This document shows positions 1-64,000 of a stretch of DNA of 64,000 nucleotides, piece by piece; position 1 is the stretch's first letter; each line of letters opens with the position of its first letter. This DNA comes from Chloroflexota bacterium (GTDB taxonomy: Bacteria; Chloroflexota; Dehalococcoidia; Lucifugimonadales; Australimonadaceae): the NCBI GenBank assembly GCA_009838965.1, contig VXQP01000069.1, positions 7,130-71,129 on the forward strand. The letters run 5' to 3'. The position numbers and the translations under genes were made by a program. The notes beneath the pieces were generated by a model. It saw only the letters and a program-made list of their open reading frames with translations, did no database searches and was not told the origin of the DNA.

Positions 1-60
1 ACTTATTCCTATATCTAGTTTCATTTATGTGTTGGTGGTGTGCGCAGCGGGTGGTTTTTG
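1..60. other. AT-rich edge sequence, no gene seen
   Basis: The first 60 bases are clearly richer in A and T than everything that follows. They begin right where the MFS reading frame stops. No gene, terminator or repeat is recognisable. The composition break suggests a junction or a non-coding tail, but the window edge prevents a firm reading. Confidence 0.4.
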
Positions 61-729
61 TTATGTTTGTTCGGTCACTGGTTCAGGGGGTGGGCGGCCG
101 GCCTCGCGGGTTGGGCCGCCGTCCGGCAGCAGTCCCGCATCCTCCGGATCCGTGCGGAGGAGCAGCGCGAGCACGAAGGCAATGCTGCCGACGCCCACGC
201 CGAACCACATCCATGCCTCGCGCCAGCCCACGGCCTCGATGAGCAAAGAGATGGCAGTAGGGAAGACGAGCGCTCCCAAGCCAACGCCCATAATGGAGAT
301 ACCAAGCGCGCGTCCGCGCTTCCTTACGAACCACTTCGGCACCAGCGTCTGGGTGATGAAAAAGCCGCCCCCCAACTCCGCTACGCCCCCCAACACGCCG
401 AAGAGCGCGATGAACTGCCATAATTCCGTGATGTTCTGGATGAGCGCTATCGACAGACCGAGCAGCACCGCGCCTGCCAGCGCGAGTACCCGCGGGCCGT
501 GTTTCGTGTCGTACAGAGGTCCGACCAGCGGCGCCGCGAGGCCGACGATGAGCTCCCGGACCAGGAACGATGAGAAGAACGCAGCCCGCGACCAACCGAG
601 CTCTTCGGTCATCGGAAGGAGGAGGACGCTCGGGCCCCATATCCCGACCCCGGAACCGATGCCCGAGGCGACGAAGCCCACTCCGACGATGACCCAGCCG
701 TAGAAGAACGGCCAGCGCTCCGGTCTCAC
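61..729 (-). CDS. MFS transporter, N-terminal half only (truncated)
   Basis: The protein encodes about six hydrophobic segments with typical major facilitator features. These include a cytoplasmic loop KWFVRKRGRALGISIMG between helices 4 and 5 (the OxlT/monocarboxylate-type A motif region) and an end rich in Pro, Glu and Asp that resembles the central linker of 12-helix carriers. A GTG start at 729 (VRPERWPFFYGW) is preferred because it lies 7 bases after the stop of the upstream monooxygenase gene; the longer ATG frame would overlap that gene. The frame stops after the linker at 222 residues, about half the normal 400, and the sequence beyond the stop is AT-rich rather than coding. It is therefore probably a remnant or truncated gene. 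The substrate is unknown. Confidence 0.65.
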   Translation of the reverse strand: MRPERWPFFYGWVIVGVGFVASGIGSGVGIWGPSVLLLPMTEELGWSRAAFFSSFLVRELIVGLAAPLVGPLYDTKHGPRVLALAGAVLLGLSIALIQNITELWQFIALFGVLGGVAELGGGFFITQTLVPKWFVRKRGRALGISIMGVGLGALVFPTAISLLIEAVGWREAWMWFGVGVGSIAFVLALLLRTDPEDAGLLPDGGPTREAGRPPPEPVTEQT

Positions 730-736
730 GGTCTGA

Positions 737-1051
737 TCAGGACGTCCACCAGGAGTCTGGAGGGAAGACGTTCGTGCACATGTGGCGCACGGTCTCCTCG
801 GCATAGATGCCCGCCGTCGCTTCGCGGTACTTCAGGAAGTGCGGCATGCCGCGATGCGCCTCCAGCGCCGCCTCGTCCTTGTACACCTCGAACAGGAAGA
901 AGCGGTCGGGATCGTTCTGGTCGCGGACGCAGCTGAACTGGAAGTTGCCTTCCTCGTTCGCGTGCGTTCCTTCCCCGTCCGCCTGCACCGCGGCTATGTA
1001 GTCGTCTGCGCGCCCCGGCTTCACTTTCACACTCACTACGAGAACGAGCAT
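737..1051 (-). CDS. ABM-domain (putative quinol/antibiotic biosynthesis) monooxygenase
   Basis: This 104-residue protein has the ferredoxin-like dimeric alpha-beta barrel pattern of the ABM family. It opens with MLVLVVSVKVKPGRADDYIA, has a central FQFSCVRDQNDPDRFFLFEVYKD and then DEAALEAHRGMPHFLKY, which matches the conserved family block in YgiN-like quinol monooxygenases. It is a small cytosolic protein likely acting as a homodimer on a small aromatic or quinone compound. A good ribosome site (GGAGG, 7 bases before the ATG) fixes the start. It sits between an EamA exporter and a truncated MFS gene in the same direction, so the three are probably co-transcribed. The substrate cannot be told from sequence. 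Confidence 0.85.
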   Translation of the reverse strand: MLVLVVSVKVKPGRADDYIAAVQADGEGTHANEEGNFQFSCVRDQNDPDRFFLFEVYKDEAALEAHRGMPHFLKYREATAGIYAEETVRHMCTNVFPPDSWWTS

Positions 1052-1126
1052 CGTTCTGCCTCCGGATAGATGGTGGCGGGGATTGTACCTTGCCGCGGAC
1101 GGTGGGGCAGGTTTGGGGCGGGTTGG

Positions 1127-1996
1127 CTATGCCGCGACTGCGCTCAGCGCAATCACCGCCGCCACGGTGACGCCCGCGCCGGCCCACTGCAGCGAGCGCG
1201 GACGCTCCCGCAGCAGCAAGATGGCCAGCGCGATGGTCACAACAGGGTGCGCGGCCGTGATCGGCGCGACGACGGCCACGGGAGCTGCATCGACGCCCAA
1301 GTTGTAGCCGACGTAGCCGCCCGAGTCCAGCAGCGCCGCTGCCAGCAGCAGGCGCTTGCCGTCCCACCCCTGGGGGAGCCGGATGACCTCGCCGCGCGAC
1401 CGCGTGAAGAGATATGCCGGGACGACAGAGAGCGCCCGCACGATGAGCACGGCGAGCATCGGACCGGATGCTTCGGTGACGCGGTCCAGGAGGGCGAGGG
1501 CGAGTCCGAGTCCGACCATCGCGCCGAGACCCCACAGCAGCCCGGCGCTGCCGCCGGAGCGCGTGGACGGCTGCGCGGAGAGCATGAGGATGCCCCCGAG
1601 CACGGTGCCCATGAGGACGATCTGCAGCGGCGAGATGCGCTCCCCGAAGAAGAGCACGGTCACAGCTACCGTCACCGCGAGCCAGGCCGATGCCGCGCTC
1701 GTGACCACTGATACGGATCCCCGGTGCAGCCCCGTGTAGTAGGCGAGGTAGGCGAGGCCGAGGCATGCGGCGCCCAGCGGCGCCCAGATCGCTACCGCCC
1801 CCCAGTCCGCATTGAGCCCGTTCGCAGCGAGTCCGGCCAGTACGAACGGCAGCGGCAGCGCGAGCCCCAGAATCTGGATGAGAACGGCGGTACTCATGCT
1901 CCCGACGCGGACCGCGACCGAGCGTGCGAGATAGTCGGCGAAGCCCCAGGAGAGAAGGCCGAGGCTGCCCCAGAAGATGCCGTTCAGCGGGTCGAT
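1127..1996 (-). CDS. EamA/DMT-family transporter, apparent ATC start
   Basis: This is a ten-helix drug/metabolite exporter family protein with two EamA repeats. The first ATG in frame (1897) would cut off the first helix. Reading upstream gives GIFWGSLGLLSWGFADYLAR, the expected first transmembrane segment, and an in-frame TGA at 2029-2027 limits the gene. The only sensible start is an ATC codon at 1996-1994, five bases downstream of a very strong GGAGGGAGG ribosome site, giving 289 residues, the normal family length. The second repeat has the usual AxxLGERxxxxxxxGxxL ending (LLLRERPRSLQWAGAGVTVA). The substrate is unknown. It is probably co-transcribed with the ABM monooxygenase downstream. 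Confidence 0.8.
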   Translation of the reverse strand: MDPLNGIFWGSLGLLSWGFADYLARSVAVRVGSMSTAVLIQILGLALPLPFVLAGLAANGLNADWGAVAIWAPLGAACLGLAYLAYYTGLHRGSVSVVTSAASAWLAVTVAVTVLFFGERISPLQIVLMGTVLGGILMLSAQPSTRSGGSAGLLWGLGAMVGLGLALALLDRVTEASGPMLAVLIVRALSVVPAYLFTRSRGEVIRLPQGWDGKRLLLAAALLDSGGYVGYNLGVDAAPVAVVAPITAAHPVVTIALAILLLRERPRSLQWAGAGVTVAAVIALSAVAA

Positions 1997-2069
1997 GGGT
2001 GCCTCCCTCCGGTGTGAGCGCTGCGTTCAGGATACCCGGAGGGTCCTCGCCGGCAGACGGTCGCGCAGG

Positions 2070-2780
2070 CTAGATCAGATAGATGCGTTCCCGTAGGCGG
2101 CGGTCTTCCAGTGCGCGGATGGCGCGGGCCTGAGAGATGAACTCTGCGAGCGGGACGCCGGAGAGGAGTCCGGTATCCGTCAGCAGTGAGTGGAGGGCGG
2201 GGAAGAGCCTGTCCGCCGAGGAGTCGACGTTCAGGAAATCCCCGGCGAAGTGGTAGGGCAGGAAATACGGCGTGAAGTAGGCGAAGTTCTCCCGCAGGAT
2301 ATCCCGTTCGGTGTCTTTGGCGACCGCGCAACGCGCCTCTACGTAGGCCATGGTCAGCGGCGGTGAGAAGTCCACGTAGGTGAGGTCGGCATCCTCCCCC
2401 ACGAAGTTCTTGATGTGCGGATCGATGGCGAGCCCGGCGTCGATGGCGCGTTTGATGATGCCGATGGCGCTCGTCAGCACGTCCGCGTGGCCATCCGTGA
2501 GCAGGCCGGGCTGCTCATATCGCTCGACCAGGTTGGGGCCACCGTCCTCGCAGAGGTAGACGATGGCGCCGTCCGTGACGTGACTCTCGGCGACGCGCGG
2601 CATCGGGACGCCCGCAGCGGCCAACTGCTCACGGTACGTGTCCATCTCTGCCTTGAGTTCGGCGGAAGTTACGGAAAGCGGCGCGTTGCGGTTGATCGTC
2701 TTCTCGACGAGTGATTCGCCGTCGACGGTGAGCCTGCGTATACGCGTGTTGTTGACCGAGAAGGGGTTAGCGCCAGCCAT
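2070..2780 (-). CDS. Kinase-fold (APH-like) protein of unknown substrate
   Basis: The 236-residue product is not a family I can name, but the middle carries the signature of the protein-kinase/aminoglycoside phosphotransferase fold: DPHIKNFVGEDADLTYVDFSPP, that is a D-x-H-x-x-N catalytic loop followed by a DF metal-binding motif. The N-terminus has beta-strand-like RIRRLTVDGESLVEKTI with a candidate ATP-binding lysine. The C-terminal half is helical. The start ATG has no Shine-Dalgarno, and TAACAT lies seven bases upstream, which suggests a leaderless transcript. It is separate from its neighbours on both sides. It may phosphorylate a small molecule; nothing here identifies which. Confidence 0.65.
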   Translation of the reverse strand: MAGANPFSVNNTRIRRLTVDGESLVEKTINRNAPLSVTSAELKAEMDTYREQLAAAGVPMPRVAESHVTDGAIVYLCEDGGPNLVERYEQPGLLTDGHADVLTSAIGIIKRAIDAGLAIDPHIKNFVGEDADLTYVDFSPPLTMAYVEARCAVAKDTERDILRENFAYFTPYFLPYHFAGDFLNVDSSADRLFPALHSLLTDTGLLSGVPLAEFISQARAIRALEDRRLRERIYLI

Positions 2781-2841
2781 GAGCGGTATGTTAACCGAGA
2801 CAGGGGCGGCGCGGTAAGCGGACAGGCGTGCGCCTCATGCT

Positions 2842-2870
2842 TGCGGGCTGCCTGAAGCAGGCAGCCCGCA
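2842..2870 (-). terminator. Perfect 13-bp hairpin after the CCG reductase gene
   Basis: TGCGGGCTGCCTG and its exact reverse complement are separated by AAG. It lies 31 bases beyond the stop of the minus-strand reductase operon and upstream of the next minus-strand gene. No T-run follows on either strand, so it would be a weak intrinsic terminator or a 3'-end-stabilising structure. Confidence 0.5.
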
Positions 2871-2900
2871 GAGGTAACGTCTCATCTGTGACGCGTGCGG

Positions 2901-3794
2901 TCAGCTCGCGGCTCCGACGAGCGAACCGACAGGCTGGAGCTGTGCGACGAACTTCTTGGTCGAGGCCATGTGGCGGGAGAGGCCCAACTCCTTGGGATCG
3001 AGGCCTATGGCGAGGCCAACGACTTGCGGCAGGTGGAGGATGGGCAAGTCGAATCGGCGTCCTGTGGCCTTCTCCACCGCGCTCTGCTCGCCGTCCATCT
3101 CCAAGTGGCAGAGCGGGCAAGGCAACACCATCGCGTCAGCGCCCTTGTCGACCGCTTCGCCGAGGTGCTTCGCGGTCATAGCGAAGGCGTTCTCTTCGTT
3201 GGCGGTGAGCGACGGAAAGCCACAGCACTTGCCCTTGCCGCTGATGTCCACGTTGGTGCCGCCCAGCGCCTCGGTCACCTGCTCCAGGTAGAGCTTGCGC
3301 TCGGGCCGCTGGATGACGTCTATCGGGCGGCGGAGATAGCAGCCGTAGAAGGGGGAGAAGCCGAGGCCGTCCAGCGGGCGCTTGATCTTGCTCTGGACGA
3401 CGTCCAGCCCCACATCCTCGACGAGCGCCCAGAGGAAGTGCTTGACGTCGGTCGTGCCCTGGTATTCGAGCCCCTCATCGGCGAGGTGCTCGCGGTTGAT
3501 GCGGGCACGGTAGGCCGGGTCCGTCAGCCGGAGCGCGCTTCCGCCGATGACGCCCTGGCAGGTGCTGCATATGGTGAGCAGCGGGAGGCCCATCGCCTCC
3601 GCCTTGGCTAGCGTGCGGGCGTTGATGGGGTCGCATATCTCGGCCGGGATCAGCCCCGCGCCACTGCAGCCGACGTCCTTCAACTCCTCCACTTCGATGT
3701 CGAACTCGGCTGCGACCCGCACGAACGACTCGTAGAGTTCGGGGCAGAAGCCCTTGGCAACGCATCCGGGGTAGAAGGCGAACCGGTGGCTCAT
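2901..3794 (-). CDS. CCG-domain subunit (SdhE / HdrB-like) of a fumarate-reductase-type complex
   Basis: This 297-residue protein has two cysteine-rich CCG domains like heterodisulfide reductase HdrB and the SdhE subunit of archaeal-type succinate dehydrogenases. The first carries YPGC, DVGCSGAG and CSTCQG. The second carries YGCYLRRP, GKCCGFP and CPLCH. The second domain has the full pattern for an unusual 4Fe-4S cluster; the first has a single Cys where CC is normal (VGCSGAG). The stop codon side has a hairpin, and the ATG overlaps the stop of the iron-sulfur subunit by four bases, so translation is coupled. No hydrophobic anchor helix is present. It probably passes electrons between the flavoprotein/Fe-S pair and a thiol, quinone or other carrier. 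Confidence 0.85.
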   Translation of the reverse strand: MSHRFAFYPGCVAKGFCPELYESFVRVAAEFDIEVEELKDVGCSGAGLIPAEICDPINARTLAKAEAMGLPLLTICSTCQGVIGGSALRLTDPAYRARINREHLADEGLEYQGTTDVKHFLWALVEDVGLDVVQSKIKRPLDGLGFSPFYGCYLRRPIDVIQRPERKLYLEQVTEALGGTNVDISGKGKCCGFPSLTANEENAFAMTAKHLGEAVDKGADAMVLPCPLCHLEMDGEQSAVEKATGRRFDLPILHLPQVVGLAIGLDPKELGLSRHMASTKKFVAQLQPVGSLVGAAS

Positions 3795-4756
3795 CGCTGC
3801 TTCTCCTTTCGCAGACCCGCGTTGGCGCGGTTGTACCGATCGAATATCTTGCGTATCCGGTCAGCGCCGGGCCGCTTGTAGTGAGGCTTCAGGGTGGCCT
3901 TGCCTTTCCTCAGGGCACGGAGACCCAGGGGCAGCGTGTGGAGGCCTCCCTTGATGAGGCCGCCGTAGGTCTGCAGTGCAACTGAGCGCTCGTCGAGCCA
4001 GCCCTTGCGGGAGATGGACTCCTCAAACGCGTCGTAGTGGCGCTCCAGCATCTTGTTGCCATAGCCGGACTTGATGCCGTGCGCGATGGCGCGGTCCCGC
4101 GTGTCCATGATGAGGTGGGTGGGCTCGAGGCCGAACGGGCAGTGCTCGGTTGCCTCCCAGCAGTGCACGCAGTCCCAGATGCCGTGGACCTCGCTGCCCT
4201 CTCGCAGCCGCTCGGCGGTGATGCCGTCACGGGGGTCGAACGCGAAGCGGTACAGTTTGGTGAGGGCGGCAGGGCCGTAGAAGTCGAGGTTCACGTCGAT
4301 CACCGTGCACCCCTCGTCACAGAGACCGCAGGTGGTGCAGCGCATCGCCTTGCGGACCGGACGCAGTTCCTCGTCGGTAACCGGGTGGCCGCCGTTGGGA
4401 ACGACGCCCTTAGCGAAGACGTCCACCTTGTCCCAGAGGAACTTCCGCATGTCGTGCATCACGTCCTTCTCCACCGGCGCGTACCGGATGGGCTGAACGG
4501 TGATGACGCCGTCCTTCTGCGTCTTGCCGACTGTGACGAGGCAGGTGACCTTCTGCGCGCCGTTGACGCTCAGGGTGCAGTCGCCGCAGAAGCCGACGGA
4601 GCAGTTGCCCCGGAACGCGAGCGTGCCGTCCTGGGTCTCGCGCACGGCCACGAGCGCATCGAAGACAGTCATCTCAGGCGGTACGTCTATCTGGTAGTCG
4701 ACGTACTCGGGCTGTGCCCGCGTGCCTCCGCGCTGGAACTTGAAGGTGATCTCCAT
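3791..4756 (-). CDS. Iron-sulfur subunit (SdhB/FrdB/TfrB-like)
   Basis: A 321-residue electron-transfer subunit. The N-terminal ferredoxin domain has the 2Fe-2S pattern C-x4-C-x2-C-x11-C (GNCSVGFCGDC then VTC). The C-terminal helical domain has CTTCGLCDEGC and CVHCWEATEHCPFG, which supply ligands for 4Fe-4S and 3Fe-4S/4Fe-4S clusters. It is about 70 residues longer than E. coli SdhB, with a basic C-terminal tail. It lies 40 bases after the flavoprotein gene and overlaps the CCG subunit gene by four bases. It should relay electrons between the flavin and the CCG protein. Confidence 0.88.
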   Translation of the reverse strand: MEITFKFQRGGTRAQPEYVDYQIDVPPEMTVFDALVAVRETQDGTLAFRGNCSVGFCGDCTLSVNGAQKVTCLVTVGKTQKDGVITVQPIRYAPVEKDVMHDMRKFLWDKVDVFAKGVVPNGGHPVTDEELRPVRKAMRCTTCGLCDEGCTVIDVNLDFYGPAALTKLYRFAFDPRDGITAERLREGSEVHGIWDCVHCWEATEHCPFGLEPTHLIMDTRDRAIAHGIKSGYGNKMLERHYDAFEESISRKGWLDERSVALQTYGGLIKGGLHTLPLGLRALRKGKATLKPHYKRPGADRIRKIFDRYNRANAGLRKEKQR

Positions 4757-4796
4757 GTGCGCGTCTCCTCTCTGCGGATCTCCGCTCGCTGCGCCC

Positions 4797-6308
4797 CTAC
4801 GAGGCGGGCGTGGTTTCCCTACTCACCTGCGCTCCACTCTCGCCCTTCGTGACCTGGAGGCGGGTGCTCTGAGCGTCATCCTGTTTCGGGTGGTCGGTCC
4901 GTTGGTGTACACCACGGCTCTCAGTGCGCTCCGAGGCGCTGACGGCAATGGCTTCCGCGACGTCCAGCAGCGCACCCAGTTCGAGGTACTGGACGAGACC
5001 GAAGTTGTAGTCGCGGGCGCTGGAGCCCGCGCCGAGTTGGGCGTGCTCCTCGCGCATCGCCCGGATGCGCTGGATGGCCTCGTTCAGGCCACCGGCGTTC
5101 CGGCTCTCGCCGACCTTCTCATGCATGAGCGAAGCAAGCTCGCTCCGCAGGGCGGCGACGGGCGCGCCGCCGGGACGGTCCAGCGCGGCATCCAACTCCG
5201 AGCGCACAGCGCCCGCGGCCTGCTCGCCAACGGCGCTGTCGCCGAACGGGCGTACCTGCGCCGCTGCTGCCAGCCCGGCACTCTTGCCGGAGGCGATAGA
5301 CGCGAGGAGGAAATTGCCGTCCAGCCCCTGCGCGCCGTGGAAGCCGTTGCCCGCGCACTCCCCGGCCGCGAACAGTCCTGCCAGAGACGACTCTCCCTGC
5401 ACCGTTACGTCGATGCCACCGAGCAGCCGGGACATCGCGGAATGCACTGGCGCGGGCTCCTTGAGCATGTTCACGCCGGAGAGCGCTTCCACGCGGTGCA
5501 GCGTGTCGGGGAACCGGGCCTCCACCTGCGCGTCGTCCAGGGCGCCGTTGAGCCGGACGTTGCCATCCTCCAGCGCCGCGCCAACTCCGAAGAGGAGCGG
5601 GGAGAGGGCGAGGTGGCTGCCATTCAACACCGTGGGGTAGTACTGGACGAACTCCATGTCCGCGAGCGCTGCACCGGCCCTGTACGCCAGCGCGATGCCG
5701 GAGCCGCTACAAAGCAGGGATGCAGTGCTGGGTTCGAATGCGCGGCGCGGCCCGCCCGTCGCGAGCACGACGCCCTTCGCACGGAACGGCTCCACCTCAC
5801 CGGTGGCGAGTTGGAGCGCGACGACTCCCGCACATTCTCCGTTCTCTACGACCAGAGAGAGGGCAATCCACTCTTCATAGATGTCCACGCCGGCGCCGAT
5901 GGCCTGCTCCCACAGGGTCTGTGTGACCGCGAGACCGGTGATGTCGTTGACGTAGGTAGTCCGGGGGTTACCGTCGCCGGAGACGGCGGCCCGGTCGATG
6001 ACGGAGCCGACGCGGTTGAAGGGCACGCCCATCCGGTCGAGCTCCTCGACGAGGCCTGCCGCCTCGCGGCAGACGCTCGCGACCACCGATGCGACGTTCA
6101 GCCCCGCGCCCGCTGCGAGGGTATCGCTGACGTGGCTGTCGCGCCCCTCCGCGCTTTCCGGCGCGTTGATGCCGTCCTGTACGGTAACCGAGTAACTGCG
6201 GGTGGGGTGCGACTGGGTGATCAGCGCGACCGATGCGCCTGCTCCCTTCGCCGCTGCCGCGGCGCGGAGCCCGGCTATCCCGCCGCCAACCACGAGCACG
6301 TCATACAT
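4797..6308 (-). CDS. FAD-dependent SdhA/FrdA-like flavoprotein with altered active site
   Basis: A 503-residue flavoprotein. It has the N-terminal dinucleotide fold VLVVGGGIAGLRAA and the C-terminal GLFAAGECAGNGFHGAQGLD typical of the succinate dehydrogenase/fumarate reductase/aspartate oxidase family. The ATG at 6308 is preferred because GGAGGG sits seven bases upstream; the frame is open further but non-coding-like. In SdhA a His in RSHT carries covalent FAD; here it is Tyr39 (RSYS), so the FAD is expected to be non-covalent. The HPTG block is YYPTV, and the loop that normally carries the proton-shuttling Arg (EGxRGEGG) reads FGVGAALEDG. The usual C4-dicarboxylate chemistry is thus doubtful. 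It heads the three-gene operon with the Fe-S and CCG subunits. Confidence 0.85.
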   Translation of the reverse strand: MYDVLVVGGGIAGLRAAAAAKGAGASVALITQSHPTRSYSVTVQDGINAPESAEGRDSHVSDTLAAGAGLNVASVVASVCREAAGLVEELDRMGVPFNRVGSVIDRAAVSGDGNPRTTYVNDITGLAVTQTLWEQAIGAGVDIYEEWIALSLVVENGECAGVVALQLATGEVEPFRAKGVVLATGGPRRAFEPSTASLLCSGSGIALAYRAGAALADMEFVQYYPTVLNGSHLALSPLLFGVGAALEDGNVRLNGALDDAQVEARFPDTLHRVEALSGVNMLKEPAPVHSAMSRLLGGIDVTVQGESSLAGLFAAGECAGNGFHGAQGLDGNFLLASIASGKSAGLAAAAQVRPFGDSAVGEQAAGAVRSELDAALDRPGGAPVAALRSELASLMHEKVGESRNAGGLNEAIQRIRAMREEHAQLGAGSSARDYNFGLVQYLELGALLDVAEAIAVSASERTESRGVHQRTDHPKQDDAQSTRLQVTKGESGAQVSRETTPAS

Positions 6309-6529
6309 GTGCTCTCCCTCCGTGTATGTCTGATGATGCGGGGAGCGCGCCGATAGCGGCCTTACCCGAATCATGGCGCATCGCACTCGGGGCGGATGCT
6401 CAACCGGGATGCGCCATCCTCGCGCAACTTTACCACATCCATCGCCTAATCCCACTAACAGTGTTCGGCGGTACGTCGGCCTGCGGCTTGCCGTACCCCG
6501 TGCAGGTCCAGGCGGATGGGGCGGGCCGG

Positions 6530-6569
6530 ATCAAGAATGCCAACCTGCCCCATATCTGGCATCCTTGAT
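6530..6569. repeat. Inverted repeat A (13-bp arms)
   Basis: ATCAAGAATGCCA (6530-6542) and TGGCATCCTTGAT (6557-6569) are reverse complements with one mismatch and a 14-base loop. The same arm sequence recurs in inverted repeat B just downstream. Confidence 0.75.
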
Positions 6570-6600
6570 CGGTCCATCACGAGTGAAACGGTCACCGCGT

Positions 6601-6689
6601 TTGGCATCCTTGAGATCCTTGATCGAGCCTGTTTCATGGCCGTGGCCTGCTTTCTGGCTTCGGAGCATCAAGAATCTCAACAATGCCAA
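6601..6689. repeat. Inverted repeat B (23-bp arms, 20/23 matched)
   Basis: The arm at 6601-6623 begins TTGGCATCC and ends CTTGAT. The arm at 6667-6689 is its reverse complement except at three positions, with a 43-base spacer. The arms contain the GGCAT...CTTGAT unit seen in repeat A, so the two dyads are related copies. Confidence 0.75.
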
Positions 6690-6883
6690 TGTTTTCAAAA
6701 GTTCGGGTGGGGGCCATAGGTCCTGTCGATGGGTGCGGCTGCGAGCCATAGACGCGGTCTATAGGTCGAGCCTGCGGGACAAGTCATGCGTCCAGCGTAG
6801 CGGAGGCGGGGGCGATGGGGTAAGGGGCGGATGTCACAGTAGGTGGTTCCTGATGGGAACCGGCGCGGATATCATCTCTGTGC

Positions 6884-8302
6884 ATGAACGGGTTTCCGCG
6901 CCACACCAAGATCGTTGCCACGCTCGGCCCTGCGCTCGCCTCGGATGAGCACCTGCGGCAGGCCATCGCGGCAGGAGTGGACGTCTTCCGCCTCAACTTC
7001 TCGCACGCCACGCACGAGGAGCTTGAGCACACCGTCCCGCGCATCAAGGCGATCAGCGCCGAGATCGGCCGCACCGTTGCCCTGATGCAGGACATCCAGG
7101 GGCCGCGTCTGCGCACAAGCGTCGTGGAGGACCCCGACGGCGTCCGGCTCACATCGGGGGAGGTGGTGCGCGTCGTGTCCGACGACGTGCCAACCACGCA
7201 GGGCTCGGTCTCGATCCCGTACCCCCGGCTCGCGAGCGACGTCAGCAAGGGCGACCGCATCCTCATCGCGGACGGGAACCTGGTGTTGCGCGTCGCCGAG
7301 GTGAACGGCGACGACCTGCGCGCATCCGTCGTTGCCGGGGGTGTGCTGACGTCGCACAAGGGAGTCAACCTGCCCGACTCCAGGGTTACGGCCGACCCAC
7401 TGACCGAGAAGGACAGGAAGGACCTGGCTTACGGCGTGTTCATCGGCGTGGACTATGTCGCGATGAGTTTCGTCCGCAGCGGCGACGACGTGCGCTCCTG
7501 CCGGGAGCTGCTGCAGAAGATGCGCTCAGCGTCGCCCATCATCTCGAAGATCGAACACCCGATGGCGATCGAGTTCCTCGACGAGATCATCGAAGAATCA
7601 GACGGCATCATGGTCGCGCGGGGCGACCTCGGCGTGGAGGTCTCACCGGAGCGGGTACCACTGCTGCAGAAGCTCATCATCAGCAAGGCGAACGAGGCAG
7701 GGAAGCCGGTCATCACGGCTACCCAGATGCTGGGCTCGATGATGGACAGTCCCGTCCCGACGAGGGCAGAAGCGAGCGACATCGCCAACGCGATCCTCGA
7801 CGGCACTGACGCGGTGATGCTCTCCGAAGAGACGGCTATCGGGCAGTACCCCGTGGAAGCCATAGCGACGATGGGCCGCATCGCGCTGCAGGCGGAGACG
7901 GCGGAAACGCCGTTCCACGTCAAGCATCCACACGACGAGTCGCACGCGATGGCCGAGGCCGCGCGTTTCGTAGCGGAGCGGCTGCAGGCCGAGGCGCTGG
8001 TGGTGTTCACGCAGTCCGGCCACACGGCGAAGACGATCTCGCACCTGCGTCCAAAACCCCCTGTTTACGCGTTCACGCCTGACCCCGAGGTCTGCAACGG
8101 GCTGGCGCTCTGTTACGGCGTACGCCCCATCCATGCGGACCTTTCCGACCGCACTGAGACGCGCGTTCTGCAGGCGTTCTCCATGCTCCGCGAGCGCGGC
8201 GCAGTCGCGCCCGGGGATCGAGTCGTCGTTTTCGGAGCGACGCGCATCGGCGCGGGCGGCATACCGAACGACATCAACATCCGTACGGTCGGTGACCCGT
8301 GA
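6884..8302 (+). CDS. pyk: Pyruvate kinase
   Basis: Transfers phosphate from phosphoenolpyruvate to ADP in the last step of glycolysis. The 472-residue product has the full family layout. It starts with TKIVATLGPA, then FRLNFSHA, DIQGPRLR (substrate/ADP loop), the B domain, KIEHP with the catalytic Lys, DGIMVARGDLGVE (metal-binding Glu/Asp) and PVITATQMLGSM with the signature TATQML, followed by the C-terminal allosteric domain. Its length is standard. TATCAT lies eight bases before the ATG and there is no Shine-Dalgarno, so a very short or absent 5' leader is likely. It is transcribed alone, with a separate promoter for the next gene. Confidence 0.97.
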   Translation: MNGFPRHTKIVATLGPALASDEHLRQAIAAGVDVFRLNFSHATHEELEHTVPRIKAISAEIGRTVALMQDIQGPRLRTSVVEDPDGVRLTSGEVVRVVSDDVPTTQGSVSIPYPRLASDVSKGDRILIADGNLVLRVAEVNGDDLRASVVAGGVLTSHKGVNLPDSRVTADPLTEKDRKDLAYGVFIGVDYVAMSFVRSGDDVRSCRELLQKMRSASPIISKIEHPMAIEFLDEIIEESDGIMVARGDLGVEVSPERVPLLQKLIISKANEAGKPVITATQMLGSMMDSPVPTRAEASDIANAILDGTDAVMLSEETAIGQYPVEAIATMGRIALQAETAETPFHVKHPHDESHAMAEAARFVAERLQAEALVVFTQSGHTAKTISHLRPKPPVYAFTPDPEVCNGLALCYGVRPIHADLSDRTETRVLQAFSMLRERGAVAPGDRVVVFGATRIGAGGIPNDINIRTVGDP

Positions 8303-8318
8303 TCCGGGGACAGGGCTG

Positions 8319-8352
8319 TTGACGCACGAGGCTGCGTCTGTACACTCTGCGC
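8319..8352 (+). promoter_or_regulatory. Sigma70-type promoter giving a leaderless mRNA
   Basis: TTGACG (8319-8324), a 16-base spacer and TACACT (8341-8346) are followed by exactly six bases and then the ATG of the LON-domain gene at 8353. Transcription would start at or next to the A of ATG. No Shine-Dalgarno is possible. Confidence 0.75.
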
Positions 8353-9012
8353 ATGGCCGAGAACTCTGAAACAGGTTACCTCCGTCTCTTTCCTCTTCAG
8401 GCTGTCGTCCTGTACCCGGGGATGGAGTTGCCGCTCATCGTGTTCGAGCCGCGCTACCTCCAGCTGACTGACGAGTGCCTGGCGAACGACGAACCGTTCG
8501 GCGTGCTGCTGCTCAAGGAGGGCGGCGAGGTGGGGACGAACGAGGTGACCCCTTTCGAAACCGGCACGACGGCCCACATCATGACGACGAGCGAGGCCGG
8601 AGGCGGACGGCTCAGCGTGGTTGCGGTCGGCGGTCGGCGCTTCAAGGTGCGGGAGTTCTTCCGGGACAACCCCTACCTCGCAGCGGAAGTGGAGTACCTA
8701 CAAGACGAAAGCCACGAGATGGTGGACCCGTCGCTGGTCGAGAACGTGCGCTTCGACGCGGCCTCGTTCGTGCGGCAGCTGGTCGCCTCGCGCGGCGGCT
8801 ACGTGCGGGAGGTCAACTTTCCGGACGACCCGGAGGTGCTCTCCTACCAGGTGGCGCAGATATTCCAGGGCAACCTGTCGGTGCAGCAGAAGTTGCTGGA
8901 GCAGCCTGCGTTCGACCGTCTCTGGGATGAGCTGGAGCTGCTGAAGGACGCCCGCAAGCAGCTGGAGCGGCGCAGTCGCCGCCGTCCCTCGCACGGGTTC
9001 TCGGAGAACTAG
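8353..9012 (+). CDS. LON N-terminal (substrate-binding) domain protein
   Basis: A 219-residue protein consisting only of the LON substrate-recognition domain (PUA-like) and a helical tail. It shows LRLFPLQAVVLYPGMELPLIVFEPRYLQLTDECL near the start, then GVLLLKEGGEVG and the conserved R-FKVREFF strand. The ATPase and protease domains of Lon are absent, as in the stand-alone family related to cereblon-type LON proteins. It probably binds hydrophobic or misfolded peptides in the cytosol. The C-terminus is basic (LERRSRRRPS). It is expressed from its own leaderless promoter. Confidence 0.85.
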   Translation: MAENSETGYLRLFPLQAVVLYPGMELPLIVFEPRYLQLTDECLANDEPFGVLLLKEGGEVGTNEVTPFETGTTAHIMTTSEAGGGRLSVVAVGGRRFKVREFFRDNPYLAAEVEYLQDESHEMVDPSLVENVRFDAASFVRQLVASRGGYVREVNFPDDPEVLSYQVAQIFQGNLSVQQKLLEQPAFDRLWDELELLKDARKQLERRSRRRPSHGFSEN

Positions 9013-9019
9013 TTCGCGA

Positions 9020-9069
9020 CCCTCATCCGCCGCGCAAGCGCGTCGACCTCTCCCCGAGGAAGAGGTGGG
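9020..9069 (+). repeat. Small palindromic repeat, family 1, copy A
   Basis: The pattern is CCCTCA-Y-C, then a GCGC-aa-GCGC dyad, then CCTCTCCCC-gagga-AGAGG. The same layout is found at 9846-9897 and, inverted, at 63076-63125. It resembles REP/PU-type interspersed elements with two short hairpins. Confidence 0.7.
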
Positions 9070-9086
9070 ATCAGTCTCAAGGGCGG

Positions 9087-9115
9087 TTGCGCGGCCGGGC
9101 CGCGTGGCCTATACT
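9087..9115 (+). promoter_or_regulatory. Promoter of the pyr operon
   Basis: TTGCGC (9087-9092), a 17-base spacer and TATACT (9110-9115). The predicted start near 9122 places an 8-bp hairpin (TTGCGGTG-TTG-CACCGCAA, 9121-9139) at the extreme 5' end of the leader, just before the PyrR-binding loop. Confidence 0.75.
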
Positions 9116-9120
9116 TTGCC

Positions 9121-9254
9121 TTGCGGTGTTGCACCGCAACCGACCTTTAAATCCAGTCCCGTGAGGCTGGCAAGGTTAGGTACCGTGAGACTCGGGGCAC
9201 GCCACGTCCCCAGTGTGTGACGAGACCTCTTGCCAGCGGGCAAGAGGTTTTTTC
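9121..9254 (+). promoter_or_regulatory. PyrR-responsive attenuator leader
   Basis: After a 5' hairpin the leader contains the PyrR-binding loop: a CCAG/CTGG stem enclosing the conserved purine-rich loop with GTGAGG, then GGCAAGG (about 9145-9175). GGCAAG at 9169-9174 is complementary to CTTGCC in the 5' arm of the downstream terminator, so it can serve as the antiterminator strand. Uridine-nucleotide-bound PyrR would hold the binding loop, free the terminator and lower pyr expression. This is the Bacillus-type mechanism. The terminator 3' arm also contains the pyrR ribosome site. Confidence 0.88.
9226..9254 (+). terminator. Intrinsic terminator of the pyr attenuator
   Basis: CCTCTTGCC (9226-9234) pairs perfectly with GGCAAGAGG (9239-9247) across a 4-base loop and is followed by six T residues. 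It lies between the pyr promoter and the pyrR start codon. The 3' arm AGAGG is also the best Shine-Dalgarno for pyrR (TTG at 9255). Confidence 0.92.
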
Positions 9255-9806
9255 TTGGCAGAAGGACGGCTCATCCTCACCGGCGAGGAGATGCGACGAG
9301 CGCTGACGCGCATCGCGCACGAGGTCGTTGAGTCGAACAAGGGACTCGATGGACTGATACTGGTGGGGATCCGGCGCAGAGGCGTGCCCCTCGCGCGGCG
9401 CATCGCCGATGCCGTCGCCTCATTCGAGGACGCGAGCGTTCCGGTCGGAGCGCTCGACATCAACCTGTACCGCGACGATCTTACGAGCCGTCCTCAGCCC
9501 CTCGTACGCCCCACGGAGCTGCCCTCCGGCATCGAAGGGAAGGCGGTGGTGCTAGTCGACGACGTGCTGTTCACCGGGCGCACCATCCGCGCCGCACTGA
9601 ATGCACTTATGGACCTCGGGCGGCCGCGCATCGTGCAGCTCGCCGTGCTCGTGGACCGCGGGCACCACGAGTTCCCCATCCGGGCCGACTACGTGGGAAA
9701 GAACGTTCCCACGTCGCTCAATGAGATAGTGGAGGTGCGGGTCGCTGAGATAGACGGCGTGGAAGAGGTGGCGCTCGTGGAGCGCGTGAAGGCGGTGTCG
9801 GCATGA
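9255..9806 (+). CDS. pyrR: Bifunctional pyr operon attenuation protein / uracil phosphoribosyltransferase
   Basis: PyrR binds the leader RNA described above when UMP is high, and has weak uracil phosphoribosyltransferase activity. The product has the type I PRTase fold with the PRPP loop [12 protein letters not shown] and the family N-terminus [21 protein letters not shown] at 9255 (MAEGRLIL) is chosen because it gives 183 residues, the usual PyrR size, and GAGG lies seven bases upstream. The upstream ATG at 9213 would have to be translated through the attenuator hairpin. The stop overlaps the pyrB start (ATGATG at 9803), so the two are coupled. Confidence 0.93.
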
Positions 9807-10870
9807 TGGGATCTGTGCGTAACCCCACGTCCCCCCCCGATGGTTCACCCTCACCGCGCACTGAAGCGCGTGCTTCTCCCCTCAAGGGAGAGGAGGGAAG
9901 CGATGGCGCGGCGCACCGCCGCAGGCACGTGCTGGACCTGGACGACTTCTCACGGGAAGAGATAACGGCGCTGCTGGACTCGGCGGACGCGATGCGCGAA
10001 CTGCTGAGCAGGAGCATCAAGAAGGCGCCATCGCTCCGGGGGAAGGTGGTGTTGACGCTTTTCCTAGAGCCGAGCACGCGGACGCGCGTCTCGTTCGAGC
10101 AGGCCGGAAAGATGTTGAGCGCGGACGTCATCAACATCAGCGGTTCCGGCAGCAGCGCGGAGAAGGGCGAATCGCTGCTGAACACGGCGCTCACGCTGCA
10201 GGCGATGCACGCGGACGTCATCGTGATACGCAGCCCGCACTCAGGGGCTCCATATTTCCTGGCACGTAACCTTCAACGCATGGGTGTGGTCAACGCGGGC
10301 GACGGACGCCACGCGCACCCCACGCAGGCGCTGCTCGACCTGATGACGATGCGCCACCACATCGGCGGACTCGAGGGCAAGCGCGTCGTCATCGTGGGTG
10401 ACGTGCTGCACAGCCGCGTTGCGCGGTCGGACGTGTTCGGCCTGCAGGCGCTCGGCGCGTCGGTCGTGCTGTGCGGTCCGCCGACGCTGATCCCACTCGA
10501 CCTGCTGCGCGGCGGGGAAGGGGAAAGCCTCCCCGACGTGAGTGTCGAGCACGACCTCGACCGTGCGATAGATGACGCGGACGCGGTGATAGCGCTGCGC
10601 ATCCAGCAGGAGCGGCAGGGCGCGGGCATGCTGCCGAGCATGCGTGAATACACGCGCCGCTGGCAGGTCACCGAGGCGCGTTACCGCAGGGCGAAGCCCG
10701 GCGCGCTGCTCATGCATCCCGGGCCTATGAACGAGGGCGTGGAGATCGCGTCATCGCTCGCGCACGGGCCGGGCTCGCAGATCGAGGAGCAGGTGACGAA
10801 CGGCGTCGCCGTGCGGATGGCGCTGCTCTACCAACTGCTCACCGGCGGGCAGGAAGAGGTGAGCGAATGA
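9803..10870 (+). CDS. pyrB: Aspartate carbamoyltransferase catalytic subunit
   Basis: Catalyses carbamoyl phosphate plus aspartate to carbamoyl aspartate. Diagnostic motifs are [13 protein letters not shown] (carbamoyl-phosphate site), [37 protein letters not shown] and [12 protein letters not shown]. The body matches class-B/C enzymes of about 310 residues. However, the frame starts with an extra ~40-residue, low-complexity N-terminus ([17 protein letters not shown]...) encoded largely by a family-1 palindromic repeat (9846-9897). A GTG at HVLDLDD could be an alternative start. The ATG overlaps the pyrR stop, and the stop overlaps the pyrC ATG. Confidence 0.95.
9846..9897 (+). repeat. Small palindromic repeat, family 1, copy B (inside pyrB)
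   Basis: CACCCTCACC, a GCGC-actgaa-GCGC dyad and CTCCC-ctcaa-GGGAG follow the same layout as copies at 9020 and 63076. It lies in frame within the 5' end of pyrB and codes for part of its atypical N-terminal extension. Confidence 0.72.
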
Positions 10871-12207
10871 GCAGGAGCATCCTCATCACCGGCGCGCGGG
10901 TCATCGATCCGGTCTCGGGGTCTGACCGCACGGGCGATCTGTTCATACGGGATGGCGTTATCACCGCCTCGCCGGAGACGGCCCCCGTGGATACGCTCGT
11001 CGTAGACGGGAAGGGGTTGGTTGCGGCGCCGGGGTTCATAGACCTGCACGCGCACCTGCGTGAGCCGGGTTTCGAGGACAGGGAATCGATCGAGACGGGC
11101 ACCGCCGCAGCCGCGGCCGGAGGGTTCACGACTGTCTGCGCGATGCCGAACACATCGCCGGCGATAGACACGGCGGCGGTCGTGGACTTCATCACACATC
11201 GTGCGCGCGAGGCGGGCCCCATCAGGGTGCTGGCGTTCGGCGCGGTCTCCAGGGGACGCAAGGGCGTCGAGCTGACGGACATGGAGGAGCTTGCGCGCGC
11301 GGGGGCCGTAGGGTTCACGGACGACGGCAGCCCGGTCGCGACAGGCCTGCTCATGGAGAAGGCGCTCCTTTACGCGGGTGAACTCGGCCTTCCGGTGATG
11401 GACCACTGTGAAGACCACTCCATCACCGCGGGGCTGGGGATGCACGAGGGGGCAGTGGCCTCGCGGCTGGGACTCGCGGGGTATCCGTCGGCTGCGGAGG
11501 AATCGCTCGTAGCGCGGGACATCGCGCTGCTCGGCCTGACCGGCGGGCACTTCCACGTTGCGCACGTCAGCACGGCGGGTGGCGTGGAGATGGTCCGCAT
11601 GGCCAAGCGCCGCGGGCTGCGCGTCACGGCGGAGGTAACGCCCAATCACCTGACGATGACGGATGAGTGGGTGCTCGGCGCGAACGGCCCAGCGGACGGC
11701 ATAGCCGGATCTCTTACGCTCGCCGCGTATGAAACGCGGGCCAAGGTCAGCCCTCCGCTGCGGTCGCGCACCGACCGTGATGCGCTGATAGAAGGGCTGT
11801 GCGACGGCACGATAGACGCGGTAGCGACTGACCACGCTCCTCATACGTTCGGGGATAAGGCAACGCCGTTCGACGAGGCGGCCGTTGGTATCTCCACGCT
11901 CGAAACGGCGCTCGGCTCGCTGATGAGCCTCGTGCGGTCGGGCGCGATAGACCTGCCCACGCTCGTTGCGCGGCTCACGACTGGGCCGGCATCAGTCCTG
12001 GGCGAGCGCTTTGCGAACCTTGCCTCGCTGGCTGTCGGCACTCCCGCGGACATCGTGCTGTTCGACCCGGAGGAGTGCTGGACAGTGGACGTGAGCCGCT
12101 TTGCGTCCAAGGGGAAGAACACGCCGCTGGCCGGACAGACACTGCAAGGCAGGGTACGTATGACCATCGCAGGGGGTGAGATCGCGTTCGGGAAGGTGGG
12201 GCGGTGA
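10867..12207 (+). CDS. pyrC: Dihydroorotase (class I)
   Basis: Cyclises carbamoyl aspartate to dihydroorotate in the third pyrimidine step. The 446-residue amidohydrolase has the zinc HxH motif in FIDLHAHLREPG, then AMPNTSPAID, GFTDDGSPV (the Asp that replaces the carbamylated Lys in class I enzymes), the HCED and HVAHVST metal histidines and ATDHAPH with the catalytic Asp. Length and motif order are standard for the Gram-positive/Aquifex type. It overlaps pyrB by four bases and carA by four, so it lies within a translationally coupled operon. Confidence 0.97.
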   Translation: MSRSILITGARVIDPVSGSDRTGDLFIRDGVITASPETAPVDTLVVDGKGLVAAPGFIDLHAHLREPGFEDRESIETGTAAAAAGGFTTVCAMPNTSPAIDTAAVVDFITHRAREAGPIRVLAFGAVSRGRKGVELTDMEELARAGAVGFTDDGSPVATGLLMEKALLYAGELGLPVMDHCEDHSITAGLGMHEGAVASRLGLAGYPSAAEESLVARDIALLGLTGGHFHVAHVSTAGGVEMVRMAKRRGLRVTAEVTPNHLTMTDEWVLGANGPADGIAGSLTLAAYETRAKVSPPLRSRTDRDALIEGLCDGTIDAVATDHAPHTFGDKATPFDEAAVGISTLETALGSLMSLVRSGAIDLPTLVARLTTGPASVLGERFANLASLAVGTPADIVLFDPEECWTVDVSRFASKGKNTPLAGQTLQGRVRMTIAGGEIAFGKVGR

Positions 12208-13263
12208 CGGCGGCGTACCTCGTGTTGAGCGACGGGACGGTGTACGAGGGCCATGCCTTCGGGGCGGAGCGCGACGCGTTCGGGGAGGTTGTCTTCAACA
12301 CGAGTATGTCCGGCTACCAGGAGATGCTCACCGACCCTTCCTACGCAGGGCAGATCCTCGTGCCGACGTACCCGATGCAGGGGAACTACGGCATCAACGC
12401 AACGGACGCGGAGTCGAAGGACATCAAGGTCGCGGCGTTCGTGGTGCGCGAGCACTCGCCCACGCCGAGCCATTACGACTCGTCGCGCACGCTTCACACC
12501 TATCTCGCTGAGGAGGGCATTCCGGGCATCCGGGGAGTGGACACGCGGGCCATCACCCGCCGCATCCGCTCCCACGGCGTGATGATGGGCGTGCTGACGA
12601 CCGGCGATCCCCAGGTGGCACTCCGTGAACTAGCGTCGCTTCCCTCCTACGACACGGTGAACTTCGTCGACCGCGTGACAGTGGATGAGGCGTACGAGTG
12701 GAGTGGGGAGGGCGGCAGGCGCATCGCGGTTGTGGACTGCGGTGTGAAGTACAACATCCTTCGGTTGCTGACACAGCGCGGCTGCCGGGTGCGCGTGCAC
12801 CCCGCGGCTGCCACGGCGGACGAGATCCTACGCGACAACCCGGACGGCGTCGTCTTCTCGCCGGGGCCGGGCGACCCGGTACACAACGCGCCAACCGTCG
12901 AGACGGCGCGCGAGGTCATCGAGCGTGTGCCTGCGCTCGGCATCTGTCTGGGGCACCAGATCATCGCCCGCGCGCTTGGCGCAGAGACCTACAAGCTGAA
13001 GTTCGGCCATCGCGGGGGCAACCATCCCGTGCAGGACATCGCCACAGGGCGCGTCTACATCACCGCGCAGAACCACGGGTTCGCCGTGTCCGACGAGGCC
13101 TTGCCAAGTGCCATCGAGGTGACGCACCGCAACCTGAACGACGGAACGATCGAGGGCATCCGGCACCGTGAGCTGCCGGTGCTCACCATCCAGTACCACT
13201 CGGAGGCGTCGCCGGGACCGCTCGACAACGAGTACATCTTCGACCGCTTCCTCGACATGGTGA

Positions 13264-13271
<8 letters not shown>
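12204..13271 (+). CDS. carA: Carbamoyl-phosphate synthase small (glutaminase) subunit
   Basis: Releases ammonia from glutamine for CarB. The N-terminal CarA domain (LVLSDGTVYEGHAFG, NTSMSGYQEMLTDPSY) is followed by a class I glutamine amidotransferase domain with the nucleophile in LGICLGHQII, the oxyanion block FSPGPGDP and the His/Glu pair in QYHSEASPGP. The 355 residues are normal. The GTG start overlaps the pyrC stop, and the 3' end overlaps carB by eight bases. Confidence 0.97.
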
Positions 13272-16608
<3,337 letters not shown>

Positions 16609-16641
16609 AGACGACAACGCTGAGACGAGAGGTCTGACGAG

Positions 16642-18168
16642 ATGGTGCAGGACCCCCAGCAGGCAGACCCGTCCGAAGGACCGGGACCTAGACCTCGACG
16701 GCGCAGGACCACACGCCGCCGTACGGCGGACGGCGCACCCGAAACCGCGCCGTCCGCCGATGCCGTGAGCGAAGCATCCGCTGTACCAGAGGAGCCCCAG
16801 CGCACTACGCGGCCCCGTCGCGGTCGTCGCTCGCCCGGCATAGCTGCCGCGCCCGCTCCCGATGAGACGAGCGAAGCACCTGTGCAGGAGGCTGCTCCTG
16901 AGGAGCCGCAGCGTACACCGTCGCGCCGCCGTGGTCGTCGTTCACCCGGGGTAGCCGCAGCGCCTGCTTCAGAAGAAGCGAACGAACCGACTACGCAGGA
17001 TGCTGCTCCGGAAGAGCCGCAGCGCCCAACGACGCGCCGTCGTGGACGGCGTTCGCCCGGCATAGCCGCAGCGCCTGCTTCCGAAGCGAGCGAGCCGACT
17101 ACGCAGGATGCTGCTCCGGAGGAGCCGCAGCGCGCACCGACGCGTCGTCGGGGGCGAGGCAGGCAGACCGCGGAACGCGCCGCGCTGGGTATGCCCCCGC
17201 CGTCGAACGAGCCGCCAGCCGTGGAACGGGACCGGGATGCGGCCGGACCCAGGCGTGGGGGTCGGGGACGCCGACGCGACGCGGACGACATGGCTCCCAC
17301 CAAAGCCTTCATGCACCCGAGCGAGAAGGAATTCGCGGACCTCCTCGACTACTACCACATCAACTACCTCTACGAACCTCGCTCGTTCCCCCTGCGGTGG
17401 GACGGGAGCCGTGTCGTGGAGATGTTCACCCCGGACTTCTACCTGCCGGAGTACGACCAGTACTTCGAGCTGACCACCATGAAGCAGAACCTGGTCACGC
17501 AGAAGAACCGGAAGCTCCGGCACGTGCGGGAGTTGTACCCCGAGGTGAACGTGCAACTGCTCTACCGCCGCGACTTGATGCGGCTGATGGGCAAGTACGG
17601 CTTCGGGCCGCTCGCGGAGGTCTCGGTCGAGGGCACGGAACGCGTGTTGTTCGATGAGGCGACCGTGCAGAAGCGGGTGAAGGAGCTGGGCGCGCAACTC
17701 TCACAGGACTACGCGGGGAGAGAGCCGGTGCTCATCGGCATCCTCCGGGGCGTGGTCGTCTTCATGGCGGACCTCATGCGTGCCATGAACCTGCCCCTGC
17801 AGGTCGAGTTCATGGAGATCACGCACTACGGCGAGGAGCGGGAGAAGAGCATCGACGTTATCCGCGACGTGACGACGGAGCTCAAGGGACGGCACGTGCT
17901 CATCGTCGAGGACATCGTGGACACCGGACTCACGCTGCGTTACCTGCTGGAGCACCTGCAGGCGAAGGGCCCGGTGAGTGTGCGCGTCTGCACGATGCTC
18001 GATAAGTCCGTGCGCCGCATGGCGGACGTACGCGTCGACTACGTGGGCTTCGAGGTGCCGGACGAGTTCGTCATCGGCTACGGGCTGGACTACGGTGGGC
18101 GCTACCGGAACCTGCCTTACATAGGGGTGCTGCAACCCGCAGAGCCGAAGGCCGTTCCCCAGCGCTAA
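16642..18168 (+). CDS. hpt: HPRT with N-terminal Arg/Pro repeats and PD-(D/E)XK-like domain
   Basis: A 508-residue three-part protein. Residues ~1-210 are low-complexity and basic, with about three and a half tandem copies of a ~37-residue unit (APEEPQR..RRRGRRSPG.AAAPA). Residues ~215-330 form a small nuclease-like domain: YEPRSFPL, MFTPDFYLPE and YFELTTMKQ give the D...E-x-T..K pattern of the PD-(D/E)XK fold, then KLRHVRELYPEV. Residues ~335-500 are a hypoxanthine phosphoribosyltransferase with LIGILRGVVVF, the PRPP loop VLIVEDIVDTG and VGFEVPDEFVIGYGLDY. It should salvage hypoxanthine/guanine. It follows carB by 33 bases with GAGAGG before the ATG, so it may be expressed with the pyr operon, linking purine salvage to pyrimidine synthesis. 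Confidence 0.9.
   Translation: MVQDPQQADPSEGPGPRPRRRRTTRRRTADGAPETAPSADAVSEASAVPEEPQRTTRPRRGRRSPGIAAAPAPDETSEAPVQEAAPEEPQRTPSRRRGRRSPGVAAAPASEEANEPTTQDAAPEEPQRPTTRRRGRRSPGIAAAPASEASEPTTQDAAPEEPQRAPTRRRGRGRQTAERAALGMPPPSNEPPAVERDRDAAGPRRGGRGRRRDADDMAPTKAFMHPSEKEFADLLDYYHINYLYEPRSFPLRWDGSRVVEMFTPDFYLPEYDQYFELTTMKQNLVTQKNRKLRHVRELYPEVNVQLLYRRDLMRLMGKYGFGPLAEVSVEGTERVLFDEATVQKRVKELGAQLSQDYAGREPVLIGILRGVVVFMADLMRAMNLPLQVEFMEITHYGEEREKSIDVIRDVTTELKGRHVLIVEDIVDTGLTLRYLLEHLQAKGPVSVRVCTMLDKSVRRMADVRVDYVGFEVPDEFVIGYGLDYGGRYRNLPYIGVLQPAEPKAVPQR
16786..17160 (+). repeat. Tandem ~111-bp coding repeats in the HPRT fusion
   Basis: About three and a half degenerate copies of a 108-111 bp unit encode GAGGAGCC(C/G)CAGCGC...CGTCGTGG.CGTCG.TC.CCCGG. 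The last two copies are nearly identical over long stretches at DNA level, which indicates recent expansion. Confidence 0.8.
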
Positions 18169-18174
18169 GGCAGT

Positions 18175-19221
18175 CTAGAGCCCGAAGAGGCGCTTCCCGT
18201 TGTCGTACACGATCTTCCGGAGGCTGGCTGCGGAGATGTCCTGTCGAGACTCGAGGTGTTCGAGGTTCTCGGGGAACCGTGCATCCCAGTGTGGAACGTC
18301 GGATGCGAACAGGAAGTGGTCGTCTCCGAGGTGTTCGATAGTCTGGGGGAGCATCGTCTCCTCCGGTTCCACGCTCACGTAGACCTCGTGCTCGCGGAAG
18401 ACGTCCGTCGGCCGTTTCGTGACATGCGGCATCTCCTGCGCGCCACGGAGCTCCCAGTGCTCGTCCAGCCGGTCCAACCAGTAGGGCAGCCATGTCGCAC
18501 CGATCTCGAGGAAGGCGAGCTTCAGCTTCGGAAAGCGCTCGAGCACCCCGTTCGCCATGATGCTGACGAAGTGCAGGGTGACGGACGCCGGGAAAACGTA
18601 GGTGTGCACCTCGGCGAACGTCTTGAACCGTTCGCCGCCCACCTCCTCCGGCTTGGAGCGTGTGCCGTGTATGCAGAGCGGCACGCCCAGGCGCTCGGCC
18701 TCCGCGAAGATGGGGTCATAGAAGGGGTCGCCGAACCCCATCGTAAGTCCCTGCGAGAGGATCTCGAAGCTCACCAGCCCCAACTCCGTAACCGCCCGGC
18801 GGAGCTCTTCCGCTGCTGCCTGCGGGTCGCGCATGGGCAGGACACCCACAGGGCGGAGGCGGGGCGATGTTGCGCCGTAATCGGTCGCGAAATGGGTGTT
18901 GGTCGCGCGCGAAACTGCGACTGCCCACGCAGGCTCGGGGATGTAGGCGACGTGTCCGGAGCCGGTGGGAAAGAGGACCGCCGTCTCGATGTTCTCCCGG
19001 TCAGCGATGCGCAGCCACGTGTCCACCTGGCGCTCGGGCTCCAGACCTCCGTCCTTGTACTCGCGGTTGGTCAGCGTCCCGGCCAGCTCGGCATCCCACG
19101 GATGACCTCCCTGCCAGAGCCCGCCGCCACGCTTATCGAATGGGGGCTCGATGTACCGCCACACATCCTGAGACCGCTCCAGGATGTGGCCGTCCGCGTC
19201 AATCACCGGACTTCGTGTCAT
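18175..19221 (-). CDS. Amidohydrolase-2 family protein (ACMSD/decarboxylase-type)
   Basis: A 348-residue TIM-barrel metalloenzyme. The N-terminal metal motif is IDADGHILE (D-x-D-x-H form), HGTRS supplies a metal His, and FASDVPHWDARFPE supplies the C-terminal Asp. This layout fits the 2-amino-3-carboxymuconate semialdehyde decarboxylase superfamily, which performs non-oxidative decarboxylations or hydrolyses. The ATG at 19221 is preferred because AGGAGG is six bases upstream; a slightly longer frame exists. It is convergent with the HPRT gene (six bases apart) and stands alone. The substrate is unknown. Confidence 0.85.
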   Translation of the reverse strand: MTRSPVIDADGHILERSQDVWRYIEPPFDKRGGGLWQGGHPWDAELAGTLTNREYKDGGLEPERQVDTWLRIADRENIETAVLFPTGSGHVAYIPEPAWAVAVSRATNTHFATDYGATSPRLRPVGVLPMRDPQAAAEELRRAVTELGLVSFEILSQGLTMGFGDPFYDPIFAEAERLGVPLCIHGTRSKPEEVGGERFKTFAEVHTYVFPASVTLHFVSIMANGVLERFPKLKLAFLEIGATWLPYWLDRLDEHWELRGAQEMPHVTKRPTDVFREHEVYVSVEPEETMLPQTIEHLGDDHFLFASDVPHWDARFPENLEHLESRQDISAASLRKIVYDNGKRLFGL

Positions 19222-19640
19222 GTCTGCCCTCCTCAACGGTTGCTCGTGCCCCTACGCAAGGGGACATCTCGCTATGGCGTGTCGTCCGGGATGTTATCCC
19301 CGCCGGCCTCAGCGGCCAACCTCCGGGAAGGAGGGGCTGCACCAGGTGTGAAGGCGATTTTTTCTGTTTTCCGTTGCTTTCCGCGGCATCAGGCGTACTT
19401 CTCTCGTGGACCCGGCCTTCCCTCGCAACGATAGGGCTGCGCTCCACACCAGTGATGCGGACGGAAAGCCACTGCGGAGCAACGGGAATGCAACGGTCTG
19501 CAACAGGGGCTTCCGTAGGGGCGCAGCGCAGAGGTCAACGGGCATCAGGAACAGGGTACGCAGCAGGGATCCTTTCGCACAACGGGCAGATGTCACGTTC
19601 ACAGCAGTGACGGTCGGAGTGCTACACTCCCTTGCAGCGC
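19222..19640. other. ~420-bp intergenic region upstream of glmS
   Basis: There is no credible gene. It contains short hairpins (for example CCTCC-gggaa-GGAGG near 19320-19334), a T-rich run at about 19357-19372 reading ATTTTTTCTGTTTT, and a candidate glmS promoter. I looked for a glmS ribozyme and did not recognise one. The T-run after hairpins on the plus strand could end an unannotated small RNA. Confidence 0.4.
19598..19628 (+). promoter_or_regulatory. Candidate glmS promoter
   Basis: TTCACA (19598-19603), 19 bases, and TACACT (19623-19628) lie just 12 bases before the glmS ATG. The leader would be only about six bases and there is no Shine-Dalgarno. The spacer is longer than ideal. Confidence 0.5.
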
Positions 19641-21494
19641 ATGTGCGGGATATTCGGATACACCGGCCCCCGTGAGGCATCCAGCATCCTGCTGGATGGC
19701 CTGACGCGCCTCTCCTACCGCGGCTACGACAGCGCCGGTCTTGCCGTTGCGGACGACTTCGGTCATCTCTCGATCCGGCGCGCCGCCGGCAAGCTGGACA
19801 ACCTCCGGCGGCTCGTTGAGAACGAGCCTGTCAGCGGGCGGCAGGGCATCGGCCACACGCGGTGGGCCACGCACGGCCCCGCCTCCAATGTCAATGCGCA
19901 CCCGCACACGGACGGTACCGGCGAGGTCGTCGTCGTCCACAACGGCATCGTAGAGAACTACGCCGAGCTCAAGGCGAGGCTCACTGCGAACGGCCACCGG
20001 TTCCATTCGCAGACGGATACCGAGATCATCCCCCACCTCATAGAGGAGTTGCTGGCTGCAGGCGTGCCGTTCGAGGAGGCGGTCCGCCGGGCGGCAGGAC
20101 GGCTGCGGGGGGCCCACGCGATAGCCTGCATGCACGCGCGCACACCCGAGATGCTCGTTGTCGCGCGCATCGGCAATGCGGGCGGCATCGCTGTGGGCGT
20201 GGGTGAGGGCGAAACGCTCGTTGGGAGCGACCTTCCCGCGCTGACGCCCCATGCACCGACGGCGGTCTTCCTGGAGCCGGGTGAGTCCGCCGTCGTGCAG
20301 CCGGAAGGGTTCGACCTGCGCACGCTGGACGGACGGCCGTCGACGCGCGCTTTGCACCCCGTGGGCGTAAGCGGCGGAGCCGCGGCCAAGGGCGGCTATA
20401 AGCACTTCACGCTGAAGGAGATACACGAGCAGCCGGAGTCCGCGATGAGCGCCTTGCACGGACGCATCGCATTCGCGCAGGGCGAGGCCCAACTGGAAGA
20501 GAGGCTGCTGCCGCTCACGGACGCGGAGGCCAAGGCGCTGACCCGCGTGGTCTTCCTGGGTATGGGCACGAGCGTTCACGCGGGTCTGGTGGGTGCTCGT
20601 TACGTCGAGTTGCTCGCCCGCATCCCAGCATTGGCTGAGAACGCCGCTGAGTTTCTTCACCGTGACCCGGTGCTGGACAGGCACACACTGGTCGTGGGCG
20701 TCACGCAGTCCGGCGAGACGGCGGACACGCTGCAGGCGCTCCACGAGGCCCGCGTTCGTGGCGCCCGGACCGCCGTCATCACCAACGTGCCGGAGAGTGA
20801 GGCCACGCGCGCCGCGGAACACACCCTGCTCATGCACGCGGGCCACGAGGTTGGCGTCGCCTCGACGAAGACGATGGTGAACTCGATGGTCGTGATGTAC
20901 CTCACGGCGTGCGCCCTGGGGCAGCAACGCGAGACGCTGAACGCGGAGAGCGTCGTACGCTGCGTGGACGAGATTACCCGGCTCCCCGCCCTTCTGGGCG
21001 CCGCGATCGAGATGACAGAACGCGATGCGGAGGAGATCGCGCGGCGGCATATGAACGCGCGCCGCTTCCTCTTCCTGGGCCGCGGGCTGATGGAGCCGGT
21101 CGCGCGCGAGGGCGCGTACAAGATGAAGGAGACGAGCTACATCCACGCGGAGGGCATGTCCGCTGCGGAGATAAAACACGGCCCCATCGCACTCATAGAC
21201 ACTGAGACGCCGGTCGTCGCGGTGGCGCCCCGCAACCCGCTGTACGAGAAGATGCTGATCAGCATGTCGGAAGTGCGTGCTCGCGATGGGAAGGTCATCG
21301 CCGTAGCCACGGCGGGCAGTGTCGAGATTGCGGGGTATGCGGACGACGTGCTGTGGGTGCCGGAGTGTCCGCCTCTGTTGCAGCCGATGGTCGCTGTCGC
21401 GCCGCTGCAGATGTTCGCCTACCGGACGGCGGACCTGCTGGGCAACGATGTGGACCAGCCGCGTAACCTCGCGAAGAGCGTCACCGTCGAGTAG
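19641..21494 (+). CDS. glmS: Glutamine--fructose-6-phosphate aminotransferase
   Basis: Makes glucosamine-6-phosphate, the first step towards UDP-GlcNAc. The ATG at 19641 exposes the N-terminal nucleophile as MCGIFGYTG. The glutaminase domain shows LSYRGYDSAGLAV, GHTRWATHG and VVHNGIVENY. After a linker come two SIS isomerase domains with VTQSGETADTLQAL, SVASTKTMVNSM and the C-terminal PRNLAKSVTVE. The 617 residues are the standard size. UDP-GlcNAc derived from this pathway is a plausible co-substrate for the nearby selenosugar synthase SenB, which may or may not be meaningful. Confidence 0.96.
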   Translation: MCGIFGYTGPREASSILLDGLTRLSYRGYDSAGLAVADDFGHLSIRRAAGKLDNLRRLVENEPVSGRQGIGHTRWATHGPASNVNAHPHTDGTGEVVVVHNGIVENYAELKARLTANGHRFHSQTDTEIIPHLIEELLAAGVPFEEAVRRAAGRLRGAHAIACMHARTPEMLVVARIGNAGGIAVGVGEGETLVGSDLPALTPHAPTAVFLEPGESAVVQPEGFDLRTLDGRPSTRALHPVGVSGGAAAKGGYKHFTLKEIHEQPESAMSALHGRIAFAQGEAQLEERLLPLTDAEAKALTRVVFLGMGTSVHAGLVGARYVELLARIPALAENAAEFLHRDPVLDRHTLVVGVTQSGETADTLQALHEARVRGARTAVITNVPESEATRAAEHTLLMHAGHEVGVASTKTMVNSMVVMYLTACALGQQRETLNAESVVRCVDEITRLPALLGAAIEMTERDAEEIARRHMNARRFLFLGRGLMEPVAREGAYKMKETSYIHAEGMSAAEIKHGPIALIDTETPVVAVAPRNPLYEKMLISMSEVRARDGKVIAVATAGSVEIAGYADDVLWVPECPPLLQPMVAVAPLQMFAYRTADLLGNDVDQPRNLAKSVTVE

Positions 21495-21522
21495 CGCGGG
21501 AGCCGGGCGGTACTGCGCGCGT

Positions 21523-22467
21523 ATGAAACTGGGCGTCACGTACCTCGGCAACCGGTTCGTCCGGCATTACGCGGAGCGAGACCTTCCTGAGATCGTCGAG
21601 ACCGGATGCGATTACGTCGTTCACACCTTCAGCGAGTATGACCTGGCGTTTCATTCCGGCGAGACCGGCGCACTGGTGGACGCCACTCGCCAGGCCGGGC
21701 TCGAGGCCTGGCTGGACTGCTGGGGGCTGGGCGGCCTCTTCGCGGGCGAAGCGTTCAGCGATTTCCTGCTCCAGCATCCCGAGGCGAGGCAGGTCCGTCC
21801 CGATGGCGAGCGGATCCCCGTGGCCTGCCCTAACGTGCCTGCGTTTCGTGAACTGCTCCGGACCTGGATCGAGGCGGCAGCCGGCGCAGGAGCTGACGCT
21901 GTCTTCTTCGATGACCCATTGGCCCCTGCCGAGGCGGCATGCGTTTGCCATGACTGCCGGGAAGCGCAACCCGCCTTCCTCGAAGCGCAGGATGGGCGGA
22001 CGTTTCAGCAGTGGAGTCTCGGTCGTTTGATGGAGGACGCATGCGACAGTGCCCGCCGACTCGGATTGCGCACCGCGGTCGGAGTGCTCCCGGGGTCGGG
22101 CCTCCCGGAGCAACTGGCGGCTGCCCGCGCGGCTGACGTGATTGCGGTGTCGCCCCTGTGGCGGGCGCACGGACAACCCGTCTCTCCGTACGTGTACGAC
22201 GCGTGCGCAGCGGTCGCCGCCGCCTGCCATGACTCCCGGCAGGAGCCCATGGCCTGGTTGCAGGCGTTCTCGATTCCGGCGAACCGGGAGAACGAGATTA
22301 CCCAGGCCGCGGAGGCGATGGTCGCAGCCGGGATAGCGAACGTCTCGACGTGGTGCTACCGCGCGGGCGAGCAGATGACTGCGATCCGCTCGGAGCAGCC
22401 GCAGTTGGCGTGGGAGACGGTGGTAGCGGCTTACCGCTCGCTCAAGGCGGCGTCCGCCGGCGGATGA
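21523..22467 (+). CDS. Unrecognised TIM-barrel-like protein
   Basis: A 314-residue cytosolic protein I cannot assign. It starts MKLGVTYLGNRFVRHYAERD (ATG at 21523, with the upstream frame running inside glmS). It has alternating strand/helix blocks such as DYVVHTFSEYDLAFH, ADAVFFDDPLAP and ADVIAVSPLWRAHG, reminiscent of glycoside-hydrolase-type barrels that lack a signal peptide. The CVCHDC cluster around residue 145 could bind a metal. It starts 28 bases after glmS and ends seven bases from the convergent egtD. The position next to egtD is suggestive, but no role in selenium or ergothioneine metabolism can be claimed. Confidence 0.6.
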   Translation: MKLGVTYLGNRFVRHYAERDLPEIVETGCDYVVHTFSEYDLAFHSGETGALVDATRQAGLEAWLDCWGLGGLFAGEAFSDFLLQHPEARQVRPDGERIPVACPNVPAFRELLRTWIEAAAGAGADAVFFDDPLAPAEAACVCHDCREAQPAFLEAQDGRTFQQWSLGRLMEDACDSARRLGLRTAVGVLPGSGLPEQLAAARAADVIAVSPLWRAHGQPVSPYVYDACAAVAAACHDSRQEPMAWLQAFSIPANRENEITQAAEAMVAAGIANVSTWCYRAGEQMTAIRSEQPQLAWETVVAAYRSLKAASAGG

Positions 22468-22474
22468 TGCCGGC

Positions 22475-23455
22475 TCACGGGCGGGCCACCACCAGCGAGA
22501 ACATCTCATCGGGGTCTGTGAACCAGCGGACGCTGCCGAAGCCCGCATCATTGAGTTCCGCGGCGAAGTCGTCCCTGGTGAACTTATAGGAGCTTTCTGT
22601 CCAGATCGTCTCTCCAGCACGGATGCGGACTATGTCGCCGCTCCCGGGCAGCGCGAACACTACGTCAGCCTCGGCTTCCAGATGCATCTCGATCCGCGAG
22701 TGCCCGGTGTCGAAGAGTGCGCAGTGTCTGAACAGGCTGGTGTCGATGTTGGTGTCCAGCAGGTCGTTCACCGCCTTCAGGGAGTTGAGGTTGAACAGGG
22801 CGGTTACGCCTTTGGCATCGTTGTAGGCCGCCTCGATGATGCTCGTCTCCTTAACGAGGTCCACGCCCATGAGCAGCGCGTCATCGGTCCGCGGCATCAG
22901 TCTCCGGACCTCCTTCAGGAAGCGGCTCCGCTCGTCCGGGTGGAGGTTCCCGATCGTCGAGCCCAGGAAGGCGACGAGCCGTGTCCCTTCCGGGCTGGGT
23001 ATGGCGGAGAGGTGGCGCTCGAAATCACCGACGACAGCGGCGATCTCGCCAAGGTCCGGGTACACATCGAATAACGCCTGCGCGCCTTCCCGGACCGCCG
23101 ACTCGCTGATGTCGAAGGGGATGTAGCGCTTCAGCACTCCGGCTTGCAGGGCGGGACTGAGGAGCGTTCCGCTCTTGGCGCTGTTGCCGGGGCCCAGTTC
23201 GACGATCTCGTGGGGCCAGACGTCGTGGACTATCCCGGCGCCGAAGCGTTCGAGCAACGAACGCTCGATGCGCGTGGGGTAGTACTCCTCCAGCCGCGTG
23301 ATCTCGTCGAACAGGTCGGAGCCCTCCTCGTGGTAAAGGAACTTGGGGCTCAACGTTTTCGGTTCGGAGGTCAAGCCTCGAACAATCTCCTGCACCGCAG
23401 AAAAACGCTCTTCATCCGCGGATGTGTGGACGGTGACAGTGAATAGACCGGTCAT
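22475..23455 (-). CDS. egtD: L-histidine N-alpha-methyltransferase (hercynine-forming)
   Basis: Uses three S-adenosylmethionine to trimethylate histidine to hercynine, the precursor of ergothioneine and selenoneine. The 326-residue protein shows the family N-terminus SPKFLYHEEGSDLFDEITRLEEYYPTR, the SAM site IVELGPGNSAKS, FLGSTIGNL and the substrate block FNLNSLKAVNDLLDT. The length equals mycobacterial EgtD. Its ATG overlaps the stop of the LysR gene by four bases, so regulator and enzyme are co-translated. With senC-senA-senB 4 kb away it supplies the backbone for selenoneine; no separate egtB, egtC or egtE is seen. Confidence 0.95.
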   Translation of the reverse strand: MTGLFTVTVHTSADEERFSAVQEIVRGLTSEPKTLSPKFLYHEEGSDLFDEITRLEEYYPTRIERSLLERFGAGIVHDVWPHEIVELGPGNSAKSGTLLSPALQAGVLKRYIPFDISESAVREGAQALFDVYPDLGEIAAVVGDFERHLSAIPSPEGTRLVAFLGSTIGNLHPDERSRFLKEVRRLMPRTDDALLMGVDLVKETSIIEAAYNDAKGVTALFNLNSLKAVNDLLDTNIDTSLFRHCALFDTGHSRIEMHLEAEADVVFALPGSGDIVRIRAGETIWTESSYKFTRDDFAAELNDAGFGSVRWFTDPDEMFSLVVARP

Positions 23456-24375
23456 CGGGCTCCTTCCTGTTCGATCGTTTCACGCCCCTTTGCGAGGCGG
23501 GCCAGCACCCAGTCCCCGAAGGCGTGGGCGACGGAAGAGTCGAGCTGGGGTCGCTTGACCATGTACAGGCTGCGCGTCGTGTCGAGGCCGGTCAACCGTG
23601 CGGGGTAGACCTGGTCGAACTCGTGCTCGTGCACCGCGAGCGACGATACGATGCTGAACCCGAAGCCGTTGTTGACCGCTGCCAGCGTCGCGTGGGTCGA
23701 GTTGACGACCATGACCAGCGTGTAGCCGGGCTCCTTGATCCCGGCCGAGTCCAGCGCGCGCCGGAGACCTGTCCAGGTGCCGGAGCCGGGTTCCCGTTCG
23801 ATGAACGGCAGCCCCTTCAGTTCACTCACGTCAACCGACGCTCTGCCCGCGAACGGGTGCCTTCCCGGCACTGCGAGCACCAGCTCGTCTTCCGCGACCA
23901 CCGTCCACTCCAGGGACGGATGCGCCACCCGCATCCCGGTGAACCCCAGGTCGGCGTGGCTGCCGGCGACCTGCGCGATCGCCGATGCCGAGTCGGTTAC
24001 GGCGACGTGCGGCCGCACGCGGGGGTAGATCTCGGTGAATTGAAACAGCAGGCCTGGCAGCAGGTACTCCCCCGGCGCGGTGCTCGCCGCGATCCGGAGC
24101 TCGCCCTCCACCGCCGCGTCATCGCGTGCGAGGGACTCTATGATGCGGTCGTGCGCGGCTATCGTGTCCATGGCATAGGCAAAGAGTCTGCTGCCGGCGG
24201 CGGTTGGCACCACGTGCTTTCGCTGGCGGACCAGCAAGGCTACGCCCAGCTCTGTTTCGAGCCGCTGCACGTGCCGGCTCACGCCCGGCTGGCTGGCGTG
24301 CCGTTCACGAGCTGCCACCCGGAAGCTGCCGGAGCGGCACACGGCAACGAAGCTTCTCAACGCACTCACGTCCAT
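23452..24375 (-). CDS. LysR-type regulator of the selenium/egtD locus
   Basis: A 307-residue LTTR. The N-terminal winged helix-turn-helix reads LRSFVAVCRSGSFRVAARERHASQPGVSRHVQRLETELG, and the rest is a type 2 periplasmic-binding-like effector domain (APGEYLLPGLLFQFTEIYPRV). The ATG at 24375 (MDVSALRSF) fits family N-termini better than the longer frame to 24411. TATCAT lies exactly six bases before it, suggesting a leaderless mRNA. It is divergent from the binding-protein gene of the transporter and overlaps egtD by four bases. This is the classic arrangement for a local activator; its effector may be a sulfur or selenium oxyanion or metabolite. Confidence 0.9.
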   Translation of the reverse strand: MDVSALRSFVAVCRSGSFRVAARERHASQPGVSRHVQRLETELGVALLVRQRKHVVPTAAGSRLFAYAMDTIAAHDRIIESLARDDAAVEGELRIAASTAPGEYLLPGLLFQFTEIYPRVRPHVAVTDSASAIAQVAGSHADLGFTGMRVAHPSLEWTVVAEDELVLAVPGRHPFAGRASVDVSELKGLPFIEREPGSGTWTGLRRALDSAGIKEPGYTLVMVVNSTHATLAAVNNGFGFSIVSSLAVHEHEFDQVYPARLTGLDTTRSLYMVKRPQLDSSVAHAFGDWVLARLAKGRETIEQEGAR

Positions 24376-24464
24376 CGTTCGATGATAATTTGTAATCGTC
24401 CCTGCTGTCATCTATCACGGGACGGTATCATAGGCGCATCCCACCACGAGACTGATGGAGTGTT
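24376..24464. promoter_or_regulatory. Divergent LysR / selenium-transporter promoter region
   Basis: This 89-bp region contains an AT-rich partial dyad, GATAATTTGTAATC (about 24381-24394), fitting an LTTR T-N11-A-type site, which overlaps the -10 of the LysR gene. For the transporter, TATCAT at 24426-24431 is a possible -10, and GGAG lies four bases before the ATG at 24465. The single LysR protein could control both directions. Confidence 0.5.
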
Positions 24465-25337
24465 ATGAGAAAGATCGTCATCGTAATGGCCGCTGTTCTG
24501 CTATCAGCAGGGCTGGTAGCGTGTGGAAGTGAAGACGAGCAGGAGTTGCTCATCGCCGGGATCCCGGACCAGGACGTGAGCGTGTTGGAAGAGCGCTTCA
24601 ACAACCTCGCTGAGTACCTCTCGGAGGAGACAGGGTTAAACGTGCGCTATGTGCCCCAGGCGGACTACGCCGCCGTCGTCACCTCTTTCAAGCAGGGCGA
24701 CATCCATCTCGTGTGGTACGGCGCACTCACCGGCGTGCAGGCGCGGATCGCCGTCCCCGAAGCCGACGCGATCGTGCACCGCGCGCGCGACGGCGAGTTC
24801 CATTCCGTCTTCGTCGCGGCGCCCGGCTCGGGCATCAGCAGCCTCGATGACCTGCGCGGCAAGACGGTGACGTTCGGCTCCGAAAGCTCCACCTCCGGGC
24901 ACCTGATGCCCCGCTACTACCTGAGCCAGGCGGGAGTCGACACGGAGACGGAACTCGGCGACATCAGCTTCAGCGGTTCACACGACCTCACGTGGAAGCT
25001 CGTGGAGGGCGGCTCGTTCGACGCAGGCGCGCTCAGCGAGGCCGTCTGGGAGAGACGCGTCGCGAACGGCGAGGTCGACACGTCCAAGGTCGACGTGTTC
25101 TATCGAACGCCGGCGTACGTCAACTACCACTGGGTGGCGCACCCCTCGATCGGCGACAAGTTCGGCGAGGACGCGTTAGACAACATCACCGAAGCGCTGC
25201 TCACCGTCGACGTTGACCGGGGCGGGCAGGGGAAGGAGATCGCTGAGTCCTTCAACGGCGAACGGTTCGTTCGCACGAGCAACGACAGGTACCAGGCGAT
25301 TGAGGATGCTGCGCGCGAATTCGGCATTATCGAGTAG
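24465..25337 (+). CDS. Phosphonate/selenate-type ABC transporter substrate-binding lipoprotein
   Basis: A 290-residue PhnD-superfamily binding protein. The signal peptide ends in a lipobox with Cys20 (LSAGLVAC), so it is anchored outside the membrane. It shows the family blocks YVPQADYAAVVTSFKQGDIHLVWYGALTGVQAR, then DLRGKTVTFGSESSTSGHLMPRYYL and FYRTPAYVNYHW. The LVW(Y/F)G-LTGVQAR segment is, from memory, characteristic of the subfamily annotated as putative selenate ABC transporter binding proteins, which occur beside selD. With senABC next door, a selenium oxyanion is the most likely ligand; phosphonate, phosphite or another oxyanion are alternatives. Confidence 0.85.
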   Translation: MRKIVIVMAAVLLSAGLVACGSEDEQELLIAGIPDQDVSVLEERFNNLAEYLSEETGLNVRYVPQADYAAVVTSFKQGDIHLVWYGALTGVQARIAVPEADAIVHRARDGEFHSVFVAAPGSGISSLDDLRGKTVTFGSESSTSGHLMPRYYLSQAGVDTETELGDISFSGSHDLTWKLVEGGSFDAGALSEAVWERRVANGEVDTSKVDVFYRTPAYVNYHWVAHPSIGDKFGEDALDNITEALLTVDVDRGGQGKEIAESFNGERFVRTSNDRYQAIEDAAREFGIIE

Positions 25338-26094
25338 TAATGCGCCCGCGGTGCTCCTCGACGGAGTATCGAAGCGCTACGACGAGGCAACGGTGCTCGC
25401 GCCGCTTTCTCTCGCCGTGGAACCGGGGGAGCGGGTGGCGCTCATCGGCCCCAGCGGCGCCGGCAAGACCACGCTCCTCCGGCTCATAGCCGGGGCGGTG
25501 GCCCCCTCGACCGGGTGCGTCGAGTTGCGCGGAAGGAACGTCGCGAGCCTGCGCCCCGGACGCGAGCTTGCCCGGCTCGTCGGGATGATCGCGCAGCAGT
25601 TCGACCTCGTCCCAAACCTCTCGGTGCTGCACAACGTGCTGGCGGGAAGACTCGGCGAGTGGAGTTTCGGCAGGTCGTTGCTCTCGCTGGTCTGGCCCCG
25701 TGATCAGCGTCTGGCGTTCGAAGCGCTCGAGCGGGTCGGCGTCACGCATCTCGCGCACCAGCGCGCCGCGCGCCTCTCCGGCGGTGAGCAGCAGCGCGTC
25801 GCGATAGCGCGGGTGCTCGTCCAGCGCCCCACCGTCGTCCTTGCGGACGAGCCCGTGGCCTCGCTCGACCGCGCGCGCGCCAGGGAAGTGGTGCGCCTGC
25901 TCACCGACGTGACCGAGGAGCAGGGCGAGACGCTCGTCGCCAGCATCCACTCCATCGACCTCGCGCGCGAGTTCTTCGACCGCATCGTGGGCCTGCGGAA
26001 CGGGCTCGTGCAGTTCGACGTGCCCGCGTTCAGCATCCGCGACCGCATGCTCGAGGACCTGTACGAGATCGAGGGACTGCGGAGTGAGGTCTGA
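25306..26094 (+). CDS. ABC transporter ATPase (PhnC-like) of the selenium locus
   Basis: The nucleotide-binding subunit. It has Walker A GPSGAGKTTLLRL, Q-loop MIAQQFDLVPNLSV, signature LSGGEQQRVAIAR, Walker B VVLADEPVASLD and an H-loop in ASIHSIDLA. The start is uncertain. ATG at 25306 overlaps the binding-protein gene by 32 bases; a GTG at 25351 would begin at the family N-terminus (LLDGVSKRYDE) but has no ribosome site. The stop overlaps the first permease gene by 11 bases. Confidence 0.92.
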   Translation: MLRANSALSSSNAPAVLLDGVSKRYDEATVLAPLSLAVEPGERVALIGPSGAGKTTLLRLIAGAVAPSTGCVELRGRNVASLRPGRELARLVGMIAQQFDLVPNLSVLHNVLAGRLGEWSFGRSLLSLVWPRDQRLAFEALERVGVTHLAHQRAARLSGGEQQRVAIARVLVQRPTVVLADEPVASLDRARAREVVRLLTDVTEEQGETLVASIHSIDLAREFFDRIVGLRNGLVQFDVPAFSIRDRMLEDLYEIEGLRSEV

Positions 26095-26899
26095 GTACCC
26101 CATATCTCGGGGACGCCCACGCGCGATCGAGAGCCGGCGCACCATCACGCTCATCCTCCTCGGCGCATTCGCGCTGAGCCTGCTCGGCATCGACTGGAGC
26201 GAGGGAGTCTTCAGGCCGCGCGGGGTGAGCGCGATCGGCGAAACGCTGGGCGCATTCATCCGGCCCGACCTCTCGCCCGACCTGCTCAGGACGGCCGCTG
26301 CCGCGGCATGGCAGACGGCGGTCTATGCGGTCGCGGGGCTGACGGTCGCCCTGCTCATCGGTATTCCGCTTGGCGTCGTCGCCTCCGGCACCATTGCGCG
26401 CTCGCGTCTGGGAGCCGTCACCCAGATCGGTGCCGCACGGGCCGTCCTCGCCTTCTTCCGGGCGATCCATGAACTCGTCTGGGCGCTGCTCCTCGTTGCC
26501 GCGATAGGTCTCTCGCCGATGGCGGCGGTGCTGGCCCTGGGCATTCCGTACGGGGGGATCCTGGGTCGCATCTACTCGGAGCTGCTGCAGGACGTGCCGC
26601 AGGCCCCGCTGGACGCGCTGCGACGCTCGGGAGCGTCGGAGTGGCGGGTGTTCCTGTTCGGACGGCTGCCCATGGCGCTGCCGGACATGGTCTCCTACAC
26701 GTTCTACCGGCTGGAGTGCGGCATCCGGTCGGCAGCCGTGCTTGGCTGGGTCGGGCTGGGGGGCTTGGGTTTCCAAGTGCAGATAGCGCTCGAGGACCTC
26801 GCTTACTCCCGCGTCTGGACGTTCCTCTGGGCCCTGGTGGTCATGGTCGTGCTCGTGGACCTCTGGAGCTCCCAAGTACGGCGGAGGCTTGCGCCATGA
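26084..26899 (+). CDS. ABC transporter permease 1 (PhnE-like)
   Basis: A 271-residue inner-membrane permease with about six hydrophobic helices. The conserved permease loop is GRIYSELLQDVPQAPLDALRRSGASEWRVFLFGRLPMALP, which contacts the ATPase. The GTG start overlaps the ATPase stop, and the gene ends in an ATGA overlap with permease 2. Two different PhnE-type permeases suggest a heterodimeric channel. Confidence 0.9.
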   Translation: MRSEYPISRGRPRAIESRRTITLILLGAFALSLLGIDWSEGVFRPRGVSAIGETLGAFIRPDLSPDLLRTAAAAAWQTAVYAVAGLTVALLIGIPLGVVASGTIARSRLGAVTQIGAARAVLAFFRAIHELVWALLLVAAIGLSPMAAVLALGIPYGGILGRIYSELLQDVPQAPLDALRRSGASEWRVFLFGRLPMALPDMVSYTFYRLECGIRSAAVLGWVGLGGLGFQVQIALEDLAYSRVWTFLWALVVMVVLVDLWSSQVRRRLAP

Positions 26900-27771
26900 A
26901 CCCGGCTCCAACCGCCGCGTACGTGTCAGGGAGCGGGCGTCCGAGGCTGACGTTCGTCTCGGGCTCCGTGCTGGTGATGCTCGCGCTCATGCTCACCGCG
27001 TGGACGTACATCGTTTTCGGACAGTCGTGGCCCAGCCACGGCTTCTTCTCCGGGGAGACGGCGTCGCGGGCGTGGTCGTTCCTCGGCGACCTCGCGGGCG
27101 CGGGCCGCGAAGGCACGCCTGCGTACCTGGACGGGGCAGAGTGGGCCGAGGCCGGGCGGCTCGCGCTGGTGACGTTGGCGATGAGCGTCCTCGCGGCGGG
27201 CATCGCCGCCATGGGGGCTCTGCTCACCTTCATGTTCGCGGCGCGCAACGTCATGGCGGGCGAGTTGGCCCCCTATCGGAGTCCGGTCTGGACCGCGTGG
27301 TTCGGGGTCGTCCGGCTCGGCTACGCGCTCAGCCGCTCCGTGCCGGAGCTGATATGGGCGATGCTTCTCGTCTTCATCTTCTCGCCAGGCATCCTTCCCG
27401 GGGCGTTGGCGCTCGCGATACACAACTTCGGCATCCTCGGCAAGCTCACGGCGGAAGTCGTGGAAGGCCTCGACACCCGCCCGGCCCGCGCGCTCAGGAC
27501 GTCCGGCGCGGGCTGGTTCCAGGTCATCGCCTACGCCATCCTCCCCGCCGCCCTGCCTCGCTTCATCACCTATCTCTTCTACCGTTGGGAGGTCATCATC
27601 CGGACGACCATCGTCGTCGGGCTGGTGGCGGCCGGCGGCCTCGGCATGGAGTTCCGGATCTCCCTGAGCCACTTCCACTACACCACCGTAACCCTGCTCC
27701 TCATCTGGTACCTGCTGCTGGTGTTGGGCGTCGACCTCGCATCGGCGGCGATGCGCCGACTGGCGCGCTAG
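26896..27771 (+). CDS. ABC transporter permease 2 (PhnE-like)
   Basis: A 291-residue inner-membrane permease. The coupling loop reads LGKLTAEVVEGLDTRPARALRTSGAGWFQVIAYAILPAALP, matching the PhnE family, and is flanked by hydrophobic helices. An N-terminal helix is followed by a ~60-residue external stretch before the core. The ATG at 26896 overlaps the stop of permease 1. The gene converges on senB with a four-base overlap of stop regions, so the uptake and selenoneine operons meet tail to tail. Confidence 0.9.
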   Translation: MNPAPTAAYVSGSGRPRLTFVSGSVLVMLALMLTAWTYIVFGQSWPSHGFFSGETASRAWSFLGDLAGAGREGTPAYLDGAEWAEAGRLALVTLAMSVLAAGIAAMGALLTFMFAARNVMAGELAPYRSPVWTAWFGVVRLGYALSRSVPELIWAMLLVFIFSPGILPGALALAIHNFGILGKLTAEVVEGLDTRPARALRTSGAGWFQVIAYAILPAALPRFITYLFYRWEVIIRTTIVVGLVAAGGLGMEFRISLSHFHYTTVTLLLIWYLLLVLGVDLASAAMRRLAR

Positions 27772-28727
27772 ACGCCGCCCGACACGACCTCGTCGAGCAG
27801 TGCAGCCCAGTCGGCGCACTCGCGCTGGGGGTCGAGGAGCGAGCGTAGCGGCGCCTCTGCTTCCCGAAGGCAGTCGAGGAAGGCGGGGTCGCTCTCGCAG
27901 CAGAGCAGCAGACGACGCAGTTCCGCTCTGTCGCCCACCGGGAAGTACCCCGGGTAGTCGTCGCCAAGCAGCCCCACGTTGCCCGGCATGCGCGACGCCA
28001 GTATCGGGACGCCGTCGACGGCCGCCTCCGAGACGACGTTGGCCCCGCCTTCCGAGAGCGACGAGATCACCATCACCTGCGACCGCTTGAGCAGCCGGCG
28101 GGCGCGCCACGACGGCAGCCCGCGCAGCCATGCGTACCGCGGATGACTCGAAGCGAGAGCGTTGGCCCGGCGGGTCATGGCAGAGCCCATGGAGTCCCCA
28201 AGCTGCAGCACGCGGATGCGAGACTCTCGCGGGAGGCGGCGTGTTGCGTCGGCCGTGAGGAACGGGTCCTTGACCGGCCTCAAATGCCCCACGACGCTCA
28301 CGTCGAAGTGGCGCGCGTTCGGCGACGGCCCGGACGTGGGCGTGGGCCTGGCGGACTGCACGATCGTCCGAACCTTCCCTTTGTGCTCTTCCCTGAGTTC
28401 GTCGACCGCGAGGCGCTGGAGCGTAACGAGGCGATCTGCCGCGTCGAGAACAGGGCCGCCTTCCTCGTAGAGCGGCCCGTAGACGTCCGTCCCCGCGAGG
28501 AGCACGACGACGGGGCTGTCCGGTCGGTGGGCCTTGAAGGCGGCGACGGACTCCGCGCTCCGCAGCGCGTGGATAGCGACGAGCAGGTCGAAGTCCTGGC
28601 CGCCGTATTCCTGGCTGATGCTGACCCGGTGGCCCAGGCTGCGCAGGATGCCGGCCCAGCGGTTCGCCGTGACGCGGTTGCCGTTCCGGCTGTAGGGCGG
28701 GGCGGGCGTCACGAGGCCGATGTACAC
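27768..28727 (-). CDS. senB: Selenosugar synthase SenB (glycosyltransferase, TIGR04348-type)
   Basis: In characterised sen clusters SenB couples selenophosphate to UDP-N-acetylglucosamine to give a 1-seleno sugar. This 319-residue GT-B protein matches that family. It has the N-terminus LVTPAPPYSRNGNRVTANRWAGILRSLGHRV, then DLLVAIHALRSAESV, VVVLLAGTDVYG, DVSVVGHLRPVKDP and the C-terminal donor-site block SLSEGGANVVSEAAVDGVPILASRMPGNVGLLGDDYPGYF. It lies 16 bases after senA and ends in a four-base overlap with the convergent permease gene. Alone it could be misread as a generic glycosyltransferase; the neighbours senA and senC make the assignment firm. Confidence 0.92.
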   Translation of the reverse strand: MYIGLVTPAPPYSRNGNRVTANRWAGILRSLGHRVSISQEYGGQDFDLLVAIHALRSAESVAAFKAHRPDSPVVVLLAGTDVYGPLYEEGGPVLDAADRLVTLQRLAVDELREEHKGKVRTIVQSARPTPTSGPSPNARHFDVSVVGHLRPVKDPFLTADATRRLPRESRIRVLQLGDSMGSAMTRRANALASSHPRYAWLRGLPSWRARRLLKRSQVMVISSLSEGGANVVSEAAVDGVPILASRMPGNVGLLGDDYPGYFPVGDRAELRRLLLCCESDPAFLDCLREAEAPLRSLLDPQRECADWAALLDEVVSGGV

Positions 28728-28743
28728 GAGCGTTACCTCCGGA

Positions 28744-30054
28744 TCAGGCCGCGCAGGTGCGAAAGCCGCACATCACGTCGCGCCGGTCGGGCGTGTAGAA
28801 GTTCCGCCAGGTGTTGCGGATCAGGCGGCTGCGCGTGCTCCAGGCCCCGCCGCGAAGCACCTTGTGTCCGCTGAACGCCGGCGCGGAGTACTCCTTGTAG
28901 GGGTCGGCGACGAAGCCGGGGTACGGCCCGAACTCGGTTGCGGTCCACTCCCAGGCGTTGCCGACCATCTGCCTGCAACCCAGTGGCGTGTCCCCAGCGG
29001 GGAGAGCGCGCACGTCGACCGTGCCCTGACCTCGGAAATCAAGGTTCGCGCGCTCGGGCGACGGCGGCTCGTCGCCCCAGGGGTAGCGGCGTTTCGGCGC
29101 GCCGTCGGCGCCGCCTGCCGCCGCCAGCTCCCACTCGGGTTCCGTCGGCAATCGCCTCCCGGCCCAGGCGCAGTACGCGTTCGCCTCGTGCCAGTTCACG
29201 TGGATGATCGCAGCGTGCGGGTCGATGGGTACCCACGCGTCGTAGCGTCTGGCCAGCCATCTGCCGTCGCTCTCGCGGCGCCAGTAGACGGGGTGCTGCG
29301 CGCCGAGCGCCTGCTTCCACCACCACCCCTCGTCTGTCCAGCACGAGCGGTCACGGTAGCCGCCGGACTCGACGAAGCGCAGAAACTCTCCGTTGCTCAC
29401 CGCGGTGGCTGCTATCGCGAACGGCTCGACGCGGACCTCGTGCCCCCACTTCTCGTTGTCGAACACGAACGGCAGCTCGCCTTCGACAGCGCCCAGCGTG
29501 AACGTCCCACCGGGAATGGCGACATCGTGCGGCTCGAAGCCGGGCTGTGGCGAGGGGGTCGCCGTCGATGGAAGCGTTGGTTCGGAGAAGCCCAGCGTTT
29601 GCCGCGTGTACGTGAACGCCTCGGCGTGCATGTCGGTGTGGAGCGTGGCCAGTTGGATGAAGTACTGCTCCAGCGCATCCGGCTCGCCCTGGCCGAGACG
29701 GCCGGTCGCGTCGCGCGCAACCTTCTGCGCGAAGGCCCGTGTCTCCTCCCACGACGGGAAGCTCAGCCGCCAGCGGGTATCGTGCGCGATGGCCGCCGAG
29801 TCGTAGAGCGCGTCGGAGTGGGGCACCATGCTCTGCGCCTCGTACAGGTTGCGGAGGGTCCACTTCTCGAAGAACCACCCCACGTGCCCGACCTCCCAGA
29901 GCGCCGGGTTCACGATGGGGATCATGGGCCCCTGCTGCTGGCGGGCGTCGAAGTCGGCGGTCAAGGCGAGCACCGTCTCGACCGAGTCCAGCGCCTCCGC
30001 AACGAGGTCGTCGGTTCTGCGCGGCGGCGCGGGTGGCAGGTCGAAAGTGCTCAT
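28744..30054 (-). CDS. senA: Selenoneine synthase SenA (EgtB-like non-heme iron enzyme)
   Basis: Joins the selenosugar to hercynine with oxygen, forming the C-Se bond. The 436-residue protein has an N-terminal DinB-like domain with the presumed iron histidines His57 (EVGHVGWF), His139 and His143 (ATLHTDMHAE), followed by a C-terminal FGE-sulfatase/EgtB domain (GGTFTLGA, HVNWHEANAYCAWAGRRLPTEPEWE, VGNAWEWTATEFGPYPGF, RGGAWSTRSRLIRNTWRNFY). The segment SDALYDSAAIAHDTRW resembles SenA-type proteins more than mycobacterial EgtB. It sits between senC (18 bases) and senB (16 bases). An EgtB function making ergothioneine is the alternative, but the context favours selenium. Confidence 0.9.
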   Translation of the reverse strand: MSTFDLPPAPPRRTDDLVAEALDSVETVLALTADFDARQQQGPMIPIVNPALWEVGHVGWFFEKWTLRNLYEAQSMVPHSDALYDSAAIAHDTRWRLSFPSWEETRAFAQKVARDATGRLGQGEPDALEQYFIQLATLHTDMHAEAFTYTRQTLGFSEPTLPSTATPSPQPGFEPHDVAIPGGTFTLGAVEGELPFVFDNEKWGHEVRVEPFAIAATAVSNGEFLRFVESGGYRDRSCWTDEGWWWKQALGAQHPVYWRRESDGRWLARRYDAWVPIDPHAAIIHVNWHEANAYCAWAGRRLPTEPEWELAAAGGADGAPKRRYPWGDEPPSPERANLDFRGQGTVDVRALPAGDTPLGCRQMVGNAWEWTATEFGPYPGFVADPYKEYSAPAFSGHKVLRGGAWSTRSRLIRNTWRNFYTPDRRDVMCGFRTCAA

Positions 30055-30072
30055 GGAACGGATGCCCCGCTG

Positions 30073-31122
30073 CTACGCCGTGACTTCGAGCGTGTTGGCG
30101 GCGTCTTCCTCGGCGACCACATGTCCGATCACCGCTCCCGTAACGCCGCGCTGGGCGAGACCGTCCAGCACCGCTTGGGTCGACGCTTGCGGCACGGCGA
30201 TGAGCAGGCCGCCCGACGTCTGCGCGTCGCAGAAGATGAGCTTCTCCTCGTCGGTGATGCTGTCGCCCCACGCGATCTGTGGGTCGAATGCATCGAGGTT
30301 GTTCCGCGTTCCGCCCGGAACGACACCGCGCTCGGCCAACTCCCGCACCCCGGGCAGGAGCGGGACGTCCGGGAAGCGGACCTTCGCGGCGGTCCCGCTC
30401 GCCTTCAGCATGCCGAGCATGTGGCCCGCCAGCCCGAAGCCGGTGATGTCGGTCGCGGACTTCACCCCCGCGGCCACCATCGCCTCGCCGCCAGCGCGGT
30501 TCAACTGGCGCATCGTCGCGACGGCGCCCGCGAGAGTCGCGTCGTCGGTGACCCCTGCCTTGGCTGCGGTCGTGATGATCCCCGAGCCGAGCGGCTTCGT
30601 CAGCACGAGGTCGTCCCCGGCTGCTGCGGCGGCGTTGGTGACGATGCTGTCCGGCCGAACGATGCCGGTGACCGACAGCCCGTACTTCGGCTCGCGGTCC
30701 TTCACCGTGTGCCCGCCCGCGATGACGATGCCCGCCTCTTTCGCAACGTCCATCCCGCCGAGCAGCATGCGCCCGAGCACCTCCTTGGGCAGGTCCTCGG
30801 GGAAGCAGACGATGTTGAGTGCAAGCAGCGGCGTCCCGCCCATCGCGTAGACGTCGCTCAGCGCGTTCACCGCCGCGATGGCGCCGAAGTCGTACGGGTC
30901 GTCGACGATCGGCGGGAAGAAGTCGATCGTCTGCACGACCGCGAGGTCGTCCGTCAGGCGGTAGACGGCCGCGTCGTCGCTCGTGTCGAATCCCACGAGC
31001 AGGTCGTCGTGCTGCACGTGGGGGAGGTGGCTCAGGACCTCGCCGAGGTCCTCGGGGCTGAACTTACCGGCTCAACCCGCGCAGGTGGCCAGACTGGTGA
31101 GGCGTACTTCTTGCTGCGTCAT
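30073..31122 (-). CDS. senC: Selenophosphate synthetase SenC/SelD, selenocysteine-containing (UGA at codon 17)
   Basis: Makes selenophosphate from selenide and ATP, feeding SenB and possibly Sec-tRNA synthesis. Downstream of codon 35 the frame has GFDTSDDAAVYRL, VQTIDFFPPIVDDPYDFG, AMGGTPLLALNI, IVIAGGHTVKDREP and the C-terminal DAQTSGGLL. The true start is the ATG at 31122. Translation from there gives MTQQEVRLTSLATCAG, then an in-frame UGA (31074-31072), then AGKFSPEDLGEVLSHLP. This is the SelD N-terminus with Sec at position 17, where E. coli has Cys17, and the catalytic Lys three residues on. The product is 349 residues if UGA is read. A gene caller will wrongly start it at 31017. Confidence 0.93.
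31034..31052 (-). promoter_or_regulatory. SECIS-like hairpin downstream of the senC UGA
   Basis: In the mRNA, AGGACCUC (31052-31045) pairs perfectly with GAGGUCCU (31041-31034) around a GGC loop. The stem begins 19 bases after the UGA, and the loop starts with G. This fits the general geometry of bacterial SECIS elements that recruit SelB. Confidence 0.75.
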
Positions 31123-31166
31123 GGGGGGATTATAGACGCTCGGCACGACGAAGTGCTGTGCCGAGC
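31123..31166 (-). promoter_or_regulatory. senC promoter: TATAAT six bases from ATG, with upstream 9-bp palindrome
   Basis: A perfect TATAAT (31134-31129) is followed by six C residues and the ATG, so the mRNA is expected to be leaderless. Directly upstream, GCTCGGCAC (31138-31146) and GTGCCGAGC (31158-31166) form a perfect inverted repeat lying over the -16 to -44 region. It could be an operator or the terminator of the preceding MmgE/PrpD gene; no U-run follows it. Confidence 0.65.
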
Positions 31167-31171
31167 GATGC

Positions 31172-32557
31172 CTACGTGACAGCCATCGATGCCATGACTT
31201 GACCGAGGTCGGTCTGCTCGTTGAGATGCCAGAGGCGGTCCAGGGCTGCCTGCTGGCCGGACTCATCGAGCAGGCCGGTCGTGAGCCGCCGGAACTTGTC
31301 TTCGATGTCGGCGTCGGTCATGGGTTTCTTGAAGTGCCCGGTGTAGTAGGGGACGGACGCCGTGTGCTGGCGGCCGTCCGAGGTACGAACCGTCAGGATG
31401 TTGAGGATGGCCTCCGGCCAGGCCGCGTCGCACTCGGGGTCCTGCACGACCTCGATACGCTGCATCAGGCCCAGCAACACCGGGTCGCGCAGGACGCTGT
31501 CTTCGAAGTGCGCGGGTTCGACCGTGCCGAACCGAAGGGCGCAGGCAACGACGAACGGGATGCTGTGGTCGGCGGTCTCCCGCGTTTCGGGGCGCCAGCG
31601 CGTGGGGTCGCCCGCCATGATGCGCTTTCCGCTCTCGAACGTCCGGATGTGGACGCGCTCGATGTCGGCCACGTCGGTGATACCAAGCGCGTCCCGCGCC
31701 TCCATCGCGCCCTCGATCGCCGTCTGGGAGACGAAGCCGGCCGGGAACCGCTTGAAGCGCGACTCCATGAGCCGGAACGCGCGGTCGTTGCCGTCCTCCC
31801 GTGCCAAGGAAGCGAGCTCGACAGGGCTGCTCGTCACGCCTGCGAAGAACCCGTGCGAACCGGAGAAAACCTCCGGCGGCCCCGTCATCCCACGCCGCGC
31901 GAGCATGGCTGCAAAGACGCCGTTCCTGCCCGCGTTCGGGACGGCCGCTGCCTTCCAGTGAGAGATGGTCCCGCGCCGGGCCTCGCCAAGCGTCATGCTG
32001 CTGACCACGGAGATACGCAGCGCTTCCGCGAGCTGTTCCTCCGTGAGGCCGATCACGCTGCCCGCTCCGAGCGGTGCGGAGATAGCGGCATAGGCGGCCT
32101 GGTCCCAGGCGCCGCCTGAGGCGAGGTGGAAGCTGTCCGCCCAGGCAGCCTGTATCTCGTAGGCGAGTGCGACAGCTGCGATGAGCTCTTGGCCCGACGC
32201 TCCATGTGCCTCGGCCGCAGCGAGTACCGCGGGGATGTTGTCAGAGGGGTGGGCGATGTCCTTGCCGTTGTAGGAGTCGTTGAAGTCCAGGTAGCGCACC
32301 ATGGTGCCATTCACGAAGGCGGCCATGTCCGGCGTGGTGGTGTCGTGGGTCCCCAGCAGCGTGGCAGGCGATGAACCGTGCACTCCGAGCGCCAGGTCTC
32401 GTGCCGCGTGCACCGGGGCGGCGCCGCCGGCCGCCAGTCCACAACCCATCGAATCGATCACGAGCCGCTTGACCTGGTGCACGACCTCGCCGGGCAGATC
32501 GTCGTACCTGATGCCGGCCGCGTAGCTGGCGAGACGTTCAACGACTGGATCGGTCAT
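31172..32557 (-). CDS. MmgE/PrpD family protein (2-methylcitrate dehydratase-like)
   Basis: A 461-residue all-helical plus lid fold protein. It has the N-terminal VVHQVKRLVIDSMGCGLAAGG, the conserved MVRYLDFNDSYNGKDIAHPSDNIPAVLAAAEA block (with D-x-ND and the HPSDN active-site stretch), YEIQAAW, SHWKAAAVPNAGRNG and the C-terminal EAILNILTVRTSDG. Members dehydrate 2-methylcitrate, isomerise itaconate-like acids or act on unknown catabolites. No prpB or prpC is nearby, so methylcitrate itself is not supported. GGAGG lies upstream of the ATG. It is divergent from the LigJ-like amidohydrolase, a possible partner. Confidence 0.9.
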   Translation of the reverse strand: MTDPVVERLASYAAGIRYDDLPGEVVHQVKRLVIDSMGCGLAAGGAAPVHAARDLALGVHGSSPATLLGTHDTTTPDMAAFVNGTMVRYLDFNDSYNGKDIAHPSDNIPAVLAAAEAHGASGQELIAAVALAYEIQAAWADSFHLASGGAWDQAAYAAISAPLGAGSVIGLTEEQLAEALRISVVSSMTLGEARRGTISHWKAAAVPNAGRNGVFAAMLARRGMTGPPEVFSGSHGFFAGVTSSPVELASLAREDGNDRAFRLMESRFKRFPAGFVSQTAIEGAMEARDALGITDVADIERVHIRTFESGKRIMAGDPTRWRPETRETADHSIPFVVACALRFGTVEPAHFEDSVLRDPVLLGLMQRIEVVQDPECDAAWPEAILNILTVRTSDGRQHTASVPYYTGHFKKPMTDADIEDKFRRLTTGLLDESGQQAALDRLWHLNEQTDLGQVMASMAVT

Positions 32558-32708
32558 GCTTCCACACCTCCTCGGGGCCTCACAAGGGCTGGGCCGAGTC
32601 TAGTCTCCATGAGGAACGGGTTCCACTCTGGAGCAGCTGCGCCCGGCAGGTTGCGCCGGGGTGTGTATGGGGGATAATGCGGCCACTACGCCGCAGGGGA
32701 GGCAGGCG

Positions 32709-33704
32709 ATGATCATTGACGCGCACCAGCACCTGGTTACAGGGTCGCAGATCGGTCAGTATCAGGCGTTCCTCATCAATGGACGCGGGTTCCACGGCAA
32801 GGGGCACCCGGGCGTAACGGCGGAGACCGTGGCGAGCTGGAAGACGGCGGGGAAGACGCATTCCCAGTTGTTGGACGACGTAGGGACGGACATGGCGTTC
32901 ATCTCTCCGCGCCCGTACTCGCTGATGCACTCGGAGAAGCCGGACAAGATCGTGCACTGGTTCTGCGAGGCGAACAACAACGCGATCGCGCTGGCCGTGC
33001 AGAACGAGCCTGACCGGTTCAGGGGTGTTGCAGGTCTGCCCCAGTGCGACGGAGCGCCCGTGACCGACACGTTCGAGGAGATCGACCGCTGCATCAACGA
33101 CCTGGGGTTCATCGGCATCATGATCAACCCGGACCCGAGCGAGGGGCAGCACACGACACCCACGATGGGCGAGGAGTACTGGTATCCGCTCTACGAGAAG
33201 ATGGAGCAGGAGGACATTCCGGCGCTGATCCATCCGGCAAGCTGCAAAGACCTGCGCGAGTCGTTCCACAACCACTTCATCACAGAGGAGAGCATCGCCA
33301 TCCTGTCGCTTGCGAAGTCGACGGTGTTCGACGACTTCCCGAACCTCAAGATCATCATGAGCCACGGCGGCGGCTCGATCCCCTACCAGATAGGGCGCTG
33401 GCGGGCCCGGATGCGCGGCGCGAACGGGGAGGAGACGTTCGACCGCCACGTGAAGAACCTCTACTACGACACCTGCCTCTACAATCAGGAGTCCCTTGAG
33501 CTGCTCTTCAAGATAGTGGGGACGGATCGCTGCCTGTTCGGCACGGAGCGTCCGGGAGCGGGATCGGCCGACAACCCGCGCACCGGCGAGTGGTACGACA
33601 ACACGAAGCCCTACATCGACGACATCGATTTCCTTTCGGACGAGGACCGGGGCGCCATCTACGAAGGCAACGCCCGGAGCGTGTACGGCCAGCGGTTCTC
33701 GTAG
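32709..33704 (+). CDS. LigJ-like amidohydrolase (4-oxalomesaconate hydratase family)
   Basis: A 331-residue amidohydrolase-2 protein. It starts MIIDAHQHLVTG at the ATG preceded by AGGGGAGG; an upstream in-frame ATG at 32661 gives unrelated residues. The region GFIGIMINPDPSEG, YWYPLYEKMEQEDIPALIHPAS, IIMSHGGGSIPYQIGRWR, YYDTCLYNQ, RTGEWYDNTKPYI and IYEGNARSVYG runs parallel to the 4-oxalomesaconate hydratase LigJ of protocatechuate 4,5-cleavage, as I recall that sequence. Other lig genes are absent, so the real substrate may be another dicarboxylic enol acid. It is divergent from MmgE/PrpD, which acts on similar tricarboxylate-like compounds. Confidence 0.82.
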   Translation: MIIDAHQHLVTGSQIGQYQAFLINGRGFHGKGHPGVTAETVASWKTAGKTHSQLLDDVGTDMAFISPRPYSLMHSEKPDKIVHWFCEANNNAIALAVQNEPDRFRGVAGLPQCDGAPVTDTFEEIDRCINDLGFIGIMINPDPSEGQHTTPTMGEEYWYPLYEKMEQEDIPALIHPASCKDLRESFHNHFITEESIAILSLAKSTVFDDFPNLKIIMSHGGGSIPYQIGRWRARMRGANGEETFDRHVKNLYYDTCLYNQESLELLFKIVGTDRCLFGTERPGAGSADNPRTGEWYDNTKPYIDDIDFLSDEDRGAIYEGNARSVYGQRFS

Positions 33705-33752
33705 AAGGCTACGGCCGCTCGGAAGGGAGCAGGCAAGGCCCGCCTGCAGGCT

Positions 33753-34544
33753 CTAACGCCGCCTGCGCGCGTATCCGATGCTGCTGAGGACCAGCACGAG
33801 GACGAGGAGCGGCAGGACCCATACCCACGGCGGAATACCGCCTCTTTCCTCAGGCGTTGGCACAACCGGAACCGGGGTCATCGTCGGAGAAGCCGGAGGT
33901 CTGGGCGTAGGCGTTGCGGTGGGCTCAGGCACCGGTGTTGCGGTGGGCTCAGGCACCGGTGTTGCTGTTGGCTCCTGTGTGGGAGTAACCATCGGACGTG
34001 GCGTCGCAGTCGGGGCCGGTGTGGCGGTTGGAGTAGGCGTCGGCACGGGCGTTGCGGTGGGCGTTGGTTCGGCCGTCGGTGAGGCCTGCGGATCGGGCGT
34101 GGAGACCGGCGCGAGTGATGGCCCGACCCGCAGGCTGGTGTCGCCTCCGACCTCGTGCTCGACCTTATGTTGGTCTCGCACGATGCCGGAGAAGATGAAC
34201 TCCGCCTCGACAGCAGGCGCTTGCACCGTGTAGGTGAACTGCTCCTCCCCCAACAGCGTGAACGTGGCCGCATCCAGCCTCGCGTCCACGGCGGCGTCGG
34301 GGAGGCTGGAGCCAACGAACGTGAACCCGCCCGGCAGCGTCTCCACAACCTGGGCGAACGCGCCGTAGTTCCGGGCCGCTATGGTCACCTCGATCTGGCC
34401 ACCCGGAGCAACCGAGGGGGAGGCGAATGATCGCGTGGCGCTGTGACCGGACGCCTCCGCGTCGTTCGACTGGCTGAGGACCGCCACCGCGACCACGACC
34501 ACCATGAACAGCAGCAGCAGTAACAGCGGTATGCTCCTGTTCAC
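33753..34544 (-). CDS. Secreted Thr/Pro-stalk protein with C-terminal membrane anchor
   Basis: A 263-residue surface protein. Residues 1-32 are a signal peptide or membrane helix. Residues ~40-140 form a beta-rich domain (VTIAARNYGAFAQVVETLPGGF). Residues ~145-230 are a Pro/Thr/Ala stalk with exact short tandem repeats (EPTATPVP). The end is a tail GIPPWVWVLPLLVLVLVLSSIGYARRRR, a hydrophobic helix followed by four Arg, the topology of a wall- or sortase-like C-terminal anchor without an LPXTG motif. The start overlaps the stop of the giant cadherin-repeat gene by four bases, so both are made together. It may tether or display that protein. Confidence 0.8.
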   Translation of the reverse strand: MNRSIPLLLLLLFMVVVVAVAVLSQSNDAEASGHSATRSFASPSVAPGGQIEVTIAARNYGAFAQVVETLPGGFTFVGSSLPDAAVDARLDAATFTLLGEEQFTYTVQAPAVEAEFIFSGIVRDQHKVEHEVGGDTSLRVGPSLAPVSTPDPQASPTAEPTPTATPVPTPTPTATPAPTATPRPMVTPTQEPTATPVPEPTATPVPEPTATPTPRPPASPTMTPVPVVPTPEERGGIPPWVWVLPLLVLVLVLSSIGYARRRR

Positions 34545-37500
34545 GACGCGCTCTCCCCGGCGAAGTAGATCTTGACGATCTCCGTTGCTTGCTCGCGGGT
34601 GAGCGTGCCCGCGGTGTAGTCGTTGACCGCCGCGATGGCCTCGTCGAGATCGATCACCTCGTTGCCATTGGCGTCGTAGTCGTTGGCGATGCCTGACAGG
34701 GCCACGTTGGTGATCTTGATGACCACCCGTATGCTGGCCGAGGCGCCGCTGGCGTTCTTTGCCACCACCGTGACCTGATACGTGTTCTGCTCGCCCTCGA
34801 AGTCGAAGACCGCTCCCTCGGCGATGCTGATCTGTCCGGTCTGTGCATCGATGGTGAACAGCGCGGCGTCGGCGCTCGACAGACTGTACGTCACCGCCTC
34901 GCCCTGGTTGTCTCGCGCCGATATCGGATCGCCGATGGCATCCCCGGGCTGCGCGTTCTCGGGCACGTTGCGCGAGGTCTGGAATCCCTCGCTGAACACG
35001 GGCGGAGGGATGATGCGGGTGAAGGTACCGCCTCCTCCTCCGCCGCCCCCGCCGCCGGTGGAACCGCCGGTGCCGGTGGTCGGCGGCCGCCGCACCGTGG
35101 GAGCGGCGGTCACCGTTATCGTCACGTCGATGGTGTCGTCCGGGGCAGTGGACTCGTTGTAGTTGGCGTCGAAGCCGTCGTGGACGGACACCGTTACGTC
35201 GTAGGTGTTGTCTCCGTCCGGGTCGTGCTCGATGACGTCCTTCGTCTTGATCTGGCCGGTAGCCGGATCGATGTCGAAGGTTCCGGCGTCCGAGCCGCTC
35301 AGCGCGTAGGTGAGCACGTCGCCCGGGTCGGCATCGGTAGCCCGTACCGGCGAGCCGACGTTCCGGCCCGCCGCCGGGCCCGCGGAGATGCTACGGGTGG
35401 CCGTGCGGCCCGTATCCGTGCCGTCATCGTCCTCAGTGAACTCGGGCGCGGTGTTCGTTGCGGACCTCGTAGCGCCTATGGCCGAAGCGAGCACAGCGGA
35501 AGCCGTCTTGTTGCTGCCGCGGGCGTCCTCGTAGGAGACGCTTGCCCGCAGGTACTGGTCGGCGTCGTCCGCGCCCACCGTGTAGCTGCTGGACGTTGCT
35601 CCATCGATGTCTGCCCATCCGCCTCCGCGGCTACGCGACCGCGCCCACTGCCAGGACTCGCTGCTTATGTCGCCGTCGTCGTCGGTCAGGCTGGCGCTGA
35701 ACCGCGTGTTCGCGTCCACCCAGCCTCGTGACGGGGTGATGGCGACCACGCCCTCTTCCTCAACATCTGTCACCGTGACGGTCACCGAGAGGGAACCGGA
35801 GAGACTGAGGGTTGCGTCGTCGTCCGTGGCGGTGATGACTACCGAGTAGGTCGTACGCTGCTCGTAGCTGGGCGGCGTGCGGAAGTAGAGCTGGCCCCGG
35901 TTCGAGATCCAGAAGTTGGTGGTGTCGCTGACCGACCAGGTGAGCGTGTCGCGCTCCGGGTCCGTGCCGGTGTAGGTCGCGACCGCCCGGTTGGAGTTCT
36001 CCTGGAATGACGGCGTCTCGTCGCCGGTAACGACGGGCGCTTCGTTCACATCCGTCAGCGTGATGATCATGTTCTGCCGGTCGTCGATGGCGTCCATGTC
36101 GGGGTCGCCCAGCGAGTTCGCGCCGTCGGTGACCTCCACCGTGACCCGCAGGGTGCGCCTGGTTTCGAAGTCCAGTTGCGCGCCGGTGGCAACCCGCAGT
36201 TGCCCATCGCTCGCGCCGACGGTGAAGAGCGCCGCGTCCGTCCCGCTCAACGTGTACGTCAGCGGGTCGTCGTTGAAGTCCGTGGCGACCACGGGGTCGC
36301 CAACGGCCGTGCCGCCGGTGGCGTCCTCCGGGATCTCCCGCCTGCCGTTCTCCGTCGCCGGGAACGCCGGCGCCGAGTTCACCGGCGGCGGCTGTCCCAC
36401 GCGCGGCGACACCCTGATCGCCGTCTTGCCCGAGTCTTCGCCGTCGTTGTAGCTGGCGGTCGCGCGGATGTAGCCGCCGACGTCTGTGTCCGCCGGGGTG
36501 AACGTGTCGGACGTCGCCCCCGCGATGTTGGCCCATCCCGACGTACTGCTGCGAGATCGCGCCCACTGCCAACTGACGGAGCCAATGATGCCGTCATCGT
36601 CCTCCAGCGTGGCCGTCACCGGGACCCTCGCCTGGATGGTCGCCGTCTCCGAAGAGAGCGTTACGGTCCCCGGCTCATCGAGGTTCTCCACAGTGATCGT
36701 GACGCTCTGCGTGTCGTCGATGGTGGTGGACGTGGCGCCTGAGCCGTCCCTGCCGTCGTGCACCTCCACGGTGACGCTGTAGGTGGACTTGGTCTCATAG
36801 TCCAGCGTCACGCCGGATGCGAGGCGGATCTGCCCGGTGCTCGTGATGGTGAAGGAGGCGGCGTCCGTGCCAGTCAGCGTGTACGTCAGTGCGTTTCGCT
36901 CAGGGTCGATGGCAGCGACGGGATCGCCGATGTTCGTGCCCGCCCGCGAGTTCTCCGGAACGGTGCGCTGGCCGGTCTCCGTGGCCGGGAAGAGGGGGCG
37001 CCGGTTCGTAGTGGGAACGGGGTTCGTGATCCCTTCCGCGCTCTTGCCGCCGCCCCGCCGGTCCGTGTATTCGACCCTGGCGCGCAGGTAGCGGTCGCCG
37101 TCGTCTTCGGTCGGCCTGTAGCTGCGGTTCGTCGCTCCCGATATGGGCGTCCAGCCGGTCCGCCCGTCATCCGACCAGGCCCACTGCCAGGAGGCGCCCG
37201 TGACGCCGCCATCCCCGTCAGTGAGCGTGGCCGTCAGCAACACCCCAACATCCGGTTCCTGGGCGGAGAGGGTTACTACGCCGTCTTCCTCCAGGTCTAT
37301 GACGCGCACCGATACAACGGTAGTCACGTCGATGGAGTCGTCGTTGATCACCATATCGTTGGCGTCCAGGCCCTTGCCGTCGTGCAGGGTGGCGGTGAAG
37401 AAAAGCAAGCCCTCCGATCCCGCCGTCTCGAAGTTCAACGCCCCGACGGCCGTGATCTGTCCGGAAGACGGGTCGATCTCGAAGAGAGCGGAGTCCTGCC

Positions 37501-40500
37501 CGGCCTGGATGCCGAATGTCAGGTTGTCGTTATCGCGGTCCGTGGCTGTCAAGCGTTCGGACAGGACCCTGCCGGCGGCCCCCTCGTCGATCGCCTGGCT
37601 GGTCCCCGAGCGGAACCGGGGCTTCACGTTGGGCAGGGGGTCCGCTTCCACAGGGGAGGTCTCGCCGCTGGTCAGCATCTTCCGGTTGAAGAGGTTGCGG
37701 TCCGCGTTTCGCCGGTCGAAGTAGGACACCTCGGCCCGCAGAGGCTTCCCGGCATCATCCTCGTCCACCGTGTACCTCAGCGTAGTGGAGGCGCCCCCCC
37801 CGATGGTAATGGGCTGCCACACCCCCGATTCCTGAGCCCTCAGGGTCCAGCTGATATCGACTGCATCCGTGTCGATGCCGCCGTCCGGGTCCGACAACGT
37901 GAAGGTGATCGTGTCCCCCACGACGGGGTCCAGGTTGTCCACCCTGATGACGCCCGTCTCCTCGATGTCGCGCACCGTCACGGTGACGGGCTGCGTGGCG
38001 GTGCGGCGGTTCGTCTTGCTCAGGATGTCCGTGGCGACGACGTTGAAGTTGTAGACGTTGTCCCCGCCGGAGTCCTTCGGGTCCTCGAAGCTGGGCGTCT
38101 CCTTGAAGGTGACGTTGCCGCCGCTGTCGATCTCGAAGTCAAGCGCGTCCGTGCCCGTGAGCGACCACGTGACCCCGCCCTCCTCGTCGCGCGCGGTGTA
38201 CGACGCGATGGTCGAGAAGGCGTAGGGCGGCTCCTGGAAACTCGCGTCGAGGGTAGCGTCGTGCTCGTCGAGCGCTATCGTCGTTTCGACGGTCCCTGTG
38301 AACTCCGGCTGCTCGTTGACGTCGAAGATACGGATGAAGACCTCGTGCATCGCGGTATTGGTGCCGTCGGACGCGTTCACGGTGAACACGTATCCGTTAG
38401 CTCCTACATCGGTTGAAGAACCCATCGGGTCCTCGAAGTCCGGCACGATATTCCAGCGGGCGATGGCGCTCTCGTCAGCGTCGGCCGTCATGACGAAGGT
38501 GGGGTCTTCCACGATGACGAAATCGGCCGCGTCGGGCCCGATGATGGTCCAGATGATGTCGTCCCCCTCCTCGTCCCGGGCCTCGAACCGGTACCAGTAG
38601 GCCTGGTTCGCCACCGTGGCGGGGATGGTGGAGAGATCAGACGCCGTGGTCCCGGAGTCGTACTCGATCTCGTCCGCGTGCCGACCGGTCGAGGGTGCAG
38701 TGAACCCCGGCGTCTCGTTGACGTTGGTGACCGTCACTGTCATCGGGTAGTCGCGCGTGTTCGGGCCGTCGCTGATCTTCACGATGACCTGGTACACGTT
38801 GTCATCGGCTACGTGGCTTTCGGCGGTGTTCACGCGGTCGGTCGGGTCCTCGAAGTTGGGCCGGTCCCGGAAGCTGAGCGTGCCGTGGCCGGTCGTGGAG
38901 TCCTCGGTGATCTGGAAGTCGGCGGCGTCCGTGCCGGCCAGGGACCACGACAACTCGGTAAGGGTGCTTATCTCCTCGTCCCGGGGGACGTAGGTCATCA
39001 CGTCCAGGTCCGCGGAATCGGCGTCCCACTCGATCTCCGCGAAGCTTTCGTCAGGAACGCCGAGCGGGACCTCCGGCGTCTCGTTGATGTTCGTGACGGT
39101 CACAGTGACGGGGAACGTCCCGACGCTGTTCGATTCGCCCGCTCCGTCATCGGCCCTCACGACGACCTCGTACATGTTGTCTGAGGCACCCATCATGTTC
39201 GAGTCCGCCAGGTCGGCGGGGTTCTCGAAGTCCGGCTCGATGCTGAAGGAGAGGACACCAGTGCTCCCGTTGATGCTGAAGTGGGCCGCGTCCGTGCCGG
39301 ACACGTCGAACGTGATCGTCTGGAGTCCGGCGTTGTCGGCGTTGTCGTCGTCGGTGGCGGTGTAGGTTCCGATGACGAGCTCGGAGGCCGTGGCCGTGTG
39401 GTCGAACTCGATCTCCGCGAAGCTTGGCCCGGCGTTCCCGGCGACCACCGGCGTCTCGTTGAGGTCGTTGACGGTGACCGCGACGCTCTGGGTGTGTTCC
39501 AGTCTCGGGCTCCCGTTGTCCCTCACCCGCACCGTCACGTCATAGACGTTGTCCGTGCCGGTGTCGTCCGGCCTCTCGTAGTCCGGCGGACTCTTGAACG
39601 TGAGCTCGGCCGTTCCGTTCACGGTCGACGTGATGTTGAAGTCCCCCGCATCGTTGCCCAGCAGGTCCCATGACATCGTCCCCGTCGTCGCGTCCGGGTC
39701 CGTCGCCACGTATGTCGCGACGACCCCCGTCGCGTTCTCGTCGAACGTGGCGGAACCGGGGGCGGACGTCAACGTGGGCGCTTCGTTGACGTCCGTGACG
39801 GTCACTGCGAGGGACTTGGAGATGCTGAGGTGGTTCGACGCTCCCCGGGCGCCGTCGATGCCGTTGTCCGTGACCGTGACCGTGACGTTGTAGACGTTGT
39901 CGTTGCCGGCGTCCTGCCTGTCCTCGAAGTTCGGCGCGTTCTTGAACGTGAGCACGCCGCTCGACGAGCCGATCTCGAAGAAGCCCCCGTCGTCGGCGCT
40001 CTCCACCGACCACGTCAGCGTATTGGCCGAGTCGTGGGACTCGTTGTTCTCGTTGTCCACGTCGTTTGCCATGTACGTGAGGACGGAGGTCTGGTTCTCC
40101 GCGACGGAGATCGAGGTCTGGGGGGTCGAGATCGTGGGCTGCTCGTTCACGTCCAACAGGTTGATGGTCACCGTGATGCTGTCGTCCACAGAGTTGCTGT
40201 CGTCATTTCCGGCGGCGTCCTTGCTGTCGCTCACGTTAACGGTCACGGTGTAGCTGCTCTTGGACTCGTAGTTGTAGGTCCTCGATGTGGTCTGTATCTG
40301 GCCGCTCGTCGAAACGATGGTGAACGAAGACGCGTCCGTACCGCTCAACGTGTAATGCAGCGGGTCGCTGTCGCCGCCCGTGGCGGATACCACCGAGCCG
40401 ACGTCGACGCTTCCGCCGCTGTTCTCAGCCACGCTGCGCGTTGCGGTCATGCTGCTGAATGACGGCTCGACGTTGCTGGCGCCGATCTGGCCCGTGACGG

Positions 40501-42787
40501 CGTTGGCGGACTTGCCCGACCCCTGGGGGTCCGTGTAGCTCGCCGTGGCGCGCAGGAACTTGTTCACGTCCGCGGCCACGGTTGTATAGGAGGCTGAATT
40601 GCCATTCGACGTGATGTTGGTGAAGGGTCCCGAGGCCGAGTTCCCCCGTGCCCACTGCCACGTTACGTTGCTGACGGTCCCGTCGATGTCGGTCACGGAG
40701 GCCGTCAGCGTCTCGCCACCCGACTCCGTGCCCGTGATCGTCACCGTGCCGGGCTCGTCCACGTTGGAGAGGCTGATGGTCACGTCGATGTCGTCGTCCT
40801 TAATAGTGTCGGGATCGCCGGCCTCGTCTTTGTTGTCACGCACGTTCACGGTGACGCTGTAGCTGCTCTTGGCCTCGTAGTTGTAGGTGATGCCCGACTT
40901 GGTCTGGATCTGGCCGCTCGTCGAAACGATGGTGAAGGACGAGGCGTCCGTGCCCGTCAACCAGTAGTGCAGCGTGTCGTTGTCCTGGTCCGTGGCCGAC
41001 ACCGCAGCCCCGACGTCTGTCCCCACCACGCTGTTCTCAGGAAAGCTGCGCATCCCGGTCTCAGTGGACGGGAATGACGGGTTCCTGTTGCCCGCCGCCA
41101 CCTGGCTTGACGCGGCGCTGGTTGCGGACTTGCCCGAGCCGTGGGGGTCCGTGTAGGACGCCGTGGCCTTCAGATACTTGCCGATGTCCGCGGCCACGGG
41201 CGTGTAGGGATTGGAGGTCGCTCCGGAGATCGGGTTGAAGGTTCCCAAAGCCGTGTCCCCCCGCGACCACTGCCACGAAACGCTGGTGGTGGTCCCGTCG
41301 TGGTCGGTCAACGTCGCGGTCACCGGCGTCCCGGCCGTGATCGTGCCGGGCAGCGACACCGTCCCGGCCTCGTCGATGTTGGTGATAGTCACCGTGACGG
41401 CAATGTCGTCGTCGACGGCGGAGCCATCAGTGTCCTTCACCTCGACGGTCACGTTGTAGACGTTGTTGGTGCCGGCGTCCCGTGGGTCCTCGTAGTCGGT
41501 GAGGGCCTGAAACCTGAGCTCTCCTGTCGAGTTGATGGTGAAGTCGGCCGCGTCGGCGCCGGTTAACGTCCACGTGAGCGTGTCGTCCTCCGGGTCGTCC
41601 GCTGCGTAGGTGGCGAGCACGTCACTGGGCCCCGTGCCCTCCGGCTTGCTGATGGAGGTGTGGGACGAGCCCGTGCTCGTGATGTCCGGCTCCTCGTTGA
41701 CGTCGGTGACATCGACGACAACATCAAAGGTATCGCTCATGGCGGGCGAACCGCTGTCGGTGACCTTGATGGTCACCTGGTATGTGTTGCTGGCGGGAGT
41801 GGTCGCGCTGCCCGGCGTCTCATAGTCCGGCGCGTCCTTGAATGAGAGTATGCCGGAGGTCTGTCCGATCTCAAAAAGCGCCCCGTCCTGGTTCTCCTCA
41901 ACGCTGGTGTCGCTGTCTATCGACCACGTGTGGGTGTCCGCCGAGTCCGGGTCCGAGACCGTGTACGTCCCGACGGTGGTCGCGTTCTCATCAACATCGG
42001 GGGCATCGTCACCGGCGATGGTGGGCTCCTCATTGAGGTCGTTGACGTTGATGGTCACCTTGATGCTGTCGTCCCATATGCTGTCGCCGACTCCGGTGGG
42101 GCTCTTGCTGTCGCGAACGTAGAGCGGCACAACGTAGGAGGGTGTGGTCTCGAAGTCCAGTGTGCTAGATGCTTTTAGCTGACCGCTGGAGTCAACGGTG
42201 AATATGAAGAAGGTCGCGGGAAACGAGTAGGTCAGCGTGTCGCCCGAGCCGTTGCCCGTGACGGTGATCGGGCTCCCTGCGCTCATTCCAGAGGCTGTGT
42301 TCTCATCAACGGAGATCGTGATCGTTTCGGACGAGAAGACTGGCCGGTCGTTGCTCGCGCCGGTATGGTTGGTAGCCTCCTGGCCTGTAAACGACGGCGC
42401 GTCGTTGCCGTCTGCTGAATCGTCCTCCACCGGGCTTGACCCTATCGTGTAGTCCAACGTCACCGTGTCGCCGCTTGCGGCGCCTGTCGACAACGTGAGC
42501 GCCACCTCAACGCCGCGCACGGCGACGCTCGACGGGGTGTAGTCCGTGCCGCCGATGTCCACGGTGAAATCGGTGGTTGCGGGGGTGGAGCTTTCGTTCA
42601 GGAGCTCGTTGTAGATGAGGACCAGGGACGTTCCGTCCACGTTCACCACGAGCAGCGAAGGAGGGGTGGTATCGAAATTCTGCGCGCGCGCCTGCGGGAC
42701 ATACAGCACGAAAAGCGCCGCCAGAAAAGCCAGGGCTGCCACGGACATGAGGGGGCGAAAGAAGCGCGCCGGGCGCGTAGCGTGCAT
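34541..42787 (-). CDS. Giant secreted cadherin/Ig-like repeat protein with dockerin-like end
   Basis: At 2748 residues this is the largest gene in the window. The ATG at 42787 follows AAGG, and a signal peptide ends at QARAQ. A short SwmB-like domain (LVLIYNELLNES) comes first. Then come many cadherin-like modules with the refrain LDFET..YxVTVxVxD and about 15 Ca-binding-type junctions (DVNEEP, NLNETP, DVNEQP). These are interspersed with at least five Ig-like modules having VSWQWARS..G.W.I.GAT..TYTP and RATASYTDPxGSGKSA. A Gly-rich linker (GGGGGGGGGG) near residue 2590 precedes a last cadherin unit and a C-terminal EF-hand/dockerin-like segment (YDANGNEVIDLDEAIAAVNDY). It is likely a calcium-dependent adhesin on the cell surface. 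Confidence 0.9.
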   Translation of the reverse strand: MHATRPARFFRPLMSVAALAFLAALFVLYVPQARAQNFDTTPPSLLVVNVDGTSLVLIYNELLNESSTPATTDFTVDIGGTDYTPSSVAVRGVEVALTLSTGAASGDTVTLDYTIGSSPVEDDSADGNDAPSFTGQEATNHTGASNDRPVFSSETITISVDENTASGMSAGSPITVTGNGSGDTLTYSFPATFFIFTVDSSGQLKASSTLDFETTPSYVVPLYVRDSKSPTGVGDSIWDDSIKVTINVNDLNEEPTIAGDDAPDVDENATTVGTYTVSDPDSADTHTWSIDSDTSVEENQDGALFEIGQTSGILSFKDAPDYETPGSATTPASNTYQVTIKVTDSGSPAMSDTFDVVVDVTDVNEEPDITSTGSSHTSISKPEGTGPSDVLATYAADDPEDDTLTWTLTGADAADFTINSTGELRFQALTDYEDPRDAGTNNVYNVTVEVKDTDGSAVDDDIAVTVTITNIDEAGTVSLPGTITAGTPVTATLTDHDGTTTSVSWQWSRGDTALGTFNPISGATSNPYTPVAADIGKYLKATASYTDPHGSGKSATSAASSQVAAGNRNPSFPSTETGMRSFPENSVVGTDVGAAVSATDQDNDTLHYWLTGTDASSFTIVSTSGQIQTKSGITYNYEAKSSYSVTVNVRDNKDEAGDPDTIKDDDIDVTISLSNVDEPGTVTITGTESGGETLTASVTDIDGTVSNVTWQWARGNSASGPFTNITSNGNSASYTTVAADVNKFLRATASYTDPQGSGKSANAVTGQIGASNVEPSFSSMTATRSVAENSGGSVDVGSVVSATGGDSDPLHYTLSGTDASSFTIVSTSGQIQTTSRTYNYESKSSYTVTVNVSDSKDAAGNDDSNSVDDSITVTINLLDVNEQPTISTPQTSISVAENQTSVLTYMANDVDNENNESHDSANTLTWSVESADDGGFFEIGSSSGVLTFKNAPNFEDRQDAGNDNVYNVTVTVTDNGIDGARGASNHLSISKSLAVTVTDVNEAPTLTSAPGSATFDENATGVVATYVATDPDATTGTMSWDLLGNDAGDFNITSTVNGTAELTFKSPPDYERPDDTGTDNVYDVTVRVRDNGSPRLEHTQSVAVTVNDLNETPVVAGNAGPSFAEIEFDHTATASELVIGTYTATDDDNADNAGLQTITFDVSGTDAAHFSINGSTGVLSFSIEPDFENPADLADSNMMGASDNMYEVVVRADDGAGESNSVGTFPVTVTVTNINETPEVPLGVPDESFAEIEWDADSADLDVMTYVPRDEEISTLTELSWSLAGTDAADFQITEDSTTGHGTLSFRDRPNFEDPTDRVNTAESHVADDNVYQVIVKISDGPNTRDYPMTVTVTNVNETPGFTAPSTGRHADEIEYDSGTTASDLSTIPATVANQAYWYRFEARDEEGDDIIWTIIGPDAADFVIVEDPTFVMTADADESAIARWNIVPDFEDPMGSSTDVGANGYVFTVNASDGTNTAMHEVFIRIFDVNEQPEFTGTVETTIALDEHDATLDASFQEPPYAFSTIASYTARDEEGGVTWSLTGTDALDFEIDSGGNVTFKETPSFEDPKDSGGDNVYNFNVVATDILSKTNRRTATQPVTVTVRDIEETGVIRVDNLDPVVGDTITFTLSDPDGGIDTDAVDISWTLRAQESGVWQPITIGGGASTTLRYTVDEDDAGKPLRAEVSYFDRRNADRNLFNRKMLTSGETSPVEADPLPNVKPRFRSGTSQAIDEGAAGRVLSERLTATDRDNDNLTFGIQAGQDSALFEIDPSSGQITAVGALNFETAGSEGLLFFTATLHDGKGLDANDMVINDDSIDVTTVVSVRVIDLEEDGVVTLSAQEPDVGVLLTATLTDGDGGVTGASWQWAWSDDGRTGWTPISGATNRSYRPTEDDGDRYLRARVEYTDRRGGGKSAEGITNPVPTTNRRPLFPATETGQRTVPENSRAGTNIGDPVAAIDPERNALTYTLTGTDAASFTITSTGQIRLASGVTLDYETKSTYSVTVEVHDGRDGSGATSTTIDDTQSVTITVENLDEPGTVTLSSETATIQARVPVTATLEDDDGIIGSVSWQWARSRSSTSGWANIAGATSDTFTPADTDVGGYIRATASYNDGEDSGKTAIRVSPRVGQPPPVNSAPAFPATENGRREIPEDATGGTAVGDPVVATDFNDDPLTYTLSGTDAALFTVGASDGQLRVATGAQLDFETRRTLRVTVEVTDGANSLGDPDMDAIDDRQNMIITLTDVNEAPVVTGDETPSFQENSNRAVATYTGTDPERDTLTWSVSDTTNFWISNRGQLYFRTPPSYEQRTTYSVVITATDDDATLSLSGSLSVTVTVTDVEEEGVVAITPSRGWVDANTRFSASLTDDDGDISSESWQWARSRSRGGGWADIDGATSSSYTVGADDADQYLRASVSYEDARGSNKTASAVLASAIGATRSATNTAPEFTEDDDGTDTGRTATRSISAGPAAGRNVGSPVRATDADPGDVLTYALSGSDAGTFDIDPATGQIKTKDVIEHDPDGDNTYDVTVSVHDGFDANYNESTAPDDTIDVTITVTAAPTVRRPPTTGTGGSTGGGGGGGGGGTFTRIIPPPVFSEGFQTSRNVPENAQPGDAIGDPISARDNQGEAVTYSLSSADAALFTIDAQTGQISIAEGAVFDFEGEQNTYQVTVVAKNASGASASIRVVIKITNVALSGIANDYDANGNEVIDLDEAIAAVNDYTAGTLTREQATEIVKIYFAGESAS

Positions 42788-42858
42788 GCAGGATTCCCTT
42801 GTCGCACTTCGACATCGCTTCAGATGGGGCCGTTCCGCCCGCGATGCCATTCACGCCC

Positions 42859-43042
42859 ACAGCCTGACCGACGCGTCCCCGGAAGTCTGTACATGCGCAG
42901 TTTCGGACTGTTTCACTCCTGCGATGTTCACGGATCCATGCCCGCACCCAAGGCGTTGCGCACAGTCAAAGAGGGGCCATGTGCACGGTCAGTGGATACG
43001 ATGTGCCCGCATGGCAGGGAGCGTTCACTCAGAGTCTTTGCG
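42859..43042. repeat. ~185-bp direct repeat, copy 1
   Basis: The copy begins AGCCTGACCGACGC and contains AAGTCTGTACATGCGC, TTTCGGACTGTT and CACTCCTGCGATGTTC, ending near TCAGAGTCTTTGCGCC. It matches 43296-43480 over its whole length, strongly in the first ~90 bases and more weakly afterwards. Confidence 0.85.
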
Positions 43043-43243
43043 CCGAGTGAAAACCGAGGCGATAGCGGAGCGGCCCCGGTGCACCAGCCACGCTGTGTCA
43101 CAGCGTCGGCAGACTGGTCGGGGCTCTCCGGGCGCGGGCGGCGGAGGTGGCGCGATCCAGTGCCCACAGTATGTCCGGACGAGGCCGTTGTCGTGCGCCG
43201 CGATGCGGTGGCGTAGGTGGTCGAAGTCTGCCGGTCGTTGCAT
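43025..43243 (-). CDS. Small zinc-ribbon-like protein
   Basis: The 72-residue product has TYCGHW and, after a proline run, PVCRRCDTAW, giving Cys/His ligands for a small zinc site. Most codons end in G or C, as in real genes here, and GGTGA precedes the ATG. Its 3' end enters direct repeat copy 1, and copy 2 begins 53 bases before its start. I do not recognise the family. The frame could be chance in GC-rich DNA, but the cysteine pattern and third-base bias argue for a gene. Confidence 0.5.
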   Translation of the reverse strand: MQRPADFDHLRHRIAAHDNGLVRTYCGHWIAPPPPPAPGEPRPVCRRCDTAWLVHRGRSAIASVFTRRKDSE

Positions 43244-43295
43244 CGGGGATCACCTCGTGGAGTCGCGAAGCGGCCTTGCCGCCCCGAAGTCTGCA

Positions 43296-43480
43296 ACAGC
43301 CTGACCGATGCCTCCCCGGGAAGTCTGTACATGCGCGGTTTCGGACTGTTCCACTCCTGCGATGTTCGCGAATCCATGCCCTTACCCAGGGTGTTGTGCA
43401 CAGTCCATGAAGGGTTATGTGCGCGGCGGGCGGATGCGATGTGCCGGCGCGGCATGGCGTTCGTTCAGGGTCTCCGCAAC
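43296..43480. repeat. ~185-bp direct repeat, copy 2
   Basis: The second copy of the 42859-43042 repeat, with the same orientation and offset by about 438 bases. Shared stretches include AAGTCTGTACATGCGC and ACTCCTGCGATGTTC. It ends about 50 bases before the start of the HTH membrane protein gene, and so lies in its upstream region. Confidence 0.85.
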
Positions 43481-43529
43481 AGTTGCAGGACGTACTGTTG
43501 GCCGGAGTTGCATCCGATACCATGTCTGC

Positions 43530-44945
43530 ATGCCCACGAACGGACCTCTCGGCAACACTCCCCACGATGTGTTTCTGGCGATGACGGCCGAGATCGATGA
43601 GCAACGGCTGAGAGCGGCCCAGGCGGGGTTCGCCATGAGGGCCTACCGCGAGTCCTTCCTCACTGAAGACGGCCAACGCGGCCTGAGCCAGGAAGGGCTG
43701 CTCCGGCTCATGGCGTCGATAGACGATGAGTACGCGGAGCGGTTCAGCCATGCCACCGTCTCCCGGTGGGAATCGGGAGCGACACGCCCCACCGTGCGCC
43801 GGCTGCAGGTCTTCGGGATGGCCCTGGGGCTGTCGCCGACGGAAGTGGCGGGGCTGATCCTGCTGGCAGGCCTCGCGCCTGATCTCCAGACGGCTTCCTC
43901 CATGGCCACCAATGGTGGAAGCAGCCGGGGCCCCGAGTCCGAACCGACGCCGGGCGAGGAGTATGGACCGACGGACCCCGTGGCCGGTGGCGGCCACGCA
44001 ACGGCGACCGCGCCTCCGCTGTTGGGAGGCTGGGCGCGGTTCGTATTCCTCAGGTGCCTGCCCCTGGGTGTTGCTATCGTTGGCGCCGGGTACGTCCTCT
44101 CATTCCTGGACTGGGAGAACATCTGGACCCCCGCGTTCTACGTTGGCCTTGCGACGGCGCTGGTAGTCACCCAGGGGTTCCTGTTCCCCGATCGCACGAT
44201 TCACAACAGGGAATTCTTCTGGGTTACGCTGTTCGTCGTGCTCAGCACGCCGCTGCTGCAGTTCGCACCCCTGGGCATGGACCACTACAGCCTCTATCGG
44301 GTTGGGGACTCCGTCGGCACCTACGTGCCTTTCCTGCTCGCCCTCCTGGTGAACCTGGCGCTCGCTGCATCCGCCGGGCTGATGTTCCAGTTCCTGTGGC
44401 AGTGGCAACGCTCGCGCTACGGCGGCGAGGGCAGCATCCTCCAGCGGTCGGTCTGGACAGTCCTGCCGCCGGTGGGCTTCGTGTACGCCGTTGTCCTCGT
44501 GATATCGAACGCCTCGGTCTGGATACAGCTTGGGGTTCTGATGCCGGCGACCGCGGTCCTCTTCATCGCATTGCTGGTCGTCCAGGACCCCTCCACCAAT
44601 CCCAGCGAGAGGGACAGGCAGTTCCTGCTGTCGACCACGCTGGCGGCAGCGATCGTTTCGTCGGTGTTGGGCCTGCTCACCATTATCGCGGTATACGTCT
44701 CTCCCGATCTGCCGATGGTCCTGCCGGACCACAACATGTTGAACTCGTGGGAGATCGACTTCGCCGCGTTGGGCTTCTCCCGCGAAGAGGCCCTGGACCG
44801 GTTGAACCTGGGCTACCCGTGGCATGCGATAACTGTCTTCGGTTACATGGCCTTCGTCGTGGCCGGTAACCTGGTAGCGTCGATGTACCGGCTCGGCGGC
44901 AGGAACAACGACACGCCTGAAGCGCGGGCCCCGGGGGAGCGCTGA
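43530..44945 (+). CDS. HTH (XRE-type) DNA-binding membrane protein
   Basis: A 471-residue fusion of a helix-turn-helix domain and a membrane domain. Residues ~25-115 contain LSQEGLLRLM and FSHATVSRWESGATRPTVRRLQVFGMALGLSPTE, a clear XRE/lambda-repressor-like fold. A hydrophilic linker follows, then about eight hydrophobic helices (for example FVFLRCLPLGVAIVGAGYVLSF) to the end. The ATG at 43530 follows TACCAT by six bases, so a leaderless mRNA is likely; the longer frame back to 43308 runs through the direct repeat. It is a candidate one-component membrane-bound transcription regulator. The signal and targets are unknown. Confidence 0.82.
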   Translation: MPTNGPLGNTPHDVFLAMTAEIDEQRLRAAQAGFAMRAYRESFLTEDGQRGLSQEGLLRLMASIDDEYAERFSHATVSRWESGATRPTVRRLQVFGMALGLSPTEVAGLILLAGLAPDLQTASSMATNGGSSRGPESEPTPGEEYGPTDPVAGGGHATATAPPLLGGWARFVFLRCLPLGVAIVGAGYVLSFLDWENIWTPAFYVGLATALVVTQGFLFPDRTIHNREFFWVTLFVVLSTPLLQFAPLGMDHYSLYRVGDSVGTYVPFLLALLVNLALAASAGLMFQFLWQWQRSRYGGEGSILQRSVWTVLPPVGFVYAVVLVISNASVWIQLGVLMPATAVLFIALLVVQDPSTNPSERDRQFLLSTTLAAAIVSSVLGLLTIIAVYVSPDLPMVLPDHNMLNSWEIDFAALGFSREEALDRLNLGYPWHAITVFGYMAFVVAGNLVASMYRLGGRNNDTPEARAPGER

Positions 44946-44955
44946 TCGCAGCGAA

Positions 44956-46107
44956 CTAGCCCCGGAGCGGTCGGAAGAACTCCCGCAACTCGTTCGCCAA
45001 CAGCTCCGGCTCTTCCCATGCGCCGAAGTGCCCGCCGCTCGGCATCAGCGTGTAGCGCTGGACGTTGTAGGAGCGCTCGGCCCATTCCCGCGGCGGCTGG
45101 CTCGAGTCGCCGGGGAATATCGCGAAGCCGGTGGGCACCTCGACCCGCTCGCCGGGTCCAAGGCGCACTGGGTCCTCCGCCGACTCCTTGTAGAACCGGA
45201 CGGACGACGAGATCGTCTGCGTGGCCCAGTAGATCGTCGCGTTCGTGAGCAGCTCGTCCTTGGTGAACCGCTCCTCGACGTCGCCCTGGTTGTCGCTCCA
45301 CTTCCAGAACTTCTCGACGATCCAGGCAAGCATCCCGACGGGTGAGTCGCTGAGCCCGTAGGCGAGGGTCAACGGCTTCGTACGTTGTTCGTGCGAGTAC
45401 CCGTGTTCGGTGGCTTGCCACCAATCCCTGTGCTTGACGAGCGCTTGCTCGGCTGCGCTGAGAGGGGCAGACCCCTCACCGAGATGCGGCCCAACGATGG
45501 TTGCCGAGGTCAGGTGGACCGCGGCGACGTGATCGGAGTGTCCGAGGCCGAGTTGCGTAGTGACCGCAGCGCCCCAGTCGCCCCCGTGGGCCACGAACCG
45601 GGAGTAGCCAAGTCCCTGCATGAGCTCCGACCACAGCGTGGCGGTGCGCTTTGCGCTCATGCCCTTCTCCGACGGCCGGTCAGAGAAGCCATAGCCCGGC
45701 AGCGACGGGATGACGACGTCGAAAGCGTCGGCAGCATCGCCGCCGTGCGCCGCAGGGTCGGAGAGCAGAGGGAGCATCTCCAGCTCTTCGAGGAACGTGC
45801 TCGGCCACCCGTGGGTCAGCACGATCGGCAGGGGATGGGGGCCGTTGCCCCGGACGTGGACGAAGTGGATGCCCAGTCCGCCGACCTCGGCCCGATAGTT
45901 GGGCAGCGAGTTCAGCCGCGCTTCCTGGGCGCGCCAGTCGAACCCCGTGAGCCAGTACTCTGCCAGCTCGCGAACGTAGTCGAGGTTGGCCCCGTAGTTC
46001 CAGCCGGCGCCATCGACCGTGTCCGGCCACCGGGTCCTGGCGAGCCGCTCATGCAGGTCGTCGAGGACGCGGTCTGTGACATGGATGGTATAGGGCTGAC
46101 TGTTCAC
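44956..46107 (-). CDS. Epoxide hydrolase (microsomal type, alpha/beta-hydrolase)
   Basis: Opens epoxides to diols through an ester intermediate. The 383-residue protein has the N-terminal EHN lid domain (YTIHVTDRVLDDLHERLARTRWPD, LNSLPNYRAEV), the oxyanion motif THGWPST, the nucleophile Asp in AHGGDWGAAV and the catalytic His in MPSGGHFGAWEEPE. Length and order match the mammalian mEH-like/juvenile-hormone-type family found widely in soil and marine bacteria. It converges with the HTH membrane gene ten bases away. The natural epoxide is unknown. Confidence 0.92.
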   Translation of the reverse strand: MNSQPYTIHVTDRVLDDLHERLARTRWPDTVDGAGWNYGANLDYVRELAEYWLTGFDWRAQEARLNSLPNYRAEVGGLGIHFVHVRGNGPHPLPIVLTHGWPSTFLEELEMLPLLSDPAAHGGDAADAFDVVIPSLPGYGFSDRPSEKGMSAKRTATLWSELMQGLGYSRFVAHGGDWGAAVTTQLGLGHSDHVAAVHLTSATIVGPHLGEGSAPLSAAEQALVKHRDWWQATEHGYSHEQRTKPLTLAYGLSDSPVGMLAWIVEKFWKWSDNQGDVEERFTKDELLTNATIYWATQTISSSVRFYKESAEDPVRLGPGERVEVPTGFAIFPGDSSQPPREWAERSYNVQRYTLMPSGGHFGAWEEPELLANELREFFRPLRG

Positions 46108-46186
46108 GGCCCGCAGCTTATAACAGGCAGGGCGACCCGGACATCTAACGAATGGCTGATCTTGCGCCTTGACCGATGAAGGGAGA

Positions 46187-46273
46187 TTGGTGCCGAAGGC
46201 CGGATTCGAACCGGCATGAGGTTGCCCTCAACGGTTTTTGAGACCGTCGCGTCTACCATTCCGCCACTTCGGC
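46187..46273 (-). tRNA. tRNA-Leu (CAA)
   Basis: Acceptor stem GCCGAAG/CTTCGGC, a long variable arm typical of class II tRNAs, anticodon loop CTCAAAA with CAA flanked by ACGGT/ACCGT, T-arm GGTTCGAATCC, and CCA encoded at 46189-46187. It is last of three tRNAs in one transcript. Confidence 0.97.
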
Positions 46274-46383
46274 ATCGGTTCGGATTATAGCGAAGCAGGT
46301 TGTGCTGACTCCGCCCTCAGCACGTGCTGAGATCGCTTGCTGGATACGTCAGGGTGGACAGTCTCACTCTTGGAGATTGGAAC

Positions 46384-46458
46384 TGGAGCGGAAGACGGGA
46401 TTTGAACCCGCGACCTTCTCCTTGGCAAGGAGACGCTCTACCCCTGAGCCACTTCCGC
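46384..46458 (-). tRNA. tRNA-Gly (GCC)
   Basis: Acceptor GCGGAAG/CTTCCGC, D-arm GGCTCAGGGGTAGAGC, anticodon stem-loop TCTCCTTGCCAAGGAGA with GCC, T-arm CGGGTTCAAATCCCG and encoded CCA. Confidence 0.97.
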
Positions 46459-46485
46459 TCGTGCCAGCACCGGGCCTTTACAGCC

Positions 46486-46561
<76 letters not shown>

Positions 46562-46572
46562 CCGGTCATTTC

Positions 46573-46601
46573 ATGCTACGGAGCGGCCTGAAGCGTGTCA
46601 A
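46573..46601 (-). promoter_or_regulatory. Promoter of the tRNA Phe-Gly-Leu operon
   Basis: A perfect TTGACA (46601-46596), a 17-base spacer and TAGCAT (46578-46573) lie 12 bases before the 5' end of tRNA-Phe. Confidence 0.85.
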
Positions 46602-46614
46602 CCGGCGTGGACTG

Positions 46615-47058
46615 CTACAAGAGCCCTGCCCCCAGGGCGCGCTTGCGCGTCTCCAGGCTCACGAACGTCTCCGTATGCCGGATACCCTGCACGATGCCTA
46701 CCTTGTTGTGCAGGAACGAGGCGAGAGCCTCGGAGCTCGTCAGGTTTACCCAGATGAAGATGTCGTAACTGCCGGTGGTGATGGAGACGTGCTCCGCCTC
46801 CGCCAGCTCGGATAGTTCGTCTGCCACGGCCTCGACTCGTGACGGGTCCACCTGCAGCCCGATGAACGCGGACGTGTGGTAGCCGAGGCGTTCCGGGTCT
46901 GGGATCGCGGCGACTTTGATGACCTTGTCCTGCAGCAGCTTGGCAAGGCGGCGGCGGGCTGTTCCCTCACTCAGCCCCAACTCGCGGGCCATCTGCGCGT
47001 GCGAGGCACGGCCGTCCTGTTGGAGGGTTTCGATGATCCGTCGGTCGATGTTGTCCAA
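46615..47058 (-). CDS. Lrp/AsnC-family transcriptional regulator
   Basis: A 147-residue feast/famine regulator. The N-terminal helix-turn-helix reads DRRIIETLQQDGRASHAQMARELGLSEGTARRRLAKLL. The C-terminal RAM (alpha-beta sandwich) domain has HTSAFIGLQVDPSRVEAVADEL, TGSYDIFIWVNL and GIRHTETFVSLE, where amino acids or similar ligands bind in Lrp proteins. The start is a TTG at 47058 with GGAGG five bases upstream. It lies just upstream of the tRNA operon in the same direction but has its own signals. Target genes are unknown. Confidence 0.92.
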   Translation of the reverse strand: MDNIDRRIIETLQQDGRASHAQMARELGLSEGTARRRLAKLLQDKVIKVAAIPDPERLGYHTSAFIGLQVDPSRVEAVADELSELAEAEHVSITTGSYDIFIWVNLTSSEALASFLHNKVGIVQGIRHTETFVSLETRKRALGAGLL

Positions 47059-47233
47059 AACGTCCTCCGCACACGAGCGCTGAGCATGCTATGGCGCACC
47101 GTCAGGGATGCGGACGCATCGTATAAGAGGATTCATGCACCGTCAACGAGTAGAGGAATGTTAATCGCCGTGAGAGGGGATATCTGCGACGCGTTCCTTA
47201 CGAATCAGCAGGAATACGCGCGATTCGTGGCGC

Positions 47234-47449
47234 TCAGCGCTGGATCCGCGTGTCGCCCCGGGGCTGGAAGATGGAGCCTGCGCCCGGGAGGTCGGCCGGA
47301 GTGGAGCGCCCTTGCTGCCCGATGCCACCGATGCGTCCCCTGGAGAGGATGCCCAGCGCGGATGCTGCGGCGCCCACCAACGCTGCGCGCTTCAGGAAGC
47401 CGCGCCGCGTTACGGTGTTTCGGGTGCTTGCCTCGTTCTGGCCTGCCAT
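47234..47449 (-). CDS. Tat-signal microprotein
   Basis: A 71-residue product made almost entirely of a twin-arginine signal: TRRGFLKRAALVGAAASALGIL at residues ~14-35, followed by a short polar tail rich in Gly and Arg. AGGAG lies 12 bases before the ATG at 47449. Such mini Tat proteins are known beside formate dehydrogenases and other exported redox enzymes, where they act as tiny partners. Here it is divergent from the Alternative Complex III operon. The larger frame up to 47929 is judged spurious upstream of this ATG. Confidence 0.6.
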   Translation of the reverse strand: MAGQNEASTRNTVTRRGFLKRAALVGAAASALGILSRGRIGGIGQQGRSTPADLPGAGSIFQPRGDTRIQR

Positions 47450-47758
47450 CGTCTGCTGCACTCCTGCGGCCAAGGTGGCCGCAGCGGATAATTGTAGGCG
47501 GACAGCGGGAGATTGCAAGTCGCCGGACTCGCCGAGCCGAGCGTCGGGCGCCCCTGGGTTCAGGCGTTCGGGGCATCTGTCCAGCCGTGTGCGAAATTCA
47601 TCACAAACTGTTGACACCCGCCCTAGACGTGGTTTAACGTGCTCTTCTTGGCGGGAGCATCGCCGATGGTACGTTCGCGCAGCGTCTCTCCGCCCAATCC
47701 AGAAGCAGGCAGGGCTTCCGGTGACGCTGTTTGAAACGCAGGCCCTCGGACGATGTGA
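47450..47758. other. Divergent intergenic region upstream of the act operon
   Basis: A ~310-bp stretch without a convincing gene. It contains the likely act promoter (47611-47640) and a ~110-base 5' leader rich in short GC dyads such as CAGGGC and GGCCCT near 47707-47749. I could not match the leader to a known riboswitch. Confidence 0.5.
47611..47640 (+). promoter_or_regulatory. Candidate promoter of the act-ccm operon
   Basis: A perfect TTGACA (47611-47616), an 18-base spacer and TAACGT (47635-47640) lie about 120 bases before the first gene of the operon. Confidence 0.6.
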
Positions 47759-48061
47759 ATGACCGGCCCAGACCCCACGTTCATGACGGCATCTGACTGG
47801 GCTGCTGCTGCCGATCTCCTCGCAGCGCTCTGGTTCCTCCTCGGATCGGCCCTTGGCTTTGGAGCATGCATGCTTCTTGCCCACGGCATGATTCCGTCCC
47901 TGGCCATCTCGCGTGACATCCCCGCCCATGTGGCTCGCCGCATCCGTATCCCGCTCTACGCGGGGGCAGTCCTCTTCCTGCTGCTTGGGTTCTACGCCAT
48001 CTCGCTCTTCATCGAAAGGCTGGACCTCATATCCGATCTGTTCTACAGGGGGGCGCAGTAG
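47759..48061 (+). CDS. Two-helix membrane protein at the head of the act operon
   Basis: A 100-residue protein (or 92 if it starts at MTASDWAA) with two hydrophobic helices, LLAALWFLLGSALGFGACMLLAHGMIPSL and LYAGAVLFLLLGFYAISLFI, separated by a basic loop HVARRIRIP. It has no heme or metal motif. It lies 26 bases before actA in the same direction, so it may be a small subunit or assembly helper of the complex. I do not recognise the family. Confidence 0.75.
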   Translation: MTGPDPTFMTASDWAAAADLLAALWFLLGSALGFGACMLLAHGMIPSLAISRDIPAHVARRIRIPLYAGAVLFLLLGFYAISLFIERLDLISDLFYRGAQ

Positions 48062-48087
48062 GGCCCGGGTCTCCCGGCTTGCAGGCG

Positions 48088-48663
48088 ATGAGCAACTCCC
48101 TGATCAAGATAGCTGTTCCGGTCATCGGTCTCGTTGCAGCTCTGGTTCTCGCCTTCGTGGCCTACTTCTTCGTGCAGGCCTGGTGGGCGCAGCCTCCCGC
48201 CGTTCTCGGTTTCGGAGACGGTCCGACGCAGCCGATAGCGTTTCCCCACACGGTGCACGTGACCACTGCCGGGTTGGACTGCCAGTTCTGCCATCGCACC
48301 GTCTCCACGGAGGAGGCGGCCACCGTCCCTGCCGTGGCGCAGTGCCAGTTCTGCCATGACTTTACCCGTATCACGGGCGAGCAGTCCTCCTCACCCACGG
48401 CGGCGACTGAGATAGCCAAACTCATAGGAGACCCGCTGGAAGGGCCTGACCCCGTCAACTGGGTGCGCGTCCATCGTCTTCCCGACCATGTGCAGTTCGT
48501 GCACGCCCCCCATATCCAGCAAGGCTTCCCCTGCTCCACATGCCACGGAGACATCGCGAGCATGGAGGTCGTCGAGCAGGTCCGTAACTTGAAGATGCGC
48601 GATTGCGTCGACTGCCACCGTGACAACGATGCACCGACCGATTGCACAACGTGCCACTACTAG
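48088..48663 (+). CDS. actA: Alternative Complex III subunit A (pentaheme cytochrome c)
   Basis: A membrane-anchored multiheme cytochrome. One N-terminal helix (IAVPVIGLVAALVLAFVAYFFV) is followed by five CXXCH heme sites: two CQFCH, then CSTCH, CVDCH and CTTCH. Scattered His residues (FPHTVHVT, HAPHIQQ) can serve as distal ligands. This matches ActA, which together with ActE carries electrons out of the quinol:electron acceptor oxidoreductase. An ATG at 48088 is preferred over a TTG nine bases earlier. The hemes require the ccm genes found at the other end of the same operon. Confidence 0.93.
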   Translation: MSNSLIKIAVPVIGLVAALVLAFVAYFFVQAWWAQPPAVLGFGDGPTQPIAFPHTVHVTTAGLDCQFCHRTVSTEEAATVPAVAQCQFCHDFTRITGEQSSSPTAATEIAKLIGDPLEGPDPVNWVRVHRLPDHVQFVHAPHIQQGFPCSTCHGDIASMEVVEQVRNLKMRDCVDCHRDNDAPTDCTTCHY

Positions 48664-48672
48664 GAAGAACGA

Positions 48673-50892
48673 ATGGCGCTGACTCGCAGACAGTTTCTCA
48701 AATGGGCGGGCGTGACCGGTATCGGCGCCGTCGTCTTCAACGGCTGCCGGGTACCGGATCACGAGATCCAGGTCCAGAGTCCTGTCGAGATGCCGGAAGA
48801 CCTCGTCACCGGTAGAGACAATTACTACGCCACCGCTGCCCAGCTCGGCTTGGCGAGCGAAGGATTGCTCGTCCGCGTGATGGAAGGCCGCGCCAAGAAG
48901 ATAGAAGGCAACCCGGACCATCCGGTAAACACCGGCAAGCACGGCATCCGTGCCGAGGCTCTCCTGCAGGCGCTTTACCATCCTGACAGGATCAAGCATC
49001 CGCTGCTCCGTATCGCCAAGGGCGGGCCGTTCCGCCGCATCGACTGGACTGAGGCCATCGAGCGGCTCACGGCCATCATCAGCGACCGCGACCCGAACGA
49101 GGTGCTGCTTGCGACCCCCTTGCTCCGTGGGCGCGCCGCCGATGTCGTGCAGGCGTTCGCCGACGGGTCCCGTATACGGCTCCAGGGCTTCGACGCGCTC
49201 GGCTGTGAGAGCGTTGCCCGGGAGGCGCTGCGCCAGCTCTATGGCCAGAACGCGCAACCCGACTTCGACATTGCGCACGCGAGCTACATACTCAACTTCG
49301 GCGCCGACTTTCTCGGCACCTGGATCAACCCCACCCACTACTCGCGCGGCTATGGCGAGTTCCGCCAGGGCGATGGCCGCTCGCGCGGACGTCTGGTGCA
49401 CGTCGGCGCGCGTTACTCGACCACAGCGGCAGCCGCCGACCACTGGGTGTACGCAACCCCCGGTTCAGAGGGACTGCTGGCGATGTCGATCGCGTACACG
49501 ATGATCGATGAAGGCACGGCGGACTCGGATGCAGCGTCGGCGTTGACCGGCGGGCACGGCGCGAGGGCGTTGCAGGCTTTCGCGCCTGAGCGGGTGGCGG
49601 CGCGCATCGGTGTTGACGCGCACGTTATTTCCGAACTTGCCCACGAACTGGCGGACAAGAAGCATCACCCCGCACTCGTTATCGGGGGTGGCCCGGCAGC
49701 AGCCCAAGCGAACGGCCTGTTCAACATGCTTGCGGTCTACGCGCTCAATGCGCTCGTGGGCTCGGTGAACCGTTCCGGTGGACTCGTCTTCAACCCTGAA
49801 CCGGTCAGCGGGCGGGTCAGTTCCGCCTCACTGCGCGAATGGAAGCAGACGCTTGCCGACATGCGCTCCGGTGACATCACCGCCGTGCTCGTGCGCGAGT
49901 CGGACCTGGCCTACGGTCTGCCTGGAGCACTCGATGCCCGTGGCGCGCTGCGCAGCGTGGACACGATCGTCAGCTTCTCCAGCTTCCTCGATGAGACGAG
50001 CGAACTTGCAGACCTCATTCTGCCGTGCCACACCCCGTTGGAAGAGTGGGGCACGGACGAGCCGAACCCCGGCCCCGGCTACACGACCATCGGCTTCCAG
50101 CAGCCTGCGGTGAACCGCTTCCACGACACGCTGAGCTTCGGCGACGTCCTGCTGCAGACAGGGAGCCAACTCGGCCTGCCCGGTCTGCCGTGGGAGAATA
50201 TGCGTGAGGCAGTGCGCTCGCTCGCGCAGGACCTCCACGAGCGGGGACGCGGCTCCGTCGTGCAGCCCACGTTCGCGGAGTTCTGGAAGCGAACGCTGGA
50301 GCGCGGCGGCTGGTGGGACACGGGTGCAACAGCAGATGGCTCACGACCTGATCTGCCTGAACTTGCGAGGAGTGCGCCGGCGGTTTCATCGGCTGATCCG
50401 AGCCGTTACCCGCTCCACCTCGTGCCGTTCGAGGGGATCGGAGTGGGCGCAGGGCAGTATGCACATCTCCCGTGGGCACAGTCGGCACCGGACCCCATCA
50501 CCAGCGCAGCGTGGGACACGTGGGTGGAACTCAACCCGCACACCGCCGATGAGATGGGGCTCAAGAACAACGACATCGTCATCGTGGAGTCGTCTACGGG
50601 CCGCACCATCCGCGTGCCGGTCTACGTCAACCCTGCCACGCCTCCCGACGTAGCCGCTGTGCCCATGGGCCAGGGTCACCGGGCCTTTACGAGCTACGCG
50701 GCACGGCGCGGTGCGAACGTGCTGGACATACTGGAGCCCACGGAAGATTCAGAGACCGGGGCATTCGCTTGGGGCGCCACCCGCGTCCGCATCTCCGGCA
50801 CCACCCGGACGAGGGTGATTCCGAAGTTGGAGGGTCTCGAGCCTGCTCGCCAGCTCCACGGCGAAGAACTCATATTCGTGCACAAGGCATAG
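48673..50892 (+). CDS. actB: Alternative Complex III subunit B1 (molybdopterin-oxidoreductase-like)
   Basis: A 739-residue protein of the molybdopterin oxidoreductase fold. The N-terminus has a Tat motif RRQFLKWAG and a lipobox-like VFNGC (Cys25), which suggests export by Tat and lipid anchoring. RVMEGRAKKIEGNPDHPVN and DLILPCHTPLEEWGTDEPN are family blocks, and there is a C-terminal molydopterin-binding-like domain (WVELNPHTADEMGLKNNDIVIVES). In ActB this fold carries no molybdenum cofactor. In Chloroflexus and Rhodothermus ActB is one protein fused to its Fe-S domain; here the Fe-S part is the separate next gene, 16 bases away. Confidence 0.92.
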   Translation: MALTRRQFLKWAGVTGIGAVVFNGCRVPDHEIQVQSPVEMPEDLVTGRDNYYATAAQLGLASEGLLVRVMEGRAKKIEGNPDHPVNTGKHGIRAEALLQALYHPDRIKHPLLRIAKGGPFRRIDWTEAIERLTAIISDRDPNEVLLATPLLRGRAADVVQAFADGSRIRLQGFDALGCESVAREALRQLYGQNAQPDFDIAHASYILNFGADFLGTWINPTHYSRGYGEFRQGDGRSRGRLVHVGARYSTTAAAADHWVYATPGSEGLLAMSIAYTMIDEGTADSDAASALTGGHGARALQAFAPERVAARIGVDAHVISELAHELADKKHHPALVIGGGPAAAQANGLFNMLAVYALNALVGSVNRSGGLVFNPEPVSGRVSSASLREWKQTLADMRSGDITAVLVRESDLAYGLPGALDARGALRSVDTIVSFSSFLDETSELADLILPCHTPLEEWGTDEPNPGPGYTTIGFQQPAVNRFHDTLSFGDVLLQTGSQLGLPGLPWENMREAVRSLAQDLHERGRGSVVQPTFAEFWKRTLERGGWWDTGATADGSRPDLPELARSAPAVSSADPSRYPLHLVPFEGIGVGAGQYAHLPWAQSAPDPITSAAWDTWVELNPHTADEMGLKNNDIVIVESSTGRTIRVPVYVNPATPPDVAAVPMGQGHRAFTSYAARRGANVLDILEPTEDSETGAFAWGATRVRISGTTRTRVIPKLEGLEPARQLHGEELIFVHKA

Positions 50893-50908
50893 CAAAGCAG
50901 GACTAGTC

Positions 50909-51619
50909 ATGGCGACGCGTACACAGAGCACACGGGCAAACCACAAATGGGGGATGGTCATAGACCTGGACCGCTGCACCGGCTGCCAGGCATGCGTCAT
51001 CGCCTGTCAGTCTGAGAACAACATCCCGCTCAACGATCAGACCGCCTTCCTGGACGGTCGGGCCATCGAGTGGATACGCGTGGAGCGCTACTGGGAAGGC
51101 GACTACCCGGACATCAAGGCACGCTTCCTGCCGGTGCTCTGCCAGCACTGCGACAACGCCCCTTGCGAGTCTGTCTGCCCGGTGTACGCGACCTACCACA
51201 ACAACGAAGGACTGAACGTACAGGTGTACAACCGCTGTGTGGGCACACGCTTCTGCGGCAACAACTGCCCGTACCACGCGCGGCTGTTCAACTACTGGGA
51301 GCCGGTCTGGCCCGAAGACCTCCGGAACCAGTTGAACCCCGACGTTACGGTGCGAACGCGCGGCATCATGGAGAAGTGCACCTTCTGCATCCAGCGCATC
51401 CGCCGCAGCACCCGGGGCGGCAAGCAGGTGGAGGACCAGGCGTTCAACCCTGCATGCGTGCAGGCGTGTCCTACAGATGCCATGACGTTCGGCGACCTCA
51501 ACAACCCCGACTCTCGCGTCTCGCACAAGTGGGAGGACGAACGTGCCTTCCGTGTGCTGGAAGCACTCGGCACCAACCCCAGCGTGAAGTACCTGAAGCA
51601 GGTAGACGCTCATGCATAA
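50909..51619 (+). CDS. Alternative Complex III Fe-S subunit B2 (four-cluster ferredoxin)
   Basis: A 236-residue NrfC-like iron-sulfur protein with four cysteine groups: CTGCQACVIACQ, CQHCDNAPCESVCPV, CVGTRFCGNNCPY and CTFCIQRI...CVQACPTDA. These should bind three 4Fe-4S and one 3Fe-4S or four cubane clusters and move electrons from the quinol site to the hemes. It has no signal peptide and probably travels to the periplasm with the Tat-borne B1 partner. It corresponds to the C-terminal part of fused ActB. The stop overlaps the next NrfD gene by eight bases. Confidence 0.93.
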   Translation: MATRTQSTRANHKWGMVIDLDRCTGCQACVIACQSENNIPLNDQTAFLDGRAIEWIRVERYWEGDYPDIKARFLPVLCQHCDNAPCESVCPVYATYHNNEGLNVQVYNRCVGTRFCGNNCPYHARLFNYWEPVWPEDLRNQLNPDVTVRTRGIMEKCTFCIQRIRRSTRGGKQVEDQAFNPACVQACPTDAMTFGDLNNPDSRVSHKWEDERAFRVLEALGTNPSVKYLKQVDAHA

Positions 51620-52991
51620 CGGCGAACACGAACTCACGGCCGGCCCTCTCCCGACGCATCAGGACGTCGCGAGGGACGTGCTCGGCCGCTTCCAGGACCT
51701 GGGACACCGGTACTGGGGCTGGGTAACGGTGCTCGCGTTCCTGTTCGTCCTCGGGATCGTTGGGTTCATCATCCGCCTCTCGGAAGGCTTCAGCGACGAG
51801 AACCGTGCGAACTGGGGCTACTTCGTCGCGACGCTTGCGTTCATCGTCACCACGTTCACGGCCATGCCGGTTATCTCGGCTGGGCTGCGTCTCGCGAAGG
51901 CGAACTGGAGGCGGCCTCTCACGCGCGTGACGGAGAACATGGCCATCACCGGCTTGCTCGTCGTGCTCATGCTCATCCCCGCGCTCATCGCCCTGCCTTC
52001 CATTGAGGGCAGGCTCAGCATCTGGTTCGAATTCCCGCTCGGAGCGCCGGGCGTCTGGGACGTCATCGGCTACGGCACACTGGCGTTCATCGGCCTCGCC
52101 CTGCTCTGGGGCGTCGCTCTACCGGACCTCGCGGCGGCGCGTGATCACCTCCCGGCTTCCCAGCGTCAGCGCGTTATCAAGTGGCTCTCGCTCGGATGGG
52201 TCGGTGGCACCCGCCAATGGCGCGTGCTCTACCAGGGCTCGCTGCTCGCCGGTGCGATGTACCTGCTCACATACCCGCTCGTGCAAACGCTCATGATCTC
52301 GGACTTCCACCACGGCCTGATACCGGGGTTGAAGGACGCCATCATCCCCGCGACGGTGGTGGTCAACGGTCTGCAGGGCGCGGTGGGCATGACCCTGCTC
52401 ACCATGTACCTGATGCGCCGGTTGGGGAACTATGAGAGGTACTTCAGCGTGGAGCAGTTCTGGGCGCTTTCCAAGCCGCTGCTGGCGTTCTCCCTGCTCT
52501 GGTTCTACTTCTGGTGGGCGAGCTTCATCACCTTCTGGTACGGACGCCAGCCTGGCGAGAGCGAAGTTATCCGCCTGCTGGTGCTGGACGAGTACCGGGG
52601 GGCGCTGATGATCTCCTTCTTCCTCAACTTCATCGGCCCACTCATCGCACTGGTCTGGAACCCCGTGCGCCGCAGCGTATGGGGCCCCGCGCTCGTTGGC
52701 ACGGGTGTGGTCATCGGAGCGCTCGTTAACCAGGTGCGGCTCTACGTCTCGGCCTTCTCGGTCGCAGACCCGAGCCAGCACGTGATGCACCCGCGCCCCG
52801 CAACGCAGTGGCCCGACGCGCCGGACCTGCTCATCATGGTCGGTGCGATCTCCGGATGCGTGCTGCTCTTTATGCTCGTCAGCAAGATCATCCCGGTGGT
52901 CTCTATCTGGGAGGTCGGCGAAGGACTCAGACTCGTGAAGGTGAGGCGTTACCTGAACCGCTACGCAAGAGTGATAGCCAAGTCGCACTAG
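51612..52991 (+). CDS. NrfD/PsrC-like membrane subunit 1 of Alternative Complex III
   Basis: A 459-residue integral membrane protein with about ten helices. It is related to the neighbouring ActC (shared GSIWEVGEGL/IPIWEEKEG-type ends and R-P-x-x-R-x-x-E-x-M motif: WRRPLTRVTENMAIT). It probably plays the ActF role or a second quinone-module role, but it lies before actC rather than after actE. The first 35 residues are polar and cytosolic. The start overlaps the Fe-S subunit stop. Confidence 0.85.
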   Translation: MHNGEHELTAGPLPTHQDVARDVLGRFQDLGHRYWGWVTVLAFLFVLGIVGFIIRLSEGFSDENRANWGYFVATLAFIVTTFTAMPVISAGLRLAKANWRRPLTRVTENMAITGLLVVLMLIPALIALPSIEGRLSIWFEFPLGAPGVWDVIGYGTLAFIGLALLWGVALPDLAAARDHLPASQRQRVIKWLSLGWVGGTRQWRVLYQGSLLAGAMYLLTYPLVQTLMISDFHHGLIPGLKDAIIPATVVVNGLQGAVGMTLLTMYLMRRLGNYERYFSVEQFWALSKPLLAFSLLWFYFWWASFITFWYGRQPGESEVIRLLVLDEYRGALMISFFLNFIGPLIALVWNPVRRSVWGPALVGTGVVIGALVNQVRLYVSAFSVADPSQHVMHPRPATQWPDAPDLLIMVGAISGCVLLFMLVSKIIPVVSIWEVGEGLRLVKVRRYLNRYARVIAKSH

Positions 52992-53016
52992 CCGCACAGG
53001 CACGGACAACAGCCGG

Positions 53017-54390
53017 ATGTACTACCGCAGAACGCTAACCGACGCACAGATAAACAGGGAGCTCCTGGACGTCGTCCTCAGGACGCCCATGTGGTGGGTC
53101 GTTATCGTTTCTATCCTGGGACTTATCGTCGCTGGTGCAGCGAGCGCGTTCGGCTTCATGATGAACCAGGGGTTGGGCGTCACCGGCTTGCAGCAGCCCA
53201 TCTTCTGGGGCTTCTTCATCACCAATTTCATCTTTTGGGTCGGCATCAGCCACGCGGGCGTGATGATCTCCGCCATCCTGCGGCTGAGCCAGGCGGAGTG
53301 GCGCAGGCCGATGGTGCGTGCGGCGGAGACCATGACGGTCTTCGCATTGATGACCTCTCTGCTGCAGCCGCTCATCCACGCAGGCAGGCCGTGGCGCATC
53401 TTCTACTGGGTGTTCCCGTACGACTGGGCGCGCGGCATCTGGCCGGACGTACGCTCTCCGCTGGTGTGGGACCCCACCGCCATCATCACCTACCTCACGT
53501 CCAGCTCGCTGTTCGTCTACACCGCGCTGATCCCCGACCTCGCCATAATCCGCGACCGCAGTACCGGCTGGCGCCGTACCGTCTACGGCATCCTGGCGCT
53601 CGGCTGGCACGGCAACCCGAGGCAGTGGAAGCTGCAGGGCATCGCGGGCATCCTCCTATCCGCCCTCATCCTGCCGGTGTTCGTCTCCGTGCACAGTATC
53701 GTGTCGTGGGACTTCGGCGTGAGCCTCGTGCCGTCGTGGCACGTAACCGTCTTCGCGCCGTACTTCGTTATCGGCGCTGTGCACTCGGGTGTGTCGGCGG
53801 TCGTCACGCTCATGATCCTGATGCGCAAGCTGTACAAGCTGGAGAACTTCATCTGGGAAGAGCACATTGACGCAGTGGCGAGGCTGCTCATCGTGGTCGC
53901 CACCGCATGGCTCTTCTTCTTCTGGCTGGACCTGGTCTTCGCCCTGTGGCTGAAAGAGGAGCAGGAGATGACCGTATGGCACCTCCGCCTCTTCGAGCCG
54001 CCGTGGAGCTGGCTGTTCCTGGTGTTCATTGTCTGCTCGTACATCATCCCGGTGCCATTATGGATGTTCCGGCGCGTTAGACGGAGCTTCACCTGGATGC
54101 TCTGGACAAGCCTCCTGGTGAACGTCGGCATGTTCCTGGAACGTCTCATCATCATCGTGCCCGCGCTCATGCGGAAGGGGCCGTGGGTGTTTACCTACGA
54201 CACCTACCGCCCGAGTGCCGTGGAGGTGACGCTGATCGTGGGCTCCATCGCACTGGTGGCGTTCCTCCTGATGCTGTTCAGCAAGTTCTTCCCGCTCATT
54301 CCCATCTGGGAGGAGAAGGAAGGCCAGAAACTGATAGACGAGGTCAAGGTCGGCGACCGCGTGGTCCCTGCTCTGGTGAAAGAGCACTAG
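53017..54390 (+). CDS. actC: Alternative Complex III subunit C (NrfD/PsrC-like quinol module)
   Basis: A 457-residue, roughly ten-helix membrane protein. It has the family quinol-site region FWVGISHAGVMISAILRLSQAEWRRPMVRAAETMTVFALM followed by LIHAGRPWRIFYW, then DLAIIRDRS and the C-terminal FFPLIPIWEEKEG. This is the subunit that oxidises menaquinol in the membrane. It follows NrfD subunit 1 by 25 bases and precedes actD by 22. Confidence 0.92.
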   Translation: MYYRRTLTDAQINRELLDVVLRTPMWWVVIVSILGLIVAGAASAFGFMMNQGLGVTGLQQPIFWGFFITNFIFWVGISHAGVMISAILRLSQAEWRRPMVRAAETMTVFALMTSLLQPLIHAGRPWRIFYWVFPYDWARGIWPDVRSPLVWDPTAIITYLTSSSLFVYTALIPDLAIIRDRSTGWRRTVYGILALGWHGNPRQWKLQGIAGILLSALILPVFVSVHSIVSWDFGVSLVPSWHVTVFAPYFVIGAVHSGVSAVVTLMILMRKLYKLENFIWEEHIDAVARLLIVVATAWLFFFWLDLVFALWLKEEQEMTVWHLRLFEPPWSWLFLVFIVCSYIIPVPLWMFRRVRRSFTWMLWTSLLVNVGMFLERLIIIVPALMRKGPWVFTYDTYRPSAVEVTLIVGSIALVAFLLMLFSKFFPLIPIWEEKEGQKLIDEVKVGDRVVPALVKEH

Positions 54391-54412
54391 CAGGCGGAGT
54401 GAGGAGAGTTCG

Positions 54413-54925
54413 ATGGCAAACACGAAACTGATGGGGCTGTTCCAGGATCCTGAACAAGCCGCAGGGGCCATGACCAAGCTAAAGGAGAACGGCTTCCCCG
54501 TCGAAGACCTGGACGTCTACTCCGGCAGCCCGTTCCCCGAGGGCTCCTTCGGCGAACACGAACCGGAGATGCGGTTGTTCATGTTTCCCTTGGTGGGCGC
54601 GCTCGTCGGCTTTGCTATCGGCCTGCTATGGACGGCCGGCACGCAGATCTCCTATCCGCTGGTCACCGGCGGCAAGCCTCTGCTCAGCATCCCGCCCATG
54701 ACCATCATCATGTACGAGAACACGATGCTCGGAGCGATTATCTTCACAGTGCTCGGCGTGCTGTTCGAGTCCCGTCTGCCGCGCCGCAAGCTGGGTCTCT
54801 ACGACGAGCGCATCACCGAGGGCTACATCGGCATCATCGTCGACTGCCCCGAGGAGCGCGCCTCCGCCGCCGAGACTGCACTCCAAGGCGCGGGTGCCGA
54901 AGAGATCAAGAGGGAAGAGGGCTAG
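54413..54925 (+). CDS. actD: Alternative Complex III subunit D (DUF3341)
   Basis: A 170-residue protein with an N-terminal ACT-like cytosolic domain (MGLFQDPEQAAGAMTKLKENGFPVEDLDVYSG), two transmembrane helices (FMFPLVGALVGFAIGLLW, MTIIMYENTMLGAIIFTVLGVLFES) and a short C-terminal domain. The layout is that of DUF3341/ActD. It is a structural membrane subunit next to ActC. The downstream actE starts eight bases after its stop. Confidence 0.92.
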   Translation: MANTKLMGLFQDPEQAAGAMTKLKENGFPVEDLDVYSGSPFPEGSFGEHEPEMRLFMFPLVGALVGFAIGLLWTAGTQISYPLVTGGKPLLSIPPMTIIMYENTMLGAIIFTVLGVLFESRLPRRKLGLYDERITEGYIGIIVDCPEERASAAETALQGAGAEEIKREEG

Positions 54926-54932
54926 GCAACCC

Positions 54933-55595
54933 GTGCAAACCCGCCGCCGCAACATCCTTCTAGTGCTGACCGCCGCCGTCGCCTTGGCGGCAGTCGCTGC
55001 CGCATGCTCGCCGGGAGACCCCTTCCGCTCCACCGGTTCGTACCCGATCGACGTCTTCCAGGAGATGCACTACAACCAGACGCAGAAGTCGCAGGAGCCA
55101 CCCCGCTTCCTGCCGCCCGAAGACTCCTACCCGGTGGAGGGCGGCTACATCTCTGTTGACGAGATCGAAAACATCGCGGAGCTGGAGAACCCGCTCGCCG
55201 ACGACCCCCTTGCACTGCACCGCGGCGCCCTGCTCTACAAGCAGAACTGCTCGGTCTGCCACGGCCTCACTGCGGATGGCGACGGCTACGTGGGTGGATT
55301 GCTCAGTGAATACAACGTCACCCGTCCTCCCGCGTTCGGCGACGGCGACGGCGTGGTGGTTATTCGCGATACCGGCACGACCGAAGTAAGCCCCGGTGAA
55401 ACATTCGGTAACATCTCCGGCGGCAAGGGGTTCATGCCCGCGTTCGAGCCTCTGCTCTCGGTAGAGGACCGCTGGGCACTCGTCACGCTCATCGACGCTA
55501 CCGTTGCGGAGAGGCAGGCCGTGCTCGAGTCGATCAACGATATTCCGGAAGAGCAGCGCACCCTCGACCTTCTCCGGCTGCGGGGGCAGCTCTAG
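54933..55595 (+). CDS. actE: Alternative Complex III subunit E (monoheme cytochrome c lipoprotein)
   Basis: A 220-residue lipoprotein. The GTG at 54933 (VQTRRRNILLVL) gives a signal peptide ending at AAVAAAC. The mature part has one heme c site, CSVCH, in LYKQNCSVCHGLTADGDGYVGG, and a Met ligand in GKGFMPAF. It is the exit heme that passes electrons to a terminal oxidase or soluble carrier. The longer frame from 54894 overlaps actD and would spoil the signal peptide. Confidence 0.92.
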   Translation: MQTRRRNILLVLTAAVALAAVAAACSPGDPFRSTGSYPIDVFQEMHYNQTQKSQEPPRFLPPEDSYPVEGGYISVDEIENIAELENPLADDPLALHRGALLYKQNCSVCHGLTADGDGYVGGLLSEYNVTRPPAFGDGDGVVVIRDTGTTEVSPGETFGNISGGKGFMPAFEPLLSVEDRWALVTLIDATVAERQAVLESINDIPEEQRTLDLLRLRGQL

Positions 55596-55630
55596 CGCGG
55601 GCGGCCTCGAGCCGCTCGGCGACGGCTGCC

Positions 55631-56185
55631 GTGAGAAACACGTACACCAATCTGCGCCTCCGCCGCACCGCCACGCTTCTCCTGGCGTGTGCCGTTCTCT
55701 CCGTTATGTCGATCGCCCCTGCGAGCGCTCAGACCTATGAGGAGCTCCCTCCTGACCTGGAGGAACGCGCGCAGCGCATCTACTCCGGCGTCATGTGTCC
55801 TCAATGCGCGGGGCAGACTATCGACGAATCGAATGCCCCCATCGCCGAGGCCATGCGTACGGCGATCAAGGCGCAACTGCGCAACGGCGCATCGGACGAC
55901 GCCATCATGGACAGCCTCGTACAATCGTATGGCGAGGGCATCCTGGCATCACCCCCGACGCGCGGGTTCTCCCTTCTGGCCTGGCTCGTCCCGCCGCTTG
56001 TGCTCCTGCTTGGCGCGGCTGCTGTGTTCTTTACGATACGAAACATGCGTGGGCGTTCGGCAATCGAGCCTGCCGCTGCTGCTGCGGGCGGAGGCACCGC
56101 GGACATTGTCAGCGCGGGACCGTTACCGTTTGACCTCGTGGACAGAGAGTTGGGCGAGGATACACACGCGGCGGAGGAACGCTGA
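55631..56185 (+). CDS. ccmH: Cytochrome c biogenesis protein CcmH
   Basis: A 184-residue membrane-anchored thiol protein. The signal peptide ends at ASAQ, and the periplasmic domain has the CPQC redox motif in RIYSGVMCPQCAGQTIDESNAPIAEAMR, the CcmH signature. A membrane helix (LLAWLVPPLVLLLGAAAVFF) lies near residues 115-135 and a cytosolic tail follows. It keeps apocytochrome CXXCH cysteines reduced for heme attachment. It begins with GTG 35 bases after actE, so cytochrome maturation is built into the respiratory operon. Confidence 0.92.
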   Translation: MRNTYTNLRLRRTATLLLACAVLSVMSIAPASAQTYEELPPDLEERAQRIYSGVMCPQCAGQTIDESNAPIAEAMRTAIKAQLRNGASDDAIMDSLVQSYGEGILASPPTRGFSLLAWLVPPLVLLLGAAAVFFTIRNMRGRSAIEPAAAAAGGGTADIVSAGPLPFDLVDRELGEDTHAAEER

Positions 56186-56189
56186 ACAA

Positions 56190-58190
56190 ATGGCGAATCT
56201 CGGCACGGCAACCATACTCATCGCACTGCTCCTGACCGCCTACAGTGTGCTGACGTCATTCGTGGGCGCGAAGCGGGGCGATGCCCCTGCCGTCGTCAGC
56301 GCCCAGCGTGCGAATTATCTGACCACGCTCACGCTGGCAGTATCGATGGGTGCGCTCGTCTACGCGTTCCTGGAGAACGACTTCAGCATCCGCTACGTTG
56401 CGGAGAACAGTAACCTCGCGATGCCCCGCATCTACACCTGGGTGGCCTTCTACGCCGGCAACGCCGGGTCGCTCCTGTACGTCGCATTCGCGTTGAGCGG
56501 CATGGCGGCGTTCTCCATGGCGCTCGCTCCACAGCGGCTTGGGGCGCTTCGTCCGTACGCCAACGGCGTGCTCATGCTCATCCTGCTCTTCTTCCTGGTC
56601 GTGCTCTTCTTCCTCGCTAACCCGTTCGCAACACTGGAACGGGCGCCGGCGGACGGGCAGGGCATCAACCCGCTGCTCACGCACCCCGGTATGTTCGCGC
56701 ACCCGCCGCTCATCATGACCGGGCTCGTGGCGATAGCGGTGCCATTCTCGCTGGCCGTTGCAGCGTTGCTGCGAGGCCGCATCGACGACGACTGGGTGGA
56801 CGCCGGGCGCGTCTGGGGGCTCGCCGCGTGGGTGCTGCTCGCTATCGGTCTGCTGCTCGGCTCCTGGTGGGCGTACACGATCCTCGGCTGGGGCGGCTAT
56901 TGGGCGTGGGACCCGGTTGAGAACGCCGCGTTCATGCCCTGGCTGGCGCTCACCGCCTTCGTCCACTCCATCATGGTCCAGAAGCGCCGGGGCATGTTCC
57001 GCATGTGGAACATCGCGCTCATCAACATCAGCTTCACCCTGGGCGCGTTCGGTATCTTCATCAACCGGGGCGGGCCTGTGCCGTCGGTGCATTCCTTCGG
57101 AGCGTCCACGCTTGGCTGGGTGTTCCTCACGTTCCTTGGTGTGGTAACGGTTGCATCTTTCGCCCTCTTCTTCTACCGGATGGCCGTTCTGCGTAGTCCA
57201 TCGTCTCTCGAATCGGCGCTCTCGCGTGAGGCCGCCTTCCTCGTGAACAACCTGCTCCTGCTCGGAATCGCGTTCGTCACGCTGTGGGGCGTCGTCTTTC
57301 CGCTCATCTCGGAACTGGCGACCGGAGACACCATCACTGTGGGGGAGCCGTTCTTCAACACCGTGAACGGGCCACTCATGCTCGCGCTCATCCTGCTGAT
57401 GGGTATCGGCCCGCTGCTTCCCTGGCGCACGGCGACATGGCAGAGCGTCCGCCGTGCGCTGTTCGTTCCCGGGGTCATTACGCTCGTCATCACCGCGGCA
57501 GCCACGCTCCTCTTCCGCGTGACCGTGCCTGTCGTGGTGCTCGGCATCGCGGTCAGCACGTTCGCGGGCATCAGCATCCTGCAGGAATGGGTGCGGGGGA
57601 CGTTGGCGCGCAGCCGCTCCACCGGCGCGCTGTGGCCCGTGGCGTTCGGACGGCTGGTCGCCTCGAACCGTCCGCGCTACGGCGGCTACGTCGTGCACCT
57701 GGCCGTGGTCATGCTTGCCTTCGGCATCGTGGGGTCTTCGTTCTACGACCAGGAGCGTGATGTGTTTATGTCCGTCGGGGACCAAGCCGCGATAGGCGAG
57801 TACACCGTCGAGTTCATGGATGTCAGCGCCGAGACGTTCGCCGACCGCACCGAGCGCACTGCGGTCCTGAACGTTACGAGAGGAGGCGAGAGCCTCGGCA
57901 CGCTCAGTGCGTGGCAGGGGGTCTACCCGTCGTTCTCCATGATTTCGACCCGGGCGGGCATACGCTCTACGCCCCAGGAAGACCTCTATGTGATATTCAG
58001 CGAACTGCAGCCGGACGGCCGGACTGCGGCGTTCCGCCTGCTGGTGAACCCCATGGTCTGGTGGATGTGGCTCGCCGGGCCGTTCGTCATCCTCGGCACC
58101 GTCGTCGCCCTCTGGCCCGCACGCCAGCGCGCGGTTGCTTACGCGATTCCCAAGGTGCCGGGTGCTGCGCCAAGCGGCGGCGCGCCCTAG
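56190..58190 (+). CDS. ccmF: Cytochrome c heme lyase subunit CcmF
   Basis: A 666-residue protein with about 14 transmembrane helices that attaches heme to apocytochrome c (System I). The WWD heme-handling domain is GWGGYWAWDPVENAAFMPWL, and conserved periplasmic His residues occur in THPGMFAHPPLI and VPSVHSFGAST. The C-terminal periplasmic part (RTAVLNVTRGGESLGTLSAWQGVYPS) and last helix are present. The ATG at 56190 lies five bases after ccmH. No ccmA-E genes occur in the window. Confidence 0.95.
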   Translation: MANLGTATILIALLLTAYSVLTSFVGAKRGDAPAVVSAQRANYLTTLTLAVSMGALVYAFLENDFSIRYVAENSNLAMPRIYTWVAFYAGNAGSLLYVAFALSGMAAFSMALAPQRLGALRPYANGVLMLILLFFLVVLFFLANPFATLERAPADGQGINPLLTHPGMFAHPPLIMTGLVAIAVPFSLAVAALLRGRIDDDWVDAGRVWGLAAWVLLAIGLLLGSWWAYTILGWGGYWAWDPVENAAFMPWLALTAFVHSIMVQKRRGMFRMWNIALINISFTLGAFGIFINRGGPVPSVHSFGASTLGWVFLTFLGVVTVASFALFFYRMAVLRSPSSLESALSREAAFLVNNLLLLGIAFVTLWGVVFPLISELATGDTITVGEPFFNTVNGPLMLALILLMGIGPLLPWRTATWQSVRRALFVPGVITLVITAAATLLFRVTVPVVVLGIAVSTFAGISILQEWVRGTLARSRSTGALWPVAFGRLVASNRPRYGGYVVHLAVVMLAFGIVGSSFYDQERDVFMSVGDQAAIGEYTVEFMDVSAETFADRTERTAVLNVTRGGESLGTLSAWQGVYPSFSMISTRAGIRSTPQEDLYVIFSELQPDGRTAAFRLLVNPMVWWMWLAGPFVILGTVVALWPARQRAVAYAIPKVPGAAPSGGAP

Positions 58191-58223
58191 GCGGGCTGTG
58201 GTGTCGGCCCTGGCAGGGTTGTC

Positions 58224-58586
58224 GTGACCATCCTCGTCCTTACGCTGCTCGTGCTCGTTGCGATAGTCGTCCTCGTCTATCCGTTCTGGGCGGCACGGTA
58301 CGGGGGCGTGCTCTTCGACGACCCCGCGCGCGACCTCGAGGCTGGCATTCGCCGCGCCCGCAACCGCGTCTATGAAGAGATACGCGCGCTGCAGCAGGAG
58401 TACTTCCTGGGGAATATGACCGAGGCCGAGTACCGTGGGCAGTTGCAGGCCGCACGGCAGCGGGCAGCGGAGCTGATCCGCGAGCAACAGCAGGTGAATG
58501 AGACTACCGTTGCCATCGAAGACCGCGTGGATACGGAGTTGCGTGAGATCCTTCTGCGCGATGGCGAGCCGGAGGAACGAACGTGA
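58224..58586 (+). CDS. CcmI-like small membrane/coiled-coil protein
   Basis: A 120-residue protein with one N-terminal helix (TILVLTLLVLVAIVVLVYPFW) and a charged alpha-helical region ARNRVYEEIRALQQEYFLGNMTEAEYRGQLQAARQRAAELI. The short-helix-plus-MTEAEYR pattern resembles the N-terminal half of CcmI; the TPR chaperone half is missing. The GTG start follows ccmF by 33 bases, and the stop overlaps the next gene by four. Confidence 0.75.
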   Translation: MTILVLTLLVLVAIVVLVYPFWAARYGGVLFDDPARDLEAGIRRARNRVYEEIRALQQEYFLGNMTEAEYRGQLQAARQRAAELIREQQQVNETTVAIEDRVDTELREILLRDGEPEERT

Positions 58587-59797
58587 TGCGTGCCGCCGCA
58601 TCGGTCGCTGTCCTGCTGGCAGTGCTCCTGCTGCTCCCTGGTCAGGCGCTTGCGCAGGAAGTGGGTGAGGTCGAGATAGCGGGGCGTGTGGAACACGGAG
58701 CGGATGCTGCCTCGTTCGATCCCGCACAGGCGCGGGTAACGCTCAACGTACTGGAGGGGATCACGCTCGTCTCGCAGGACTCGGCGCTACCCGATGAGTC
58801 CGGCGCGTTCAACTTCACTGCTACTGCTGTCGAAGGGCGCACCTATTTCTTCTCCGTCGAGTATCAGGGCGCGAACTACTCCGCCGTGCGCGACGCGGGA
58901 GATTTGAGTGAGCCCGTCGTCGTCACTGTCTTCGACACCACGAACGACACCTCCGTTCTCACCGTGCAGAGTCACACCGTCATCGTTACCGGCGCGGTGC
59001 CGGACGAAGGGTTCGTGGAGATACTCGAGCGTGTCATGGTACGGAACGACAGCGACCTCACGCTCACTCCTGACCTGAATGCTCAGGGTCCGGCGATGCT
59101 GAGCTTCCTGCGCTTCGCTCTCCCCCCGGGCGCGTACAACCTCGACGTGCGGTCGAACATCACCGGTGGGCAGGTGCTGGAGGTCGACCGCGGTTTCGCG
59201 ATCAACTCGCCAGTCCCGCCGACCGCTCCGGGGCTGCCGCACCAGTTCGAGTTCGTCTACCGCCTCGACTACGACGAGCCTGTGATTGACCTCACTCGCA
59301 CGATGCGGTTCGGCGCGGAGTCGGTGCGTTTCGTGGTGCCGGTGGACGTTGCCACACCGTCGTCGGCTCGTCTGACAGACCTCGGCGCGACGGAACTCAA
59401 CGGGCGTCTGCTACGCCTGCTGGAGGGGCAGGACATCGCGCCTGCCGAGGTGTTGCCGCTCGCTGTCGCCGACCTGCCGGGCAAGTCGGCGTTCGATGCA
59501 GCGCGCGAGTCTGCCGGTGAGTGGTACGTCCGGTATGTCGTTCCCGCTGCCGTTGGCCTGACGACTGCAGCCCTCCTGCTGCTGTCGTTGCGCCGTCGAC
59601 GTGCAGTGGCCATGGCCGGCGCCAGCAGGGAGCACTTGATTGCCGAGGCTCGTGCCCTGCGCGATGCATACGACCGGCACACTATCGGAACGACGGCATA
59701 CGAAGGCAGGTCGCGCGTGATACGGGACGCACTCGTGCAGGCGGAGGTGCGCGACCGGCTCACCGAAGCAGACGGGGAAGGCAGCACCAGAGACTGA
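58583..59797 (+). CDS. Exported protein of the ccm cluster, unknown function
   Basis: A 404-residue protein with a signal peptide (cleaved after QALAQ), a ~300-residue periplasmic beta-rich region with carboxypeptidase-regulatory-like beginnings (VEIAGRVEHG, DESGAFNFTATAVEGRTYFFSVEYQG), one C-terminal membrane helix (VVPAAVGLTTAALLLLSL) and a short cytosolic helical tail (HLIAEARALRDAYDRHTIGTTAYEGRSRVIRDAL). The overlap with the CcmI-like gene shows it belongs to the operon. It may help periplasmic heme or apocytochrome handling; no motif proves this. Confidence 0.7.
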   Translation: MMRAAASVAVLLAVLLLLPGQALAQEVGEVEIAGRVEHGADAASFDPAQARVTLNVLEGITLVSQDSALPDESGAFNFTATAVEGRTYFFSVEYQGANYSAVRDAGDLSEPVVVTVFDTTNDTSVLTVQSHTVIVTGAVPDEGFVEILERVMVRNDSDLTLTPDLNAQGPAMLSFLRFALPPGAYNLDVRSNITGGQVLEVDRGFAINSPVPPTAPGLPHQFEFVYRLDYDEPVIDLTRTMRFGAESVRFVVPVDVATPSSARLTDLGATELNGRLLRLLEGQDIAPAEVLPLAVADLPGKSAFDAARESAGEWYVRYVVPAAVGLTTAALLLLSLRRRRAVAMAGASREHLIAEARALRDAYDRHTIGTTAYEGRSRVIRDALVQAEVRDRLTEADGEGSTRD

Positions 59798-59810
59798 CTA
59801 CGTGCGCCCA

Positions 59811-59845
59811 TTGCGCTGCGCATCGGTTGGACGTATCGTTGGCGT
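59811..59845 (+). promoter_or_regulatory. Leaderless promoter of the ABC ATPase gene
   Basis: TTGCGC (59811-59816), a 17-base spacer and TATCGT (59834-59839) are followed by six bases and the ATG at 59846. The -35 hexamer and spacing are identical to those of the pyr promoter. Confidence 0.65.
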
Positions 59846-60958
59846 ATGCGCGTATCTCTCCCGCGCCGCAGAGCGCACGAGGAGCCCGTTCACTGCGAAG
59901 GCCCCGCCGTTCGGGTCGAAGGACTGGCCAAGTCGTTCAATGGCACAACCGCCCTCCGCGAAGCCACGTTCGATGCCGAGCGTGGCAGTATGGTCGCGCT
60001 CCTCGGCCCCAGCGGTGGCGGCAAGACCACTACACTCCGGCTCATGGCAGGGTTCGAGACACCCGACGCCGGAACTGTCACCATTGCCGGCCAGACCGTC
60101 GCGGGGCCCGGACGGTTCGTGCCGCCGGAGCGCCGCCGGGTCGGCATGGTTTTCCAGGACTACGCCCTCTTTCCTCACCTCACCGTTCGCAAGAACGTCG
60201 CGTTCGGGGTACCGCATGGCCCTGACCGGGACCGCGCTGTGCAACAGGCTCTGGAACTCGTGGGTATGACTGCTGAAGCGGAACGGATGCCGGACCAGCT
60301 CTCCGGCGGACAGCAGCAGCGCGTCGCGCTCGCGCGTGCGCTCGCTCCCAAACCGAGCGTGGTGCTGCTCGACGAGCCGTTCTCGAACCTGGACGCGAAC
60401 CTTCGGCGGCACGTGCGGGGTCACATCCGCCAGATACTGCGGGATGCGGAGACCACCTCTGTCTTCGTGACACACGACCAGGATGAGGCGTTCAGCATCG
60501 CCGACAAGCTGTGCGTCATGCTGGACAACCGGCTCGAACAGACGGGCGCGCCGGAAGATGTGTACCTCTACCCTGCGTCGCTCGGCGTTGCGCGGTTCAT
60601 GGGAGTCGCAAACATCTTGCCTGGCGAGTGCTCAGGCGGCTACGTCCGATGCGAACTGGGCGTGCTTCCGGTGGGCAATCCCGACCCTCCGAAGGGGTTG
60701 GTGATCGTGTGCGTACGCCCGGAGACGGTGCGCCTGCACACGGAATCGGACGCGTCGGTCGAGGGGATCGTGACCTCCGTCGAATTCCATGGCACCTCCA
60801 AGGCGGTGAACCTGCGGCTCCGCTCCGGCAGGCCGGTGCGCTGCGTGATGGGCGTGCACATCCCCGCCGAGGTGGGAGAGACGGTAAAGGTAGGGGTAAA
60901 CAGTTTCGTCGCGGCCTTCCCTCCGCCATCCGCTCACGACACCGCTCACGCGGCTTAA
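59846..60958 (+). CDS. Orphan ABC transporter ATPase (FbpC/PotA-like)
   Basis: A 370-residue importer ATPase of the iron(III)/spermidine/molybdate type. It has Walker A GPSGGGKTTTLRL, Q-loop VFQDYALFPHLTV, signature LSGGQQQRVALARAL, Walker B VVLLDEPFSNLDA and H-loop THDQDEAF, followed by a TOBE-like regulatory domain (VRPETVRL, VEFHGTSKAVNLRL). No binding protein or permease is near, so it must serve a transporter encoded elsewhere or be shared. Its stop overlaps the convergent HAD gene by four bases. Confidence 0.88.
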   Translation: MRVSLPRRRAHEEPVHCEGPAVRVEGLAKSFNGTTALREATFDAERGSMVALLGPSGGGKTTTLRLMAGFETPDAGTVTIAGQTVAGPGRFVPPERRRVGMVFQDYALFPHLTVRKNVAFGVPHGPDRDRAVQQALELVGMTAEAERMPDQLSGGQQQRVALARALAPKPSVVLLDEPFSNLDANLRRHVRGHIRQILRDAETTSVFVTHDQDEAFSIADKLCVMLDNRLEQTGAPEDVYLYPASLGVARFMGVANILPGECSGGYVRCELGVLPVGNPDPPKGLVIVCVRPETVRLHTESDASVEGIVTSVEFHGTSKAVNLRLRSGRPVRCVMGVHIPAEVGETVKVGVNSFVAAFPPPSAHDTAHAA

Positions 60959-61377
60959 CGCGACGGCCCCGCGCCGTCCACGATGCCGACCACATCTTCG
61001 AGTCCGCCTATCGTGAACGCTCCGGACGTGTTCATGCCTGCGAAGAGGCATCCGGCGGACGCTGCGGTCTGCCTGCCGGCGTCGGAACAGTCCACCAGCA
61101 GCACTTCCCATGGGGGCACGTCCAGTACCTCACAGGCGCGGAAGAGCAGGTCCGGCGCAGGCATCGGCTTCCGCTCGCTGTCCGTCCCCACCAGCGCGTG
61201 CGGGATGAGCTCAAGCGTTTCGAGGAGTGTCCTGGTGGGTTCGGAGGGGTTGTTCGTGAGCACGGCGGAGACGACGCCGCGCGCGTCCAAAGCGTCGAGC
61301 AATGCGGAGGCGCCCGGCTTCGCCGAATCGTCTACCACGATGGTGTCCAGCGTGAAGAAGACTGCGCTCAACTGCAT
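60955..61377 (-). CDS. HAD-fold protein lacking the nucleophile Asp
   Basis: A 140-residue protein with the core HAD motifs but no cap. Motif I reads FFTLDTIVVDD, where the first Asp of DxDGT is Thr; motif II is LTNNPS; motif III has Lys in ERKPMPAPDLLFRAC; motif IV is LLVDCSDAGRQTAASAG. Loss of the nucleophile predicts no phosphatase activity, so it may be a binding or regulatory protein. The ATG at 61377 (MQLSAVFFTLD) follows TATGCT by seven bases, again without a ribosome site. Its promoter is back to back with that of the FmdB gene. Confidence 0.75.
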   Translation of the reverse strand: MQLSAVFFTLDTIVVDDSAKPGASALLDALDARGVVSAVLTNNPSEPTRTLLETLELIPHALVGTDSERKPMPAPDLLFRACEVLDVPPWEVLLVDCSDAGRQTAASAGCLFAGMNTSGAFTIGGLEDVVGIVDGAGPSR

Positions 61378-61443
61378 GCCGCACAGCATAACGGCTGGCG
61401 GGGTAAACTACCTCCGCCCAACGATACAGAAGGAGCGGACCTG

Positions 61444-61650
61444 ATGGCGCTTTACGAGTACCGCTGCACGGACTGCGGGAACGAATTCGAGCAGCGCAGG
61501 CCGATGAGCGAGGCGGACAGCCCGGCGGAGTGTCCGGTGTGCGGCGGTGAGGCGGTGAGGCTTCCTTCCGTGTTCGCCTCCAAGGACGGCTACACGTTAC
61601 GGGTGCCGCGCGCCGGGGCCTTCCGTTCGGGGCAGTCCGGTCAGGGCTAG
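61444..61650 (+). CDS. FmdB-family zinc ribbon protein
   Basis: A 68-residue protein with the FmdB signature: MALYEYRCTDCGNEFEQRRPM, then CPVCGGEAVRLPSVFASK. Two CxxC pairs form one zinc ribbon. AAGGAG lies upstream of the ATG. Members are small putative regulators with no settled function. A coiled-coil microprotein gene follows after 26 bases. Confidence 0.9.
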   Translation: MALYEYRCTDCGNEFEQRRPMSEADSPAECPVCGGEAVRLPSVFASKDGYTLRVPRAGAFRSGQSGQG

Positions 61651-61676
61651 ACGCAACGTCATAGGAGCAGAGCAGC

Positions 61677-61805
61677 ATGGTCAGCAAGTCGGAGCTTACG
61701 GTCGTGGAAGTCGAACTCAAGCAGGTGCGGGTCGAGCTCGCGACACTCCGTGCAGAGGTCGCTTCTCTGCGCAGCGAGGTCGACGCGCTGAAGGCGAAGG
61801 GTTAG
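61677..61805 (+). CDS. 42-residue coiled-coil microprotein
   Basis: The short frame MVSKSELTVVEVELKQVRVELATL continues with RAEVASLRSEVDALKAKG and forms clear heptads with Val/Leu at a and d positions over almost its whole length. AGGAG lies nine bases before the ATG, and the stop is immediately followed by a family-2 repeat. It probably shares a transcript with the FmdB gene. It resembles small leucine-zipper-like proteins; the function is unknown. Confidence 0.65.
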   Translation: MVSKSELTVVEVELKQVRVELATLRAEVASLRSEVDALKAKG

Positions 61806-61813
61806 AACAAGCC

Positions 61814-61864
61814 TGTCATTCCGAGCGGAGCCCCGCGCTTTAGCGCGCAGAATCCTCTCGGGAA
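61814..61864 (+). repeat. Small palindromic repeat, family 2, solo arm
   Basis: TGTCATTCCGAGCGGAGC, a CGCGCT-tta-GCGCG dyad and GAATCCTCTCGGGAAG. It matches the left part of the element at 63142-63250. It lies in the gap between the microprotein and MFS genes. Confidence 0.65.
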
Positions 61865-61901
61865 GTATGGACCGAATGCGGGTGCGGTACCATGCGGGGC
61901 G

Positions 61902-63074
61902 ATGTCCGCCGCACCCCGAGCACTCGTTGCAGAATCAGGCCTCTACGTCCACACCACCGCGTACAGCGTCGTGCTGGGCGGCATCATCGTCCTGGTGCCC
62001 CTGTACATCATCTCCCTCGGTTACAACCCGGGCTGGCTTGGCGTCATCATCGCGGGGCAAGGGCTGTTCCAGGTGGCGCTGCGGATGTTCGGCGGCGTCA
62101 TCTCCGACCGCATCGGCGAGCGGTGGGTGATTCAGGCGAGCTTCGCCGCGCTGGTGGTAGGCACACTCGGGCTCGCGTTCTCATCGTCGCTGTTTGCGCT
62201 ACTGGCGGCGCAAGTGCTGTTTGGCGGTTCCCGCGCCATCTACTGGACATCCTCGCAGTCATACGGCAGCCGGATCGACGAGTCTCGTCCCACAACGCTG
62301 ATGGGTCGGTTCTTCGGGTTCGCGGCAGTGGGCGGGCTGGCGGGCAACGCGGGCGGCGGGTTCGTCGCGGTCATATTGGGGTATCAGGAGGGGTTCTTCA
62401 TCGCTGCGGCCATATCGGCCGGGGCGATGGTGGTGGTGGCGGTCATGCCCCAGCTGCCGAGGCGGGCGGCGATGACGCTCCGCGAGATACTCGGGCCGGT
62501 GCCGGGTGTGTTCCGCAACCGCGCCACGCTGCTCCCGGCGGTGATGGCGCTCGGGACCTCGCTGCACGTCTCGGTGCTCTCGTCGGTGGGCGCGGCGGTC
62601 TACAAGGAGTTCGGGTTCGACGATGACGCATTCGGCGTGCTGATGGCGATCCACGCGGGCGGCGCCATCGTGGCCGGGTTCCTGTTTGCGCGCCTGCTCA
62701 GACGGGTGGGGCAACGACCGACCTACGCGGTGACCATGGCGCTGCACGGTCTGCCGCTGATCGGGATCGTGCTATGGGGCGGCAGCTACCCGGCGGCGGT
62801 CGCGCTGATGTTCGTGCTCGGACTGTCGTTCAACGCGGGCCGCGTGCTGAACGTGAGCATCACGGCGATGGTGAGCAGCCCGGAGCAGCGGGGCGTATTC
62901 ATGGCGGTGGTCGGCATCTACTGGGCGTCCGGGCAGATGCTGGGGCCGCTGCTGTTCGGGCCGCTCGCGGCGGTCACGAGCCTCACCTTCTCCTTCATCG
63001 TCGCTGGGGCGTTGATGACCGTGGCCGCGCTGCTGACACCGCTGCTCTACGCCGCGTCACGTGAGCGGGTCTGA
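61902..63074 (+). CDS. MFS transporter
   Basis: A 390-residue, 12-helix major facilitator protein. It has the A motif between helices 2 and 3 (RMFGGVISDRIGERWVIQ), YWTSSQSYGSRIDESRPTTLMGRFFGF between helices 4 and 5, and a C-terminal half repeating the pattern (AGFLFARLLRRVGQRPTYAV). TACCAT lies eight bases before the ATG with no ribosome site. It resembles multidrug/sugar-type exporters (MFS_1); the substrate is unknown. It is flanked on both sides by family-2 repeats. Confidence 0.88.
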   Translation: MSAAPRALVAESGLYVHTTAYSVVLGGIIVLVPLYIISLGYNPGWLGVIIAGQGLFQVALRMFGGVISDRIGERWVIQASFAALVVGTLGLAFSSSLFALLAAQVLFGGSRAIYWTSSQSYGSRIDESRPTTLMGRFFGFAAVGGLAGNAGGGFVAVILGYQEGFFIAAAISAGAMVVVAVMPQLPRRAAMTLREILGPVPGVFRNRATLLPAVMALGTSLHVSVLSSVGAAVYKEFGFDDDAFGVLMAIHAGGAIVAGFLFARLLRRVGQRPTYAVTMALHGLPLIGIVLWGGSYPAAVALMFVLGLSFNAGRVLNVSITAMVSSPEQRGVFMAVVGIYWASGQMLGPLLFGPLAAVTSLTFSFIVAGALMTVAALLTPLLYAASRERV

Positions 63075-63075
63075 T

Positions 63076-63125
63076 CCCCTCGCCCTTTGGGAGAGGGCAA
63101 CGCGCTTAGCGCGTGGGTGAGGGTT
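63076..63125 (-). repeat. Small palindromic repeat, family 1, copy C
   Basis: Read on the minus strand it is AACCCTCACCCACGCGC-taa-GCGCGTTGCCCTCTCCC-aaa-GGGCGAGGGG. It has the same layout as the copies at 9020 and 9846. It begins right after the MFS stop codon and could serve as its transcript end. Confidence 0.72.
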
Positions 63126-63141
63126 GGCGGTGGGCTGGGAC

Positions 63142-63250
63142 TGTCATCCCGAGCGCAGCCGAGGAATCTCTCGGGCAGGGCGTTGCCGTCCACCGACGTT
63201 CCTTCCCTGAGAGATGTTTCGACTTCGCCTCCGGCTCCGCTCAACATGAC
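63142..63250. repeat. Palindromic repeat, family 2, with terminal inverted repeats (MITE-like)
   Basis: The left end is TGTCATCCCGAGCGCAGC and the right end, read in reverse complement, is TGTCATGTTGAGCGGAGC. Both ends continue into AATCTCTCGGG and ACATCTCTCAGGG, giving a ~109-bp imperfect palindrome. There is no coding capacity, so it would need an enzyme from elsewhere. The right end supplies the stop codon of the DUF951 gene. Confidence 0.7.
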
Positions 63251-63447
63251 AACTTGATGGATGCCGGAGGCAGGTGCGACTTCGCGGCGCGTTCGAGTTT
63301 GCGGCGGGGGGTCAGCAGGTAGTGGCCGCAGGTGAGGCAGCGGATGCCGACGTCAGCGCCGAGCCGCTCGACGCGCCACTCTACGCCGCCGCACGGGTGC
63401 GGCTTGCGGAGCGTGAGCCGCTCGCCGAGGTGAAACTCTACGGCCAC
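63241..63447 (-). CDS. DUF951 zinc-binding protein
   Basis: A 68-residue protein matching DUF951: [21 protein letters not shown], then [36 protein letters not shown], with three Cys and one His as likely metal ligands. The GTG start at 63447 overlaps the pyrF stop by ten bases. The last ~3 residues and the stop codon come from the end of the family-2 repeat, so the C-terminus is probably altered. The function is unknown; members often lie near translation or nucleotide genes. Confidence 0.85.
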
Positions 63448-64000
63448 GGCTTGCCCATCCGTTCGAGTTCCTCGTTGATTGCGGCGCGCAGGCGCTCTGC
63501 CTCGGCGCGGGCGGCCTCCGCGAAGTCCGCGCCCTTCGACGCGTAGATGACGCTGCGGGACGCGGAGATGAGCACGCGGCGTCCGTTCTCGTCGATGCCG
63601 TTCCGCACGGACGCCTCGAGGTCGCCGCCCTGCGCGCCGATGCCGGGGATGAGGATCGGCATCGAGCCGACGATGCTCCGCACTCGCGCGAGCTCGTCGG
63701 GGACCGTTGCGCCGACGACGAGCCCGACGTTGCCGTTGTCGTTCCACGCGACCGCCTGCCGCGCGACCTCCTCGTAGAGCGGGCCCTCGGCCCCGTTGCT
63801 GCGCACGGTGAGGTCCTGGAACTCGGCGCTGCCGGGGTTGGAGGTGCGCGTGAGTACGAAGACGCCCCTGTCCGCGTAGTCCAGGAACGGCTGTACGGCG
63901 TCGTGCCCCTGGTACGGGTTCACGGTGAGGGCGTCCGCGCCCCACTTTTCGAACGCGGCCTTCGCGTAGGCCCTGGACGTGTTGTCCATGTCGCCGCGCT
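63438..64000 (-). CDS. pyrF: Orotidine 5'-phosphate decarboxylase (partial, 5' end beyond window)
   Basis: The last step to UMP. The visible C-terminal ~187 residues show GADALTVNPYQGHDAVQPFLDY, FVLTRTSNPGSAEFQDL, VGLVVGATVPDELARVRSIV and IPGIGAQGGDLEASV, which are type 2 (longer) PyrF blocks with the phosphate-binding IPGIGAQGG. The reading frame stays open to the window end (GDMDNTSRAYAKAAFEKW), so the start and the catalytic Lys region lie outside. It is separate from the pyr operon at 9-16 kb and is coupled to the DUF951 gene. Confidence 0.93.
   Translation of the reverse strand, partial: RGDMDNTSRAYAKAAFEKWGADALTVNPYQGHDAVQPFLDYADRGVFVLTRTSNPGSAEFQDLTVRSNGAEGPLYEEVARQAVAWNDNGNVGLVVGATVPDELARVRSIVGSMPILIPGIGAQGGDLEASVRNGIDENGRRVLISASRSVIYASKGADFAEAARAEAERLRAAINEELERMGKPWP

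Follow-up and report, generated by a model that had tools for sequence, protein, structure and literature searches.

A PhnCDE-like importer beside a selenoneine cluster in a Chloroflexota bacterium probably carries a selenium oxyanion

Within the analysed window, the whole 64,000-nucleotide stretch of DNA considered here, a four-gene operon at positions 24465-27771 of the + strand likely encodes an ABC transporter that imports a selenium oxyanion, with selenite in the form of HSeO3- as the cargo that fits best. Selenium is the best-supported cargo for this operon, and the selenium-oxyanion proposal of the initial annotation stands on gene context, on co-occurrence across genomes and on an adjacent regulator of selenium-family affinity, whereas the selenate label attached to the family fares less well because pocket homology makes selenite the likelier ion. 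The locus adds a member to a curated protein family and ties the question of selenium import to the role of picocyanobacterial PhnD1, since the two share one family and nearly one pocket, and selenium context is found around the cyanobacterial branch.

We propose that the substrate-binding protein (SBP) would capture the anion between its two lobes via Tyr68, Ser142-Thr143-Ser144, His173 and the capping Tyr221, and that the two permeases and the ATPase would carry it into the cell, where it would be reduced to selenide from which SelD would then make selenophosphate. Part of this selenophosphate would be turned into selenoneine by SenB and SenA with hercynine made by EgtD, and the Sec machinery would take the remainder. 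The neighbouring LysR protein probably senses intracellular selenium status and controls the divergent promoter.

Open reading frames and profile searches bore out a PhnCDE-type importer with the gene order SBP-ATPase-permease-permease. The SBP gene, encoding a predicted lipoprotein, occupies 24465..25337 (+) and is followed by a PhnC-like ATPase at about 25351..26094 (+), for which a frame check proposed a GTG start at 25351 within a reading frame open from 25213. Two PhnE-like permeases lie at 26084..26899 (+) and 26896..27771 (+), the ATG of the second (at 26896) overlapping the stop codon of the first. The PhnC and PhnE equivalog cut-offs were reached neither by the ATPase (242.9 bits on TIGR02315, cut-off 266.1) nor by either permease (189.1 and 172.2 bits on TIGR01097, cut-off 216.7). 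Three further species of the genus (L021-L023) retain the layout of the whole locus. The host, described as a SAR202-type bacterium, is represented by a draft genome of 106 contigs, and named close relatives are labelled Dehalococcoidia and SAR202.

The SBP scored 310.5 bits (E=8.9e-93, far beyond chance) on TIGR04553, an NCBIfam hypothetical equivalog for putative selenate ABC transporter substrate-binding proteins with a cut-off of 250, and failed the PhnD equivalog TIGR03431 (141.1 bits, cut-off 261.1). The sequence block on which the initial annotation had based its assignment to the putative selenate-transporter subfamily was recovered as LVWYGALTGVQAR at residues 82-94, with a W.G...GVQAR core invariant across nine aligned members, in place of which PtxB proteins carry LAYFGPLSYVMAK. 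The window SBP shares with this family most of its pocket signature, its type of ATPase and permease operon and its selenium-gene context. It differs in having a selenoneine cluster and egtD as neighbours, in two pocket changes particular to its genus, and in the permeases of its operon, which are separate proteins here but fused into one in many relatives.

Alignments and pocket mapping place D35, Y68, F112, S142-T143-S144, H173, N220 and Y221 in the SBP pocket by homology, with most relatives having Asp at the position of N220. Taking 13 pocket positions from structure 5LQ5 (signature I-D-Y-T/S-F-x-S-T-S-H-N-D-Y, from 11 to 206 in Prochlorococcus PhnD numbering), we found these to be nearly invariant in more than 100 TIGR04553 members and in 5LQ5 and 7S6G. 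The window SBP is typical at 11 of the 13, the changes in its genus being Asn176 to Ser, at a contact of the tyrosine cap, and Asp205 to Asn. Structure prediction, which had been suggested for this pocket, gave an AlphaFold (AF2) model with a pLDDT of 91 that matched 7S6G best (Z 33.7), then 5LQ5 (Z 32.9), with PtxB further away (Z about 28). The PtxB proteins of P. stutzeri, Prochlorococcus and Trichodesmium share the fold, the Ser-Thr-Ser/His cradle and the capping tyrosine with the window SBP, but they are only 20-27% identical to it and fall below the TIGR04553 cut-off, and those of P. stutzeri and Prochlorococcus have Tyr for Phe90 and Gln for Asp/Asn205.

Downstream, the importer meets a selenoneine operon tail to tail, as had been noted, such that the CTAG at 27768-27771 holds the stop codons of both permease 2 and senB. 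Transcribed in the order selD-senA-senB on the - strand, this operon encodes the selenophosphate synthetase SelD/SenC (30073..31122; TIGR00476, 363.3 bits against 125), the selenoneine synthase SenA (28744..30054; NF041186, 473 against 420) and the selenosugar synthase SenB (27768..28727; TIGR04348, 346.5 against 300), adjacent and each over its cut-off, as in the known senA-senB-senC cluster. A plain ORF caller shortens selD because of an in-frame TGA (Sec) at codon 17 (31074-31072, context MTQQEVRLTSLATCAG-U-AGKF), the true start being at 31122. This cluster differs from the known one in that its senC is the only SelD match in the host genome, with one TGA inside and itself Sec-containing, and in that the cluster is flanked by a dedicated importer and egtD. 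As SelA and tRNA-Sec are also present in this genome, the sole SelD found would feed both selenoproteins and selenoneine. Importer and senB seem to come or go together within the genus, to judge from a relative assembled as a single contig (G001) that has SelD and SelA and lacks both the transporter and senB. Two plasmid sen loci from other phyla (Methylorubrum and Hydrogenophaga) had no importer of this kind in the flanking sequence that was retrieved, so the pairing of sen genes with this importer is seen only in the window genus.

Upstream, the operon is divergent from a LysR-type regulator gene (23452..24411, - strand, likely start 24375) that overlaps egtD by 4 bp, confirming the arrangement first described; EgtD itself (L-histidine N-alpha-methyltransferase; 22475..23455, - strand) scored 317.9 on TIGR03438 against 290.9. 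The best family for the regulator is the selenium-metabolism LysR_Se/HrsM family (NF040786), which it resembles also in having selenium genes beside it, but at 246.6 bits it lies 3 bits short of the curated cut-off of 250 and is therefore named here only by its nearest family. The 89-bp lysR/SBP intergenic region (24376..24464), presumably a divergent promoter, contains by script search a perfect LysR-type dyad, CGAT-N11-ATCG, at 24380-24398, and alignment with genus relatives keeps CGATGATA.TT.GTAATCG and a second block, ATCACG.GACGGTATCAT. The dyad was not found conserved in four other divergent LysR-SBP loci (L026, L027, L069 and L092) and so is known from the window and close genus relatives only. 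Following the literature on HrsM/LysR_Se (PMC5322559), we infer that the window LysR controls this divergent promoter by selenium status.

To evaluate the selenium association beyond the genus, we surveyed 275 Dehalococcoidia genomes and 151 genomes of a Bacillaceae-type family, counting as carriers those with an SBP over the TIGR04553 cut-off. Among the Dehalococcoidia, all 14 carriers had SelD, against 191 of 275 genomes overall (Fisher p=0.0067), and in the Bacillaceae-type family SelD was present in 81 of 81 carriers against 58 of the 70 genomes without the SBP (Fisher p=5.7e-5), though both p-values overstate significance because genomes with shared ancestry are not phylogenetically independent counts. 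SelD thus accompanied all 95 carriers of the two sampled groups, and it was present in 48 of 50 further carrier genomes; conversely, none of the 12 Bacillaceae-type genomes without SelD had the SBP. SBP and SelD shared a contig in 70 Bacillaceae-type cases, at most 20 kb apart in 64 of these. The majority of SelD-bearing Dehalococcoidia are without this transporter.

Gene arrangement, in which the proximity of transporter and selenium genes recurs in several independent forms, is more telling than these counts. Sphaerotilus has the order mnmH-ABC-permease-SBP-selD, three Paracoccus plasmids have the transporter divergent from a Sec-formate dehydrogenase-selA-selB group, and a Bacillaceae MAG has a divergent selA 189 bp from the transporter and, no more than 4 kb away, also selB, selD and an MnmH-like gene. 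In Peribacillus, mnmH lies 0.4 kb from the transporter and a selenium LysR gene follows downstream. LysR neighbours exceeded the NF040786 cut-off in Thalassobacillus, Alkalihalobacillus, Peribacillus and a Paenibacillaceae MAG, while those of Dehalococcoidia transporters had NF040786 as their best family and all fell short of it. A clear selenium gene beside the transporter was absent in 6 of 10 annotated over-cut-off plasmid loci examined, and Dehalococcoidia copies outside the window genus had no selenium gene within reach.

Which selenium oxyanion would be carried is a narrower question, and here the family name speaks for selenate. Oxic seawater holds its dissolved inorganic selenium mainly as selenate, a tetrahedral anion that has lost all its protons. 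Selenite shares the pyramidal shape of phosphite, and its second pKa lies near 8.3, which makes HSeO3- abundant at seawater pH. In the 5LQ5 structure, the contact between Asp and ligand indicates that phosphite carries a single proton at pH 8; the capping Tyr packs on the fourth position and shuts out bulkier ligands (PMC5700983). By homology with 5LQ5 and 7S6G, the family pocket would therefore suit a mono-protonated, trigonal-pyramidal anion: the capping tyrosine and the cradle for three oxygens are better suited to oxyanions that are pyramidal or reduced, PhnD1 binds phosphate 6-3600 times more weakly than phosphite (PMC10284923, PMC5700983), and the usual Asp acceptor needs a protonated ligand, which selenate at pH 8 is not. 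On this analysis selenite is more likely the cargo than selenate, and the selenate label of the family appears doubtful. The argument is weaker for the window SBP, in whose genus Asn replaces Asp and Ser replaces the cap-holding Asn; the Asn acceptor would better tolerate a fully deprotonated tetrahedral anion, and affinity may differ from the family norm given these two substitutions. We regard a selenate importer, itself a sub-case of selenium import, as unlikely but still the foremost alternative to selenite.

A second alternative, that the operon imports phosphite or phosphate as proposed for PhnD1 and merely lies near selenium genes, draws on the closest solved structures to the window SBP, namely PhnD1 of Synechococcus MITS9220 (7S6G) and of Prochlorococcus MIT9301 (5LQ5). 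Specificity in this family had been said to rest mainly on gene context, which proved too narrow: structures have been solved for two members, and Kd values have been determined for several, in every case with phosphorus ligands, of which phosphite is bound tightly. PhnD1 (7S6G, 5LQ5, 5LQ8), 42-44% identical to the window SBP, has a nearly identical pocket and a Z of 33-34 to the model, and it binds phosphite at 0.05-4.3 uM (51 nM at the lower end) (PMC10284923) and phosphate at 7-182 uM (PMC10284923, PMC5700983). Tight phosphite binding combined with no binding of selenium oxyanions had been named as evidence that would speak against selenium, and the phosphite half of this is already on record for these relatives. 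Two SBP relatives under the TIGR04553 cut-off adjoin a phosphite dehydrogenase, among them the nearest outgroup, pBVIE02 (221 bits, with Phe90 and Asp205 as in the family). Counting against selenium, then, are phosphite binding by relatives, the neighbourhood of pBVIE02, the pocket changes in the window SBP, the SelD-bearing Dehalococcoidia that lack the transporter, the selenium-poor neighbourhoods and the sub-cut-off LysR. Against phosphite or phosphate import, a search for PhnJ (C-P lyase) found none in the host genome or the genus, and the window operon has no PtxD, the PtxD-like matches in the genome being on other contigs and at most 36% identical, a level we take to be that of generic 2-hydroxyacid dehydrogenases. 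The constant company of SelD in carriers of both sampled groups and the recurrence of selenium genes and selenium LysR genes as neighbours likewise speak against it. Moreover, phnD1 is not induced by phosphorus starvation, and both Synechococcus strains tested, having PhnD1 alone, fail to grow on phosphite (PMC10284923). Taken together, phosphite or phosphate import is quite improbable for the window operon.

It is very unlikely that the cargo is instead a small organoselenium compound or another oxyanion, such as methylseleninate, selenocyanate, arsenite or sulfite, even though M. maripaludis uses several selenium species besides selenite (PMC11097638) and structural relatives of the SBP model include the arsenite-binding AioX and arsenate-binding ArrX: identity of these two to the SBP is only about 21%, the immediate neighbourhood showed no recognisable arsenic or sulfite genes, and PhnD1 has little or no affinity for ethyl and aminoethyl phosphonates (PMC5700983). 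Phosphonate import of the E. coli PhnD type was ruled out by score, pocket and the lack of PhnJ, and import of selenoneine or hercynine is rejected because the homologous pocket would accommodate only a small oxyanion.

Selenite import by the window operon bears on PhnD1 itself, because the Synechococcus and Prochlorococcus proteins score 338.3 and 301.0 bits on TIGR04553, both over 250, with PtxB proteins under it. In our maximum-likelihood tree PhnD1 nested within the TIGR04553 clade (100/98), where its sister group was a Rhodobacterales branch (94/83), and the Sphaerotilus selD-operon member and Aeromonas fell outside this pair, such that members in selenium context stand on several sides of PhnD1. 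The best 80 loci of our genome-collection scan were without cyanobacteria. PhnD1, in contrast to the window SBP, has tesA as its reported neighbour with no selenium genes described beside it, and the literature presents it as binding phosphite and as part of what is probably a phosphate transporter. It is present in all 97 Cyanorak genomes of marine picocyanobacteria, and its phosphite binding without growth was called paradoxical in 2023 (PMC10284923), the 2017 structural paper having posed the biological role of Prochlorococcus PhnDCE as a question (PMC5700983). We found in the literature no published selenium-binding datum for any TIGR04553 member; the stem 'selen' is absent from the main text of the PhnD papers, although a screening cocktail of PMC10284923 may have included a selenium compound. 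A broader proposal, for and against which we see the case as evenly balanced, is that TIGR04553 transporters, picocyanobacterial PhnDCE included, are high-affinity selenite importers whose phosphite affinity is a chemical accident of its likeness to selenite. If true, this would resolve the published paradox of a phosphite that is bound and yet unusable by Synechococcus, and would mean that the most abundant photosynthetic cells possess a system dedicated to selenium uptake. PhnD1 is already available as purified protein and in crystal form, so the selenium question and the PhnD1 paradox are directly testable together. Prochlorococcus and Synechococcus also possess a SelD homologue and ybbB (PMC1273633).

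Our profile comparisons revealed that 18 Bacillaceae-type genomes carry, about 0.3 kb downstream of a selD gene, a PhnD-like substrate-binding protein that is distinct from the over-cut-off type, scoring about 175 bits on the 'putative selenate' profile TIGR04553, below its cut-off of 250. The gene order in the two of these 18 genomes that we opened (locus L143, 3057-8351; locus L145, 3047-8385) runs GT4 glycosyltransferase, selD, substrate-binding protein, permease, ATPase and polysaccharide deacetylase, an arrangement that may be a selenosugar cluster not yet described, one that includes an importer of its own. This pairing of glycosyltransferase and deacetylase is shared with a locus in genome G185 (L134, 702-2349), where a polysaccharide-deacetylase-like gene overlaps the gene for a SenB scoring 330.9 (TIGR04348 cut-off, 300). 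Within L134 itself there was no substrate-binding protein match, and no SenA was seen among its ORFs.

The selD gene of the window contains an in-frame TGA at codon 17 (31074-31072) that encodes selenocysteine, such that ordinary ORF calling truncates the protein, and one in-frame TGA is also present in most of the SelD genes listed, across Dehalococcoidia and Bacillaceae-type genomes alike. Elsewhere in the window, an ORF convergent with egtD (21367-22467) had no Pfam or NCBIfam match at E 0.001, and a 2769-residue ORF (34541-42850) appears, on inspection by eye, to consist of cadherin-type repeats in tandem.

Follow-up and report, generated by a model that had tools for sequence, protein, structure and literature searches.

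A ~185-bp block upstream of an HTH-membrane regulator gene and of surface-protein genes in a Chloroflexota genus, a candidate copied promoter/operator region

We examined a window of 64,000 nucleotides from a Chloroflexota bacterium (contig VXQP01000069.1, positions 7,130 to 71,129 of the forward strand; genome G000 hereafter) and focused on a ~185-bp block, R, present there in two copies (R1 and R2) around a small open reading frame (ORF). A long cadherin gene lies on one side of this arrangement and the gene of an XRE-like HTH regulator on the other. The features of the locus are the following:

34541–42787, minus strand: cadherin protein of 2,748 aa, in which 14 cadherin stretches were recognised; its upstream region is R1
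42858–43043, plus strand: R1, one copy of the ~185-bp block, preceding the minus-strand cadherin gene
42885–42908, plus strand: box 1 of R1, GTCTGTACATGCGCAGTTTCGGAC, common to the HTH upstream regions of other families
42957–42986: inverted arms of R1, TGCGCACA ... TGTGCAC
43025–43243, minus strand: ORF of 72 aa with CGH...CRRC seen by eye; its last ~19 nt (3' end) lie inside R1
43296–43480, plus strand: R2, the second copy, flanked by the minus-strand small ORF and the plus-strand HTH-membrane gene
43323–43346, plus strand: box 1 of R2, GTCTGTACATGCGCGGTTTCGGAC
43395–43424: inverted arms of R2, TGTGCACA ... TGTGCGC
43530–44945, plus strand: XRE-like HTH regulator of 471 aa, whose membrane part is hydrophobic and probably ~8-pass

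The original prediction had described two direct repeats of the same orientation bracketing the 72-residue gene, one of them close to an HTH membrane regulator, and both observations held. R1 and R2, whose borders were set by a sequence profile, are 81–83% identical: the repeat search recovered a main repeat of 143 nt (42877–43019 and 43315–43457; 83% ungapped, same orientation) and a left segment (42859–42882 and 43296–43319; 92%), blastn aligned the two copies with 82% identity over 180 nt (E = 8e-46), and their identity on the multiple alignment was 81%. R1 is located ~70 nt upstream of the called start of the cadherin gene (42787, leftward), while R2 is located ~52 nt upstream of the small ORF (leftward) and ~50 nt upstream of the HTH gene (called from 43530, rightward). 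No sigma-70-like promoter was scored in 42750–43600. By eye, the C-terminus of the cadherin protein, YDANGNEVIDLDEA, has the look of an EF-hand/dockerin-type calcium motif.

DNA and profile searches of 39 genomes (6 of this Chloroflexota genus and 33 others of the order) detected 12 copies of R in three genomes: three in G000, five in G002 and four in G005. The profile was built from these 12 copies, and its search is limited to 67 scored candidates per genome. Neither search detected R in the other three members of the genus, and no full-strength R was found in the 33 other genomes of the order, which gave two weak partial matches (E 7e-4 and 4e-3). A scan for an exact pattern, with one genome for each species, returned 6 stretches, all in two Chloroflexota MAGs corresponding to G002 and G005; this pattern misfits some R copies, and the window's own records possibly lie outside the scan. 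Viral contigs gave 0 matches to one exact pattern. Comparison with relatives, as the original prediction had proposed, thus showed that G005 retains the arrangement of the window (cadherin, R1, small ORF, R2, HTH), yet R copies do occur elsewhere, with a third in G000 (G000:C63:3906–4042, truncated) and nine in the two relatives.

A recombination switch had also been proposed, in which R1 and R2 would recombine and excise the small ORF; R copies could likewise shuffle surface genes. The direct repeats are spaced 438 bp apart, and a surface gene on contig G002:C366 has R copies of opposite orientation on its two sides, both of which such a switch could use. However, R1 and R2 have no identical run longer than 18 bp, a length that work in E. 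coli places as short for homologous recombination, and the same arrangement is kept in G005, so that we consider a switch highly improbable.

The small ORF is kept over 65 residues in G005, and among the 39 genomes only there. It had no Pfam or NCBIfam match, and the CGH and CRRC seen by eye make a zinc ribbon possible. On the minus strand its dN/dS over 65 codons was 0.137, and that of one open plus-strand frame was 0.129; the region carries a purifying signal of ambiguous strand, since the open plus-strand frame is as low and dN/dS does not settle the coding strand.

The genes beside R were called with a codon-usage script and frame reading, and their domains were assigned by Pfam and family search. 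For 9 of the 12 R copies the gene downstream encodes a surface-type protein: cadherin, cadherin-like, FN3/RCC1 or Ig-like. The downstream genes of these copies are:

R1 in G000 and in G005: cadherin
C524a, C524b and C510: cadherin-like beta-sandwich
C81: RCC1/fn3
C366a: fn3
C366b: RCC1
C2: Big_2 lipoprotein; another lipoprotein lies on the opposite side

The remaining three copies are R2 in two species (small ORF/HTH) and the C63 copy of G000 (DUF1330 gene). The left-hand gene points away from R in 11 of the 12 copies, with the putative small ORF counted twice; the exception is C366b, where the orientation of R relative to its gene is reversed. The C510 gene is short (158 aa), lacks an evident secretion signal (secretion and lipoprotein signals of R-linked genes were judged by eye) and may be a remnant. 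The PF12733 domain was present in 4 genes across the three R-bearing genomes, all of them in G002: three have R upstream, and the fourth lies on contig C170 (3,983 nt) without R. Among the matches listed, RCC1 or cadherin matches were mostly on contigs without R. Finally, contigs C524 (L046) and C366 (L047) of G002 together carry four R copies; positions 10195–10365 at the end of the former hold the 5' part of an HTH gene and positions 1–122 at the start of the latter hold the 3' part of one, and the two contigs may be neighbours.

In the tree of R copies, R1 of G000 grouped with R1 of G005 (95/96) and C524a with C524b (99/98), and the remainder was nearly star-like, with long end branches. 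According to this grouping the R copies are old, and the R1/R2 pair is older than the split between G000 and G005. The block does reach new places, since the C63 copy of G000 sits in a ~423-nt spacer and the matching spacer of G004 has ~100 nt and no R; this empty site is too diverged for placing the junctions (target-site duplication; one site compared). The C63 spacer also contains a different dispersed repeat of ~32–38 bp (L003:3714–3751), which recurs in G002, G003, G004 and G005.

Such a spacer, the dispersed copies and the integrase-core (rve) fragment at one end of G002:C524 (positions 1–192, ~2.6 kb from C524a), the only one met, could be read as traces of a small non-autonomous mobile element (MITE-like), or R could be the boundary of an insertion unit with the small ORF, the latter close to the small insertion unit of the original prediction. 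Fixed ends are absent, however: the ends are ragged and differ among the 12 copies, and the extra left or right sequence common to some copies only fits segmental copying better than a fixed-end transposon. The repeat search reported no terminal inverted repeat for either R1 or R2, the copy at C63 is a truncated one, R copies are biased to upstream regions, and the star-like tree with its long end branches argues against a recent burst. With the R1–ORF–R2 order also kept in G005, the insertion unit lost its footing, and we regard a mobile element of either kind as very unlikely.

Segmental copying leads to the main rival explanation, passive duplication, according to which R copies would be left-overs of segmental duplications of a surface-gene-rich locus and would have no shared function. 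In R2, C524a, C524b and C2 the similarity extends to the right of R, reaching or entering the 5' end of the HTH gene, and in R1 and C510 it extends to the left too; C524a and C524b lie 7 kb apart, each before a paralogue. Conservation within R was only moderately significant, as 653, 114, 28 and 235 of 5000 shuffles reached the best conserved windows of 8, 10, 12 and 15 columns, respectively, and among related copies conserved blocks are by themselves little proof. Passive duplication accounts less well for downstream genes that differ in domain family (Cadherin, Cadherin-like, RCC1/fn3, Big_2), which leaves R as the common part, and for a box, GTCTGTRCA, that is exact in 10 of the 12 copies despite pairwise identities of 63–86% and is present in other families of the order. 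We therefore hold passive duplication to be unlikely.

A structured RNA (leader or small RNA) is the reading to which we give least credence. RNAalifold did propose a stem, GUGCACA/UGUGCAC, in a structure where, for 4 of 29 pairs, both sides were changed in one or more sequences, but its covariation term was 0. Mean folding z-scores over the 12 copies (-0.26 for the plus strand and 0.21 for the minus strand) were not above shuffles, there was no Rfam match in 42000–44500, and R occurs in both orientations to the downstream gene (C366b).

The DNA-binding domain of the regulator corresponded to HTH_31 in 26 and to HTH_3 in 25 of 27 homologues (E ≤ 0.01, best 3.8e-8), and the window protein matched with E 1e-4 and 22.9 bits, under the curated cut-off of 27. 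The membrane part is represented by ~8 Kyte-Doolittle peaks after residue 160 (hydropathy only), and the structure prediction, made from two sequences only, yielded a model too poor to use (pLDDT 40.7). A search of 250 genomes of the order (E ≤ 1e-15) recovered homologues in 21 of them. Three genomes of the same order (G181, G186 and G189) had 5–6 matches each to the HTH-membrane regulator. The locus was examined for 30 of 39 HTH matches (3 with R and 27 without), the 9 others being farther ones or fragments. In G000 and G005 the HTH gene lies directly behind R2, and in G002 just two fragments of an HTH gene, both at contig ends, were found: the first follows R, and the second adjoins an inverted R copy. 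Among the genus genomes without R, G001 and G004 had no HTH match and G003 had only a 53% paralogue.

The nearer homologues (52–58% identical, six lineages after merging near-identical ones) had a divergent upstream gene in 11 out of 11 cases, and 8 of these neighbours showed a secretion-like N-terminus by eye. A divergent secreted-type gene was also found at each of the HTH loci G000:C14, G003, G005:C61, G033 (another family) and G002:C293, whose intergenic regions gave a weak R match with filters off (E 0.0007–0.037); the weakest of these alone mean little, since two R-profile matches elsewhere in these loci had E 0.022 and 0.035. A second HTH-membrane paralogue occurs in two species (L065:3707–7770 and L066:7147–11210), adjoining genes that look like rpsO and pnp, with a divergent secreted-type gene on its opposite side.

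R and the HTH upstream regions have a box in common, GTCTGTRCA followed after a short gap by TTTTTGAC (TTnnGGAC in R). Its core, GTCTGTRCA-n-TTnnGAC, was found upstream of the regulator's nearer homologues in six lineages. GTCTGTnC occurred within 330 nt upstream of 14 of the 27 R-less homologues (11/11 nearer and 3/16 farther, a split made after the HTH loci had been seen) versus 6 of 152 control regions, from which those with the full box had been removed beforehand; 13 of the 16 farther homologues lacked the box. In three farther homologues the box takes the form of a dyad, TGTGCAA..TTGCACA. A weight matrix made from 14 HTH upstream sites, none from R, ranked R2 first and R1 second on both strands of the 64-kb window, ~4 bits above the third-ranked site, a test that is partly circular because R supplied the expression by which its input was selected.

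Whole-genome patterns gave a similar picture. GTCTGTRCA-N4-14-TTNNGAC had 8 matches in the 6 genus genomes, namely 7 R copies and one site upstream of the G003 HTH paralogue, and its reversed control had 0; the pattern misses 5 of the 12 R copies. AGTCTGTRC-N7-15-TTGAC had 6 matches in 11 genomes, each upstream of an HTH gene, and its reversed control had 2. Since these patterns were derived from the same sites, only the absence of other matches is informative. The box is thus tied almost exclusively to HTH upstream regions and to R: in other families the exact box behaves, from these counts, as a single-copy mark of the regulator gene, and in this genus a variant of it has spread.

R holds a second dyad, TGTGCACA ... 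TGTGCAC. The 12 R copies contain 47 TGYRCA boxes, where shuffled sequences had 5.9 on average and 15 at most, an excess that we do not take as proof because the copies are related. The HTH upstream regions showed a modest excess (nearer, 13 against a mean of 5.8 and maximum of 15; farther, 15 against 6.7 and 14). In unbiased k-mer counts the top 7-mers were ATGTGCA (10 of 17 groups, a count that comes partly from coding sequence within the stretches) and TCTGTGC (9 of 17), with a shuffle maximum of 9. A -10 element was seen by eye at other HTH loci and is degraded in R.

Taken together, we think it probable that R is the divergent promoter/operator region of the regulator, copied in this genus before surface genes, so that the R-bearing genes would form a predicted adhesin regulon. 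Among the possibilities raised by the original prediction this is the duplicated promoter/operator region, a choice favoured by the presence of the same box before the HTH gene in other families of this order. Concerning the order of events as we infer it, the block would first have stood in the intergenic stretch that separates the gene of an XRE-like one-component regulator with a membrane anchor from a divergent gene, usually of secreted type. Box 1 (GTCTGTRCA, beside or over the -35-like TTnnGAC) is probably a binding site of this regulator, as is probably the TGTGCACA/TGTGCAC dyad, and through them it would control its own gene; a box that abuts or overlaps a -35-like element would fit repression. 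Within the genus the whole block would have been copied before other genes, mostly cadherin, cadherin-like, FN3/RCC1 and Ig-like ones, which would fall under the same regulator, and the membrane part of the regulator may sense something at the envelope. At the window locus, R1 would serve the cadherin gene and R2 would stand before the small ORF; a separate copy for the small ORF would explain the double occurrence of the block.

A more tentative extension, which we put forward as possible, is that the envelope or host surface is sensed by an XRE-type regulator with a polytopic membrane part, which would coordinate a variable set of animal-like adhesins; new adhesin genes would be recruited when the whole divergent promoter block is copied before them, in the manner of a plug-in regulatory cassette. 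The four R copies on the two G002 contigs, beside surface genes and HTH ends, suggest an adhesin island built in this way.

Systems of related kinds are already known. ToxR and CadC are membrane-bound one-component regulators of bacteria, and XRE-family repressors that are autoregulated from divergent operators are a known kind of system. The regulator described here resembles the latter in its HTH_31/HTH_3 domain and in the dyad-like boxes beside a -35-like element upstream of its own gene, and differs in having a membrane part and an operator block dispersed in one genus. It shares with ToxR/CadC and with ArnR/ArnR1 the joining of a DNA-binding domain to a membrane part in one protein, unlike them being of HTH_31/HTH_3 type with ~8 hydrophobic peaks, in a Chloroflexota host and with a presumed target that is a ~185-bp block copied whole. 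ArnR of Sulfolobus acidocaldarius is reported to bind the promoters of several surface appendages (PMC6396743), so membrane-bound one-component regulators of surface structures are established. The same holds for cadherin and FN3 genes of sponge symbionts (PMC8163846), the protein types found downstream of R; the accessible part of that report describes genes and not a shared regulatory region, and the R block is the difference here. In the open-access literature, searched by titles and abstract starts, we found no paper on a regulator, box or repeat of this kind, and the open-access search likewise returned nothing on the control of such surface-protein genes.

The regulator family, the 24-bp box and the list of presumed targets would allow a direct in vitro test without culturing the organism. 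If the proposed copying is correct, it would show that a regulon can grow by the copying of whole promoter blocks and not by single-site build-up, and the position of R before adhesin-type genes gives a hint of how their joint switching might work.
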